From Hippasteria phrygiana (taxonomy: Eukaryota > Echinodermata > Asteroidea > Valvatida > Goniasteridae): 64,000 nt of DNA. Positions 1 through 64,000 of this stretch are shown one piece after another. How positions within the stretch are numbered: position 1 is the first letter of the stretch; every line of letters begins with the position of its first letter. The position numbers and the translations under genes are program-made. The DNA is taken from assembly GCA_037893225.1 (NCBI GenBank), contig JAZGUH010000696.1, forward strand, positions 248,001-312,000, in the 5' to 3' direction. The notes under the pieces are model-generated. The model was not told the origin of the DNA. It saw only the letters and a program-made list of their open reading frames with translations, and did not search any database.

Positions 1-2260
1 CACGATGAAGTGCTTTCTAAATTTTGAAAATAGCAAGAAAGAAAGAACCGGTGTGTGCAGGCAACATTCAAGGAATGATCAGTTTATCTTATTTTTTTGA
101 TCATCTCAGGAAATAGCCGCAAGTGAGTCAAAGTTCGTTTAGGGGGTAGGGAGGGTGGGGGTTGTTAAAGGCATCAACAAAATCTCTCTTTCCATTCTTT
201 TTCTATTTCTGGGAAAGGTTGGAGGAAGAAAGATTCTGTTGAGCAAGGTCTCATTATCGGTTTTTACGTAAGTGACTGGGTCTTGCAGAAATTGTTTTTG
301 TATATATTTACGAATAGGTTGGTGGGTATGCCAGCCGTGTGGGTGTGTGACTGACCCACCCAAAGCGTAATTTCTTTCTTCTTTTTTTCTTTAAAGTGGA
401 ATACGCTTCGGGGGAGTCAGTTTTAGCCACTATTTCTGCAAGATGACAGTCCTGGTATGTGCTGGCTACGTTAGAAGAATGATCAGTTGATTCTTTGATG
501 GATCATTCCAAGAAGTAGCCGCAGCGAGTCCGAACTTATCTGGGGGAGGGGGAGGGGGGGGGAAACGATTTGTAAAGGCATCAACAACATCTCTATTTCC
601 ATTCTTTTTTTATTTGTGGGAAAGGTTGGATGAAGAAAGATTCTGTTGAGCAAAGTCTCATTATCGGTTTTTACGCAAGTGACTGGTCTTGCAGAAATTG
701 TTTTTGTATATTTACGAATAGGTTGGTGGGTATGCCAGCCGTGTGGATGTGTGACTGACCCACCCAAAGCGTAATTTCTTTCTTTCTTTAAAGTGGAATA
801 CGCTTCGATGGAGTCAGTTTTAGCCACTATTTCTGCAAGATGACAGTCCTGGTATGTGCTGGCTACGTTAGAAGAATAATCAGTGGATTCTTTGATGGAT
901 CATTCCAAGAAGTAGCCGCAGCGAGTCCGAACTTATCTGGGGGAGGGGGGGGGGGGGGGGAGGATTTGTAAAGGCATCAACAACATCTCTCTTTCCATTT
1001 CTTTTTTATTTGTGGGAAAGGTTGGATGAAGAAAGATTCTGTTGAGCAAGGTCTCATTATCGGTTTTTACGTAAGTGACTGGTCTTGCAGAAATTGCTTT
1101 TGTATATTTACGAATAGGTTGGTGGGTATGCCAGCCGTGTGGATGTGTGACTGACCCACCCAAAGCGTAATTTCGTTCTTTTTTTAAATGGAATACGCTT
1201 TGAGGGAGTCAGTCTTAGCCACTATTTCTGCAAGATGAGTAAAAATAAGTCATTGAGTAAATTAAAACAAGAAGCCACATGTTGTTACACACAAACATGT
1301 CCTAGCGTGGCCAAGACCAGAGACGAGTTTTTGAAACTCCCGCTCTCTGGGAAAGACTATATAATTGGCCCCCGGACGTTTGGTGTATTGACAGTGACAC
1401 AAAACTAACCCACTGACTGACACTCTGCAGAAACAGTGGCCATAAACCGACTCCCAAGAAGCGTGCTCCACAGATAAGAAATGATTAATAACCACGCTCT
1501 GGGTGAGTCGATTGTACAGCCACACGGCTGGCATACCAAAAAAACAGTTTCTGCAAACCAGTCACCAATATAAAATTAATAAATAAGAAAAAACAAGGAA
1601 GAATGAGGATCGGCTTTGTTGATGATGACTTTACAAACCTTTCCCTCCCCCCCCCCCCCCCTCCCCCAGATAAGTTCGGACTCGCTGCGGCTACTTCTTA
1701 GAATGATCCATCAAAGAATCAACTTATTGTTCTTCTAACGTAGCCAGCACATATACTGGGACTGTCATCTTGCAGAAATAGTGGCTAAAACTGACTCCCT
1801 CGAAGCGTATTCCATTTTTAAAAAGAAAAGAAAAGAAATTACGCTTTGGGTGGGTCAGTCACACACCCACACGGCTGGCATACCCACCAACCTATTCGTA
1901 TAAATATATACAAAAACAATTTCTGCAAGACCAGTCACTTACGTACAAACCGATAATGAGACCTTGCTCAACAGAATCTTTCTTCCTCCAACCTTTCCCA
2001 CAAATATAAAAAGAATGGAAAGAGAGATTTTGTTGATGCCTTTAACAACCCCCACCCTCCCTAACCCCTAAACGAACTTTGACTCACTGCGGCTATTCCC
2101 TGAGATGATACAAAAAATAAGATAAACTGATCACTCTTTGAATTTTGCCTGCACACACCGGCTCTTTCTTTCTTGCTATTCTCAAAATTTAAGAAGCACT
2201 TCATCTTGTAAAGAGCAAAAAGTTCAACCAAAATGAACAATCGGTTAACCAAGGCCCTGA
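1..2260. repeat. Foldback-type repeat cluster, left end cut by window edge
   Basis: Three direct units with a period of about 390-400 bp run from 1 to about 1240. Each carries the same landmarks: GGCATCAACAA, GGTTGGTGGGTATGCCAGCC and CTGACCCACCCAAAGCG (for example near 318, 719 and 1109). From about 1640 to 2220 the same landmarks return in inverted orientation, down to the complement of the first bases of the window, so the block can fold back on itself. The centre (1260-1540) is a diverged inverted unit. The short minus-strand ORFs in each unit are repeats of one another and end at the same place; I do not regard them as genes. The outer part of the left arm lies outside the window, so target duplications cannot be checked. 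Confidence 0.75.
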
Positions 2261-4319
2261 AACAAAAGTTCTATCACATTGACTCAAAATCGTAACACAT
2301 AGTCTGCATGTATGATTACGCCCCCTCCCAATAAACACAAACCAAACATAAAATGCTCTGATCATCTCAGATCTATGTTTTACTGCTTCCTTGTCATGGG
2401 AAATGTAGGTTTTGCCAAAAAAATCAGCTTTGTACGATATTTCGAGCCAGAGTTATTGAGTTATTAAGCTTGAAATGGCGGCCATTTTGAAATCCAAGAT
2501 GGCCGCCCTCTGCAACACTTTCAAAATTGCCAACATGATTTTTTGTGTTCTCTAGTACCTAAAGAACATGACTAGATAGATAGGATCTTCTAATCATTCA
2601 GTGCCCACGGGACGACATAAGCCCCCTGACTAACACCTGAGCACAAGAACAAGACTGCTGGAGTTCACCGACCGGGTGATTTGAGCTGCCTAGATCACTG
2701 CAAAACCACTGCATTGGCTACACGCACGTATTTCAATCACGCACATAAATCTTGATGGGGCTCTAGCTGGTAGCCATCACGGAAACGAGCATAAGGCACA
2801 AAAAGGAGGAAACCAGTGTATTTTTTGTGGACAACAGAGGACGTTTCTCGATCGTGGGAGGTCTTCATTAATGACTAGTTTTTTACGGTAAAATTTGTCG
2901 AAATGTTGTGGTGTGACTGTCGGGGGGGATTAATAAGCTCTAAAATTAATTTATAATCATTGGGGTAAATTAAATATTTTGAGTTACAAACGGGATTGAT
3001 ATTACTGAACAAAAGAGGGCGCCAAACATTCTGATTTTCATGATTGCCTTGGCGTGGTTGGGTTATTTTTTCCGGCTGGCTGGATGGGGAACGAAAGCAA
3101 GTGTGCTGTTTTCGCACTTCTTTAAGTTTTCGGCTTTCCGGCGGCGTGAAAGCCGCCGTAAACAAACCCCTCTGTAGCGGCACAGGAACCGCAAACGCCC
3201 ATTGTTCACCTTTTGATAGCCCCCTGTAGCGGCACTTTCGATACACAAACAGCCGATGTCTACGTGAGTGAAAACCGCAGTGCAGGATTGGCGAGCATTA
3301 TGACTGCGCCATTATCATAGCGACAAGAGACACAAACAGGTGATGTGTATGCGGAGTGAAAAACCGCAGTGCAGAATTAACGAACATTAATTATAAATAA
3401 AAAAATTAGCTGGCCACAAGACGTTTCGAACTTAAGCAAGTTCTTTCTAAATGGCAAAACAAAAAATTACAATAACTTTTCAAATTGAATGGATTCGTTT
3501 TCCAAAATGTTCGTGGGAAAATGGATAACAATAGTATTTGCGCTCAATCCGGCCGCAAAAAATGCTCATCTTAGCCGAGTTCTCGCGTAACCAGACCTCG
3601 TATTAATGAAATTCGGGACCAACGGAAATTCTCGTCTTAACTGAGATCTCGTGTTAACCGAGCTCTTATTAACGAGAGCCGACGGTATATTTTTGCGTGG
3701 TAGGCTAATATTGATTTTCCTAGGATTTTAAACGTCAGTCGTAGAATTACGTGGAGTGGACAGTAATTCAGCTGCGTTCGCACGGTTCGAACGCGATATT
3801 AATTAATTTCCTTTCCCAGATATATTTAATTTGACGACTGAAGCACGTAGGCCACGTTCTTGTTTTTATTCAGTCAATTGCCTTTGATAAAACACACACA
3901 CGTCCAGTACAAATGTGTGGTTTACGCTCAGTAGGCCCTATAGCTAAAATCAGTTCAATCATAATTGAATTTGACAGTATAATTAACTGGTAAAATAAGT
4001 GAATAACGTTTGGACGTGGAAGCCCTAAAAACAACAAACTAGTTGCAGGTTTTATAACTCGCCATTGACTTCCCATACAACGCAACTGCGTTGAGCGGAT
4101 CATGTGGAATTTGGACTCGACGATGCAGCGCGCAGGCAGGGTACACAAAAAGTACTCTGTTATAAACTCAAGTTACCCTGCTTTGAAATTTACCCGAAAT
4201 ATCATCTATTTCTTGTTTTATCAATTCTGGTCCCCCACAGGCCCCAGCTTAGGAATGAGAGAAGACATGCCGGGAATAATAGGCCTACTCATTTATTTGG
4301 GTTGCCTGATCAGTGATCA
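2261..4319. other. Intergenic stretch without recognised gene
   Basis: No conserved coding segment is recognisable on either strand. Small-scale repetition is present: TGTAGCGGCAC occurs twice near 3172 and 3225, and a GTGAGTGAAAACCGCAGTGCA-like phrase occurs near 3267 and 3354. A run of CGTGTTAACCGAG / CTCGTATTAATG phrases at 3560-3690 resembles dispersed-repeat sequence but no ends could be found. The 123-codon minus-strand ORF at 2875-3246 has no recognisable motif. Confidence 0.5.
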
Positions 4320-4573
4320 GGGCCCAATTTCATGGCTCTGCTTAATTACCGTTAGCGAAAAATCCCCGCTTACTTTAAATTATGTGCTTACGGCAAGCGT
4401 ATTTCACGCGTTAGCGGGGAATTTTGGCTCCTGAGCATGCGTACATCCCGTAACTAAGGATTATGTGCATAAAGGGTTAGCGCATAATTTTTCCGCTGGC
4501 GCTGTTTAGATAGCGCAAAATGGTGTTCGTAAGCGCGGAAAGCTGTGGTTAGCAGAGCCATGAAATTGGGCCC
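4320..4573. mobile_element. Hairpin MITE with GGGCCCAATTTCATGG ends
   Basis: The left end GGGCCCAATTTCATGGCTCT is matched by its complement AGAGCCATGAAATTGGGCCC at the right end, giving a 254-bp non-autonomous element. The same family ends (GGSCCAATTTCATAGAGC with CTTAAGCA words) occur at 38716-38959, 56304-56858 and, as a partial copy, near 49040-49325. No coding capacity; superfamily not assignable. Confidence 0.7.
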
Positions 4574-4986
4574 AGTACTGTTCTCCCTCGATCCATGACA
4601 GTTCTTTTTTCAATTTAGAGAAGGCGATGAAGGAAATTTCAGGTTTAGTAGTAGGGGGAGGAAAACCACAGAGAAGAATTTATTCCTGGGTAAAACCCAC
4701 GCAGTCGGGTGTGGACTGAAAACCCGATCCACATCGTGCACCTGTACGGGAATCAGGTGCGGCGGAACACTTTTGAAACTTGTGTAGTGTGTGTGTGTGG
4801 GGGGGGGGGGGGGGGGGGGAGCAGCGCCGGTGCCGCTGGCTGCTGCTCTTTTCCATGTTTTTCTTGTGCGGAACTGCCAAAAGCTGGTGACATTCCCCTA
4901 AGTGGAAAAAGTGGGGCGGGGGGGGGGGGGGAATTCCCCCCCCCCCCCCCAGTGACGGGAATAAACCGTTATCTTCAACCACAACC
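4574..4986. repeat. Low-complexity stretch with long G and C tracts
   Basis: A G tract of about 20 bases begins near 4799, another near 4919, and a C tract near 4937 follows a GGAATTCC palindrome. The adjacent G and C runs could pair with each other. ORFs crossing this stretch (poly-Gly or poly-Pro translations) are artefacts of the homopolymers. Confidence 0.7.
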
Positions 4987-4990
4987 TTAA

Positions 4991-6434
4991 AGGGTCACTG
5001 AAATAGAAAACAATGTTGGTCTTAATAAATGTGTTTGTTACTAAAAAAACAACACTGTTGCTGTTTTTTGTCTTAATTCTGATTTGTTTGGCTCATTTAC
5101 GCTATTTTTCTACCTCTTTTCGAGCCCCCCACAATATCCGCTCGAAAATTGCAAAAGGATGATGTAATGCATCACGTGACCCTGTGACGTCCGTCTAGAA
5201 CGGCCGGCCGGCCGCGCATCGCGCACGTACGTAGATTTGTGCACAAAACACGTAGTGCTCGCCCTACAAATTGGGCTGTAAATAGTTCATTTTTACTTTT
5301 GTCCAGTTTACTGTCATCATAGTGACCGTAAAAAAAGAACCATTTACAGCCCTATTTGTGTCATGCAAACTGGCCTAGAACTACAGGCATTTCTGGCAAA
5401 TGGATATTTCCGACTGAAGCCTTGACCGTCGAAAGTGGAAATAATTCCAGGCATATTTTGACACGTAAAATGCAAGATGTCGGCCAGGTGTTTCGTTCCA
5501 GGCTTCAGTAATATATACCCAAAGAAGATGTACATTCCCCAAAGACGAGGGATTGTGGAAAATTTGGGCCTCAAAAGTCCGGCTGAACAGAGGAAACTGG
5601 GTCAGGCCGTCTCCATGCATGTAGGCCTACATGTACTGGCCTACAATGCACAGTGGCAAATGGATATTTCCGAAGCTGTGACCATCGAAAGTGGAAACAA
5701 ATTTACAGGCATATTTTGACACGTAAAATGCAAGATGTCGGTCAGGTGTGTCGTTGCAGGCTTCAATAATATACCCGAAGAAGTTGTACATAACCCAAAG
5801 ACGAGGGATTGTGGACAATTAATTTAGGCCTCAAAAGTCCGGCTGAGCAGAGGAAACTCCCTGAGCAAACAAACTGTCGGGCCGCGTCGCCTGCGTGCGC
5901 TTGTACATGTACGTAGTCCAAACTGGCCTCTACAATGCATACATTTCTGGCATGTGGATATTTCCGATCATTTCACTGCTGGCAATTTCTACTCCCAGTG
6001 AAATGTCATTCCAGCAAAAATATGTTTCTTTGCTGCTGCCTGGGAACTTTGATTGGGAACTTTAATTGGGAACGTTGATTGGGAAATTTGATTGGAAAAT
6101 TTGATTGGGAACTTCTCTATCGATCGCCGAATACGCGATATGCATGCCAGGAATTGTGCTGTCCTCAATCTCTGTTATTGCTGCCGTCTTTCTAGACTCC
6201 TGGTTCAGACATGTACATGTAGGGAACAATTATGCCGACTTCATCCCTATATGTTCATTCTTTTCTGAGTCAGATAGGGACAAATTTTCTTCCGAAAACT
6301 TCTGATGATTTTGCACTTAAAATGGTTTGTATTACAATAAAAATGCAAAAGTTCAATTAAATATTTATTGATTACAACTCTAAACGATGTATTCTTCCAT
6401 TTCTCAGAGTTTTGTTTTCTATTTCAGTGACCCT
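4991..6434. mobile_element. TTAA-flanked DNA element, 1.44 kb, 23-bp terminal inverted repeats
   Basis: AGGGTCACTGAAATAGAAAA starts at 4991 and its complement ends at 6434; both sides abut TTAA (4987-4990 and 6435-6438), the target duplication used by piggyBac and Kolobok transposons. The interior holds an imperfect tandem duplication of about 260 bp: phrases such as GGCAAATGGATATTTCCGA and CAAGATGTCGG recur at about 5395 and 5655. A run of GATTGGGAA words follows near 6050-6115. No transposase is recognisable, so the element is non-autonomous. Confidence 0.75.
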
Positions 6435-6438
6435 TTAA

Positions 6439-6735
6439 CCCTATACTCGTCACTATGTGACACCCTTATCATAGGCCGATACCTCATGCTATTTGTCCGT
6501 ACATAGAAACATTCTGTAGCCTAGGTTAAGCAACAGTGAGACTCACCAATTCTGAGTATATTTGACTTTAAAGAGCACATCAAGGCATAAGTTGTAAATG
6601 TGGGTTTATGTGTCATTCAGAATTACGTCTGTTGCTCAATTACAAGCGTACATTTTTTGTAGACTGGAATTCGCGCAGCTGATATGGCATTTGTTCCTTT
6701 TTCGGCTGGAATTAAGCCTAAATTTAAGACATTTT
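6439..6735. other. Short unassigned stretch
   Basis: AT-rich unique-looking sequence between the TTAA element and the SINE-like repeat. No gene, hairpin or repeat boundary seen. Confidence 0.4.
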
Positions 6736-7075
6736 GTCCCAGACAGTTGGCTCAGTGGAAAAGCAAGGGGCACACTTCCGAAGTCAAGCAACGTACGCTG
6801 ACTGCAGGCAATACTTGGAGAAACCACACCATGTAGCGTGCCTGGCAATAATCAGTGCATTGGTCTGGGGCATGACGGGCCCTTAATCATCTCAAGAGGG
6901 TCAAGTCCTTCGGATGGGACGTTAAGCTAGAGGTCCAGTGTGCCCTATAGGATCACTGCAAGTACAAGTACAAGAACCCATAGCACGTGTAGTGATAGAG
7001 TAGGGGTTTGACCTGGTGCTTCTGGTACCACAGCACAAAGATCCTCTTATATGACATTATGGCTACCATACATAT
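6736..7075 (+). mobile_element. Probable SINE-like repeat
   Basis: The block opens with a tRNA-like A-box phrase (GTTGGCTCAGTGG near 6748). Near 6900 it contains GGATGGGACGTTAAGC followed by AGGTCCAGTGTGCC. From memory, a GGGACGTTAA...GGTCC phrase recurs in the central domain of SINEs in several marine invertebrates; this could not be checked. It would be an RNA polymerase III derived, non-coding retroelement. Ends and target duplications could not be fixed, and no good B box is visible. Confidence 0.4.
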
Positions 7076-7135
7076 ATAGGGTTGGTTTTAGGTACGGAGT
7101 TGGTCATGGCTTGGTCAAGTTCATGAATGAAATTG

Positions 7136-7856
7136 TTATATGTCATCAATGTTAGCCGAGTCTTCCGGTTTAGTGATGAGGCGATTACATTTTTTGAATT
7201 TTCCCCAGTCGCCTTTTTTGAGTGACCACCTTGGTGATGAATTGGTTGTGCTATTTTTTGTAGATGTGGTGGTTTTTGGTCGCTTCCCAGGTGTCATTGA
7301 GTACTGTCCAGTTACATTTGGTGGCTATACAAGGAGAGGCTCAAGTGATATCGATCCAGGAGAGTGTGATGTGTTAATCCTGGTACCTTCTCCAGCTTGA
7401 TTTGTTCTCAGGGGTTACTGTTGGTTGCGTTTTAGAGGTGTTGGTTGGGTGGATGTGTCGGGACCTATTGAGATGTCTGTTTTGATGGCCCTTGTTGCGT
7501 CAGCGTACGATATGTACCCTGATGTTTTGTACATGTATTCGTCTTTCCTGTTTGATTGTGTTGCACCCTGCATATGCCGACGAGTGTTGTTCCCCGCATC
7601 TGCAGCATTTTACCTGATCTTTCTGTCGACATTGTTCAGTGGGATCCTTCACACCTGACACACCTGCTTGAGCTACGGCAGTTGCTATAGCAACATGACC
7701 AAGTCGTTGACAACTAAAGCAACGGATTACGGGTGGGATGAAGGGTTTGACTCGGAAGGTTTCATATCCCAGTTGGAATGTTTCGGGTAGGGTGGGTGTA
7801 TGAAAGGTTAGGCAAACAGAAAGACTTTTCTCCAATTGACCATCTTTTCTGCGCAT
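7136..7856 (-). pseudogene. Non-LTR retrotransposon remnant: gag-like zinc-knuckle ORF1 plus ORF2 scrap
   Basis: The minus-strand ORF at 7500-7856 (118 codons) has the typical ORF1/gag layout of Jockey/I-type retrotransposons: a LGYETFRVKPFIPPVIRC lead-in, then CFSCQRLGH (first knuckle, fourth Cys missing) and CCRCGEQHSSAYAGC (second knuckle, C-x2-C-x3-H-x6-C intact). In life such a protein binds the element RNA. Immediately downstream on the same strand, 7136-7260 reads SSPRWSLKKGDWGKFKKC, the RW-LKK-DW-F motif that sits between endonuclease and reverse transcriptase in ORF2. Most of ORF2 is therefore deleted between the two pieces. It is a dead, internally deleted copy, of a lineage different from the element at 8556. 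Confidence 0.65.
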
Positions 7857-7919
7857 CAGACGTTTAAACCTCCAGGACTCCGTGTTTCTCGCAGGCCTCT
7901 ATGATTTCTTTATCTTTAA

Positions 7920-8556
7920 AGGAAACATGCTTCTCAAACTGGCCGGATCACATTTTATTTCATTAAAAAAAATCATGTATATGTATTAAATGTGAATTAA
8001 AAGCCAAACTGGTTCAAGTGAAGTTTTAGTGTGATTATTTGCCGCTCAAAAATTGACCCCCCCCCCCCCCCCCCTTTTTGGAATTTGTTGAGACTCAAAT
8101 TGAGGGCGCTGTTCGTGACGTAGACCGAGGCGCCGAAATTAGTCTGGACCCGGCCCGTATACACACACTAGGTCTACACGTGCAATTTCGTAAGTTGCAA
8201 CAACAACTAACATCGAACTTACCCTGATTTTCTCCCTTTTAGCGAAGGCTCCTCGTGGAATGGGCCATTTAACTGCTTTCGCCTATATCTTACTCACATC
8301 TGGGAACTTTGTTGGGATGGCAGTGGACTTGAGCATATTTTTAATGGTCATCCCAAAGGATTTGGAAATACCAGTATCGAAACACGACGGCTCAAAGTGG
8401 TCGCTACATAACGCTGAGAAGCTGCTGGGGCCGGACTACTACGCTCTTGTCACCTTCACTTTCGCCGTCCAAATTCTCTGATATTTCGCATCAGTTGGAA
8501 ATAAATGAAGGCTTACTCCATCCGTCGTTGTTTTGCTGCACCCAGCAGCAACACAC
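7920..8556 (-). mobile_element. Kolobok-like THAP element, copy 1 (right part lost)
   Basis: Begins with AGGAAACATG after TTAA (7916-7919) and matches copy 2 (35972-36907) closely, including CTTCTCAAACTGGCCGGATC near the end and a C tract at about 8049. The minus strand encodes a THAP-type zinc finger segment (about 8265-8550): CVAAGC, the LHLFPTD core, LCSDHFEPSCFD and the AIPT motif. Two in-frame TAG codons interrupt it after KVTRA. Unlike copy 3, this copy keeps the zinc-binding His of the C2CH signature. Similarity to copy 2 stops at about 8556, where the non-LTR retrotransposon begins, so the distal inverted repeat is absent. Confidence 0.7.
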
Positions 8557-11500
8557 AAATTTGAGGGCGCTGTTCGTAGCTGCCACTGCTTTTAATGTCA
8601 CTGTGATGTTTTTATTTGTTTTAATCTGAATTTATCGTCACTTTATTGTGCCATCGCTTTTTAATCAACATTGAATGTGGTTTTTGTCAGTTTTGTGAAA
8701 CCACTGGTGGATTTTTTTCTATGGATTTGTTCTGCACAAGACTGTTTTTTAAAGTTTGTTTTGCAACACTGTGTGTGTCCATAATGGCAACCGGAATTTA
8801 CATTGGACTGATGGTGCTTTTCTATGCTTGTCAATATGAAGCATCTAACTCTGTGAGTATTGATACGAACTCAACATCTACGCCCTTGGTTTTTTTGAAG
8901 ATTTCTGCAAGCTATTGGAGGCTTGTATCACCACTTTATGTACATTTGCATTTGCGGATCAATACTACATCGGGCCATCACCAGGGCTTCCCTCTTGTGA
9001 AATGGAACAAGCATGGCTACAACTGTATACTTCGTGCAGGTCCAGATCCCCCTTTGGACATCACAGTATGTATGGACATTTCATCAAATCCAGGACCGGG
9101 CAACAATAACGATATTAGACCACAGTCTAAATTGAATGATAAACAGAACACTAAACGTATAACATATTCACGTCATGAACTTTTTTCTTATCGCCATGTC
9201 TGCCACAACGACCACATAGACCAACTTACAGCTTTAAAGAACAACAACCTTTTGAGATTTAGAGGAAAAAGAGCAGGCCGTCACACATGTGCTAGTATCA
9301 CTAATTGGAACTTGTGTAATGAACTTAAAAATCAGCAATACCCAATATCCACTGTGCAAGGGATACGACAAGAGAAAACTACTGTGCGGGCTTGTGGAAC
9401 TGATAAATCAGTGCTTATTAATATTAATATTCAAACAGCAAATCTACCAAAGTGTCTGCCTACTATCATGTTGTTTAATGCCCGCTCACTAACTAACAAG
9501 TTAGATGATTTAGAAGCGAGACTTTCCGCCTATAACGATAGTATCCATGTGATTGGGATTACCGAAACCTGGTTTTCCTCTTCAAATCCGGCATCTGCAT
9601 ATCAGATTCCCCATTTTAAACAATTTAGTCATGACCGTCATCATCGCAAAGGGGGAGGAGTTGCCTTGTATATTCATCGAGACATCAACGCCACGGAAGT
9701 CTTCACTGAGCGCACTCCCTCACATCTTGAGGTACTATGGGTGCACTTGAGGTCATCTAGTACAGTCCATCTTGTAAATGATGTCTTCGTTTGTATCATC
9801 TATTCACCACCCCGTTCACCTTACAAGGATGAACTTAGTGATCACATTGTCACCATGGTCGACCATTTACGGATCACCACAAACAATGCTTCATTAATTA
9901 TCATGGGCGATTTCAATGACCTGGCTACTGACATGCTTGAACATCAAACTTTGCTGAAGCAGGTTGTGAGTCAACCAACAAGAGGAGATGCAGTGCTTGA
10001 TAAAATACTTACTGATTTGAGTGACAGCTACCATGCTCCCCTGACTGTTGCACCCATTGCTTCAAGCGACCATGCTGTCATCATATACGAACCACAATTG
10101 ATTATCCCAACTAAAAAATCCTCACAGATTTCATTCCGACCCTTTCGAGATTCATCAATCCGTAGTTTTGGTCAGTGGATAACACAAATGAACTGGTCAG
10201 ATTTACACTGTATGAATGACTCTGATGATATGGTTGACCTTTTTCAACAAATCATCAACGTTAATTATAGACTACATTTTGAACTTGTCACTGTTAATCA
10301 CAAACCCAATGACAAGCCATGGTTTAATGATCAAATGCGTAGATTAATTAAACAACGTGATCTTGCCTTTAAAAGGTGCCCTCATAATTACAAAATATTA
10401 CGTAATAAAATTCAAAGAATGATTAGGTTAGCGAAGGTCAATTTCTATCGACGTAAAATTGCTCATTTGAGACAATCTGAACCAGGAAAATGGCACCAAC
10501 AAATCCGGCACTTGGTAGGGCTAAAGAAACATAATTTTTCGTTAAATTTACATGATAAAACAGATTTTGATGTTGCCAATGATCTAAACAAACATTTTGC
10601 CCAAATTTGTTCAAGCCTCCCATGCCTCTGTACAACTGCATTATCATCTTATTTACCTGCTCCTTCACTACCACCTGTAATATACCGTTATCAGGTCTAT
10701 AAACGATTACGTCAACTCAATACATCAAAAGCTACTCACCCTAATGATTGTCCAGTTAAATTACTGAAAGAATTTGCTTCGAAATATCGGAACCATTAAC
10801 TCGCATATTTAATGTTTGTCTTGAAGCTGGTTGTTTTCCTACTATTTGGAAAAATGCATCTATTTGTCCTGTGCCAAAGACCACTAACGTTAACAATTTT
10901 GATCAATTGCGCCCAATATCTATCACATCAGTAATTGCACGAGTATTTGAAGGTTTTTTAGCTGATTGGGTGATGAAAGACATTAGATGTGTTATTGATC
11001 CCCAGCAGTTTGGCAACATGAAAGGTAGTTCGATTTCACATTACCTCATTGATATGTTGGATACAATTCATAGGAATATCGATAAGGGTGGGAATTTTGT
11101 TAACTTATGCGTAATTGATTTTAGTAAAGCATTTGATCACATTAACCACACAACTGTTGTTGAAAAACTTATTCAGTTGGGAGTGAACCCAGCCATTCTC
11201 CCCACTATTTGTAGTTTTCTTTCAAACCGATCTCAGACTGTTCGTTATCAGAGAGTCATCTCAACTCTCCTTGGGGTGACCTGCGGTGTCCCACAGGGTA
11301 CAAAACTGGGGCCAATCCTTTTTTTAGCTATGGTTAATGACGCTGCTATTGAAACCACAAATCGCTGGAAATACGTCGATGACCTCAGTCTTGTTGAGAT
11401 CACTGCCAGAGGCAAACAGTCAAATTTACAGTTAAATGTCAATTCTCTTATGACCTGGTGCAATGTCAATGATATGAAATTGAATCCATTGAAATGCAAG

Positions 11501-11725
11501 ACAATGCAAATATCTTTTTTACGTGGTAAAATTCCTGATGTGCATTTAGAAGTTAATGATTTGCAACTTGAAGTAGTTTCATCAATCAAACTTCTGGGTG
11601 TAATTATACAAGATGATTTGAAATGGGACCAACAAGTTCACCATCTTATTACTAACGCATCTCGTCGACTTTATGTCCTCAGTAAACTAAAAAGAAACCA
11701 AGTTGAAACTGCAGATCGCATTACT
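8556..11725 (+). mobile_element. Non-LTR (LINE) retrotransposon, CR1/L2-like, with 2A-like motif
   Basis: One long element carrying AP-endonuclease and reverse transcriptase in the sense direction. The start is set where similarity of the upstream THAP element ends; the first 17 bases of the junction (TTGAGGGCGCTGTTCGT) also occur inside that THAP element at about 8097, which may be a microhomology at the insertion joint. The 3' end is lost: the RT frame runs into an unrelated small inverted repeat at 11726-11778. It is inactive because of one frameshift and this truncation. The clade call rests on the endonuclease-RT architecture and on NPGP motifs, which are known in CR1, L2, Rex1, Crack and related non-LTR elements of sea urchins, amphioxus and molluscs. 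Confidence 0.8.
8646..10799 (+). pseudogene. Retrotransposon ORF: leader, 2A-like site, AP-endonuclease, start of RT (frameshifted)
   Basis: Open frame of 717 codons. Residues 1-143 form a Cys-rich, partly hydrophobic leader. Residues 144-151 read DISSNPGP, close to the ribosome-skipping 2A consensus DxExNPGP but with Ser for Glu. The exonuclease/endonuclease/phosphatase fold follows: FNARSLTNKLDDL near 277, ITETWF at 305, GDFND at 421 and SDHAVI near 474, the expected metal-binding and catalytic motifs. Residues 560-650 hold the basic linker (PWFNDQMRRLIKQRDLAF). The frame ends prematurely at 10799 inside the RT N-terminus; a one-base indel between about 10770 and 10781 moves the reading frame to the downstream ORF. 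In an intact element the product would nick target DNA and copy the element RNA into it. Confidence 0.85.
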
Positions 11726-11734
11726 CATTTCTGA
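10781..11734 (+). pseudogene. Retrotransposon reverse transcriptase domain (continuation after frameshift, 3' truncated)
   Basis: From 10781 the shifted frame continues the RT: RPISITSVIARVFE, CVIDFSKAFDHI (motif A with the first catalytic Asp), GVPQGTKLGPILFL (motif B), then KYVDDLSL (motif C; YVDD instead of the usual FADD/YADD of this group), and LGVIIQDDLKW. The palm domain is complete, but the C-terminal thumb and tail expected after LKRNQ are missing: the frame ends at RITHF followed by a stop within a short inverted repeat. The first methionine in this frame (10871) is not a natural start. Confidence 0.85.
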
Positions 11735-11870
11735 TTGGTCGTGCAATTGCTACGTAATGGGCGACCAACAGAAATGAGGAAATTACTTTAAATAAACTGC
11801 GCGCTGCAACGGGAAAAACCTGTAAAGGGCCGCCCTTTACGGGTTTTTCCCGTAAAATGCAGCGCGCAGT
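11726..11870. repeat. Two small inverted repeats, including a 75-bp near-perfect hairpin
   Basis: CATTTCTGATTGGTCG at about 11727 pairs with CGACCAACAGAAATG ending near 11777. Next, ACTGCGCGCTGC at 11796 begins an arm of about 33 bases that pairs with the arm ending GCAGCGCGCAGT at 11870, around a central CCG. The whole can form a long stem. It follows directly on the truncated RT and is probably a MITE or a rearrangement scar. Confidence 0.6.
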
Positions 11871-12467
11871 CCATTTACGGTTATTCACCGTGATATTTAC
11901 ATGCTTTTCACCGTAAAAATACGGAAATTGTTTACAGTGCAAGTACATATTTATACAAAACTTACATAAACTTCGCCAACATGTAACTGTAGTCTACCTA
12001 AATAGAATAGTAGTTATAATAGTTAAACAGCGTTCGCACTACTCTCGATCCACCGCACTACTATTCAAATGATGATTTTAAATCAAACGTACACCAGAGT
12101 AGGTCCTATTTATTGAAAAGAATCAGAAACTTTAGGTTTATATTCGATCTGGTCTTAAGAGTCTCCACTCCGGGAAATGACCTAGCAAGGACAGCATGTA
12201 AGCTGAAGCTATAAGCTGAAACATCATTCTTAAATGTAGTGTACACGATTAGTAATCCTCCTAATTTTTTTTACTGAATTATTACGAAATACTTGACTAG
12301 ACTTTAAGTTAATAGTAGTTTTAATCATCCTTTGAAATGATGGCACCTGGTGTGCTGTCGTTTTCAAGAAAAGTTGAAATATATATCGTTTTCCAACGAT
12401 TCTTCCGCGTAACAATCGTTGGAAAACTGGCCTCTATTGACCGAATGTAGTTAATCCGTGTTGTGTC
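11871..12467. repeat. Dispersed-repeat fragment, no gene
   Basis: The portion 12280-12460 resembles 51740-51930 in the same orientation: ATCCTTTGAAATGATGGCACCTG-type sequence followed by a CGTTGGAAAAC phrase next to an inverted CCAACGATT. No coding region is visible. The rest (11871-12270) shows only an internal short inverted phrase around 11880-11930 (CGGTTATTCACCGTGA, TTCACCGTAAAAATACGG). Confidence 0.45.
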
Positions 12468-12477
12468 TAAAAATGGG

Positions 12478-12873
12478 TAGTCTGGTTCCCTGACCTGAAG
12501 ATTCCCTGACGTCTAAATCTTAGGTCAGGCAGCTACCGCGGTTTAAAATAGATCATGACGTACGGTGTTAGTCCGAGTGACGTCAGTGGCATCATTCAAA
12601 TTTTAACATTCTTGCAAAATCCAGTCCGCAAAATACTGCAAGAGTGTGGCATTGATTTTTCAGTTTTTATATATAATTGAGAATTCAAATTCCAGGATCT
12701 GTAACGGGCCTGACAGATATTTTGTTATTGTGAACATCAACGTTAATAGCCAAATGTTACCGAAAACAAGTTCGGAAAACCTCGGACATTTTCGAAAAGG
12801 GCCAGAATCTGGGAATTTTCGTCACGATATTCATCAGAAATAGTCAGAATATTTTGGTCTGGGAACCAGACTA
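12478..12873 (+). mobile_element. MITE with TAGTCTGG ends and a 10-bp target duplication
   Basis: Starts TAGTCTGGTTCCC and ends GGGAACCAGACTA. It is flanked by a perfect 10-bp direct repeat TAAAAATGGG (12468-12477 and 12874-12883). A second copy in opposite orientation lies at 46038-46574 with a 9-bp duplication. Target duplications of 9-10 bp are the Mutator-like (MULE) signature. The interior shares with that copy a TGACGTCAGTGGCATCATTCAAA-like stretch and the words CTGTAACGGGCCTGAC. Non-coding. Confidence 0.75.
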
Positions 12874-12883
12874 TAAAAATGGG

Positions 12884-13264
12884 TTAACAATCCGAAAACA
12901 GTGTACCGAGGCGACGCGTTATAACCAGTGCATGCAGTTGATCTTGGACGTTCCGCTCGGCCCTCGGCCTCTGTACATGTTATGTGACCAATTGAAAACG
13001 ATCCCATTTACAAAAATTGGGCTTATTTTACAAGAGGGCGCTATAAATGCCGCCGACGGTTGAAAACGAACGCTGTTTTTCTCTCGTTTTTTTCGCAAAA
13101 CTTGAACAGGTCAGTGGAACGATATTTCGTATAAAATACTAACCCCCAAATCCGCCCATTTCTGAAAATTGTAACAATGATCAATCATGTACACTACCTT
13201 TAAGGAAAACCCCATCTTAACCCCTTCCCAGCGCATTCAGCACGGATGGCTTAATAGTTGAGTA
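12884..13264. repeat. Repeat fragments, no gene
   Basis: The portion 13140-13200 (CAAATCCGCCCATTTCTGAA ... CATGTACACTACCTTTAA) recurs at 44860-44912 and in diverged form at 52085-52160, so it is the end of a dispersed repeat. Nothing coding is seen. Confidence 0.45.
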
Positions 13265-14445
13265 TCTATGGGGGACCCCCCGTGCACCCCCAGAACTAAT
13301 CCACACTAACTTTTTCTGGTGCGTTTTAAGGTCCTTAAACACATTTGGGATGTTAACAGTGAAAAAAAAACCGATGCTCTGGCGATATCCAAGATGGCGG
13401 CCAATATGGCCGCCAAAAATGGTCAAAATTGGGAAAAGTCATATATCAGCCAAAAAATATGATAAAAGCATAAATAAAATTGTTAGATATATGTTTTTGA
13501 CCCTTACAAATTCATTTCTGGTATTCTCGTTTTGCTATCATGCTTCAAATTCAAGATGGCGGCCAATATGGCCAGCAAAAGTGGTCAAATTTGAGAAAAA
13601 TCGTATTTATCAGCCAAAAATTATGATAATGGCATGAATGAAATGATTTGATATATGTTTTTACCCTTACAAAATACTTTCAAGTATTCTTTTATTTTGC
13701 TATCATGTACCAAATTCAAGATGGCGGCCAATATGGATGCCAAAAATTGTCAAATTTGGGAAAAGTCATATATTGGCCATAAAGGTAAGTGATGAGTGCA
13801 AGTAAAACTATTTGTAAACATGTTTCAAATTCAAGATTGCGGTCAAAAATGACCAAAGAAATACAAAATACATGTATCAGCAATATATTAAAATAACCAT
13901 GAGCACTCACTTGCAATTGTGAAAGAGAAAATAATACATATACCAATTTTTTAATATCTGGAGGTATCTCACAAAAAGGCTAAAGTAAATCTATATAGAC
14001 ATTTTATATAGCGATTGTCAACCGCTTTAACACACACACACACACACAGTCATGTAAACGGGTGCAATCGTGGACCTCCCATTGTTCCTCTTTTGTTTAT
14101 ACTCTAACTTTTTCGGAAGGCCTCCCATTGGTTTTGTACACGATTTTCAATCGTGGACGTTAGGTCAAACGTGGACCCCTTTGTCTACGCCCGAATTCTT
14201 TTGTCCTCGGTCCACGATTGCCGGCATATACAGACTCACTTGGTACTGTAAGACAAATTTATATACATTTTGTACCCATGTAATTTACATCTGGAGGTAT
14301 CTCAAATAAGGGCAAAAGTATTTGACATTTAATATAGCGATTGTCCACTGCTTTAACACACTCTTGGCATTGTGAAAGACAAAATAATAAACCCATTCTG
14401 TAATACATCTGGAGCTATCTCAAATAAAGGCAAACTTAAACCTAA

Positions 14446-15679
14446 GGTGAGTTTGTGAGTTTGTGTTCTGAAAAGAACCGGAGGGAACTCATCAACGTTA
14501 CGGACAGTATGCTCTGCCCGTCGTCAGGAGACTGAGGGATTCCAACGGTGAAGCGGGCTTATATGGTGTCTAGAAGCGATTAAGCGTGAGAAGGATGCAA
14601 ACTCATGCAGGGCTTGGGGATGCTGGATGATCATTGAGGCGTGTCATTCTGAAGGAAGGGTGCGAAGGGGGAGGTTGCCAAGGGTATATGGGACCCATAG
14701 GCTGGAGAACTACATGTAAGTTATCCTAGGGTATAGGAGACCCATTGGACTGGGAGGTAAGGATGGGGCCCCAGATGTCGCTGATGGAGGGTTTCCGGAG
14801 GGATTGATTGATCTGCAGACGGATCTCATCGGCAGCATGCTTGTCAAGATGGCAGAGGGTGGGTTCGGTGTGTTGGATGATCTCTTCTACAGGGGATGAT
14901 CGAGGGACAAGGGACAAGGTCTCTTCCGCGGACAGGGTACGCTGGCTCAGGTTGACTATGTGCCGGGTGATGAAGGATTCTTGAGAGCGAAGGTGGGGTT
15001 TGGTGTGGTGCAGGTTGGAGGGTACAGAGCATCTCATTCGGCTGGAGGGTTGGGGGCGTAGAGGGATATAGAAGATCCCATGGCCAGGGTCGGGGCTGTG
15101 GGAGTGGGGATATAGGTGATCCCATTACCTGGGTGGAAGCAGGGCTAGGACTGGTCTTGGTCTTGCGCTTTGTGATACTCCGGAGTTTCTTGATTTGGCG
15201 TGGTTGCTGGAGGAAAGGGTGAGCTGCTGAATCTTTCCGAAATCAGCTCCGGAGACACTAGAACCTGGCTGGTCACAGGTGGTGGAAATCTGCCTGTCCA
15301 AGGATGCAAGGGTGGATCTAATGGGACTGATGCGGAAATCCCACCCCCTACAGAGCATGGCTGGACCTGATGTGGAGATTTCATTGAGCCAGTGTGGTCA
15401 GAGGGACCTGTCTTGCCATCCCGTCTTGCAAATCCCGTCTTGAAGACATCCTGGCTGAAGTCACAGAGGAGGAAACGTCAGATGACGAAGATGTCGATAT
15501 CGATGGAGATGATGTAAATAAATCCGACTGTTCAGGTCTTGACGACTATGACAGTGACTAATGTTATGTCATATTCAAAGCAGTAGACAATCTCTATATG
15601 AAATGTAGATATTGCAATGCTTTTCCTCTTTCAAAATATCAAGTGTGAAAGCGGTGGACAGTCGCTATATAAAATGTGT
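14446..15679. other. Unique centre of the foldback structure
   Basis: Contains a TCTGAAAAGAACCGG...GTCAGGAGACTG block (14465-14535) that also occurs near 57805-57880 and 47660-47820, then G+C-richer sequence. Minus-strand ORFs at 14726-15384 (Pro- and Ser-rich, overlapping in two frames) show no domain. On the plus strand 15388-15561 is open and ends in a strongly acidic tail (see separate entry). This may be cargo or the remains of the transposase gene of the foldback element. Confidence 0.4.
15388..15561 (+). CDS. Possible terminal coding fragment with acidic C-terminus, unidentified
   Basis: A 57-codon open stretch with no Met start, ending in a stop at 15559-15561. It reads LEDILAEVTEEETSDDED and continues with Asp-rich sequence to DDYDSD. 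Acidic tails of this kind end many nuclear and transposase-like proteins. It could be a last exon, with an upstream acceptor not identified, or chance. No family assignment is possible. Confidence 0.25.
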   Translation, partial: ASVVRGTCLAIPSCKSRLEDILAEVTEEETSDDEDVDIDGDDVNKSDCSGLDDYDSD

Positions 15680-16878
15680 ATAGGTTTAAGTTTCGCCTTT
15701 ATTTGAGATACCTCCAGATGTATTACAGAATGGGTTTATTATTTTGTCTTTCACAATACCCAGTGTGTGTTAAAGCGTTGGACAATCACTATAATTATAA
15801 AATGTCTATAGGTTTAACTTTTGCTTTTATTTGAGGTACCTCCAGATGTATTACAGAATAGGTATATTATTTTGTCTTTCACAATACCAAGTGTGTGTTA
15901 AAGCAGTGGACAATCGCTATATAAAATGTCTATATGTTTAACTTTTGCCTTTATTTGAGATACCTCCAATTGTAAATTACATAATGGGTATATTATTTTG
16001 TCTTTAACAGTAGTGTTACCAAGTGTGTGTTAAAGCGGTGGACAATCGCAATATAAAATGTCTATAGGTTTTACTTAAGCCTTTTTATGAGATACCTCCA
16101 GATATTAAAGAATTGGTATACATATGTATTATTTTCTCTTTCAAAACAGCAAGTGACTGTTCATGGTTATTTTAATATATTGCTGATACATGTATTTTGT
16201 AATTCTTTTAATTTATTACGGTAATTTTGACCACAATCTTGAATTTTAAACATGTTTACAAATCAGAAAAAGCCAGATATGAGTTTAAAATGACTTTCAA
16301 ATAGGCCTACATAATGTCAACTTTTACTTACACTCATCACTTACCTTTTTGGCCAATATATGACTTTTCTCAAATTTGACATTTTTTGGCATCCATATTG
16401 GCCGCCATTTTGAATTTGGTGCATGGTAGCAAAATAAAAGAATACTTGAAAGTATTTTGTAAGGGTAAAAACATTTATCAAATCATTTAATTTATGCCTT
16501 TATCAAATTTTGTTGCTGATATATACGATTTTTCTTAAATTTGACCACTTTTGATGGCCATATTGGCCGCCATCTTGAATTTGAAGCATGATAGCAAAAC
16601 AAGAATACCAGAAATGAATTTGTAAGGGTCAAAAACATATATCTAACATTTTTAAAAATGTTTTTATTATATTTGTTTGCTGATATATGACTTTTCCCAA
16701 TTTTGCCCATTTTTGGCGGCCATATTGGCCGCCATCTTGGATATCGCCAGAGCATCGGGTTTTTTTCACTGTTAACATCCCAAATGTGTTTTAGGACCTT
16801 AAAACGCACCAGAAAAAGTTGGTGTGGATTAGTTCTGGGGGGGGGGGGGGGGGGGTGCACGGGGGGTCCCCCATGGAT

Positions 16879-17855
16879 TTGACCATAAGCCCTGCCCACC
16901 TTAGCAACGGCATGGCGACGCCATTACATTGGTCAAGCTTTACAAACATTAGGCCCTATACGTGTATAACGCGCGGCGACCGGAAATACATGCACAATGT
17001 CGACGACGACTCGGTGTTCTGCCAAAGGCGGTAGATTTATATTCTTTAGGCGGGGAAAAAATTTGCAAGCGGGCGCAAGTTAAGGAGTTTAATTAAATGT
17101 ACATGTATCTTATTCTTAGAAAGAAGGTGAGCTTAATCGTTTTACTTTCGTATGTAAACTTCATAACGTTACATGGGAAATTAGAACGTTAACGTTGCTT
17201 GACATGCTAATTCATTGCTTGGTCGGAAAGAATTCTATATCCGATTTTTAATGATTTTTAATGCTGAGGATGTCCCAGCTTTACCACAAAGGACGCTTAA
17301 ATTCGGAAGTTTGATAGCCTAATGCTGTTTAGGAATGAGAAAACCATAGGTTTTGTACGCAGGAACTCGGATGATGTCCGGATATGGAATTCTTTCCATC
17401 TCCTATTCAGGTACAGAATATTAAACATGTTAACTGCGAATCCTACCTCAGAGCATACGTACTTGTCCTTGTTAATCTTCTTGACATTCAGATCGGAATG
17501 CGGCCAGCCGGCCACACGAAACATCTGAAACATCTGAAACATTTTTCCAAATTTGTTTTAGGTTTTGGAAACGGGATGAAAACGATGTCCTGATGTGAGT
17601 TGGCTACCTGATTTACATATGCCATGACAGCATATTTTTTACCATTTCTTAAACTACAATAAACACCTACACTGTAGGCTACAGCCGCACTTTTATTGAA
17701 AAAATACGGCCGCACCAAACATATTTTGTTTGTGTACACTTTTCACAGCGCATGTGACAAAGTTTGACCGAGCTTGACCGAGCTAATGGCGGACCACGCC
17801 TGTAGCAACTGTTGCTAACCTTCCTCCATGATTTACCTGACCTAAAGTCGTAATC
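16879..17855. other. Stretch between foldback element and GPCR stop, no gene seen
   Basis: No recognisable coding segment. It would hold the 3' untranslated region of the minus-strand GPCR near 17600-17855. Short overlapping ORFs at 17297-17739 in opposite strands carry no motif. Confidence 0.4.
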
Positions 17856-18953
17856 CTATTGGTCAATGCGCGCTGTTTGATTGACAGGCCGGAAATTCCC
17901 ATTGGAAATTCGAGAAATGTTTGTCTTGTAAGCTTTGCAACCGACATCGCCGCCATTTTTACCGTTATCAGCCGAAGAGGGCGCCACTTTGTTCGAAAAC
18001 GACCGGCAGAAAGTGGCCTGGGCGGCGGCGCGAAACTGCCTGTACTTAACCGAGTACACGATGACGTTGAGGACGGAGTTGAGGTAACCCACCGTGCGGG
18101 CACTGCCGTAAAGCCTGCCGAACCACGCCTGGCCCCCTAGGCTGGGGAACACGCTAAGGAGGAAGCAGCAGGCCTGGATTGGCACCCAGAGCACGATGAA
18201 AATTGTGGTGACCACCAGGAGAGTCTTGACCACTCTCCTGGATGCAGCGAGAAGCTCCTTGGCCGGCGAATGAGTGCCTTCCTTTATCAACTCCGCTGCC
18301 CTCTGCTTCAGGCACCGGATGATCCGCCAGTAGGCAAACACCATGCAGCCCAGAGGAAGGAGAAAGGCCACCAGGCTAGCGTTGACTGCGGTCATGACTT
18401 TGAGACCCAATTTCAGTTGGCCGTAGTAGCAAGATCTGGTCCCCAGACTGTATTTCGGCACGAAAAAGTAAGGGAGCTCGATAAGGAAAGCCAGGCACCA
18501 GACCAAAACGACGTAGCAGACTGCCTTCTTCCCGGAGAAGTAGCGTGAGTACCTGAAGGGAGCCACAATGGCGGTGTACCGCTCCAGTGTCACCAGAGTG
18601 AGGGAGAGCACAGCGGCGTAGCTGAAGAACCAGCAGCCATTCTTATCCAGACACAAGATGCAGAAGATGCTCCCTGCCAGCTGGCCTTGAGGGGCAAAGG
18701 CCAAGAAGAGCTTTTCGGAGAACGCGACCAAGCACAGACAGACGCACAAGTCTGCCACGGCCAGGTTTAGGATGAGATAGTTGGTCAGACTGTGCATGGA
18801 GCGGGCACGGTGGATTGTAAAGCAGACAATTGTGTTTCCAAGGATGCCGAGAGTTCCAAGGATTAGCTCTACGACTAACAGCAGCGTGGGCTGCCGCTCT
18901 TGGATCAAACTCCTGCCGGTGCCGTTGTGCCTGTGGTATTCCTCGGCCGACAT
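17856..18953 (-). CDS. Class A (rhodopsin-like) G-protein-coupled receptor, probable peptide receptor
   Basis: Cell-surface receptor of 365 residues if the Met at 18953 is used. The frame is open back to 19148, but a good acceptor (CTCTTTTTTTCTCTCTCCAG, near 19060 on the minus strand) suggests an upstream intron, so the later ATG is preferred. Seven helices: TM1 about 23-46 (GN40), TM2 58-79 (LAVAD68), TM3 98-126 (E124-R125-Y126), TM4 144-166, TM5 184-209, TM6 241-268 (LWVP 255-258), TM7 283-300 (N296-V-I-V-Y300). An N-glycosylation site (N10-G-T) lies in the short N-terminus. Cys98/101 and Cys175 can form the usual extracellular bridge. Oddities: ERY replaces DRY, Leu replaces Cys of CWxP, and the Pro of NPxxY is Val. 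The coding part is intronless. Overall pattern resembles neuropeptide receptors, but the ligand cannot be inferred. Confidence 0.9.
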   Translation of the reverse strand: MSAEEYHRHNGTGRSLIQERQPTLLLVVELILGTLGILGNTIVCFTIHRARSMHSLTNYLILNLAVADLCVCLCLVAFSEKLFLAFAPQGQLAGSIFCILCLDKNGCWFFSYAAVLSLTLVTLERYTAIVAPFRYSRYFSGKKAVCYVVLVWCLAFLIELPYFFVPKYSLGTRSCYYGQLKLGLKVMTAVNASLVAFLLPLGCMVFAYWRIIRCLKQRAAELIKEGTHSPAKELLAASRRVVKTLLVVTTIFIVLWVPIQACCFLLSVFPSLGGQAWFGRLYGSARTVGYLNSVLNVIVYSVKYRQFRAAAQATFCRSFSNKVAPSSADNGKNGGDVGCKAYKTNISRISNGNFRPVNQTARIDQ

Positions 18954-19160
18954 GACTTTCCTTTTCGGTTGTTGAACCTGGTCGATCGAGTATACGAACA
19001 CGTACTGGCCTGCACTAAGAAGCTGAACTTTTGGCCCTACAACCACTTTGATACAATCCACTCTGGAGAGAGAAAAAAAGAGAAACCCCAATTTTGAAGT
19101 TAACTGGCGTAGGCCTACCTTATAGGCTACAATCCGAAGGGAGCTCAACCATTTTCAGGG
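18954..19160 (-). other. Upstream part of GPCR reading frame and probable splice acceptor
   Basis: The GPCR frame stays open to an ATG at 19148, adding 65 residues without a signal peptide or family similarity. A polypyrimidine tract ending in CAG near 19060 makes it likely that part of this is 5' UTR exon and part intron. Confidence 0.45.
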
Positions 19161-19400
19161 CTAGGGCGCATCCAGAAGGGGGTTTTGGGGGTCAAATCTC
19201 CCCCCCCCCCTCGTTGCCATTGTTTTTGCTTGTAAAGGGCGTACGCCTAAAGTACCGTAGCAAACCAGAAAAGAAAACCAAAACTCCGTAAAGGTCGTAT
19301 TTTGTTTGCCTGTACGGAGGTGAAATGGCGCTACCAACGTTGAGAAAGTGTGTCCTCCTCCTCCCCCCCCCCCCCCCCGCTTGTAAAATTTTGTTCGCAG
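19161..19400 (-). mobile_element. G/C-tract element of the CAGGGGCGGATCC family, copy a (inverted, diverged)
   Basis: Shares with copies at 20873-21174, 54196-54500 and 56480-56806 the internal phrases CCTAAAGTACCGTAGCAAACCAG, GTCGTATTTTG and CCAACGTTGAGAAAGTGTG, here in the opposite orientation to the last two. It has C tracts near 19201 and 19362. Its own end, CGCATCCAG near 19168, is degenerate. Confidence 0.55.
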
Positions 19401-19817
19401 GTGTAGGCCAGAAGGGAGCTCAACCATTTATAGTATAACCGATATGCTCGTCCCTCTATAAGTTTTGGACGACCTGGATTGTATAAAATAGGGGGCATCA
19501 CTACAGTAATAATCAATAATATTTGATTTCTCTGTACTTGTTTGTCTACACTCGATTTGTTTGCATTTCTCAAGATGCTTGCCATTTTATGGAATGGTTG
19601 CTAAAAATGTTCTCTTTAAAAAGGAGAGGGGATGACAATTAGAAATGAACGTGCTACGCTGCATTTTTCTTCTGCAATTAATTTCTTCTTGGCTGTGTTC
19701 CAAAGAGCGTTTCCTTTGTGGCGTCGTTGTCGATACGTGGGGTTTGAAGAGCGTAGCTAAATAAAGACATAGGCCTATACCCACGTTTACTACGCACGTT
19801 ACTCCTCCCCACCAGGC
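19401..19817. other. No gene seen
   Basis: Unique-looking sequence between two mobile elements; the ORFs here are short and motif-free. Confidence 0.4.
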
Positions 19818-19821
19818 TAAA

Positions 19822-20602
19822 GGGCCTGTCACACACTACCGATGTACCTCGCCGGGACTAAACCGGAGCACAAAATTAACAACGGCGAGAAAATCGGCGG
19901 AGCTCCGGCGAGAAAGCACTTGAAAAATCAAAATTGGCCGTAGCAATACCGATGTAGTACCGGCGTTCCCGTTGTGATACCGTTGTTCTACCGTTGTCCT
20001 ACCGATATAAGAGCCGATGTGCTACCGAATACCACTTTTCTGTCACCTTAGTGTTACCGATGCGCCGCCGATGTTATACCGATGCGCCGCCGTTGTTCTA
20101 CCGATGTGCCACCGTTGACCGGAGCTATAGCGGAGTGATACCGTTGCGCTGCCGTTGTGCAGCTGATGCACTACCGATGTGCTACCGATGTGATACCGAA
20201 GTGTCGCCGAAGCGGCGCCGCAGCCGGTGGTATTCGGTAGTACTGCGGTATCACATCGGTACCAGTACGGTACACATTGAGGCCACCGGAGAGCAGCCGA
20301 TCCATTACGGGCCGCTACCGGTGCTCTACCGACATTAACGAGGCCATACCGGAGTACTGCCGTTGTACTGCCGTTGTAGTCCCGTTGCTCGCTCCGGCAG
20401 CGCAACGTTATAAATTTTTGAGCATGTTCAAAAATTTCTATCGTCGCCTGCCGTTGCTCAATTTTTCGCCGATGTTCTGACGATGTCCTGACGATGTACT
20501 ACCGTTCTTAGCGCTGCCGTACTAGTACCGATCCCCGAAAATCGCAAAATTTTTGCTCCGGTATAGCTCAGGCGAGCCAAATCGGCTAGGTGTGACAGGC
20601 CC
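19822..20602. mobile_element. MITE with GGGCCTGTCACAC ends and a CCGATGT-word interior
   Basis: GGGCCTGTCACAC at 19822 is matched by GTGTGACAGGCCC ending at 20602, and TAAA flanks both sides (19818-19821, 20603-20606). The 781-bp interior is almost entirely built of short degenerate words of the type CCGATGTNNTACCG / CCGTTGTNNTACCG, turning into their complements (CGGTAGTACTGCGGTATC) in the middle. This is an unusual satellite-like filling for a terminal-inverted-repeat element. Non-coding; ORFs here are rich in Arg, Tyr and Cys only because of the repeat. Confidence 0.75.
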
Positions 20603-20872
20603 TAAACAAAACGTCTAACGTTGCCTTGGTATCACCCTGGCAACCCAACCCAACATACTTTATTTTAACAACGAACCCTTGATTTGCAAAATTAGTTTTC
20701 TGTCTCATATTTTTGAGCGAATATACGAAATCCGTTGGTTTGCATTCAGCATGAGTATAAATTTTAATTATCGGCGCCTTCGGAACAAATATTCATTGCA
20801 AATAAAGAGAGGGGGCGCCAAAGCGGGGACAAAACATTTTCTAAAATATACAAAAGATAACTGAGGGCACAC

Positions 20873-21174
20873 GGGCGGATCTATGATTTTTTGCAGGGGG
20901 GGGGGGGGGGGGGTCTGAAATTTGCCCAGAAAGGTGACTCCCAAAATGTTCCGAGGGGGGGGGGGGCTGACAAACCTTCTCACCATTGGTGGCACCATTT
21001 AACCTCTTTGTTTTGTTCTTACCCATAGGCAAAATAAGACATGTAGGTTTTCTGGTTTGCAACTTTAGGCGTAGGCCCCTACAAGCAAAAAAAGAAAATG
21101 GCAACGAGCGGGGGGGGGGGGGGGGGTTTCGACCCCCAAACCACCCCCCTCCCCCCCCCCCTGGATCCGCGCCT
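20873..21174. mobile_element. G/C-tract element of the CAGGGGCGGATCC family, copy b
   Basis: The left end GGGCGGATCTATGATTTTTTGC and right end CCCCCTGGATCCGCGCCTG are family termini. Inside are three G tracts (about 20897, 20955, 21111) and a C tract near 21150, with the family phrases CTTCTCACCATTGGTGGC, TAACCTCTTTGTTTTG and GCAACTTTAGGCGTAGG. Non-coding. Confidence 0.65.
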
Positions 21175-21384
21175 GGGGCAAATATTGTTGATGACTGCCT
21201 CATCAACGTTCGGTGAAAAGGCCCAAAAGCTGGCAGATAATTTTCTAATCCGTAGGGCCTACTTGATGTGAGAATGCACTGATTGGCTGTCATTGATTTC
21301 ACTGCGACAAATTTCAGAAATTGAATAATCTCAGAAATCTGGGATTTAAAAATCACAGAGCCAATGGGGGTGTTCCGCTAATTG

Positions 21385-21905
21385 TACCACGAAGTCACAG
21401 ATATTAAACGTGCGTATTCGAAACCCCGTTCTCGTGTTGAATGAACGCGCGAACAGAGTTTCGAATGACGAGAACAAACACGCGAACGGTGTTCGCGAAC
21501 AGGATTTTCACTCCCCAATTTATTGGGTAGTAGACCGAAGAACGTCAAGAACAAAGATGGTGGACTTAGGCCCTTCAGGAACTTGCGTTAATTTTTGTGA
21601 AATTGGAAGCACTCATTCAGTCCAGGAACTGTATAAATTATAAGAAAATAGAATTTTACGTGATCAGAGTAGTGGGATTGTCTTTTCCAATTTTTCTTTC
21701 AATTATTTTCGTAAGATCGTGAATTTTCCTTTCTTTTCATTCGGAGTATTAATACGGCTGCTGTCATCCCGAATTTTCGCGCAGATGCACTCTACACGGC
21801 ACTTTGGCGTTCGTAATCGGCAACCAGAGAACACTGTTTGCGGGTTACCCGAGAACGGAGTTTCGAATACACCCAACGCCCATCTTCGTCACTTCGTGGT
21901 GCAAC
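21385..21905. mobile_element. MITE with terminal inverted repeats, about 520 bp
   Basis: ACCACGAAGT near 21387 pairs with ACTTCGTGGT near 21900, and GTATTCGAAACCCCGTTCTC at 21414 pairs with its near-complement GAGAACGGAGTTTCGAATAC ending at 21870. Further in, CGCGAACGGTGTTCGCG forms a small palindrome at 21480. No coding region or certain target duplication. Confidence 0.6.
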
Positions 21906-22937
21906 TGACGATATGGATCGTGCTTAATTGCAACATTGACACAACTCAGAAATCAATTAACTCTTACCAATATTGCAGACGTGATATATGTTTGGTCAAG
22001 GGCTGATCCGGAGGGTCAAGGGCGTCATGGCCCAAAAAAGTAAAACCAGATAAATAGTATTGCGATGATTGCTTAAAAATACTTTAAAATTATTGCTTAA
22101 AAAAACATTGACAGCTGACACACCAGGTAGGGTTTACAACACTTACAATCAAGAAAAGCATAAACATGAGTTTTCACCTACATTATTTTTCGCAGGAATG
22201 GAGGGGATGTCGGCATCGATGAAGGAGTGAAGACGAGCAACGATGATCTGTAAGTCTCTAGTCGTCTCCAGCCGCTGTAATCACGCCGTGACCCAGGTAG
22301 TTGTCCATATGATTTAAAGCAATACCTCCAATGCAGTATCCAGTGACTGAGTTGGGCCAATAGGAATCTTTTGCTAGCACTACTGGACAAACACACGCGT
22401 CCGTTATGCATGATGTCTTGCGCGGCTTTAACAGATTGACCCAAAAACACTGACTATATAAAGACAGTGATTTACAAGATTGAACGAACTACTTGGTTGA
22501 TCATTAACAAAATAATGCAAAATCTCAATACTGCGCTTGAGCAGACTGTACTGTAGAGATTGCGAAAAACTGAGCTGAGGCAAGCTTGTATTCTATTTTC
22601 CAATGATCGGTTGACATTTGGGGTTTTTTGTCTTCCCTTTCAATAAACCGCCTTTCAACTCGTCACTGAGAAAAGGCGATACAACCCACGCAATTTGTTT
22701 CAGTTGTCCAGGGGGCCGTATTTTTGCCGTCTCCTGAACTCTTCAGATCAAGCCTGCCGATAGGTAAAATCGTAATACACTGACATTACAAAAAAGAATC
22801 TTTTTCCCACACGATTTTTAGCATGCCTTTTAACGGCGATCTGTAGCTAGCTAGGGAGTAAGCTGGATTTGACACGACGTCATCGTGTAGATTTTTATTG
22901 CGGGCCAATCAGCGATGCGTATTATCTTTGTGGCGGC
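21906..22937. other. No gene seen
   Basis: About 1 kb without recognisable coding motif. The 90-codon minus ORF at 22178-22450 has no identifiable domain. No repeat boundaries were found. Confidence 0.4.
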
Positions 22938-22945
22938 GCTGTGGG

Positions 22946-23430
22946 CAGTGCTTCCACTTTCAAGGAAATTTCCTTATTTTAAGGAAATGTTTCCTTTCAA
23001 AGGAATTTTTAATGAAATGAAAAAAACGAAGGAAATTTTGAGGAAATCCCCCAAATCTAAGGAAATCATAGGGAAATTATTAAAATATGCGCAAATTCTA
23101 CAATATTCTCCCAAAATTAGTGGCAAATTCTACAACATCCTCCAAATTAGCTGTTTTATTGAATGCCCTATTAGTTTCAGAGTTACTTGAAACAAGACTA
23201 TCCGGAGTTCATTCGTCAGCACGTAAAATACGCGCACGCGCCACTGCTTTCTTCAAAAGAGACCGGATATTTTGAGCTTTGTACTAACCTCTGCTTACCC
23301 TCTAGAACACAAGGAAAGCACTAATATTAGGCTTCTAGTGGTTTAAATATAAATAAGAAAATCGCGGGGGAAAATAAGGAAATTTGGCTCTCAGGGTAAG
23401 GACATTTTCATTTTGATTGTGGAAGCACTG
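22946..23430. mobile_element. hAT-type non-autonomous element with perfect 8-bp target duplication
   Basis: CAGTGCTTCCAC opens the element and GTGGAAGCACTG closes it. GCTGTGGG is present immediately outside both ends (22938-22945 and 23431-23438), the 8-bp duplication typical of hAT transposons. The 485-bp interior has many AAGGAAATTT-type words in its left half and no transposase. The perfect duplication suggests a fairly recent insertion. Confidence 0.85.
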
Positions 23431-23438
23431 GCTGTGGG

Positions 23439-24507
23439 CCACTGTGCAGGGTGAATGAGCAGTGTAAACCTGTGGCTGCTAGCGAATTATGCATGGAACA
23501 GCCTTTGGCATGTTTGCGCGGCATGGTAATCAACGGCAACGGTTAGAGAAGAGGGAATAGTGAAGCGAGATTACAAGGGCAGTATCGTGCGCATGTCGAC
23601 ATACGTGGATATTATTTTGCATGCTGGGGACTATTTCATGAAGCTGTTTAAAATGTGCTGAGCATTGAAAAGAATTCCTCGATGTGTAACCCGCAATCTC
23701 GGTCTTTCTCGCATACCCACCATGCAAAGCTTCAAATCGTATTTCGGTAAAACCTGCGAGCAACGCGAAGTGTTCCCTGTAGTTCACAATGGAGAACAAC
23801 GAAGACTTGGTGCTCCGCACTGAATTAATTGCACTAAATGACACTTCCAACAAAATTTGGCAAGGATTTTTACATTACATACCTAATGTTTCTCCCTCCT
23901 GTTTCCTTTTTTCTTCCGTTATTTATTTATTAATTCTGAATTTCTGATATTCAATTGTGGAGAGCCACCTTTTGCAAATATCATTAAAAACAAATATAAC
24001 TGTACATATGGCACAAAACTAAATTGTTTCTCAGAGAAATTGATCATTAAAAAGTATTTCAAAATAATTTTTTTCTTTTATTATTTACTGTAATATTTAT
24101 TTATTGCAATTTTATTCATCTTCCAATGATAAAATAAAAAACAGATTTTGTTTGCATAATCATATTACTGGGTGTGTCTTACTTTGTTACTGACTGTCTG
24201 AATATTGAGTATTACTTGTGAAACCATTGACAGAAATTAACACTTCTCGAGTGGAGCAAAGTTTGATTTCATTTATTTTTCAGATGCTTCATTAAATCGT
24301 TCAAGTATATACAACATGACTGTCACTCTATAATTAAAAACAACTGAACTATGGATACTTCTCGTTACAACAAAGATGTTTTTTTTCTTTTTATACATTT
24401 AAAAAAAAGTCCACCCATAAGGAATTAATAAAATCCGATACCTGCCTACTTAAAACCCCTATCTCAACATTTCAATCTGGTTTTCACATGTGAACAAACT
24501 TCAGTCC
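23439..24507. other. AT-rich stretch with a repeat fragment
   Basis: The portion 23680-23765 (GTGTAACCCGCAATCTC ... AAGCTTCAAATCGTA) is related to the right arm of the inverted repeat near 47850-47910, so a fragment of the same family lies here. The remainder is AT-rich with no recognisable gene. Confidence 0.45.
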
Positions 24508-24793
24508 TTAAAGGGGCTGTGTCGTCACGATCATGGTAGACTTGAGGCTGTACACTGAATCCCGAACTGAGATGAACGCAAATGCCACGACCGCGCGCGC
24601 GCTGACCTACAGGGCGCGCGCGCCAGATCAGATTACAATTGCAATGACTGCTGCATGCATGATCCTGTAGTATGATACATACTGCATGTACAAGTATTCT
24701 GTATGTGTTTGTGCCACCAAAAATATACGATAGGCCTACAGTCGAACATAGTCCGTGCTACCCACCCGCCAGGCAAACGCCAAAATGTACCAT

Positions 24794-26830
24794 TTATTTA
24801 TTTATTTATTACATTTCTTTACCCAAGGTGTGCCCAAACAGTTTAAAACTGGTTTCCATTGGGGCCCTGCATATTATTAGTTAAAACTAAATATTTACAC
24901 ATTCATACAAAATATTTTAACAAATACAATAATGTTTACACAAATAAATCTATTTTCGGTTAACTTTTCAACTCTCCAGAAGCCTATTGCTGATTTACAG
25001 GATGGGCGAAAAACCCGCGAAAAAAAACTTTTAGGGTGAAAAACAAGGGAAAATTCCCATCCGGCTCCAAAGTATTTTGGCAACCAAGTTTATAACTCCG
25101 CAGATCAGCGTAAATGACAGAAATATCACTGACAGATGGATATTTTCTGCCTTGAACCAATAAAAATACATTTGGTTTTGTTGGCATTTAATGCTAGTTT
25201 GTTTCTTAGGCACCAGTTGTGAATACTAGCAAGAGCTACATTCAAGTTCCTTTCTATTTATAATACTAGAGGAGCTACACGTTAACGTGGAGTCATCTGC
25301 ATACATAAATATATTGCAATTTTGGGGTATACAAGATGGAAAATCACTACTATAAACAATGAATAAAAGTGGCTCTAAGATCGACCCTTGTGGAACGCCT
25401 ATGTCTATGGGCAAGACCTTCGATATTGTGCCCTTAATATTTACAGACTGGTTACGACCACCTAGGTACGACTTAAACCAATTAATTACAGAAGATGACA
25501 AATTCAGCTTCTTCAATTTGCCTAGTAGGATTACATGATCAACACAATCAAAAGCTTTACTGAGATCTACGAACACGCTACCTGTAACTTCACCTTGCTA
25601 CATAGCCTTAAAACACTTGTTTGTTAAATCGTGTATAGAGTGCTTTCAGTTTAGTGCAAGGGTCTAAATCCCGATTGGGAACTATAGGTATCAAATTGTT
25701 ATCATCGAGGTAGCTATTATACTGCCGAGTGCACCCATCTTTCTAGAATCTTAGAGATAATTGGCAGTATAGAAATAGGCCGATAATAATATTACTTGTA
25801 CTACATTTATCTCCTCCCTTGTGAATTGGTGTTACCAAGGCGTGTTTCCAATCTTTAGGGTATTGCTCGCATCTTATGGAGAGGTTAAAAATATAAGTTA
25901 AAGATTTAGTAATATAAGGGGAAGCAATTTTAATCATTTTAACACTGATGCCATCCGGACCTGTTGCTTTCCCAACCGACATGGATGATATTTGCTTTTG
26001 AACGAACTCTTCTGTAATATTAGGTACAGTGCATTCTTCAAGTTCATTCAGAGAATCAACGATAGAGGCGTAGGTATCATTGTTTTCAAGTTCGCGCGAT
26101 AGGCAATTTCTAGCTGTACGTTTTCCTATTGTAGAAAAGTGTTCATTTAATGTATTAGCAATGTCGGTGGGATCGTCAATATTTTCTCCATTTGGGGAAG
26201 TGATAGAATTTGGAGCAATTTTCTGTTTCTTAGGAAGTACCTCCTTTCCATAGCATAGACGAATTGCTTTTATTTTCTTCTATGGCTGATGTATAGTATT
26301 CACTCTTCTTAGTGCGGATTTTATAAGTTACATTGTTCCGCAGCTTTTTGTAAGAGTCCCAATCGATCTGTGAGCCTGAGCGTTTTGCGATTTTGTGTGC
26401 ACGATCCCGCTGTCTCATAAGTTTAAGAATTTCGCAATCGAGCCAAGGTAAAGAGGCACCCCGAATACGTTTATTTTTGATTGGCGCATGAAAGTTAATA
26501 ATACTCATAAATATGGAGTGCCATTTGCACCACGATTTATCAACATCATAAAAGTCCAGTACATCTTGCCATGGTGCATTAAGGAGGTCGTCTTTAAATG
26601 CATCATTGTCTATATTTGTAAGACATCGAAAATTTATTGAGCGACCTTAAATTTTTGGTGTTTTCCAACTATGTTGACCATAAACAAGATAATGGTCACT
26701 GATTAGGACTGGTAATACACCACATTCCTTTATTAGCTCTGGATGGGAGCTGAAAATGAGATCGATTATTGTTTGAGTGGACTCAGTGACACGTGTTGAG
26801 TCATGTAACAGTTATTACAATAAATAATAT
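24794..26830 (-). pseudogene. Second non-LTR retrotransposon, minus strand, 5' truncated and broken
   Basis: Reading right to left on the minus strand: endonuclease C-terminus (ESTQTIIDLIFSSHPELI ... LISDHYLVYG, about 26680-26800), basic linker ORF 26230-26508 (LPWLDCEILKLMRQRDRAHK), RT N-terminal part 25743-25982 (ATGPDGISVKMIK, WKHALVTPIHKGG), and the RT core 25226-25576 (DLSKAFDCVDH, GVPQGSILEPLLF, MYADDSTL). Stops and frame changes separate the blocks, so it is dead. The 3' terminus shows a short-word tail (AATA repeated) at 24794-24811, butting directly on the inner edge of the left inverted repeat of the host element. The sequence is clearly different from the LINE at 8.6-11.7 kb. Confidence 0.8.
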
Positions 26831-27490
26831 ACGCCAATGAAATGAGATATCACCAGGGGCGAGTAAATCCGTGTCGAAAAGTGGGGATGATTATTGAATT
26901 TGTCAACGAAGTACTACATCTCGAACTGTTCTCAATGGGGGGATACCCCCGCCCCAAACACCGCTTGAAATTTGAAACATCACTTTGTGTACAATTTCCC
27001 CCTTTTTAAATTTTGTTTACGAAACAAAAAAGAAATACAAATCGGCGGGCCCCTGAACTCCTTCCCCGTGTACGTGTTAACGCCACTGGCGCACAGATCC
27101 CCACATCACTATGATAAAGATGACTACCGAAGAAACAAAGAAATAAACACCCCGACAAATATTCAAACAACCCTAATTTTCACCTGTTTTGCACGAATTA
27201 TTCGCTTATTATTACTTTTTATGACATGAACAATTCACATACCGAGTACATGGATCGGATGTACTGTATAGGTAATGTATGTACTGTACATTCGCATGTA
27301 CATTACATGTAGACTTGATGTGCGGAAATATTGTTTCACACAGCGAGTTGTTGACAAGTGCCAGTGGAATAGCGACCAAGTGAAGTTGTTTCACAGGCCA
27401 TTGTTTATGCCAGGAAATAATAAAAAAAAATTACTTTTGAGAGCTGTTTTCATAAAGTCCCATCTAGCCCTTAAAAAGGCCCTGATACAG

Positions 27491-27590
27491 GTAGCAAACA
27501 AATCTGACGTCATAAGACAGAGTCCTCTTTTTGTCTCTAGCACTAGGCACAAAAGATGAATCTCTCTTATGACGTCAGATTTGTTTGCTG
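27491..27590. repeat. Hairpin MITE fragment, same family as 45453-45610
   Basis: CAAACAAATCTGACGTCATA on the left pairs with TATGACGTCAGATTTGTTTG on the right around an unpaired CTAGCACTAGGC-like centre. The flank AGCGGGCTAGACAGGACTTG is shared with the copy at 45453-45745. Non-coding. Confidence 0.65.
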
Positions 27591-27669
27591 CCAGCAGCGG
27601 CGACTTTGGGACAAACGGCACAAGCGGGCTAGACAGGACTTGATAAAAAATGTTTTTACATCTCTCAGA

Positions 27670-28195
27670 AGTAACTTTTTTATTATTTCAATACTTAATC
27701 TACATACAACTACAAAATGAAGAAGATTTCTCTCTGCAATCAGCATCCCCTTTCATGGCCTTACTCGGGCGGGATTCGAACCCACGACTTCCTGCTTACT
27801 AGTGCAGACATCTATTTTACACCATCCCCCGACGCAAACATTCCATCTTCTGATTGATTACGCGGTTCCCGTTGCTGCATTGGATTCGAATCGGCCAACC
27901 GACCCCGGCAAGCTCGGTGGTCGAGTGGTTAAGACGTCTGTACTAGTAAGCAGGAAGTCGTGGGTTCGAATCCCGCCCGAGTAAGCCTGTGAATTTGTTC
28001 ACACAGGCTCTCGGAAAGCACTGAGTATAATACGTCGGGACAGGGCAAAAGAGAAAACATCTCTGTTCTAATTTACATGTATAATACTGTTTATATTTAC
28101 ATTTAGGCCATGAAAGGGGATGCCGATTGCAGAGAGAAATCTTCTTCATTTTGTAGTTGTATGTAGATTAAGTACTGCCATGAAATAATAAAAAA
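27670..28195. mobile_element. Head-to-head inverted pair of tRNA-derived SINEs
   Basis: The plus copy has a tRNA-like head at 27909-27983 with a perfect A box (TGGTCGAGTGG) and B box (GGTTCGAATCC), and ends near 28190. The minus copy (27670-27815) carries the complementary B box (GGATTCGAACC) and shares the tail landmarks CATGAAAGGGGATGC and GCAGAGAGAAATC. The plus head can form an acceptor stem (CTCGG/CCGAG) and a D arm, but the anticodon arm is mispaired, so it is a SINE head rather than a working tRNA gene. Confidence 0.6.
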
Positions 28196-28787
28196 GTTAC
28201 TTTATTGGCGTATATTATTTATTGGTAATAACTGTTATTATTGTGTTTATTATTTGATAGTGTTGAAATAACTCTTATGATGTAACTTTCCATAAAGTCC
28301 TGCCGTCAAATGTAACACAAGGTTCTGGACTCAATATCACCATAGCTGTTTTACTTTGATGTGCTCATCATTGCACGCACAATTTATTTCGATACATAGG
28401 CCTACAACTTTATTTTTGTATAGGAAGGGGCTGGTACATTATTTATTTTACAATTATAAATACAGATTTACTTATTTACTTATTTTCGTTTGGTTCTGTC
28501 ATGGTACATTTTGGCGTTTGCCCGGCGGGTGAGTGGCACGGACTATGTTCGACTGTGGGCCTATCGTATATTTTTGGTGGCACAAACACATACGGAATAC
28601 TTGTACATGCAGTATGTATCATAACTACAGGATCATGCATGCAACAGTCATTGCAATTGTAATCTGGTCTGGCGCGCGCGCCCTGTAGGTCAGCGCGCGC
28701 GAGGTCGTGGCATCTGCGTTCATCTCAGTTCGGGATTCAGTGTACAGCCTCAAGTCTGCTATGATCGTGACGACACAGCCCCTTTAA

Positions 28788-29013
28788 TTGACTGCATTTT
28801 GGCCCGCCTCATCGCCTCAATAACTAAATGACATTGTACAAATGTATTCCCTGATTTATAAATATCACTAAATCATGTCACTAAAACACGTAATTACATG
28901 TATTATAGTGGAGGTACCTCGGTGATATTATTTATCAATTTACTTATTCCTTTATTTGTCTCTTCATTTCTTTATTTTGCCATCTCTGTGAAGTTTTTTC
29001 TTTAATGGCACTT
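28788..29013. other. No gene seen
   Basis: AT-rich sequence with TTTATT words. No feature recognised. Confidence 0.4.
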
Positions 29014-29222
29014 TGCTGGCACTTTGGAACAATACGCGTTACGCTCAACGCGCACACCCGCATGCATCTGCACACAAATACCGCGCCATGTGTATAGTAC
29101 TTTGGTTGCTACGGGTATAGTACTTTTGGCCGTGCACAGAAAGATAGCAAAAATAGAAAATGCCATGTGACTCGCTCTCGGCCAATCAAGACACAGAATC
29201 TGTGGATGAGGTGTTATAATAT

Positions 29223-29386
29223 ACAAATATTTACTGCTTCAAGTGGTGTAGTAAAACTAGCCTCCCGAGGTGATCCATGGAGCATTCTATTTCCCCGAGG
29301 CGAAGCCGAGGGAAAATAGAATGCTCCATGGATCACCGGGGGAGGCTAGTTTTACCACACCACGAGATGAAGCAGTAAATATTTGT
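29223..29386. repeat. Long near-perfect palindrome, 75-bp arms
   Basis: The left arm starts ACAAATATTTACTGCTTC and is complemented by GAAGCAGTAAATATTTGT-type sequence ending at 29386. The inner parts GATCCATGGAGCATTCTATT and its complement enclose a short GAGGCGAAGCCGAG centre. It would form a very stable hairpin or cruciform and probably represents an inverted-repeat MITE. Confidence 0.75.
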
Positions 29387-29624
29387 TTTATAACACCTCA
29401 CCCACAGATTCTGCTTGATTTTAAAATGTTAACATTATTTGAATCTACAGTTAAAATGGACTTCTATTTCAATACAAAATTAGTGGAAATTGATCTGCTC
29501 TTTTCAAAACCATCCCTTAACGAAATGTTTGAACCCAGCTCGGCAGCGCTGGCACTTCGGAACAACACGCATAACGCGCAATGCGCAACCCGCATGCATC
29601 TGCACACAAATACCGCGCCATGGG

Positions 29625-29812
29625 CAGTGGCGGATCTACGGGGGGGGGGGGGGGGGGGTTTGGGGGTTTAAACCCCCCCCCCCCCCCCCTTGGGCTTAAA
29701 AAAACAAAAAACCAGTGTCGGGTGTCGAAAATTCGGCACGCTGAGGTGTGTAGGCCAATCACCTCAGGTAAACCCCCCCCCCCCCCTTAGTTAAAACCTA
29801 GATCCGCCCCTG
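29625..29812. mobile_element. Short G/C-tract element with CAGTGGCGGATC ends, 5-bp duplication
   Basis: CAGTGGCGGATCTA at 29625 and TAGATCCGCCCCTG ending at 29812 are inverted termini. ATGGG directly flanks both sides (29620-29624, 29813-29817). The unfilled version of the site is visible at 29090-29098 in the duplicated segment. The interior is mostly G tract (29640-29658) and C tracts (about 29673 and 29771). Non-autonomous. Confidence 0.75.
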
Positions 29813-29944
29813 ATGGGTATAGTACTTTGGTTGCTATGGGTATAGTACTTTTGGCCGTGCACAGGAAGATAGCAAAAATAGAAAATGCCATGTGACTCGC
29901 TCTCGGCCAATCAAGACACAGAATCTGTGGATGAGGTGTTATAA

Positions 29945-30478
29945 TAAAAAATAGCGTTTCATCGGGCGCTGCACAGAAAGATACCCAGTGTCCACATGCG
30001 TGGTAGCCTGCAGTGGTTTCGCATAGCAAGGCACGCGCAAGCGTATTGGGACTAGTCATAGTTATTGTCGTCATACGTAATTATAGTTTGCACAATATAC
30101 ATTCATTACATTGTTAGCCAGTGCACGATTCTGGTGGAGGTATCGACACGGTTCCAATAGCGCTCAATCAACAGAGGCGAACACACTGGAAATCTTCCAT
30201 TGAACATACCTATAACAACAATCTGAACATCGTGCGTATTGTTTAGGGGTTAGAATGTGTGCTACATGTAAGCCTTGTCGTAAAACAGAAAAGTTTGTAC
30301 AATGTTTGTTCACATTTTCACCAAATCCCATAGTATAGAAAAATGTGTCGACGTTCGCCAAGAGTTCTGTTGGAAATAAGAAAAATTGCCAAGTGCGTGA
30401 CAGTACAAAAATAGTTTACAAGACCAAACTGTAGTGATCAAAACCCATTTCTTCACACATTGGACGATTGAGACGAAC
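29945..30478. other. Upstream region of the ammonium transporter gene
   Basis: The 5' untranslated region and promoter of the plus-strand transporter should lie here. I see no TATA box at a convincing distance and no CpG-rich block. Minus-strand ORFs overlapping the first exon (30310-30730) are its shadows. Confidence 0.4.
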
Positions 30479-30665
30479 ATGGACCCGGAATGTAATGGGA
30501 CTCTGGTGAACGGAACGACGGGTTGTGATGCGGCGATGAACGGTACGGACCTGCCGGGAGTTACGGTGAAGGGCCCGAATACGAACATGGACGAGATGTA
30601 TAATAGCTGGGATGACGCAACATGGATCCTGACCAGTGCGTTTGTCATCTTCACTATGCAGTCCG
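30479..30665 (+). CDS. Ammonium transporter exon 1
   Basis: Residues 1-62. Encodes the extracellular N-terminus with N-X-T sites at N6, N11 and N21, then the first helix (DDATWILTSAFVIFTMQSG). Donor GTAAGT at 30666; phase 1. The in-frame upstream GTG at 30434 is not used because a well-placed ATG follows. Confidence 0.9.
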
Positions 30666-33600
30666 GTAAGTATTTGGCATGGAAGAAACAGCCTGTGAAT
30701 TTTGTTTTTATAAAACTTGAAAAAACCCATTTAAACTTGTTGGAAAAGTATGGCCGAACACATCAAATAAGTCAGATTTTTCAGCATTTCCATTGGCCGA
30801 AGTCCAGACGCTTGATTTGTTTTCCTTATTGCAAATAATAATAATAATTATAAAAATTTATACATTTTAATGTTTGGCACGACAGTTGATAAAGGTGATA
30901 CTCAATTTTCTTTCATCTGAAGAACACGCTAGCGAAATTGTCATGTAAATAAAATTATACTTAAATCTCCAACGCGACGCAGTTCGGGTGGGCGCTTGTC
31001 AGAAGTCATAAACCCAGAATGCCGTATAGCCAGAGATCACACCCAATTTTACGATACAACCTGGGAAGCGACATTGTGGGGATCACTCAATGAGGATACG
31101 ACTTTTTAACTTATAATTCGTCAAACAATCCACAAGGGAAACTGACTAGGTAATATTGAATACATTTTCAAAGTGAACAAAGAAACTGGCAGGAGCGGGA
31201 TTCGAACCTGCGACTTCCGGGTTACCGTACCGGCGCTCTACCAACTGAGCTATCTTTCCCTATGTTGGCGGTCTCCCAAATTGTCAGTATCTTTGTTAGG
31301 GTAGGCGCTAGTCAGAAGTCATAAACCCAGAATGCCGTATAGCCAGAGATCACACCCAATTTTACGATACAACCTGGGAAGCGACATTGTGGGGATCACT
31401 CAATGAGGATACGACTTTTTAACTTATAATTCGTCAAACAATCCACAAGGGAAACTGACTAGGTAATATTGAATACATTTTCAAAGTGAACAAAGAAACT
31501 GGCAGGAGCGGGATTCGAACCTGCGACTTCCGGGTTACCGTACCGGCGCTCTACCAAATTCTTTCTATTTAATTAAACATTAATGGAACGAGTCTGAAAT
31601 CAACATGGAAAAACCTATACAACTTGAAAAAAGGAAGTTGTTGTCAGATTCCGGTGCAACCTCGTCTGTGAGTAGGCCTGTACGGTTGAAGAGAACGCGT
31701 TCTGTTCTGTTTTTGGGGAAAAAATTGAAAAAACTACCGGTACTGAAATTCAGTTCATATTTTCTCAGTCATGACTATAGTCGAAAAACGGCTAAAATAT
31801 GCGCTATGCTGCCACATTTGCCGTTTTGATAACTGGATGCACCAGCATTTTTTGGGTTGGGGGGGGGGGGGGGGGGGGGGGGGGGGCGGGCGAAATATTT
31901 TTCCCAAACGTCATCCGATCGTTGAGCGCCCTCTATAATACTTTTAACAAACATAGGCCTACGCATATAATGCAATGAATTCTCGTTGTCAGCCGAGTAT
32001 TCCGATGGCTCAGTGGATACCGTGTAAGGCTTTGAGGTTGGAGATTGTGGGTTCGAATCCTGATGTTACCATTTTTTTTTCTAATTTCCGGCTTTGGAGG
32101 ATTTTTTAAAGGGAAGTAAAGTCCGAAATCTCATAGCGTTCATCCCATTCGGATGACGTTTGGGGAAAAAATCGCGGGGTGTGAACCAATTCTTTGGCCA
32201 CCCACTCCGATACATGCTTTTCCGCATCAAAACAATAATGTGCACTGACACGAATAAAGACAAAATGGAAACTCTGACACTTGTTTAAGACAATACTTAA
32301 TGATGTTTCTCAAACCCTGGCTTGGGCTTGGGCTTGGGCTTGGACTTCGTTTCCAGCTATTCCCCAGCCCCATTGCTAATCTGAAGCCTTGAATAAGTAA
32401 ATATATAAACAGGCTCAGGCTCTGGATTAAAATATAAGATTTTGATGTACATATAGCAAAAACAGTGTCCAAGATCTTGCCAAATCTGGGGACATAAAAT
32501 TACGCGAAGCCGAAGCCCGAGCGCAAGCCGGGGTTTGAGAAATGCCGGGGTTGCGAGAGGGGGGAGCACCCCTCCCCCGAATTCCCAAAGGTCCATTTCT
32601 TTTTTTATAAGAGGTGAAGGCCCACCATCTTGTACGTTAATATGTTGTTTTAGTAGGCCTATGTGTAAAGACTATTGAAAGCGTTGTCATCGAAATTAAA
32701 GTCGATCCTACCCCCACCCCATCACCACCACTAAAAAAATGCGGGGCCAACAATTTTAGGGTAGGTTACGAATATTTAAAATGTTGTCCGTGAAATTTGG
32801 ATGCGCACCCCTCCAAAAATATCCTGCGTACGGGCCTTAAGTACACATAGAATGCAAATGAAAAACACACTATTGCAAGTGCATCGTTTTACATAGTGAC
32901 TAGACATTGTGGCTGCATTTCAAATGGCAAAGTTTACGATTCAGTACGGGTATATTCCTATCTATGTAATTGGTTAAATTTATAATTTTAGGGGGGGAGG
33001 GGCTTAATTATCTGGATTTTTGGCAAAATCTATCTTATGCGTTTTCACGAAGTGACGAATCGCATGTGCTTTGTCACAACAAAGACATATGCTTTGTCAC
33101 ACAAAGGCATCCCAGGATGACTTAAAACAATTCATCACTTTGAGAAAACGGCGTCGGATAGGCCTATATCCCCGCAGAATCGTACCCACCCGTTGAAAAA
33201 CTCGAAACCCGTTTTAAAGGCGTTCTGACAAAACCCAAACAACAGATAACACTAGCAACAAAACCCAACATTGCCTCAGTCGATGCCTGCCACGGTCTTT
33301 TAGTCGAAGAAAATGCGGCATTTATCCTGGAATTAATTCAACACCATTCTATGGCGACCATTAACCTCGAGGCTTGTATAACGTCATTTTACATGCGCGT
33401 GGTTGATAAGCCACTATTTTAACTCAATTTTTGTAACTTAATGTTCTTTTTTTTGGTCTTAAGTTTATTACATTGTTGTTACAAGTGTCGCCCAAAACTC
33501 GTTGACTTTGTCGAGATTAAAGACATGTGATAATGATCAAAAACCAAATTGATTACATTCAATCTGAAAGCTTACGGTTTTTCGAATTTTGGAAGTGAAC

Positions 33601-36600
33601 AAAGAAAACTGGTAAGAATGGGAATCGAACCTGCGACCTCCGGAATATCGTACCGGCGCTCTACCAACTGAGCTGGCTTGCCCTATGTTGGCGGTCTCCC
33701 AAATTGTCGGTATCTTTGTTCGGGTGGGCGCTAGTCAGAAGTCATAAACCCATAATGCCGTATAGCCAGGGATCACGCCCAATTTTACGATACAACCCGG
33801 GAAGCGACATTGTGGGGATCACTCAATAAACTTATACTTCGTCAAACAAAATAAAATCGATACAATCACCAATCCCAAATGCTTTTGTCTTCGAGAAAAC
33901 AGCACCTGCAGACCTCCAAAAACGAAGTAGTTTATTTCAATTTCAGAAATCGAAATAAGAACACAATGAATATGCACAAAACCACTATTAAAGTAGAAAG
34001 TTTTTTCAGCTTTTTGTTTAAATTTCATGTAGGCCTATGTTGAATTACACCAAAAAGTAACGGACACAGCTTCTGCTGTCAGCCCTACCAATGCTATATC
34101 ATAATTTGTAAACAGAAACGTAATTAACAACGGCACACCCAGGATTAGTCGGGGAGGGGGGTTGGGGGCGATGATTATTTCACAAATTGTTCCAAAATGT
34201 TGGCCACCAATTTTTCCCCCTGAAAATAATTAACTTGTTTGACTCTTGACGTTAGCCCTAACTCCCACGAGGTATTATTTGAGCACCCTGCCAAATGCAA
34301 CAGAATGCAACACAGCTGAAATAGGAACCCTGGCAAATGCGCATCAGACCAGGAGATATGCCTTGACTGCTAAGTGCAACAACTTTTTACTTTTTACTTT
34401 TTGGTGCATTCTGTTGCATTCAGCAGGGTTAGGGTTAGTGGCGCTTTTTACACCTGTATTATACTGTAATATACCTGTAATATGCCACTTATACATCGCC
34501 GCCGCCATATTCGTGCGACTAAAAAATAAACACAAATATAAAAACAAACCCACAGTAGGCATATAGAGGATTTAGTTCTTCAACAGATTCCAGAGAAATT
34601 CTCATAATTCTCTGACCTATAGACCTTTCTATCGGCAACCCGTGGTTGGCACATTTTGGCAAAGTGTGGAGGGTCCAACACTACAAAAATGAAGAATATA
34701 TCAGACAGTGGCTAACTTGTTAAATTCTTGGGCTGCAGATACCTTTGTCCCTTGTTTACAAAAAGGTGAGCATGCGCAGTACTATTACAGAATGGCATGG
34801 AGTGCGGTGAAATCAAGATGGGTGATAATAAAGGTAGAAAACTCTCAACCCCCGGATATAGGTACGAGTTAATACCCCAATGGGCGGGTAACTGTGCCGA
34901 CTACACTGCAGAAACAGTGTTTAGCAAATAAACACTTTTCTATACACCCATTCTTGCTATCAGGTAAACACGTTTACATACTAGGCCTAAACATTGTTTA
35001 GGGTATATATTGACGGATAGTGTTTAGTCATTGAACATTAAGGCATTGGACACTATAATGTTTAGCTTCGAAACTAACTTACAAATTGATAGCAAGATTT
35101 AATTGCTAAACACAGTTTTTAGAGTGTATGTGAGCTATCAGCGTGAGATGTCATTAAATCCAGCCAGGCCACACCATTTTGTATAGACGAATCCAATCAA
35201 ACTTTTATGGGCAGGAGAAATACGACCATGAAAGGGGCCCTCCGACCTGTATTCCAACAAAGAGCAGTGATGGGAATATTGGTCAAGACATTTTTGCCCG
35301 TAATTGTGACGAGAACCAACAAATTAATTCCATTACAATCAATTTGGCCATATTTCGGGAAGAACTTAAGAGGGTCAAGTAAAAATAGCGCAGGATGGTG
35401 AAAGCCAAATAAAGCCTGACACTGACGTTTTCAAGGATAAAATAAAGAGGGGCGTCAGGAAAGAAAGAGTCGGCAATGAAAAGAAAAACAAACCAGTTTC
35501 CGCGGTTAAAATTTAATTGCCACAGGTATTTAGAAGACGTTCATTTTAATAAACAATCGTTTTTCATCGCCAATACAGTGCAATGCAATGCAATTAAAAA
35601 AATAATTCCATACTTTCCAGAGGTACATCAAATTGAATTACGTGAAGCAACGTAATAACAAAGTAAGAATGCATATCTGAGATTCTATACGACTTAAAAT
35701 AATGGAGGGTGAAAAGTATGGGACTGTTTATGTAAGCCGAGGCTTGTAGAGAACAGCCAAGGGGCGGATCTAGAGGGGGGTTGTGGGGGTTGCACCCCCC
35801 CCCCCCCCCCCTTGGGCTGCTGAGCAAAGTTGTGATGAGCAATGCTAAACCACATCCTTGTTACCAGTGGGTATACCGCTGGTCCATACACTGTACCGGC
35901 ATAGGCGGATACAACCCCTCCCTAAATGAAAGGCTAGATCCGCCCCTGATCAGCCTTTACGGACAGTTTAAAGGAAACATGCTTCTCAAACTGGCCGGAT
36001 CACATTTTATTTCATAAATAAATTCATTTATATGTATTAAATGTGAATTAAAAGCCAAACTGGTTCAAGTGAAGTTTTAGTGTGATTATTTGCCGCTCAA
36101 AAATTGACACCCCCCCCCCCCCTTTGGAATTTGTTGAGACTCAAATTGAGGGCGCTGTTCGTGACGTAGACCGAGGCGCCGAATCGACTCATAGTCTGGA
36201 CCCGGCCCGTATACACTAGGTCTACACGTGCAATTTCGTAAGTTGCAACAACAACTAACATCGAACTTACCCTGATTTTCTCCCTTTTAGCGAAGGCTTC
36301 TCGAGGAATGGGCCGTTTAACTGCTTTCGCCTATATCTTACTCACATCTGGGAACTTTGTTGGTATGGCAGTGGACTTGAGCATATTTTTAATGGTCATC
36401 CCAAAGGATTTGAAAATACCAATATCGAAACACGACGGCTCAAAGTGGTCGCCATAACGCTGAGAAGCTGCTGGGGCCGGACCACTACGCTCTTGTCACC
36501 TTCACTTTCGCCGTCCAAATTCTCCGATATTTCGCATCAGTTGGAAATAAATGAAGGCTTACTCCATCCGTAGTTGTTTTGCTGCACCCAGCAGCCACAC

Positions 36601-39600
36601 ACCTTGTCGGCATGGCAGAAAAACACTATATTTTGCTTAGATTTTGGACGAAGAATTTTCGCTGTACAATGTACACACAATGCATACCCGTGATGAATGG
36701 GTAATGTGCCTCGATCTACGTCACACACTTATGTTAATAAGGGTCCCACTCAGGGGGCGGAGTAGCTTGGACAAACATTTTCAATTTTTTTTTTCTCATA
36801 TTTAATCTGGGAAATAATTGTCTCTGGACACAAAATATCATTGTCAAGATAATACTTTATTGTTTTAAGCAGGAATAATGCAATATAAATCCTAAATCAT
36901 GTTTCCTTTAAAGTATTACCGCCAAAACGAACGCCTGTCGCCTTCTAACTTACTCCTTATTTTAGGGCCAAATTTCGCCTAATATAGTGTTTAATTTTAA
37001 CTGAGGGTAACCACGTGGTTCTCATATCATGTACAAAATTTAAAAAAGAAGCATATTGATACATGTAGTTAAAAATGAGCGTGTTTTGGCATAATTTTCA
37101 GCTTGTATTGTTTTAAATTTGCTTATCTCTAGTAGCTTTTGCCACGACAAGGAACGGTTTTGGGACGAACAAAATAAGAATTATTTTATTCGAAAAACCC
37201 AATAAGAAGTTTCCCATTGAGATCATACGGAAATAAAGACACGGTCCGGGAAGAAATGCTGGCGGTCTGAGACCGCTAAAATAGAGCGCCAGCACGGTGT
37301 TCCGGAGGTCGCAAGTTCAAATCCCACCTTTGTCGATTCTCTTTGTTCTTGGCAAATATTATACGAGGAGGGATACTGTGAAAATCATAGTACTTTATAA
37401 TTTTTAACCATGGCAACAAATTTGAAAAGCATAGTCCCGCCCTTCCTCAAAGCCCCTGAAACTGTGCCAGCTTCAGATAATTTTAACCTAGGGTAGAACA
37501 ATTGTCGGATTTATTGCCATAGCATCTTAAACATCGCATGTTATTGATTTTTTCAAGTTTTGTTAATATTTTCAACAACAAAAGATACGCGAACAATTTA
37601 TGAAGATTTTCTTTGGAAAATAGAAATACCTCTTAAATAATTCGAGTTTTGATATCTTAGATGGTGACAACCAGAAAACCATAGAAATTTAATGCAATCA
37701 TGCATGACGTATATGTCCTGTGATTGCATACAATTTTTTTCAAAAATAAATCATCTAACCCGCTGTTGAGTATACTTTGATGGGACAAAATGTTATGGAT
37801 ATGATGAGAAGACGTCAATCATAATTAGAACGACTCATGCACCGGTACTGAATGAATAGGGAGGGTCCAGGGGTGAGTTTGCTTTGTTTGTTTGTTTGTT
37901 TGTTTGTTGTGGTATTGGGGTGTTTGTTTGTTTGTTGGGGTGTTTGTTTGTTTGTTGAGGTGTTTGCTTGTATTTCTTTCACGCCAACATTAGTGTTTTT
38001 TTATTCCGTTGTGTATTTGTTTGCATTTAATGTACATTGTCTCAGAACAGGTTCAATCGGAGACCCTTTTTGTTTTTACGGTAAAACAAACGCTAGTCCT
38101 GAAACACCCCCCCCCCCCCGCAAAAGTTTCTGGATCCGCCCCTGTGAATACACGATTTTCCTCTTATGTGTAGATACATTTTACAAATTTGTCGGCAGGT
38201 TTTGGTCTGTTGGAATCTGGAATGGTCTCCAGAAAGAATGAAGTGAACATCATGGTCAAGAATGCTGTGGACGTCATCTTCGGTGGACTGACGTACTGGA
38301 TTTTCGGATTCGGCTTCAGCTTCGGAACCGGGCCAGGCTCCAACGCGTTTTGTGGTGCGTTGTTTAGGACCACCTCAAATGATTGTTTTCTAATTTAAAA
38401 AATCCAAATGGGATGGGGATGTTTAGGCGCGATTCCTGTCAGTGTTTCTTTTTGTTTCTTTTTAAATTAGATTTTTAAAGATTTCAAGGTTTTTTTTAAG
38501 GTGAGGACAGTTTTTGACATGAACCTGAATTGCATTAATTATGTCCTAATGCTAAACTGGAAGGGTGATCAGCTTTATAAGGCTAAAGTTCATAATTGTA
38601 TGTCAACTGTTTTCGATTTTTGATAGAATTGAATGTCCACACTGTGTTTACATATACAAATGTTCTGAGCAGACGTGTGTTTAAAGGCTATTTAAAGCGC
38701 CACCACTTCAAAACTGGGGCCAATTTCATAGAGCTGCTTAAGCACAAAATTTGCTTAAGCACAAAAACACCTTGCTAAATAGAATCAGGTTACCAGCTAA
38801 AACTTCATGTGGTATATATTGATTGTGACTGGTATTTAGCTGTTGTTTGCTTAGCATAAAAATCACATGGAATTTTTGCTGGTAACCTGATTTTACTAAG
38901 CAAGGTTTTTTTGTGCTTAAGCAAATTTTGTGCTTAAGCAGCTCCATGAAATTGGCCCCTGGTCCTTAAGCTTTTCAAAATATTTTGCATAAGCCGTTTC
39001 GCGGATACCGCCATCTTTACTCGATACCGCCATCTTTATAGGGGGCAAGCGCAAAATCCAATGCATGAACTCCATGGAGATTAGTGGCATGTGTGATGCA
39101 CTTCGTGCATGCGCAAGCCAATCGAGCAAAGATGGCTGTATCCGCGGAACAGCTTATGGCCAAAGGGTTACTTTTTTTTTAACGCAGATTTACAATTTGG
39201 TCAGCAAAAAAAGAAAAATGAAAACAGAAAGCTGCTTTCTATATTGTGATTTCTGCAATTCTTTCTTATTTCCTTCTTGGTCAGGTATTGGGCATTTCTT
39301 CACCGATTCGACAGATCCTGAGGAAATGGGATGGATCTTCGCTCAATTTGTGTTTCAGGCTTCATTCGCCACCACAGCAACAACCATAGTCTCCGGTGAG
39401 ATGGGAACTTGTATCCAGGTGGGGAGGGGGGGGGGGGCTTTGCACTGCCAAATATTTCCCAAATTTCCCCCTCCTCCCATTGTAAAAACATTTTGAAATC
39501 TAAGGGTGCATGTGCCATGGGATGTTTCCATCGATTGTGAGATGCTGGTGCTTTCAGTGCATAAACAAAAGGGAAAATGTCTCCGCGGGGTATAAGTTGC

Positions 39601-42600
39601 TCCCTACCCCCTCCATTTTTTTTATTGGAGGTCGCCCAATACAAGGCTAAAAGCCACTCTTGGTAAAGGGCTGCAACAAAGGTGGTGGGGTTGGCCACGT
39701 TTTAGGTTGCCAGCCCTACCACCCTTGGTTTTCCTGGGTCCAGATCTAAATTCATGTGAAGGATAAATCTTCAGTAGCAAAGAAATCGTCCCAATTTTCA
39801 GACCTATAGACAGAGTTGGAGTCGAGTCCCTGCAAGTCCTTGCACAAGTACTTTCGCAAGCCCAGTCAGAAGTCCTTTCATAAAGCCAGTCGCAAGTAAC
39901 TGGATGAACAATGACAAATGAATGCCTTTGTCAAAGCTCATTTCAATAGCTTGTGATTGGGATTAGGACTGGAGTGCTTGTGATTGACTTGCAGGGACTT
40001 GTGATGGACTCGACTACATCTCTGCCTATATAGACCTCGGCGGGGTAACGTCCACCGTTGGTGAGACCAAGTCACCTTCCCCACTTAGCTGGGCAACGAT
40101 AAGAACAATCCTGGATCTAGAAATGTACGTGTTAAATGCATTTAAATAAATATGAAGGGTGAGAAGATACGAAATCCTCCAAAAACAAATTCAGGAATGG
40201 TTCCTTTTGGGGGGGGGGGGGGGGGGGGGGGGGGCTATGAAGGGGTTTCCCCTACATTATACAAAGAATGTTATTCCCCCTCCGAAAGAAATTCTGCTTA
40301 ACTAAATGTTCTCGAGTGTAGGGCCTATGCCTTGATTTTGTTTTGAAAACTATTCAAAATATACCAAAATATAATCAAAATCCTGCTGTTTCTTTATGGC
40401 ATTTGCTGCTTTTGCGGGTTAGTTTTTGTAATTTTTTTTTCTATATTCAGCTACAATCGAGATACATAACAGCCCCTCTCCCTGTCAAATTATAAGAAGA
40501 AAGTGTTTTGTAATTTGTTTGCCGGAATGAATTCTCCACTTTTTATTTCTCTGAACGACTCCTCGGCCCCTCGTCACTCAAACCGTGACAAAGCCTCCAT
40601 ACATAGGGGAAAGAAATGTAAAACCTTGACCGCTATTGTGATAGATAATTTATCTTTTACCAAATTTGTCGCATATTGGATCCGTTGTGCGTCGCGCGAA
40701 GAAGCATTGTCTTTTTCAAATTTGTTCGGCCGTGGTTGATTTTCTGTCGAACGATAAGAAAGAACCGTGTTGCAGTTGATTGCTTCCGTGCCGTTCTAAT
40801 TAGAGACAATTAGGGACCATTCGATTTGATACGCGTACGGGGTACGTATGCGGCTCGGAAAAAATCGCTTATTAAATCCCCATTTTGTGTGATAATTTCA
40901 TCAGTTTTACATTATACATTTCAACATCTTTATATGAGATGTAAATTGCCGATAGTGTACCAGATGAAATAGCAACGCAAAATGGTGATTGAATATGCGA
41001 CTTTTTCGAGCCGCATACGTACCCCGTACGCGTATCAAATCTAATGGTCCCTAATAGGGACCATTATATTTAATACGCGTGCGGATGCGTATGCGGCTCG
41101 GAAAATGTCACCTATATATTAAATCACCATTTTGCATTGTTATTTCATCTGGTACACTATTGGACATTTACTTCTCAAATCAAAATGTTGAAATGCATAA
41201 TGTAAAGACTGATGAAATTGTAACGCAATATGGGGGTTTAAAAGGCGACTTTTTCCAATCCGCATACGCATCCCGCACACGTATCAAATTGAATGGTCCC
41301 TATTACCTTGATGGCTTTACGTAACGGTTGACAAACCTTTCAGCGTGGCGTGCTTGCATTTTGAAGCAGAGAAAAAGAAGAAGTGCGTCATTGATTTGGG
41401 TTAGTGGCGTAAATCCGTGTCGGCGAGTGTGGGTGGGGGTGACCAAAATCCCGGCCGATTAAAGAAATTAGAAAAGCGTCGGTGGGGGGGGGGGGGGGGG
41501 GATGGGGGGGGTGGGGGGGGGATGGAGACAATATGATACCAGGGGCGCTGCTGTTCATAATACAAAGGTGTGGTTACCTTATGTAGGCTGTGTACATCTT
41601 GTAAAAACGTTGGGATAACTCATAATTGGACAACTGTTATTTACCCAACATTGTTATTAATTTACCACAGTGTTGGTTAATTCAGGTAAAAATGGTCTAA
41701 TTATTGGGAAGAATTTGCCCAAGATTTTGGGTTGTTCATATGTTGCTCAACATTGGGCAAAATATCAACCCATTTTGACCAACTTTTTTTTACAGTATGC
41801 CCCTATGTACAACGGTACATTTAAAGTTTTTGTACGGTTTGTTTTCCGTTTTTTATACATTTTGACTGTCGGAAATTAGCATTTTGTTGTTTCTCACCAC
41901 ACAAATCTGGGGGGATGATCCAATGGCCCATCCCCCCGGTCAAAAGGGGGGGGGGGAGAATACCCCCATTACCCCGTGAATTACGCCCATGATTTTGGCA
42001 CACATTTTTACAAATGATTTGCAATCAGTATGTACATTATAAATTAACAAATTAAATATACTGCAATTTGTCATGCATGGGCAACCCAAATTTATGTTTG
42101 AGGAAATTCTGCGAAATAGTTAAAGGAAACATGATTTAGGATTGATATTGCATTATTCCTGCTTAAAACAATAAAGTATTATCTTGACAATGCTATTTTG
42201 TGTCCAGAGACAATTATTTCCCAGATTAAATATGAGAAAACAATTTTTGAAAATGTTTGTTCAAGCTACTCCGCCCCCTGAGTGGGACCCTCATTAACAT
42301 AAGTGTGTGACGTAGATCGAGGCACATTACCCATTCATCACGGGTATGCATTGTGGGTACATTGTACGGCGAAAATTCTTCGTCCAAAATCTAAGCAAAA
42401 TATAGTGGTTTTTCGGCCATGCCGACAAGGTGTGTGGCTGCTGGGTGCAGCAAAACAACGACGGATGGAGTAAGCCTTCATTTATTTCCAACTGATGCGA
42501 AATATCGGAGAATTTGGACAGCGAAACTGAAGGTAACAAGAGCAAAGTGGTCCGGCCCCAGCAGCTTTTCAGCGTTATGTAGCGACTTTGAGCCGTCGTG

Positions 42601-45600
42601 TTTCGATACTGGTATTTTCAAATCCTTTGGGATGACCATTAAAAATATGCTCAAGTCCACTGCCATCCCAACAAAGTTCCCAGATGTGAGTAAGATATAG
42701 GCGAAAGCAGTTAAACGGCCCATTTCCCGAGGAGCCTTCGCTAAAAGGGAGACAATCAGGGTAAGTTCGATGTTAGTTATTGTTGGAATTTACGAAATTG
42801 CACGTGTAGACCTAGTGTGTGTATACGGGCCGGGTCCAGACTATCGAGTCGATCCATGAATTTCGGTGCCTCGGTCTACGTCACGAACAGCGCCCTCAAT
42901 TTGAGTCTCAACAAATTTCCAAAAGGGGGGGTCAATTTTTGAGCGGCAAATAATCACACTAAAACTTCACTTGAACCAGTTTGGCTTTTAATTCACATTT
43001 AATCCATATAAATGAATTTATTTATGAAATAACATGTGATCCGGTCAATTTGAGTAACATGTTTCCTTTAAGGCTAAGCGAAAGTTTTACCAAAAATGGT
43101 TTCTGATCGCGGACTACAATTAGCTGGAAATTATAGTCGCCCAGCTGAACTAACCAACATATACGTGAAATAGACATGTGAATGTTTGAGCTAGCGTCAT
43201 CAACAGAGTTACAAGAAAATATTGAAAACTGTTGCTTTTTTACAGTACGTTTGTACACGTTTAAGTTTATTAGGTTTATTTCCAAATAAATTGAAACAAG
43301 CCATAGCATTTTTGGAGATCTTCCGATACAATTTTTTTGGGCGGAAATATTTCAACTTGGTTTTTGATAATGACCAGAGCTAGACCATAATCTAGCATCA
43401 AAACCAAAACACATGTGTATCGTCACCAGTGACGTAACTTGGATTGATTTTGCGGGGACGTTTTATCCCGAGTGCACCAATTTAGAGGGCATCAAGGAGA
43501 AGAAATACGATAGACTGGCTCCCGGTTCCCTTCATTATTGGAAGCGGGTAATAATAGTACTACTAACTAACACAAGCCTGGCAGAATTTTGCGGGATTTA
43601 TGCTAATTCGGGGTTTGTATACCGGTAATGTATTGCGGTGTTTTTAATCGCCGCAAAAACACAAGTAGGTTACATTTAACAAAACAAATTCTCTATGATT
43701 CAAACCCGTTTTTAAGAATTAGAACAGCATGCACTCTTAAAAATTTGAAAATATTACAGCGCATGCGCTCACGAGGGCCAATCAAAGGTGGCTTATCCGT
43801 ATTAGCTACAACACGTTCATATTTAACTGTTGATTTTCATTTTTTGCCTTTTTAAAGATATAAGATCAAAATGTGGCTACTTTTCCGTAAAAATGAAAAG
43901 TCTTGGCTAAAAATCGATATCAGGCAATGTAGCCTCAAATTTGGCCCCAAATAAGACATGCATGCAAAACCACGAGTAACCTAACAATAGAAAAGTATTT
44001 ATGAAAAACGACAGTTAAATGTAAACGTGTTCTACCAGCCCCAATAATTGGGGGAGGGTATCCGTCTAATAAATACAGTTGATCTACAATTGCATTCTAA
44101 AATCTTGATGGTGGTGTGTTTTTTTTGTTTTTGTTTTTTGTTAGGTGTTTGTTTGTTTGTTTGTTTGTTTAGGCGCGATGTACTCGTGGGCATAGCCTCA
44201 GTTGGAGGGGACGTCCCCGTAGTTATATTTACATTTTCCAAATCCATTTTGTCGTGATTGGAAGCAATTATCGAAAGAACCAAGGCATGACTAAGTGTCT
44301 TTCAATGGGAGGTTTTAAATGAGTTCAGCAAAAATCCTTGACTTCTTGATAGACAACACACACATAGCGGGTCTCGTCGATATAAAATATTCATGTCCGA
44401 CCGCGCGAAATGACAAATTCCGCTTCTCAGAATCCAGCGAAACGAATAATCCGCAATCAGCCGAAACTCAATCAGTGAAATTGAATGAGGTTGGAGCTCA
44501 ATGAGAATAGTCGTCGTTGCCGTGGATATGGGATGGGGGGGGGGGGGGAGTGAACTTATTGTCTTGTATTTATGAGGAATGTGATGCATGCAGCTCTTAG
44601 CAGTGAATAAATTGCATTTCAAATTTTAGCCAAATAAGATTCAGATCTTAACAAGCTGTTAATGCTTTCTAGCTATACACTTGCGGAGAGCTCGTTCATC
44701 ACGCCGTTTTCACAAAAGGGAAGAGGACCTTTCTTTCTCGTGCTATTTTTAGATCCTGCATTTTGTTTTGCCCCGAATTTTGTCAAGCTTTGAAGACCCC
44801 ATATTAATTAAAACATGTATTAAGCATCGACTGTTACAGGCATTTTCTCATATTTGCAAATCCGCCCATTTCGGAAAATTGCAACAATGACCAATCATGT
44901 ACACTGCCTTTAAATATTGCCCACAGATCTTTATTATTATATTGACATTACCGCAGATGTCACTCGGAATGGCACTGCGCATGCGCGTCATGAGTTTTAA
45001 CCGCGGTGGCTTTTTCTGACCTAGGATTTATCAAGAATCGTCTAGGGATCTAAAGGTCAGGGAAATAGACCAGTTCAGTGTTGGACCCGGAAATGGTCAA
45101 TAGTGACACTGACTACCATAATCTGACCCCGTGTGCGTCAAATGTGACTCTGCATGGTCCTGTTATGTCTCCTTACTGCAGGTGCGATGGCCGAGAGAAC
45201 TAAACTGGAGGCCTACTGCGTCTTCTCGTTGGTCAACACTCTCATCTATTGCTTCCCAGCCCATTGGATTTGGTCTGAGGATGGCGTCTTTGCTCGAATG
45301 GGTGCCATCGATATCGCTGGAGCCGGTAAAACCTGTAATATTTTACTATACCCGTTGTAAATTAATAAAATCTGGGTAATTTTAAAATTTATATTGGCGT
45401 GATTTTAACCTCCTGTAATATTATGGTGGGCTGGGGAAATTCATCACCGCTGGTGCTATTTGTCTAAAAGTCGTCGCTGCGGGCAGCAAACAAATCGACG
45501 TCATAGGACGAACTCCCCTTTTGTGTCTTGTGCTAGACACAAAAGGGGAGTACGTCCTATGACGTCAAATTGTTTGCTGCCCGCAGCGACGACTTTTAGA

Positions 45601-48600
45601 CAAATAGCACAAGCGGGCTAGAGGGGACTTGATATAAATAGCTCTCAAAAATTCCTTTTTTGGGTATTTCATGTTTGAATTTGCAATACGCAATCTACAT
45701 ACAAATATATAATGACGCAGACTTCTCTCACCACTGAACTTCTTCATCAAAAGAGACTACAAAAAGAAGCAAACGAGACGTAAACGGATGTCATGCAGCG
45801 CCTCAACTGTTGTAATCACCAGCAAGAATCACCGCGAATCTTGTCCGAACCTTGCCTATAGGCAACACGTCTGGTCGATCATACCATTGGCAATTGCGCG
45901 CTGTACAGGCTACTGCATCCGCCATATTTTCACTCACATTTTCCAATAGGCATGTGTGCTCTGTACTGTTGTGAACGATGACGAAGTAGACCCTGGGGAA
46001 AAGGGTGGTAAACCTATTGTATTGGGAGCGTTTAGATTTGTCTGGTTCCCAGAACAAAATATTCCGACTATTTCTGATGAATATTAAGGGCGTGTCCGAA
46101 TTACTTGGCTGCGCCTTGAAATTGCACACATGGCTATGGTAGTGGCTGCAGCCGCATCACATAGACTTGAGTGTAATTTCAAGCCGTAGCCAAGTAATTC
46201 GGACACGGCCTTAGGGTCCGGTAGCCGCCAATGTCACGTGACGAAAACTGGCAGAATTCTGCCAGTTTCTGAAGTTTTCCGAACTTGTTTTCTGTAACAT
46301 TCGGCTGTTACGTTAATGTTCGCAATAACAAAATGTCTGTCAGGCCCGTTACAGATCCTGGAATTTGAATTCTCAATTATATATAGAAACTGAAAAATCA
46401 ATGCCACACTCTTGTAGTGTTTTGCCGACTGGATTTTGCAAGAATATTAAATTTGAATGATGCCACTGACGTCACTCGGACTAACACTGTACGTCATGAT
46501 CTATTCTAAACCGTGGTAGCTGCCTGACCTAAGATGTAGACGTCAGGGAATCTTCAGGTCAGTGAACCAGACTACGTTTAGATGGCAGACGGCGGCTCAA
46601 ATTCGAACAGCCGATCGAAGCGCTATTAAACCAGTTTACATTACAGAGATCAGTGTTCGTTACCAGCCTCCAGGACACGGTCTCGTTGGTTATCAGCAGC
46701 AATTTGCCGTTTCATGTTAAACTGTGATATGACAAATGAAGCCAGAGACCAGTGACGTAAATATTCGAGCAGCAGTCCATCGCGCTTGGGTATATATTCA
46801 ATGGGGCCTCAGCTTCACCCCGGGAACTATTTTATCAACTTCCACTACATCGGGGAGCTAAAATCGACTACCCACCCCTTATACTATAGTACAGTACATG
46901 TATAAGTCCTCGATGGAACTCATTCCAAGATAAGTAATTAAAGTATCCAACAACTGTCAACAGTATACAACTATAATTCTTGGCAGAACTTGTTCATGAT
47001 TTTCAAGCCACGAGTGATATGTAATCTTTGTCGCGTTGCATGCAACGCGCATGCAGCTGCGGCAACGAGCCCCAACATTGATTTTCGGTTGCCATTTTGA
47101 CTCCCAGGGGCTGTCCATCTTGTCGGGGGCGCTACCGGCCTGGTGGCCACTTTGATGCTGAAGCCCCGTAGAGGGCGCTTCGACGGTAAGGGAGAGCCAG
47201 AGATGAGCAACCCGACCAACGCCCTCTTGGGGATGTTTATGCTGTGGTGGGGCTGGCTGGGTTTCAACTGCGGTAGCACCTTCGGTATCTCCGGTGGCAA
47301 GTGGAAGCTCGCCACACGGTAAGTTGCCTACTAACAGATCATAACATATTTTCCGTGATAATAGAATCACCAAAAAAATAATAAAAAATTTTCCCTTTAA
47401 TGTAACGAGACACGACCAGAAGCGTCAGTACTGGAGAGTAGAACATTCCATGGTTATTGCTCTGTCCGTGTTTGTTGTAGGATTGTTTTGCATGGTACCC
47501 CGAAAAATATATTTGAATTGCGAATTTGTTAGCATTAACTTATGAGACATTTTTACGGTGCAAATGTATTAATATTCGCGCGTCGTACATAATAAAACAA
47601 TGTTCTGGGAAAGTCAATGAGATTGCGGGTGACACAATGTGGAAATAATCTCTTTTAGGAAGATGTGAGGTTCTGAAAAGAACGGGGGTGAGAATGAGAA
47701 CTCTTTGTTTCGGCCAGTTCTCTGTCGATGTCTGTCCTTGGGAGAGTGAGAACAGACAGAGCACACTGTCCGAAACGTCGAGTTCTATTTTCACCCCGGT
47801 TCTTTTCAGAACCACACATCTTCGCAGAAGAGATTATTTTTACATGGTGTGACCCGCAATCTCTCATTTACTTTCTCATCGTTTCTACTGTGCGAAGCTT
47901 CAAATCGTAATATGTTCTGGGATGACCAATTAGAGTACATAGTAGTTAGTGTTTTGCGTTCAAAAATGCAGTTTTCTTGAGTAATTTGCAGCAGGGTTAA
48001 ATCTGTTAAATTGAAATTGTCAGTCGGAGCATAGGCATAGGGTCTCCGTACCACCACTGAATCCTTAGGGTGTTGTCGCTAATTGGAATGTGTTGATGTA
48101 GGCCTAATTCCCATATTCATCAGCCCTGAAATACGGGGACGCAATTTCAGGCAACAGATCGAGAATCGTTCCTGAATCGAGCAATCAAAAGTCGCTATTT
48201 CTGGATTTCGTATAGCAAGCCAGTAAAAATACATAATAAACACGTTGTTATACCGTCCGAATTCAACCACAGAAACATCACAGCAACAGCATCCCCATGC
48301 GTCAAGAAAAAACCCTAACATAACAAAACCTTCAAATTTTGATGCGCGATTTAAAAAGGGAACATTTGAAAAGGGCCGGTATGTTTTCTGCCATCACCAG
48401 CGTCTCCCTTGTGAACCTCAAACTTGATGAAAATGTAGGCAGCATGACCTTCGATCATATCAGAATCTTTCTGTAAGTTTAAACAATTAGCCTTTGAGAT
48501 AAATCCGCTGTATTATAGTATCTGGCCCTCCTTACTTTTTATGATTTAGGCCCCTATGCATTGCAGGTCATTCAGGGTGTTAATCCAGTTGTAGCTGTTT

Positions 48601-51600
48601 TTAGCCCATTTGATCTCCATAATCAATTGGTTGTAATGTTCCGTGAAATATTTGATCGTTAATTGACTTTGCCGATTTGATACCAGCCATAGTCAACATA
48701 GCTCTCTATGCGGGTCCAATTTGAAATGATTTCTAAATGCTTTAATTCATGGTTACTGTGAAGTTTGACTGCATTTTTCACTTTTCCAGGGCTGCTATAA
48801 CCACACTGTTGGCGTCATCTGGCGGTGGTCTGGTCGGACTTGCAGTTAGCTGGACAGCCCGCCCAGCCGGGCGAAAATTTGACATTGGCTATATAAATAA
48901 TGGGGTCTTAGGGGGTCTAGTTGGAATAACAGGTGAATTTATGACAGAAATTGATCAACGGAGAACTCCTAGAAATATCATATTTGGTTTGGTAACTCGC
49001 AGTTTAAGCCTGCATCGCCTCATGTTGCGGGCACCGGCAGCATACAAACAGGTAGCGATATTACAAAATATCTCAGGCGCTTGCCAAATATTTCCAAATA
49101 ACAAAACATACTTGGAGCCAGTCTATGGAGTTACAGGGAAATGCTATGCTAGCAGGACATGTATATAACCAGCCAAAATTGCGTGCGGTTTATAGTGATT
49201 GTGACTGGCTCGCAGCTGATTTCTGTATGCTTGGTAACTCCAATGCGGTCCACACGTTGTAGTTTTGCTAAGAAAAACTTGCTAAGCAATATTTTGTGGT
49301 AAGCAGCTTTATGAAATTGGGCCCTGGTTGTAGCTGTGGCGCCAAATCAAAAACGCATTCGCGTGGCGGAAAAAAAACAAATGGTATCCTGCATGAAATA
49401 GTAGTCTGCATGAAATAGTAGTCTGCATGAAACAGTATTCTGCACGAAACAGTATTCTAGAGAAAATTTGGATTATTATTTTGCAGATTTGCACTTAGTT
49501 AGATGAGAACATTCTGTACAAAATTCGCTGAACAATAAGCGATTGACTTGTGGACAGTTTAACTTTTGCGAGAACAGCAACAATCTTGACCACTGTTATT
49601 CATGTTTAAATAAACAGGCGGACAGGCTTTGCGAACCCGATCTCTGATATTTCTAAGAAGTACTCTCGAAGTTGTGGTTGTAGTTTTGGTTTTGTTAAGT
49701 GTCAGTGACCCTTTTCTATACTTTGTGTCCCTCTTCTTGCTGTAGGTCAGCCATGGTGACCATTACGTCATCAATCGGAGGGGGCGTGACTGGACTAACC
49801 ATCAGTTGGACCACGCTAAATCGCAAATTGAACATTAACTATTTAATCAACGGTGTATTGGGAGCTCTCGTAGGCAGCACAGGTGAATTCTGGTTTCCAC
49901 ATGCAACTTTCTCAATTTCTGGCGACAAATATGTTTGGAATATGATCCTCTGCACGTTTGCCAGTGCATGTATTAGAATCTTAAGAGAGACCACCTTACC
50001 CAAATCAATTTGTTGGAAAAACCTGTCACTTTGGTCAAACTCAAATCAACAGTGCGTGTTTTGTTTACTGTACACTTTGTTGTTTTCCGTTACCCATTCC
50101 TACCCATTCTTACCAAAATGAAAAGAGTTCTGGGTAATGGAAGGGTTAGGACAGACTATACGTATATCATTTACGATGTTTCTAAGATTATAAACGGGGA
50201 CCGAATAAAATAATGATTTGAGAAGTCTTCAGAATGGAACAGTATATTTGTAACTTTGGTTGGTCGTATTGTTTGAATGGCTGCTTTGTTCGTCTGTCGA
50301 GTCGCCACTGTGTTTCTTTGTTTCAACAAAACGTTTGTTCGTCTGTGCGCTGTGCGTCTTCGATCTATCTGTTTGTTTGGGAAGTTATTTGCAACAGAGA
50401 CTCCCACAACTCTCTACGACCAAACTCCGTGGAGGAAAAGTGGAAGTAAAAGATGGCTATATCTAATTACTGTCCCGGGAATTTTCTTCAGACTGGCGAA
50501 TTTAAAACGAGACATATTAAAAAGGAAAATATTCACCAAGATTCATTAGATTTTTGTTCTTGGTGGGCATCCTCCAAAAGGGATTTCGTGTATTTCAACA
50601 AATCCAAATGTCTGCATGTTATTTATTATTGTTCTAACCCCGAATACTTCCGGTGTACAAAAGCATGATTAACAAATTTGCATGATGCATTTAAACAAAA
50701 CAATACACAATTATCGAACCCCAAAGTGTAAAAAGTTTGCTTTAAAAGCTTCTGCTTGCCTGCCCACCTTCCGTTTATTTGATTTCCCCGTATGTGTCAC
50801 CATCCTTTTCTGTTATTAGATTATATTCCTCTGTGTGAAAGAAACTTTAAGATTGGACTTCGTTAAAAACAATACCACAGGAAAATTCTTTGTATTCATT
50901 AGCGGAGTTAAAACGTCAGACCAGGCTGCTTTTGCAAACACACACGCGATGAAACCATTGAAAGCTTTCCCAATACACATGATTAAATAGGGAATGCATT
51001 AAGTAGTGTACATGTATGTTGAATAGTCTAACGCAATACACACTATAACTTAAGCCATTGCAGAGAATTATAGAGAACAATGTAAAAATGTAAAAGAAAA
51101 TCTTGTCTTCACGAGTAACGCATACAAGAAAGTGACGAAGAAGCTTTGGGCGGTTTAAATGGATGTAAACTACAGGCGTTCCCTGCAGAATGTCACATCA
51201 TATTTCGGTATTTTTTTGTCTTCATTATACCCCATAAGCTTTTGGCTGCGTTTTAAAACAAAAGCAATTTCCTTATAACACCTCTTACAGATATTTTGGA
51301 CCTTATACATAATACGTCTCTTTCTGGTAGTTAATAGAACCGGGAGTGGATAACCATTGATGTCAAACGGCTTATGCGCCTATTAATTGCTTCCCCCACC
51401 CCTCCCCCGGGCTGCCGGGGTCTTATGTGGGGGTTTGGTCACGTTTTCAAGCCCCAGGGTGGGGATTTTTTGTCATTCATTTTGCCATTGTTTCCCCATC
51501 ATCAGAAGTTAAAACAATGAGGTGGGGTGCCCCACCTATGTATGTCGGGGATTGTCACTAAACAATTTCCCCAGGGGTGGGGATTTTGTCACTTCAAAAG

Positions 51601-54600
51601 TGACAATCCCCACATCTTGGGTGGGGCAGCCCGGGGGGAGGGGTTGGGGAAGCAATTGATAGGCGCATTACAGTTACAGTTTCATACTGAAATGTAATAT
51701 ACAACATTTGCAAACATAAACAAACTATTGAATTATAATGAAATACTTTAGTTAACTGTAATTAAATAATAGTCTCAAGCATCCTGTGAAATCATGGCAC
51801 CTGATTTTTTGTATCAATTTCCAGCGATGGTCGGCCGACCATCGTTGGAAAACACGGCCTTTTTTCAAATACTGCTTCCAGTTTATATTTATCAACCTTA
51901 GTTAGTCCACATTTTGTTTGGCAATTAGTTACACATTCATGAACGGGTGCAAGCCAACTTGTCCAGTTCCATAACCCGAAAATTTCCCGACGTCTATAAA
52001 TTGATCCGTTTTGTCTGAAGCATGGTCAGGGAAGTTAGCATCTATGCACACAAAACTTTAAACAGGTCAGTGTTACAGTTTTTGCTATAAAATAGTTACC
52101 CCCGAATCCATTCATTTCTGAAAATTATAATAGCAAAAGCAAATGTTGTATACTACCTTTAACGAATAGTTTCAAAAGATACCGAATAGTGTTACACCAT
52201 TCTGTCATGAATATATTGTAGGCAAACTTTATGCGACATAAGGTGACGGTAAATGTTATATCAGTGACCACTTTGCAGAGAATTACCTTTGAACACTATG
52301 TGCTAAATGTATATGGGTCATTCCGTAAATGTGGGGGTCCAAAAGTGTGACATTTTTGGTGTCCCGGTTACATAGTGACATGTGTAAGATTTTGCAATTC
52401 TAGACACATTCTTTTGTGCCTTCTATTTCCAAGAGTGATTATGTAAATCAAAGTACCTGTCAAACAAGTAAAAAAAAGTCAATTTTAATGATACGTGGTG
52501 GAAATTACAAAGGCCAGGTGTAACAGGGACACCGAGAAAACGGTCACACTTTTTAACCCCAAATTTATAGAATGACCCATATACACTGAACCATTTTGTC
52601 AGTATAGATAGCACGCGGTGTTAATTTAACACCACCTTTTTTCAGAGTGGTAGATATTGAGGAAAAATAACACTCTGGTTATCCCATTCTATAACTACCC
52701 ACAAGGAGACAAGCTGACTATTTCCCATAAGTTTACATGTACAAAGAGTACGGTATGCAAAGGTTAAATGGGCCCGTTGTGCGCTGCGAGTATATTTTCA
52801 AACTCGAGTATGCACAAATGTGACCCACTCTGCAAAAAGGGCACATAAGTCGCTGTATGCTTTTAAAAGTTATGGGCAGTTCAATGTGAAGAGGGTGAAA
52901 AATTCTTCAAACAAGTGATTTTGAAGGGAGGGAATTTTTTGCATCTTGGATACCTATATTATTCTATTTCATAACCAAAATCTTTGATTTCAGTGAATAA
53001 AGTTGGAAAAAGAATGTGTTTTTGTCAAGTGCTTCCATCTATTGCTTTGCTTTTTGGTTTTTTAAATGGCTTGTTTCTCCTTAAGTCATTTCAAGAAATT
53101 CCTGGTAACAAACATGCAAATTTTCAAATATCTCGTGATTGCAAAATGCTACAGACCTCAGACATATACCATATGAAAGCTTATATAATGGCCTTTCCAG
53201 CTATATATAAAACACTATTTTCAAATTTTGCAACATATGTGCCCTTTTTGCAGAGCGGGTCACAAATAGCACTGATGCCACAAAAAATCCTTGTTTTAAA
53301 AAGCCCAATCCCATGGAAATCGTTAAGAAGACGAAGATCAGGTGTGGGATTCTTATAGAAGTTATACTTTGGAGAAAGGAAATTAAAGCATAATTTGTCT
53401 GCACTAAGCCTTTGTGTTTGATCGAGTTAGCAATGCATTATTTGCTCAGTGTCGTGTTTTTTGGTTTTTTCGTCAAACAAACTGCAAGTGTCTTTCTTTT
53501 GTTTGGTGCTGCATGCTCTATTAATAATGGTTCTATACCGTCACACGAAGTTACAACCAGTTGAAATGCATACCGTGTTGTAGTATTAACGAAGTGGTGT
53601 ATTCGACCCAGCGATTTTTTCCCACAATATTGCAGAAAATGAAACTACCTGATTTTCTCTTCAGTAGAGCGTTCAAATTTTGGGACTTCATCCATTTTTA
53701 ATCACTTTTTATGTGAGCGTCTTGGTACCAAACACTGACTAGTCTAGTGTCGGACTCTCTAGTCGGTCTTTACCCTATCAGAAGGAAAATCAGGTTACAT
53801 TTTTAATTGTTATTTTCGGTCATCAATTTGCAATATTTTAAAATTGGAAATTGAAATGCCTCTTCTGCTTTCACAAGACCACATTACTGTAGATTTCTAG
53901 CTCAGCCCATTTAATAAATCAGGAAACTTCTATGGTGTGCCCGGAAGTATGTATTCTCACCACCAAATCTGCTTGGGTTTTTGGTCCATTTGCACGCTCT
54001 ATTCAAAAAGCACTTTGATTTAGCCTTGGTATGAACCACGACTAAGTTACCTATCGCCCAGTGACATCCCGAATTATTGTCCTGGTTTAATTCGGCAGTG
54101 TCCAGAATTTTGACAAAAGATGTTTCAGACATAAAGCCGGTCTTTTGAAAGGAACTCCCTACTTGGAATATTATTGTGCATAATACACGCGTGATCAGGG
54201 GCGGATCCAGGATTGTTTGCAGGGGAGGGGATTCTGAATTTTTGGTCGTACATTAGTCCAAAAGTTGATTCCCAAAATGTTACGCCTGCGAACAAAATTT
54301 TACAAGCGGGATGGGGGTGCGAGTGGGGTGGGGTGGGGTGGGGGGGGGGGGGGGGGGGGGGGGGGACACACTTTCTCAACGTTGGTGGCGCCATTTAACC
54401 TCTTTGTTTTGTTCTTACCCGTACACGCAAAATAAGACCTTTACAGTGTTTTGCTTTTCTGTTCTGGTTTGCTACGGTACTTTAGGTGTTTCAAAATATC
54501 TGGTCCCTACTGAAAGGGGAAAACTGGAAATTGAGAGGGCGTTGTCCTAGACAGAAATTATGGGATGACTAAAATGGAGTTAGAAACTGTTTTTGGAGGT

Positions 54601-57600
54601 GTTTTTTTGCTTAGATATTTAACAATTCTTTGTGATTTGTTTTTCTTATTTGGGGGAAATGTAAACTAAAATATCAGGGTTTTTTTGAAACAAATAATGT
54701 ACATATTTAAAAGGCAACATTTGGAAAATATACTACTTGCTTTTTTGTCAGTAAAATATTCCTGCAACAAAGCCCCGAATTTAGCCTCCAAATAAGATGT
54801 GCTTACCAAACAATGAGTAACTTCCCTGCGTCGGTGGAAAATAAACGTGTTATAGTAAAATGCAGCAATAATACTGTACTATATTTTGTTGATATCACCA
54901 GCTATATGCGCCCTGGCCAGACCGTGGGAGGGGCTTGTGATCGGCGCCTTTGGAGGAGCTATAGCAGTAACCACGCCCCGTCTCTTAGAGAAGATGAAGA
55001 TTGATGACCCTGTAGGGGTGATTGGCGTCCATTTGCTGGCGGCTGTCTGGGGGCTGGCCGCCGTAGGCCTCTTCGGAAAGCCAGACAATATCGAGAACCT
55101 GACCGACCAATCAGGTGAATAGACTTCACCATCACTTTCTATCACTTTTGTATGTGAACGTTTTGGTACTAAACACTGACTAGTCTAGCGACGAACTCTT
55201 CAGTCTGTCTGCGTACAGCAGTGTAAATGAAAGATTGATCGGAGTTGGAGGTCAAATTTTTCAGCATTATTTTTGATGCAGTGGTTTTTAAAATGTCGTA
55301 CATTGACATGCCTCATTTTCCTTCACGAGACCACATAATTGTATTTTTTCTGTTCAGCCCACTCAGAAAACAAAATAATTTCATAAAATAGGACGCCGGA
55401 GACGTTGTATCTTTCATACGGTTTGTGCCGAGAGATTTGTCGACCGAGTCCAAAAATGGCGTCTCCGGTGCTACCGCTTGGTGGCGCACTGCACTTTGAA
55501 ACACCAAAACTCCAGCAAGCAAACTTATGAACAAATTTCAAAAAGCATAAATAAATCATGTAATTTGAGACGTTTGCAATAATCCGAGAGAATAATCTTA
55601 CAGTCAATAATTTAGTTTTTCCCCAAATTATTTTGACCGGTCCGTCACTATATGACCATTATACTGCCACCAAGAGTTTGCCAATGTCATTCATTTAAAA
55701 ACTAATAAACACCAAATCTTGGAGCAAGTTCGGTTGGGCGACTAGAGTGACTAGACTTAACCATTAGTTAATTTAGATGTCACGCGAACGCTGCGTGGTT
55801 TGACTAGCTAGTCCAACTGGATCAACCTAGCTCCAGACTATGGTTTCTCTAGTCACTCGCGAGTTACGTCACGGTTTCAAGATGGAGGATAGCCTAACTG
55901 GGCAAGTTTTGCAAACGTTTACGATAAATTGTTGATTTTGTCCAATGATAATAACTCTTTGCAATAAGATAATGAATTATTTATTGCACTAAAGTTAAGT
56001 AGAGAAAATAATAGAAATAAATAGCCAATAAAAATGACGTGCCAACATTTGCTTCGTGAACAACTAGCAGACGACATTCTTTGCAGTTTGTCGTTGCTAC
56101 ACACTAACTAGATTTGACGTAGTCGATCGACTAGATGCGTTCGAGTGAAAAACAGACCACGCATGCGTCTTTTAAATAGAAAATTTACAAAATGGACTAG
56201 GTCAACAACACCCGAATTTGCTCCTGGCTGAACATTATCAGTTACCTGTAATACCGTATACAGCCCGAAATTTTGCACCGGATAAGACATGCTTGCATAA
56301 TTAGGGGCCAATTTCATAGAGCTTAAGCACAGAAAAACCTTGCTTAGTATAATTAGGTTACCAGCCAAAAGTCCATGTGATTATTATGCTAAGCAAACTA
56401 CTGCTAAATACCAGTCACAGGCAACATACATCACATGGAGTTTTGGCTGGTAACCTGATTTTACTGAGAAAGGGTTTGTCAGGGGCGAATCCAAGATTAT
56501 TTGCGGGGGGGGGGGGGGGGGGGGTTCTGATTTTTTTCTTTGTACGTTTGCCCAAAAAGTTGACTCCCAAAAAGTTTCGGGGGGGGGGGGGGGGGGGACA
56601 CACACTTTCTCAACGTTGGTGGCGCCACTTAACCTCTGTTTTGTTCTTACCCGTACACGCAAAATAAGACCTTTACAGGGTTTTGCTTTCCTGGTTTGCA
56701 ACTTTAGGCGTAAGCAATTACATGTACAATAAAACAGATTGCCAACGAGCGGGGGGGGGGGGGGGGGGGTGGGTGACCCCCACCACCCCCTCTGGATCCG
56801 CCCCTGTTTTGTGCCTAAGCAAATTGTTTGTGCTTAAGCAGCTCTATGAAATTGGCCTTAGGAGTTTAAAAGCTAATGAAATTCTTTTTTGTCTCTTTGT
56901 TAGACAATGGTTGAGTTCTTTTAGATTGTCTCTTTCTTATCCAGCCCTGACCAGTTGGCGCAACTCAGATTTCACCCGACCCCCTTAATTGTTTTCTGTG
57001 CAGTCATGCATGAAAACTAATCCAGTAAAAATGTCACCAAAAGAAGCAGGAAGAGTTACTCTAAAAGTACATTATGAAAATATCTTATCTATATTGCTAC
57101 AGAATAAAACTATGGCCAATTTTAAAAGTGTATAGTATTTTTTACTCACACTTTTGTATAATGGAATGAGTGTGATGTACGTTGCACACGTATCGTTGAC
57201 AGTGTGCATATTTGCCGACAGCAGCTAGATTGATTGCCTCCGGTCTCTCTACACGATCCTGACGGCAAACGAGATGCAGTTGGGCTAAAGAATGGTTATT
57301 TCTACAAACATAAGTCTTGGATATGTTGAAATACAGATTTAACTCTCCCTTTTTGTCTGAACTAGATTGTAAAAACTTCAGGAACTGAGAAATATGGACT
57401 AGAAAAGGATGAATTTGTCGCCCGAAATGTTCTGATTTCACTAAAATATAGCAATGGATTTTCTGTACAATTGCACCCTTTCGGAGTAATGGATCGGTAT
57501 ATGTTCGCAGTATTATGTAAAATGGGACACATCTGCCAATATATCTATATTCCTAAGTTTGGACCTTTGAATTTTTCGTTTAGGATGACCCTAGAGATGG

Positions 57601-60417
57601 TTGTTTACACACGTTATTCGTCGTTGTCAAAGGATATTATGCGGCAACTGGTGCCCGTGGGTGCACGGGTGACTGGTAACAAGAAACCAAAGTGTACCCG
57701 AATAATTCATACGTGTTTAGACATAATGTAGAGACTGCAACTAAGCTGGAAAGTAGGTTGTGGGTATACCATGGAAAAAAATATTTCTTTTTTGAGGAAG
57801 TGCTGGCTCTGAAAAGGAGCAGATAAGGTGTCGGCGTTTCGAACAATGTGCTCTGTTGGTCTTCAGGAGACTGCTGAAAGATGGAAAAAGCTGGTGTTTA
57901 TAAAAGATATACGGTGAAGTCGTTCACCGGTTTTCACATCAACAACATCTAGTCACCTGTACTCTATTAGGCTGACAATGGGTCTTCAAAACCCACCCAG
58001 CCACCATGGGTCCAAAAACCCACCCAGCCACCATGGGTCCAAAACCCACCCAGCCACCATGGGTCCAAAACTCACCCAGCCACCATGGGTCCAAAACCCA
58101 CCCAGCCACCATGGGTCCAAAACCCACCCAGCCACCATGGGTCCAAAACCCACCCAGCCACCATGGGTCCAAAACCCACCCAGCCACCATGGGTCCAAAA
58201 CCCACCCAGCCACCATGGGTCCAAAACCCACCCAGCCACCATGGGTCCAAAACCCACCCAGCCACCATGGGTCCAAAACCTACCCAGCCACCATGGGTCC
58301 AAAACCCACCCAGCCACCATGGGTCCAAAACCCACCCAGCCACCATGGGTCCAAAACCCACCCAGCCACCATGGGTCCAAAACCCACCCAGCCACCATGG
58401 GTCCAAAACCCTCCCAGCCACCATGGGTCAAAAACCCACCCAGCCACCATGGGTCCAAAACCCACCCAGCCACCATGGGTCCAAAACCCACCCAGCCACC
58501 ATGGGTCGATCCAAAACCCACCCAGCCACCATGGGTCGATCCAAAACCCACCCAGCCACCATGGGTCGATCCAAAACCCACCCAGCCACCATGGGTCCAA
58601 AACCCACTAAGCCACCATGGGTCCCAATCCTATACTCTTGCCTTCATTGCCTCTCATCCACCCCAGCTGCCATGGTTTTCCCAATCGCCTATAATATCCT
58701 GAATGGTTTCCCATCACAGCAACCGTTCTCATCATCGATATAGCCAAGCCACCATTATCCCGAACCCGGACCAGCCAGCACGATTCCCGACCGAACCCAA
58801 CCACAATGGGTCCCAAAACCTATCTAGCTATCATGGTTTTCCAAATCCACCCCATCCACCCAGTGGTCCCCATTCAGCCCAACCCACCCTGCAGGGTTTT
58901 CCACCCAACCCATGCTATTTAATTGCAGTATACCATTTCTCAAGGGCTACAATATCAAATTTTTCGTTTTGTTTTCCTAGGTTTGTTCTACGGTGGTGGG
59001 TTCCGTTTGCTGGGAGTACAGATGTTGATGGCACTATCCATGTTTGTCTGGACCATAATCACGGCGTATATTCTTCTCATTGCCATCAAGATGACAGTTG
59101 GCTTACGGTAAGCACGAAAACAGGCGGGTCTCTTGACGGTAATACGGGAAGTTATTGTGGCGCGCCAGTGGTAAAAACCAACGCCGTAGCCACACAATGT
59201 TGTATTTGGAAACGTCCTATATTGACAAAAAAAATACCGTAAAAATTACAGTTTTCGGCACATTTTTATGTTAACGTGGGGATACGTCAACCTTTGTGTC
59301 ATTCAGATTAACTGCAAAAAATTATGTCAAAGTGCGGTGGATTGTAACTACTTGACTCTTATTGTGAAGAGTATTTTTGGCTTTACATCTGTCTAGAATA
59401 AAGTGATTGGTAATTTTGACATTTTCTCTTTAGCATGGAAAGGAAAAATACAAGATAATGCTGTCGAACTTTACAAAATGCGTAGGCCTACATTAAAGAA
59501 TAGTCATAATCGTCTCACGCAAAATCAGTGGCATGTCTAGCAGACGTGGGGAGAATCTCCGGCAACATTTTGCCGATTATATTATTTATTAAATTTTAAT
59601 TTCATTTATTTTTAGAGTCCACTTTACAAGCGCTACCACTTTATAGTTGGTGCGGTCACACCCCAACCCCCCTACTTTCAAAACATTGTTCATTTTTCAG
59701 GCTAAAATTTTCTTTTTATATTCCCCCCCCCCCCCTCCCCCGTCAAAACTTCGATACGCCACCGTAAACCGCACGAAATTGTTATTTAGAACGCCTGTTG
59801 AAAATTGCCATATTATAGACCCGAGTATTTTCAACATGTGCTTTTTGAATCGAAAATATTAATTACCATACCACTTAGTGATAATTAGTAATGCCGATTG
59901 AAAACAAAATTGTGTGAAATACTGTCAAACTTAAGTTTTAAGTATTTTCCAGTCAAATCGAACACGTATTTATAAGAACATTTTGATGACATACATCAGA
60001 TGCTCCGTCGAACATGAAATCTTGGGCGCCGATATCTGCGAGCACGGCATTAACCAGCTGGGGCCGGACGAGCGACTGGCGGTCACCAAAGAGCTGCACA
60101 GCCTGGGCTACGAGTCCCCATTTGACTGCCCTAGTCCCCGCGTTCGGCTGCGGAGCGCCTCCAGCCGCCGGCGGTCCTACACGACTCACAACCCCAGCGT
60201 GGCAACCGTGACTGGTACGGTCAAGCTCCCGAGTGCCACTGACGGAGTCCACGGTACCACCAACTCGTATCTCACGCCGAACACCGGTGGCTCGGACCAG
60301 ACGGAACTGGATCTGGTCGGTCAGAACTGGATCGTGTTAGAGAGTGCTAATGATAAACACAGGAACGGTCTTCCGCAACCAGAGGAGTTGACACTCTCAG
60401 CCAATGAATCACCAAAG
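30479..60417 (+). CDS. Ammonium transporter, Amt/MEP family (10 exons seen, C-terminus not identified)
   Basis: Plasma-membrane channel-like transporter that moves ammonia/ammonium across the membrane, used by aquatic invertebrates in nitrogen excretion and uptake. Joining the exons (one of exons 6/7) gives about 570 codons. Seen: three N-glycosylation sites near the N-terminus, helices throughout, ASFATTATTIVSGAMAER (exon 3/4), D195-I-A-G-A-G-A-V-H203 with the first pore His and the conserved Asp, WWGWLGFNCGSTFGISGG (exon 5), the alternative exon 6/7 segment, RPWEGLVIGA and GVIGVH361L with the second pore His (exon 8), and EHEILGADICEHG at the start of the cytosolic tail (exon 10). The twin His and GADICEHG-type tail favour Amt over Rh proteins. 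All junction phases agree (1,1,1,1,2,then 2 in/1 out for 6 or 7,1,2,0). The start has a good Kozak context (A at -3, G at +4). Confidence 0.92.
30985..31558 (-). mobile_element. Tandem dimer of a tRNA-derived SINE (period 313 bp)
   Basis: Two direct copies share CAGAAGTCATAAACCCAGAA at 31000 and 31313 and run on in register. Each contains, on the minus strand, a tRNA-like head with a TAGCTCAGTTGGTAGAGC D arm/A box and a GGTTCGAATCC B box (heads at about 31190-31262 and 31500-31558). The acceptor stem does not close and the base before the anticodon is not T, so these are SINE heads, not tRNA-Thr genes. The second head is cut off inside its D arm. A third copy lies at 33596-33826. Located in intron 1. 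Confidence 0.7.
31857..31888. repeat. Long G tract, about 28 bases
   Basis: Almost uninterrupted G run in intron 1 with one C near the end. G-quadruplex potential is obvious. Probably length-polymorphic. Confidence 0.8.
31999..32072 (+). repeat. tRNA-like SINE head or tRNA pseudogene
   Basis: Contains a perfect A box (TGGCTCAGTGG at about 32006) and B box (GGTTCGAATCC at about 32051) with tRNA-like spacing. The anticodon and acceptor stems do not pair, so it is not a functional tRNA gene. Confidence 0.5.
33596..33826 (-). mobile_element. Third copy of the tRNA-derived SINE of 30985-31558
   Basis: Same order of landmarks (GGAATCGAACCTGCGACCTC, ACCGGCGCTCTACCAACTGAGC, GGCGGTCTCCCAAATTGTC, CAGAAGTCATAAACCC, GGAAGCGACATTGTGGGGAT), with a few substitutions. 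Single copy here, in intron 1. Confidence 0.7.
34250..34445. repeat. Small inverted repeat
   Basis: AGCCCTAACTCCCAC near 34253 with CCCTGCCAAATGCAACAGAA near 34287 is mirrored by TTCTGTTGCATTCAGCAGGG and TTAGGGTTAGTGGC ending near 34443. MITE-like, intron 1. Confidence 0.5.
34903..35128. repeat. Small inverted repeat with GTGTTTAGC arms
   Basis: ACACTGCAGAAACAGTGTTT AGCAA at the left is complemented by TTGCTAAACACAGTTTTTAG AGTGT at the right. Probably a MITE, intron 1. Confidence 0.5.
35762..35948. mobile_element. G/C-tract element with GGGGCGGATCTAG ends
   Basis: GGGGCGGATCTAG near 35761 and CTAGATCCGCCCC near 35945 are inverted termini; CAGCC lies just outside each end. A C tract of about 16 bases sits near 35796. 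Same family as 29625-29812. Confidence 0.65.
35972..36907 (-). mobile_element. Kolobok-like THAP element, copy 2 (936 bp, complete ends)
   Basis: AGGAAACATG at 35972 and CATGTTTCCT ending at 36907, each next to TTAA (35968-35971, 36908-36911). The minus strand carries the THAP segment (about 36310-36610: MPTR-CVAAGC lead, LHLFPTD, AIPT), broken by an in-frame TAG and a small deletion beside the second Cys pair. TTAA targets together with a THAP finger are the hallmarks of the Kolobok superfamily; no DDE catalytic domain is present. Intron 1. Confidence 0.75.
37250..37335 (+). repeat. tRNA-like fragment
   Basis: A B-box-like AAGTTCAAATCCC follows GCGCCAGCACGGTGTTCCGG AGGTCGC. Only the 3' half resembles a tRNA, so it is a SINE remnant at most. 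Confidence 0.35.
37881..37965. repeat. GTTT microsatellite
   Basis: Repeats of TTTG with interrupting GGGG words in intron 1. A similar TTTG run occurs at 44145-44172 in intron 3. Confidence 0.7.
38199..38354 (+). CDS. Ammonium transporter exon 2
   Basis: Residues 63-114: GFGLLESGMVSRKNEVNIMV, then helix 2 region with FGFSFGTGPGSN. The SGMVSRKNEVNIMVKN block is the classic Amt signature after helix 1. Acceptor GGCAG|G, donor GTGCGT at 38355; phase 1 at both ends. Confidence 0.92.
38716..38959. mobile_element. Hairpin MITE with GGGGCCAATTTCAT ends
   Basis: The 244-bp element is nearly self-complementary: GGGGCCAATTTCATAGAGCT, CTTAAGCACAAAATTTGC and CAGGTTACCAGC on the left return inverted on the right. 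Same family as 4320-4573 and 56304-56858. It lies in intron 2, 330 bases before exon 3. Confidence 0.75.
39285..39395 (+). CDS. Ammonium transporter exon 3
   Basis: Residues 115-151: IGHFFTDSTDPEEMGW, then helix 3 with FVFQASFATTATTIVSG, which contains the Phe-rich gate region. Acceptor TCAG|G, donor GTGAGA at 39396; phase 1 at both ends. Confidence 0.92.
39796..40030. repeat. Inverted low-copy repeat of AAGTCC / GGACTT words
   Basis: GTCGAGTCCCTGCAAGTCC near 39812 is mirrored by GACTTGCAGGGACTTGTG and GGACTCGAC near 39988-40016, with many AAGT and GTCA words between. Non-coding, intron 3. Confidence 0.5.
40205..40235. repeat. Long G tract
   Basis: G run of about 25 bases in intron 3. Another G-rich stretch lies at 41486-41522. 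Confidence 0.8.
40811..41053. mobile_element. MITE with TAGGGACCATT ends, copy 1
   Basis: TAGGGACCATT at 40811 and AATGG-TCCCTA ending at 41053 are inverted termini. The arms continue with GATACGCGTACGGGGTACGT and its complement, giving a strong hairpin. Intron 3. Confidence 0.75.
41055..41302. mobile_element. MITE with TAGGGACCATT ends, copy 2 (immediately adjacent)
   Basis: Starts one base after copy 1 ends and has the same termini. Its body is inverted relative to copy 1: the AACATC/GATGTTG-type centre and the CACCATTTTG segment are in opposite order. The two copies differ at many sites, so this is not a recent duplication. Confidence 0.7.
41891..42123. other. Unassigned intron 3 stretch with a GGGGGG/CCCCCC pair
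   Basis: A CATCCCCCCGG...GGGGGGGGAGAATA block near 41925-41960 could pair internally. No gene. Confidence 0.35.
42124..43067 (+). mobile_element. Kolobok-like THAP element, copy 3 (944 bp, complete ends)
   Basis: AGGAAACATG at 42124 and CATGTTTCCT ending at 43067 abut TTAA on both sides (42120-42123, 43068-43071). Inverted relative to copies 1 and 2. It encodes the THAP finger on the plus strand (separate entry). Both subterminal regions match copy 2 throughout, including the CGTCACGAACAGCGCCC block near 42880. No transposase catalytic domain, hence a non-autonomous Kolobok-type element. Intron 3. Confidence 0.78.
42419..42700 (+). pseudogene. THAP-domain ORF inside Kolobok-like element
   Basis: 93-codon ORF. 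THAP is a C2CH zinc-dependent DNA-binding domain used by P-element, Kolobok and related transposases. Seen: MPTRCVAAGC at residues 1-10 (first Cys pair), LHLFPTD at 21-27, RRIWTAKL with the invariant Trp at 34, LCSDFEPSCFD near 57-67 where the second Cys is present but the zinc-binding His expected after CSD is missing (3-base deletion; copy 1 keeps it), and the AIPT motif near 84-87. The frame ends soon after the domain. Without the His the finger should not fold, so I treat it as a degenerate transposase N-terminus. Confidence 0.75.
43072..45181. other. Rest of intron 3, no gene seen
   Basis: Contains a TTTG microsatellite (44145-44172), a G tract near 44536, and a repeat fragment at 44860-44912 shared with 13140-13200. 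No conserved coding segment. Confidence 0.4.
45182..45325 (+). CDS. Ammonium transporter exon 4
   Basis: Residues 152-199: AMAERTKLEAYCVFSLVN, helix 4 with FPAHWIWSEDG, ending in DIAGA with the conserved Asp. Acceptor TGCAG|G, donor GTAAAA at 45326; phase 1 at both ends. Confidence 0.92.
45453..45610. mobile_element. Long hairpin MITE, about 76-bp arms
   Basis: GTGCTATTTGTCTAAAAGTC at 45453 is complemented through to GACTTTTAGACAAATAGCAC at 45610, with CGACGTCATAGGACG and ACTCCCCTTTTGTGTC within the arms and a loop of about six bases near 45531. Only a few mismatches. The right flank (AGCGGGCTAGAGGGGACTTG) is shared with the copy at 27491-27660. Intron 4. Confidence 0.75.
46038..46574 (-). 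mobile_element. TAGTCTGG MITE, copy 2, with 9-bp target duplication
   Basis: Starts TTGTCTGGTTCCC and ends GTGAACCAGACTA. CGTTTAGAT lies on both sides (46029-46037, 46575-46583). Inverted relative to 12478-12873, with which it shares most of its length. The extra length is due to a nested element at 46086-46214. The 9-10 bp duplications suggest a Mutator-like origin. Confidence 0.75.
46086..46214. mobile_element. Nested hairpin element, AGGGCGTGTCC ends
   Basis: AGGGCGTGTCCGAATTACTT at about 46088 is complemented by AAGTAATTCGGACACGGCCT ending near 46212, with TGAAATTGCACAC / GTGTAATTTCA deeper in the arms. TA or TTA flanks each side. It is absent from the copy of the host MITE at 12478-12873. 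Confidence 0.7.
47108..47318 (+). CDS. Ammonium transporter exon 5
   Basis: Residues 200-269: GAVHLVGGATGLVATLML with the first pore His (203), loop KPRRGRFDGKGEPEMSNPTN, helix WWGWLGFNCGSTFGISGG, ending KLATR. Acceptor CCCAG|G, donor GTAAGT at 47319. The exon leaves in phase 2 (CG of an Arg codon), which both exon 6 and exon 7 complete with G. Confidence 0.92.
47600..47910. repeat. Inverted repeat containing the TCTGAAAAGAAC block
   Basis: GAAGATGTGAGGTTCTGAAA AGAAC at 47659 is mirrored by GTTCTTTTCAGAACCACACATC TTC ending near 47822; outside this GAGATTGCGGGTGACAC pairs with GTGTGACCCGCAATCTC. The centre carries a GACAGAGCACACTGTCCGAA AC motif (47754-47776). Related pieces occur at 14465-14535, 23680-23765 and 57805-57880. 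Lies in intron 5. Confidence 0.55.
48790..48932 (+). CDS. Ammonium transporter exon 6 (mutually exclusive alternative A)
   Basis: Residues 270-317 in isoform A: AAITTLLASSGGGLVGLAVS, linker WTARPAGRKFDI, then GYINNGVLGGLVGIT, corresponding to helix 7 and the start of helix 8 of bacterial AmtB. Acceptor TTCCAG|G, donor GTGAAT at 48933. Enters in phase 2 and leaves in phase 1. 143 bases. Confidence 0.88.
48933..49745. other. Intron between the alternative exons 6 and 7
   Basis: 813 bases. The part 49040-49325 resembles the hairpin MITE family of 38716-38959 (TGTGACTGG, GCTAAGAAAAACTTGCTAAG, TTTATGAAATTGGGCCCTGG) as a diverged copy. It also has four repeats of a TGCATGAAATAGTAGTC-like unit (49390-49460). 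It is too long for simple steric exclusion between exons 6 and 7, so exclusive splicing would need another mechanism such as RNA pairing or frame-dependent decay. Confidence 0.5.
49746..49882 (+). CDS. Ammonium transporter exon 7 (mutually exclusive alternative B)
   Basis: Homologous to exon 6, with about half the residues identical by eye: SAMVTITSSIGGGVTGLTIS, shorter linker WTTLNRKLNI, then NYLINGVLGALVGST. Acceptor GTAG|G, donor GTGAAT at 49883, the same donor hexamer as exon 6. Enters in phase 2 and leaves in phase 1, so it can replace exon 6 exactly; splicing 6 to 7 gives a TGA stop five codons in. 137 bases, two residues shorter than exon 6. The open frame shows no stops or indels, arguing against a dead duplicate. 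Confidence 0.85.
49883..51371. other. First part of intron 7, no gene seen
   Basis: No recognisable coding or repeat unit; the short overlapping ORFs at 50010-50668 lack motifs. Confidence 0.4.
51375..51667. mobile_element. MITE with TGCGCCTATTAATTGC ends and TTA duplication
   Basis: TGCGCCTATTAATTGCTTCC at 51375 and GGAAGCAATTGATAGGCGCA ending at 51667 are inverted termini, each next to TTA (51372-51374, 51668-51670). The subterminal GGGGTGGGGC / GCCCCACC words are also mirrored. A 3-bp TTA duplication fits PIF/Harbinger-type elements. Intron 7. Confidence 0.7.
51730..52165. repeat. Dispersed repeat related to 12280-12460 and 13140-13200
   Basis: CATCCTGTGAAATCATGGCACCTG, CATCGTTGGAAAAC and the end CATTTCTGAAAATTATAA...TACTACCTTTAA are diverged versions of sequences around 12310-12430 and 13155-13200, with the same spacing order. 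Apparently one family of about 0.5-0.9 kb. Confidence 0.5.
52309..52584. mobile_element. MITE with GTATATGGGTCATTC ends
   Basis: GTATATGGGTCATTC at 52309 and GAATGACCCATATAC ending at 52584; the arms also share AAGTGTGACATTTTTGGTGTCCC-like sequence and its complement. 276 bp, intron 7. Confidence 0.7.
52819..53265. mobile_element. MITE with TGTGACCCACTCTGC ends
   Basis: TGTGACCCACTCTGCAAAAA GGGCACAT at the left is complemented by ATGTGCCC TTTTTGCAGAGCGGGTCACA at the right. 447 bp. The ORF at 52984-53358 lies across its right end and has no motif. Confidence 0.7.
53266..54195. other. Intron 7, repeat fragment only
   Basis: GGTACCAAACACTGACTAGTC near 53725 recurs as GGTACTAAACACTGACTAGTC near 55163, on the other side of exon 8, so one repeat family flanks that exon. 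No gene seen. Confidence 0.45.
54196..54500 (+). mobile_element. G/C-tract element of the CAGGGGCGGATCC family, copy c
   Basis: CAGGGGCGGATCCAGGATTG at 54196 is the family left end. The interior has the GACTCCCAAAATG-like phrase, a G tract of about 25 bases near 54341, CTTTCTCAACGTTGGTGGCG, and TTGCTACGGTACTTTAGG. The right terminal repeat is missing. Confidence 0.6.
54902..55114 (+). CDS. Ammonium transporter exon 8
   Basis: Residues 318-388: AICALARPWEGLVIGAFGGA, then LLEKMKIDDPVGVIGVH with the second pore His (361), LLAAVWGLAAVGLFG and loop PDNIENLTDQSG. Acceptor CACCAG|C, donor GTGAAT at 55115; phase 1 at both ends. Confidence 0.92.
56304..56858. mobile_element. Hairpin MITE of the GGGGCCAATTTCAT family, interrupted
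   Basis: The left end GGGGCCAATTTCATAGAGCT and right end AGCTCTATGAAATTGGCC match the family at 38716-38959. The right arm is split by a 327-bp G/C-tract element (56480-56806). Intron 8. Confidence 0.7.
56480..56806 (+). mobile_element. G/C-tract element of the CAGGGGCGGATCC family, copy d (complete)
   Basis: CAGGGGCGAATCC at 56480 and GGATCCGCCCCTG ending at 56806; TTTGT-like sequence flanks both sides. Three G tracts (about 56505, 56581, 56751) separate the family phrases GTTTGCCCAAAAAGTTGACT, CTTTCTCAACGTTGGTGGCG and TTGCAACTTTAGGCGTAAGC. This is the best copy for defining the family. Confidence 0.75.
57800..57900 (-). repeat. Dispersed TCTGAAAAGGAGC...TTCAGGAGACTG block
   Basis: On the minus strand it contains CTGAAGA (57860-57866), a stem-loop of about seven base pairs around AGCACA, and CGAAAC. 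A second copy is at 14465-14535 and a partial one at 47660-47820. The boxes resemble a hammerhead ribozyme core but are not a perfect match (see findings). Confidence 0.4.
57985..58618. repeat. Minisatellite, 26-bp unit, about 24 copies
   Basis: Unit CCACCATGGGTCCAAAACCC ACCCAG, nearly perfect. Three units near 58505-58595 carry a 4-base insertion (GTCGATCC instead of GTCC). Because 26 is not a multiple of three and the unit lacks stops, long ORFs appear in several frames on both strands; they are artefacts. Diverged units (CCACCCCAGCTGCCATGG) continue to about 58900. Located at the end of intron 8, about 360 bp before exon 9. Confidence 0.95.
58981..59107 (+). CDS. Ammonium transporter exon 9
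   Basis: Residues 389-430: GLFYGGGFRLLGVQMLMALS followed by the last helix (FVWTIITAYILLIAI) and KMTVGLR. Acceptor TCCTAG|G, donor GTAAGC at 59108; enters phase 1, leaves phase 2. Confidence 0.92.
59108..59999. other. Intron 9, no gene seen
   Basis: AT-rich intron with one C tract near 59725. No repeat ends or coding motifs recognised. Confidence 0.5.
60000..60417 (+). CDS. Ammonium transporter exon 10 (cytosolic tail)
   Basis: Residues 431-570: CSVEHEILGADICEHGINQL, the conserved start of the Amt C-terminal tail, then a basic Ser/Arg stretch (PRVRLRSASSRRRSYTTHN) and a Ser/Thr-rich, probably regulatory region. Acceptor CATCAG|A. A strong donor GTGAGT at 60418 in phase 0 implies at least one more exon; if unspliced, the frame would run on to a stop at 60472-60474. 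Confidence 0.88.
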
Positions 60418-61154
60418 GTGAGTCCAGGGCCAATTCCAATTTCCATTCTTGCATGGAAAGTCTTTTTGGTATGAACGGATTGCCAACCATTATTTCTATG
60501 TGATATAATTTATCGTCGCTGTTATTCACCAGATGTACATAGGGTAACCAGACCGTTGTATTATGAGCAGTGCCTCCTAGTGTCATAATGTCTTCAGCCC
60601 CCCCCCCCCCCCCCGCTTTTCGAATTTCTTTGGTCGGCTGAGATTTTGGTCACCCCCATCTCCCACTCGTCATCTCCCATCCCCCACTCGCCATCTCCCA
60701 TCCCCCACTCCCCACGGATTTACGCCACTGCCCTGATCTGGAGATTTCCCGACGACTTTTTACTAAATCTTGGGTCAGGCAGTCAAACTGCGTCCCTTGA
60801 TTCTGCTATTAGAATAGGCGACAGCATCACATGCACAGCTCGCAAACTCTCAACAGGGGGCGTATTTGATGTTACAAACAACCTCTATGATTTTCTTTGC
60901 CGCAGCAGGACAGACCGACGAGGGATCTTGACTTGGGCGCTGACAACCCAACCTTTGATGCACCATAGAGTCGTTCTGCTAGTCTTTCCATCGTTATTGA
61001 GTCCGCACAGAGAGAAAAATTGTCTATCGTCTAGTAAAAAAGTTTAGGGGCGTCGCTAGACCATTTTGAATGGGTGTGTCATCACAATTTTGCCGACGGG
61101 GTGTGAAGGAAAAAATGGCCCGAAAAATGGCCATCCGAAAAATAATTAGAAACT
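60418..61154. other. Start of intron 10 or downstream region
   Basis: A C tract near 60598 and a short tandem CATCTCCCATCCCCCACTCG array at 60645-60712. The 133-codon ORF at 60646-61047 overlaps the array and has no motif. No convincing terminal transporter exon was found here. Confidence 0.45.
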
Positions 61155-61345
61155 CGACCTTTGCGCGCTGTACAATCAACTGAAGCCAGCAGCCGCCATA
61201 TTACCACTCCCATTTTACCACCGAAGTAGACCCTGGGGACACCGTTGGCAAACCTATTGTACTGGGAGTGATAACATGGCTGATGGCGGCTTCAACTTGA
61301 AAAGCCGATGTGCTATCCAGTTAACATAGAGATCAGTGACTATCA
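61155..61345. repeat. Dispersed repeat, uninterrupted copy of 45885-46690
   Basis: Shares GCGCGCTGTACA, CCGCCATATT, GAAGTAGACCCTGGGGA, AAACCTATTGTA and ATGGCTGATGGCGGC in the same order as the split copy in intron 4, without the MITE. Confidence 0.6.
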
Positions 61346-62858
61346 TACACCATGCACTTTGCCGACAGAGACGCGATTTTGCCGACCAAATCAACTATTA
61401 AAGCGGGGGTCACACCCCCACACCCCCTCCAGCGACGCCCGTGAGTAAGTCTACAGGGCCTCGATGTACATTGTATTTTAAAGAACACATTCATTTGGAG
61501 GCGGAAAAGCCGTTCGTCCTGAAACTGTTATGGTTTGAAAGTTCATTACAAAAAAGTAGCGTTTAATAACGTAGGCCTACATAACACGACCATCCCTTGA
61601 AAACGTGTTTTTGTCTGAAAATCATTGACGAAAAACTATACGCGTACTATCCGGTTTACAATGGTCCGACTTTTCCGAGCCAAACTTTCGTCCCTGAAGA
61701 TATTTTCGTCAATGATTTTCAGACAAATGGTCGTATGCATGATTATATCTTTCTAACCATATTAATTTGGGGACGCACGATTGTTGTAGCCCACTTTGGC
61801 GCCTCCAAGGCAATAGAGTACCGAAGTCTGACGTCAGTTGGCACGACAACTGGCTCCAAACAAATGTAGATTTCGGCTGTTCCTTTGTTGACAGCCAGTC
61901 ATTCAAACACATTGACACAAAATAGAAAAGCATTCTGGTTCCAAACATTGCATTGACGTCATCACTTCGGTACTCAGTTATATGTGTCCCTTTAGTTAAT
62001 GAATGGATACAGGAAAGAATAGGACCCAAAAAACGGTGGGGGGAAGAAAAGGGCATGACGCTAGATTTTTTTCATTTCAGTGCACTAAAACTTAAGGATA
62101 CGGGCCCATCAATTAATAAAAAATATAAAAAAGCTTTTTGTAGAGAACAGTGTGTCCCCAACCAGTTCGCGTCGGAGGACGTGTTCACACGATCTGGCTG
62201 TTTTGATACATGGGCATGGCTGACGGGTAAAAACGTCAAGCTTGCCTCGACTCACCTCCGGGTGACGTCTCAACACGCTAATCCCTCATTTGTTTTGCAC
62301 ACACACACAAAGTCCGAGAAGTCTGTGGAGGCGGACCGTGTGTTGAACTTGAACTTGGCCGCTGTGCACGGCCTGTTGTTCTACAATTTACGCTCCGGTG
62401 GGCGCACCGGGGTATTGAAATATACGAGGTCTCGGCAAGAAATATTGTACAAATACTGTTGAAATTACTCTTGCAAATCAGTATTTATGGCGTTTGGCTG
62501 TATATCAGAATCTGGCTGCTATATTTTGCCTTTTTGAAAAATAGAAATTTTCGGCAAAAATAATCCCGGCGCGAACTGGTTAACCGATCCCTTTAGAATT
62601 TTCGTCAATGTTTGTTTACAAAAAGTGATTGATTACACCCATCCTTGTTCGATAAGCCAAGTCTTCTATTATATGAAATGTTAGCACATTCACTTTGGTG
62701 CTTGTAATAACCTCTGTATGACCAGTGGCGCACCCAAGGCGGGTATGAACCTCTCACTGTGTTTTCAAATATGTTTTTGTTTTCTTTTTAGTAAACTAAA
62801 TGCAGTTTGTATATTTTATTAGGAGCTTTCCTCAAAAATATGTCAAAAATAATGCCAA
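61346..62858. other. Unassigned stretch with one 169-codon ORF of unknown nature
   Basis: The plus-strand ORF 61953-62462 has no recognisable domain or signal peptide. At 61599-61730 TGTTTTTGTCTGAAAATCAT TGACGAAAA is mirrored by TTTTCGTCAATGATTTTCAG ACAAA, a small inverted repeat. A good acceptor-like tract (TTTTTTTCATTTCAG, ending 62080) would give a four-codon terminal exon for the transporter, but this is too weak to call. Confidence 0.35.
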
Positions 62859-63212
62859 ATGGCGCCACCAACGTCAGAGAGTCCTACCTACCTTGGGCAC
62901 GGTATTTTACAGGAGATGTCGGGGTATTGCAGCGGTTCTGGCAGCCAAATCGAACCGTTACAATGTGTTTGTGCAGTCAAGCATGACATAAACAAAATTA
63001 AACAATGGATTGAAACTGCACAAACGGCGGCCAATAGCGTCATCCGGCCTGGTGGCACTTTTCTTTTACGCCATATGGCGTCATCCGTACGCAAGGGCCG
63101 AGTTCGGGCGAGTTGTTCTTGTTTGCTCAAGAACAACTCGTGTCTTCGTTCGTGTTCCGGCTGCTCGAACGCCAAAGAACGTCTAATAGCCAAGAGCGCC
63201 ATCTATCGCTAG
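62859..63212 (+). CDS. Short ORF with CXC-like cysteine cluster, unknown
   Basis: 117 codons. The C-terminal part reads RVRASCSCLLKNNSCLRSCS followed by GCSNAKER: a C-x-C-x6-C-x3-C-x2-C arrangement followed by Ser-Asn, as in CXC-type (tesmin/TSO1-like) zinc-binding stretches that also occur at the end of many transposon-borne proteins. Upstream is HINKIKQWIETAQ-like sequence without a known fold. It may be the tail exon of a transposon-derived gene. The region also contains a short hairpin (GAGTTGTTCTTG...CAAGAACAACTC), so chance cannot be excluded. Confidence 0.3.
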   Translation: MAPPTSESPTYLGHGILQEMSGYCSGSGSQIEPLQCVCAVKHDINKIKQWIETAQTAANSVIRPGGTFLLRHMASSVRKGRVRASCSCLLKNNSCLRSCSGCSNAKERLIAKSAIYR

Positions 63213-64000
63213 TAACCACGCAAAATGTAATGGCTGCGCTCATGTACGTTATTCAAGCATTCGTTTCAAAAACCTGAATTTCAGACGCAAAATAATTTAA
63301 CGGAAGCACAATATTTAGACTGCATTTTCCCCTAGTTTAGTAATAGTTACCTTTAGGACCCCGTTCCATATAAGAGAACGAAGGAGACAGTTTATGTTTC
63401 GGAACTTACCTCAATATTTTGCGATGAGTGATAGGCCTGCAGGCAGGAAAAGTCACTCTGTGTGCTTGAAATCATCTAAATAGTTCGCTAAGATATCATG
63501 TTGAATATGAGCAAGCTTAATTCTGTGGAAAGAGGGCAGGGTTTTGATTTATGAGGGAAATTATTGGTTTAAAACGGCAACGTCTCTGACTGCAAACAAA
63601 GGTAGGAAAGTCACATTTTCTTTGAAAGTGCATTTCAAAATTACAACAAACATGAATTAATCTGGAACAAAAAATGCTTTAGCCTGCAAAAGTCACTTTG
63701 GTACTGTAAAGTCATCTGCAAAAGTCAGTTTTGAACGGAACTCGTAAAAAAAAAGAGGTGTCCTAAAGGTAACGATAGTTTGTTCAGAAAAAGCTTTATT
63801 TTTCAAAACGTTTGGAAGGGAATTTTAGGCAACATTACGCCGACTTTCATGCTTCGTCAAATCATCCGCCATCTTTGGTCGTATTCTACGTCGCGTCAAA
63901 TTACGTCATGTTCTTGTAAACCCCGACTGGTAGGTGGTGTGTGATCTTGTTCCGAGTGCAATGTTCGCGGGTCGCGTTCCCGCCGTTCGGGCGCAAGAAC
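63213..64000. other. Right end of window, no gene seen
   Basis: AT-rich sequence. AAAAGTCAC phrases recur at about 63448, 63608 and 63690. A TTTCAG acceptor-like site near 63285 is followed by a short open stretch (17 codons), not convincing as an exon. Confidence 0.4.

What the first reader, a model, noticed from the sequence alone, without database searches (positions are those of the whole stretch)
48790..49882. Mutually exclusive homologous exons in an Amt-type ammonium transporter
Exons 6 and 7 encode homologous peptides (GGG, GL, SWT, RK, NGVLG, LVG shared; about half identical by eye), have the same phases (in 2, out 1), the same donor hexamer GTGAAT, and intact open frames. Either fits between exon 5 and exon 8. 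Alternative exons for a membrane segment are known in ion channels and transporters; I know of no described case for Amt proteins, but I cannot search the literature.
Basis: partly seen in the sequence, partly recalled or inferred. Interest (0 to 1): 0.88.

Follow-up and report, generated by a model that had tools for sequence, protein, structure and literature searches.

The report
Two interchangeable exons in ammonium transporter
A starfish ammonium-transporter gene carries two alternative versions of the exon for two neighbouring membrane helices, built so that an intact protein can contain only one of them; related starfish proteins show one version while sea urchin and sea cucumber proteins look more like the other, but no RNA data were available to show how the choice is made.

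Summary
An 11-exon Amt gene (PF00909) lies at 30479-60968, + strand. Exon 6 (48790-48932, 143 nt) and exon 7 (49746-49882, 137 nt) are diverged copies of one exon: 26 of 47 aligned residues identical, same phases, GT-AG sites, open frames. Exactly one must be used: one alone gives 590 or 588 aa; both or neither shifts the frame to an early stop. Exon 7 matches orthologs of two starfish (43/47, 38/47). Exon 6 is nearer the orthologs of three urchins and two sea cucumbers, and only these five of 120 homologs have a 49-residue segment like exon 6. So the pair probably predates the split of starfish from urchins and cucumbers; the 47-column tree alone does not prove it, and in it the urchin forms stand apart. 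The exon encodes TM7, a cytosolic loop and TM8; the twin pore histidines are in constant exons. Most likely this is a mutually exclusive exon pair that tunes the transporter without changing its pore. No transcripts were available, no other species was shown to hold both exons, and the open-access listings searched gave no described Amt case.

The parts
30479..30665 (+). Exon 1 (coding part, from ATG)
   Evidence: splice sites, frame
38199..38354 (+). Exon 2
39285..39395 (+). Exon 3
45182..45325 (+). Exon 4
47108..47318 (+). Exon 5, constant; holds the first histidine of the pore pair (GAVHLVGG) and the WGWLGFNCGS stretch; ends in phase 2
48790..48932 (+). Exon 6, alternative copy A (143 nt), TM7-loop-TM8, 49-residue segment like that of urchin and sea cucumber orthologs
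49746..49882 (+). Exon 7, alternative copy B (137 nt), TM7-loop-TM8, the form in Acanthaster and Asterias orthologs
54902..55114 (+). Exon 8, constant; holds the second histidine of the pore pair (GVHLLAA); begins in phase 1
58981..59107 (+). Exon 9
60000..60417 (+). Exon 10, cytosolic C-terminal region begins
60906..60968 (+). Exon 11, C-terminus and stop
48933..49745 (+). Intron between the two alternative exons, 813 nt, too long for steric exclusion

Best explanation
Exons 6 and 7 are a mutually exclusive exon pair in a starfish Amt ammonium-transporter gene. Each mRNA that gives a full protein contains one of them. Shown by sequence: both are homologous, intact and interchangeable, and using both or neither shifts the frame. 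Inferred: transcripts with both or neither are removed by nonsense-mediated decay; the splice choice is regulated; the choice swaps TM7, the cytosolic TM7-TM8 loop (six or eight residues) and TM8 while leaving the twin pore histidines unchanged, so it tunes regulation, subunit contacts or lipid contacts rather than selectivity. Inferred with moderate confidence: the copies arose before starfish split from sea urchins and sea cucumbers.
For: Frame and splice anatomy: each exon alone gives 590 or 588 aa open; both gives a stop after 321 aa, neither after 303 aa. Homology far above chance. A search of the held genome with the exon-7 peptide gave four matches, of which only exon 7 and exon 6 cover its length, so no second copy of the gene explains it. 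Exon 7 form in Acanthaster 43/47 and Asterias amurensis 38/47; the forms of three urchins and two cucumbers have 25-32 identities to exon 6 and 21-26 to exon 7. A 49-residue segment occurs in 5 of 120 homologs, exactly those five. These proteins are orthologs: clade of nine rows at 99/95, starfish 100/99. The segment tree with the insertion columns removed puts exon 6 with the two cucumbers (83/85) and exon 7 with the two starfish (98/94). Exon 6 is 0.77-0.88 changes per site from the cucumber forms, against 1.03 for the rest of the gene to Apostichopus, so it has not decayed freely. Of 10 segment positions at least 90% conserved in the 120 proteins, both exons keep 10. Structure: segment = TM7 + loop + TM8, loop 6 residues in the exon-7 form and 8 in the exon-6-like form.
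Against: No RNA data. The source names of the two starfish proteins and the S. purpuratus protein do not say 'isoform', which suggests that only one form was annotated there. No genome other than this one could be checked for the pair. In the segment tree the three urchin forms do not join exon 6 but stand apart with two distant rows on a weak fork (76/84), and with 47 columns the AU test rejects neither an older nor a starfish-only duplication (p 0.323 and 0.227). The crinoid ortholog fits both exons about equally, 28 identities each, and lacks the insertion. Intron pairing that could enforce the choice was not resolved. The loops named in fungal Mep2 gating are ICL1 and ICL3, not the TM7-TM8 loop (passages of PMC4852598).
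Confidence: 0.77

Rival explanations
1. Exon 6 is a silent relic in starfish: the pair was once used, urchins and cucumbers kept one copy, starfish now use only exon 7.
For: Both annotated starfish orthologs carry only the exon-7 form and are not labelled as isoforms. Exon 6 has a long tip branch in the segment tree (0.46; exon 7, which has a close starfish neighbour in the tree, 0.037).
Against: Exon 6 has intact splice sites and frame and keeps 10 of 10 conserved positions, and its distance to cucumber forms is no larger than that of the rest of the gene; an exon unused for that long would be expected to decay (inference).
Confidence: 0.15
2. The exon duplication is starfish-only, and the likeness of exon 6 to urchin and cucumber forms is convergence.
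For: AU test does not reject it (p 0.227); the urchin forms do not group with exon 6 in the segment tree.
Against: Exon 6 has the 49-residue length found in 5 of 120 homologs, all urchin or cucumber orthologs; third codon positions of the two copies are only 29% identical; the 20 of 31 direct-repeat families shown include none in register between the introns beyond seven bases after the donors.
Confidence: 0.06
3. Assembly or tandem-gene artefact: exon 7 or 6 belongs to another gene copy.
For: The genome has a cluster of Amt genes on another contig and one Amt stretch present twice.
Against: Each other exon of this gene has one match in the window (E up to 1); in the genome only these two places match the exon-7 peptide over its length; in the three paralogs examined this stretch is split by an extra intron.
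Confidence: 0.02

Closest known systems
Mutually exclusive exons in human solute carriers (SLC25A3, SLC39A14/ZIP14; passages in PMC5740500; NKCC2/SLC12A1 exon 4 variants recalled, no call)
   Same: Alternative exons in a membrane transporter of which one is chosen; a frame shift if both are used is one of the described safeguards (passages of PMC5740500).
   Different: Different transporter families; there the choice is supported by RNA-seq, here it is untested.
Animal Amt genes (Anopheles AgAmt)
   Same: Amt subfamily of the same transporter family.
Rh-family alternative splicing: AgRh50a/b in Anopheles
   Same: Splice variants of a relative of Amt, tissue-biased.
   Different: A further exon near the 3' end that changes the C-terminal region, not a swap of homologous exons (passages of PMC4216128).
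Paralogous Amt genes of the same starfish genome (one on contig C262, two on C410)
   Same: Outer exon borders at corresponding residues.
   Different: In the three paralogs examined TM7 and TM8 lie on two separate exons and each was found once in the fetched stretches; the Amt genes on C245, C453 and C185 were not resolved at this place.

Membership tests
Mutually exclusive homologous exons | Neighbouring internal exons with sequence similarity, same reading frame, length difference up to 20 residues, GT-AG sites favoured, no in-frame stop (prediction criteria in passages of PMC5740500) | tested here: met
   143 and 137 nt, phases 2 and 1, 26/47 identical, GT-AG, open
Mutually exclusive homologous exons | Joint inclusion gives a frame shift (one of the described safeguards, not required of every pair) | tested here: met
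   Both: stop after 321 aa; neither: stop after 303 aa
Mutually exclusive homologous exons | Splice-junction reads from each exon to flanking exons, bridging the other | not testable with these tools
   No RNA data held
Mutually exclusive homologous exons | Pair conserved in relatives (supporting, not defining) | tested here: inconclusive
   Both forms exist among orthologs, but no single other species was shown to have both
Amt ammonium transporters (PF00909) | Family profile over the whole domain | tested here: met
   E 2.8e-115 and 3.5e-114 for the two isoforms, profile positions 2-395 of 399
Amt ammonium transporters (PF00909) | Amt fold with 11 helices and twin histidines in TM5 and TM10 | tested here: met
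Amt ammonium transporters (PF00909) | Transports ammonium | not testable with these tools
   No assay

The most novel reading that the evidence does not exclude
An ancient exon pair, older than the split of starfish from urchins and cucumbers, gives echinoderm Amt transporters two interchangeable TM7-TM8 modules that alter subunit coupling or regulation while the pore stays the same.
Probability: 0.4. Interest if true: 0.62.

Novelty: new member of a known kind. Interest (0 to 1): 0.47.

Why it matters
Mutually exclusive exons that swap part of a membrane transporter are known in other families; the listings searched here showed none for Amt/Mep/Rh transporters. If used, the pair would be a natural experiment on which parts of an Amt trimer can vary without touching the pore, and a possible way for an animal to run two transporter settings from one gene. 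It is also an exon duplication whose age could be dated across echinoderms.

Tried and rejected
Region-restricted homolog searches with the exon-6 and exon-7 peptides returned none and one protein (P0001); at that database size the default E-value cut-off was probably too strict for 47-49 residues, and the searches were then spent. RNA pairing between introns 5, 6 and 7: best duplex energy -66.0 (introns 5-6), -58.1 (6-7), -70.8 (5-7) against best values of two shuffles each, -60.3/-59.9, -58.4/-64.3, -63.1/-66.4; only two shuffles were finished, so this is evidence neither for nor against a docking structure. Steric exclusion rejected because the intron between the exons is 813 nt. Tandem-gene artefact rejected. 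AU tests did not decide the age of the duplication. A dN/dS estimate was not useful: one method saturated, the other gave dN 0.48, dS 1.01.

The literature statement rests on full-text searches of an open-access library, of which mostly the listings were seen. Passages were read in PMC4238959 (its 'mutually exclusive' is not about exons), PMC4216128, PMC5740500, PMC4852598, PMC7048316, PMC6338640 and PMC10794816. Searches were for analogues and structure.

Full report
The gene. The window holds one complete Amt-type ammonium transporter coding sequence on the + strand with 11 coding exons between 30479 and 60968, all introns GT-AG. Both possible proteins match Pfam PF00909 (E 2.8e-115 and 3.5e-114). 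A tree built without the disputed stretch places the gene beside Acanthaster (96/89) within starfish (100/99), in an ortholog clade of nine rows with three urchins, two sea cucumbers and the crinoid Antedon (99/95); it used 30 of the 120 homologs listed. The window lies in a held genome of 944 Mb in 1285 contigs, contig C696.

The pair. Exon 6 (48790-48932) and exon 7 (49746-49882) both begin in phase 2 and end in phase 1. Used alone, either one joins exon 5 to exon 8 and gives an open protein of 590 or 588 residues. With both, a stop follows after 321 residues; with neither, after 303. The peptides share 26 of 47 aligned residues; the score of 127 compares with a maximum of 65 in 5,000 shuffles. 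Identity by codon position is 64, 78 and 29%: the copies have long diverged and were held at the protein level. The repeat finder, which works without gaps and showed 20 of 31 direct-repeat families, gave a 68-nt stretch at 72% covering the end of the exon and the first seven intron bases, and no further similarity in register between the introns.

One gene, not two. Each other exon has one match in the window at E up to 1. In the held genome the exon-7 peptide has four matches at E up to 1: exon 7 itself, exon 6, and two partial matches in other Amt genes. The same search with exon 6 and a DNA search did not complete. In three paralogs (one on C262, two on C410) the same stretch is divided over two exons by an extra intron, and each exon was found once in the fetched stretches; the Amt genes on C245, C453 and C185 were not resolved at this place.

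Two forms with separate relatives. The proteins of the starfish Acanthaster planci and Asterias amurensis carry the exon-7 form, 43 and 38 of 47 identical. The proteins of the urchins Diadema antillarum, Strongylocentrotus purpuratus and Lytechinus pictus and of the sea cucumbers Apostichopus japonicus and Holothuria leucospilota are nearer to exon 6 (31, 30, 25, 32 and 31 identities) than to exon 7 (26, 25, 21, 25 and 25); the crinoid Antedon has 28 to each. Of 120 homologs, 110 have a segment of 47 residues, four of 46, one of 50, and five of 49; the five are exactly these urchins and sea cucumbers, and exon 6 has 49. With the insertion columns removed, a tree of the segment alone (30 of 120 homologs plus both exons) puts exon 7 with the starfish (98/94) and exon 6 with the sea cucumbers (83/85), but leaves the urchin forms apart, with a scallop and a sea anemone row on a weak fork (76/84). 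With 47 columns the AU test rejects neither 'exon 6 plus urchin and cucumber forms are one clade' (p 0.323) nor 'exons 6, 7 and the starfish forms are one clade' (p 0.227); the insertion and the identities, not the test, favour the older origin. Exon 6 is 0.77-0.88 changes per site from the cucumber forms while the rest of the gene is 1.03 from Apostichopus, so exon 6 has been kept about as well as the rest of the gene, as far as two trees of different length can be compared. Of 10 segment positions with at least 90% conservation among the 120 proteins, both exons keep 10.

How the choice could be enforced. Frame breakage of both-exon transcripts is a described safeguard (passages of PMC5740500) and is met here. 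The 813-nt intron between the exons makes steric exclusion unlikely. Pairing between introns was not resolved. Whether a splicing factor selects one exon by tissue or stage is unknown.

What speaks against it. There are no transcripts. The source names of the two starfish and the S. purpuratus proteins carry no isoform label, so only one form may have been annotated there; the Apostichopus protein is called isoform X3, so that gene has several, of unknown kind. No other echinoderm genome could be inspected. The urchin forms do not group with exon 6 in the segment tree. The main rival is that exon 6 is unused in starfish today.

Novelty. Searches of the held open-access library for mutually exclusive or duplicated exons in ammonium transporters or echinoderms listed no Amt case; several listings were capped and subscription papers are not held. 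As a kind, mutually exclusive exons in transporters are known, so this is a new member of a known kind, in an unusual family and possibly of great age.

Noticed in passing
57978-58624: Minisatellite of about 24 copies of a 26-base unit inside intron 8.
   Followed up: no
47619-47863: Imperfect hairpin with 77-nt arms, 87% complementary, in intron 5, perhaps a small transposon remnant.
   Followed up: no
36097-36573 and 42327-42790: Two related stretches in introns 1 and 3 of the gene, in opposite orientation; the second encodes a THAP domain (PF05485, E 3.2e-9); a piece of the first that was scanned gave no family.
   Followed up: partly
17856-19154, - strand: Open frame of a rhodopsin-family receptor (PF00001, E 2.6e-39).
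   Followed up: partly
8625-11734, + strand: Two long open frames that look like a retroelement; the second (10760-11734) matches reverse transcriptase PF00078, the first was not scanned.
   Followed up: partly
60900-60910: Exon 11 acceptor reads CAG-CAG, so a three-base alternative acceptor is possible.
   Followed up: no
G000 contig C410 1074781-1122967; contig C185 near 1.86 and 1.93 Mb: Cluster of several Amt genes on C410, and an Amt gene stretch present twice with almost equal scores about 68 kb apart on C185.
   Followed up: partly
L011, L014, L015: In three paralogous Amt genes TM7 and TM8 are on separate exons, so the gene here lost, or the paralogs gained, an intron, presumably before the exon was copied.
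   Followed up: partly
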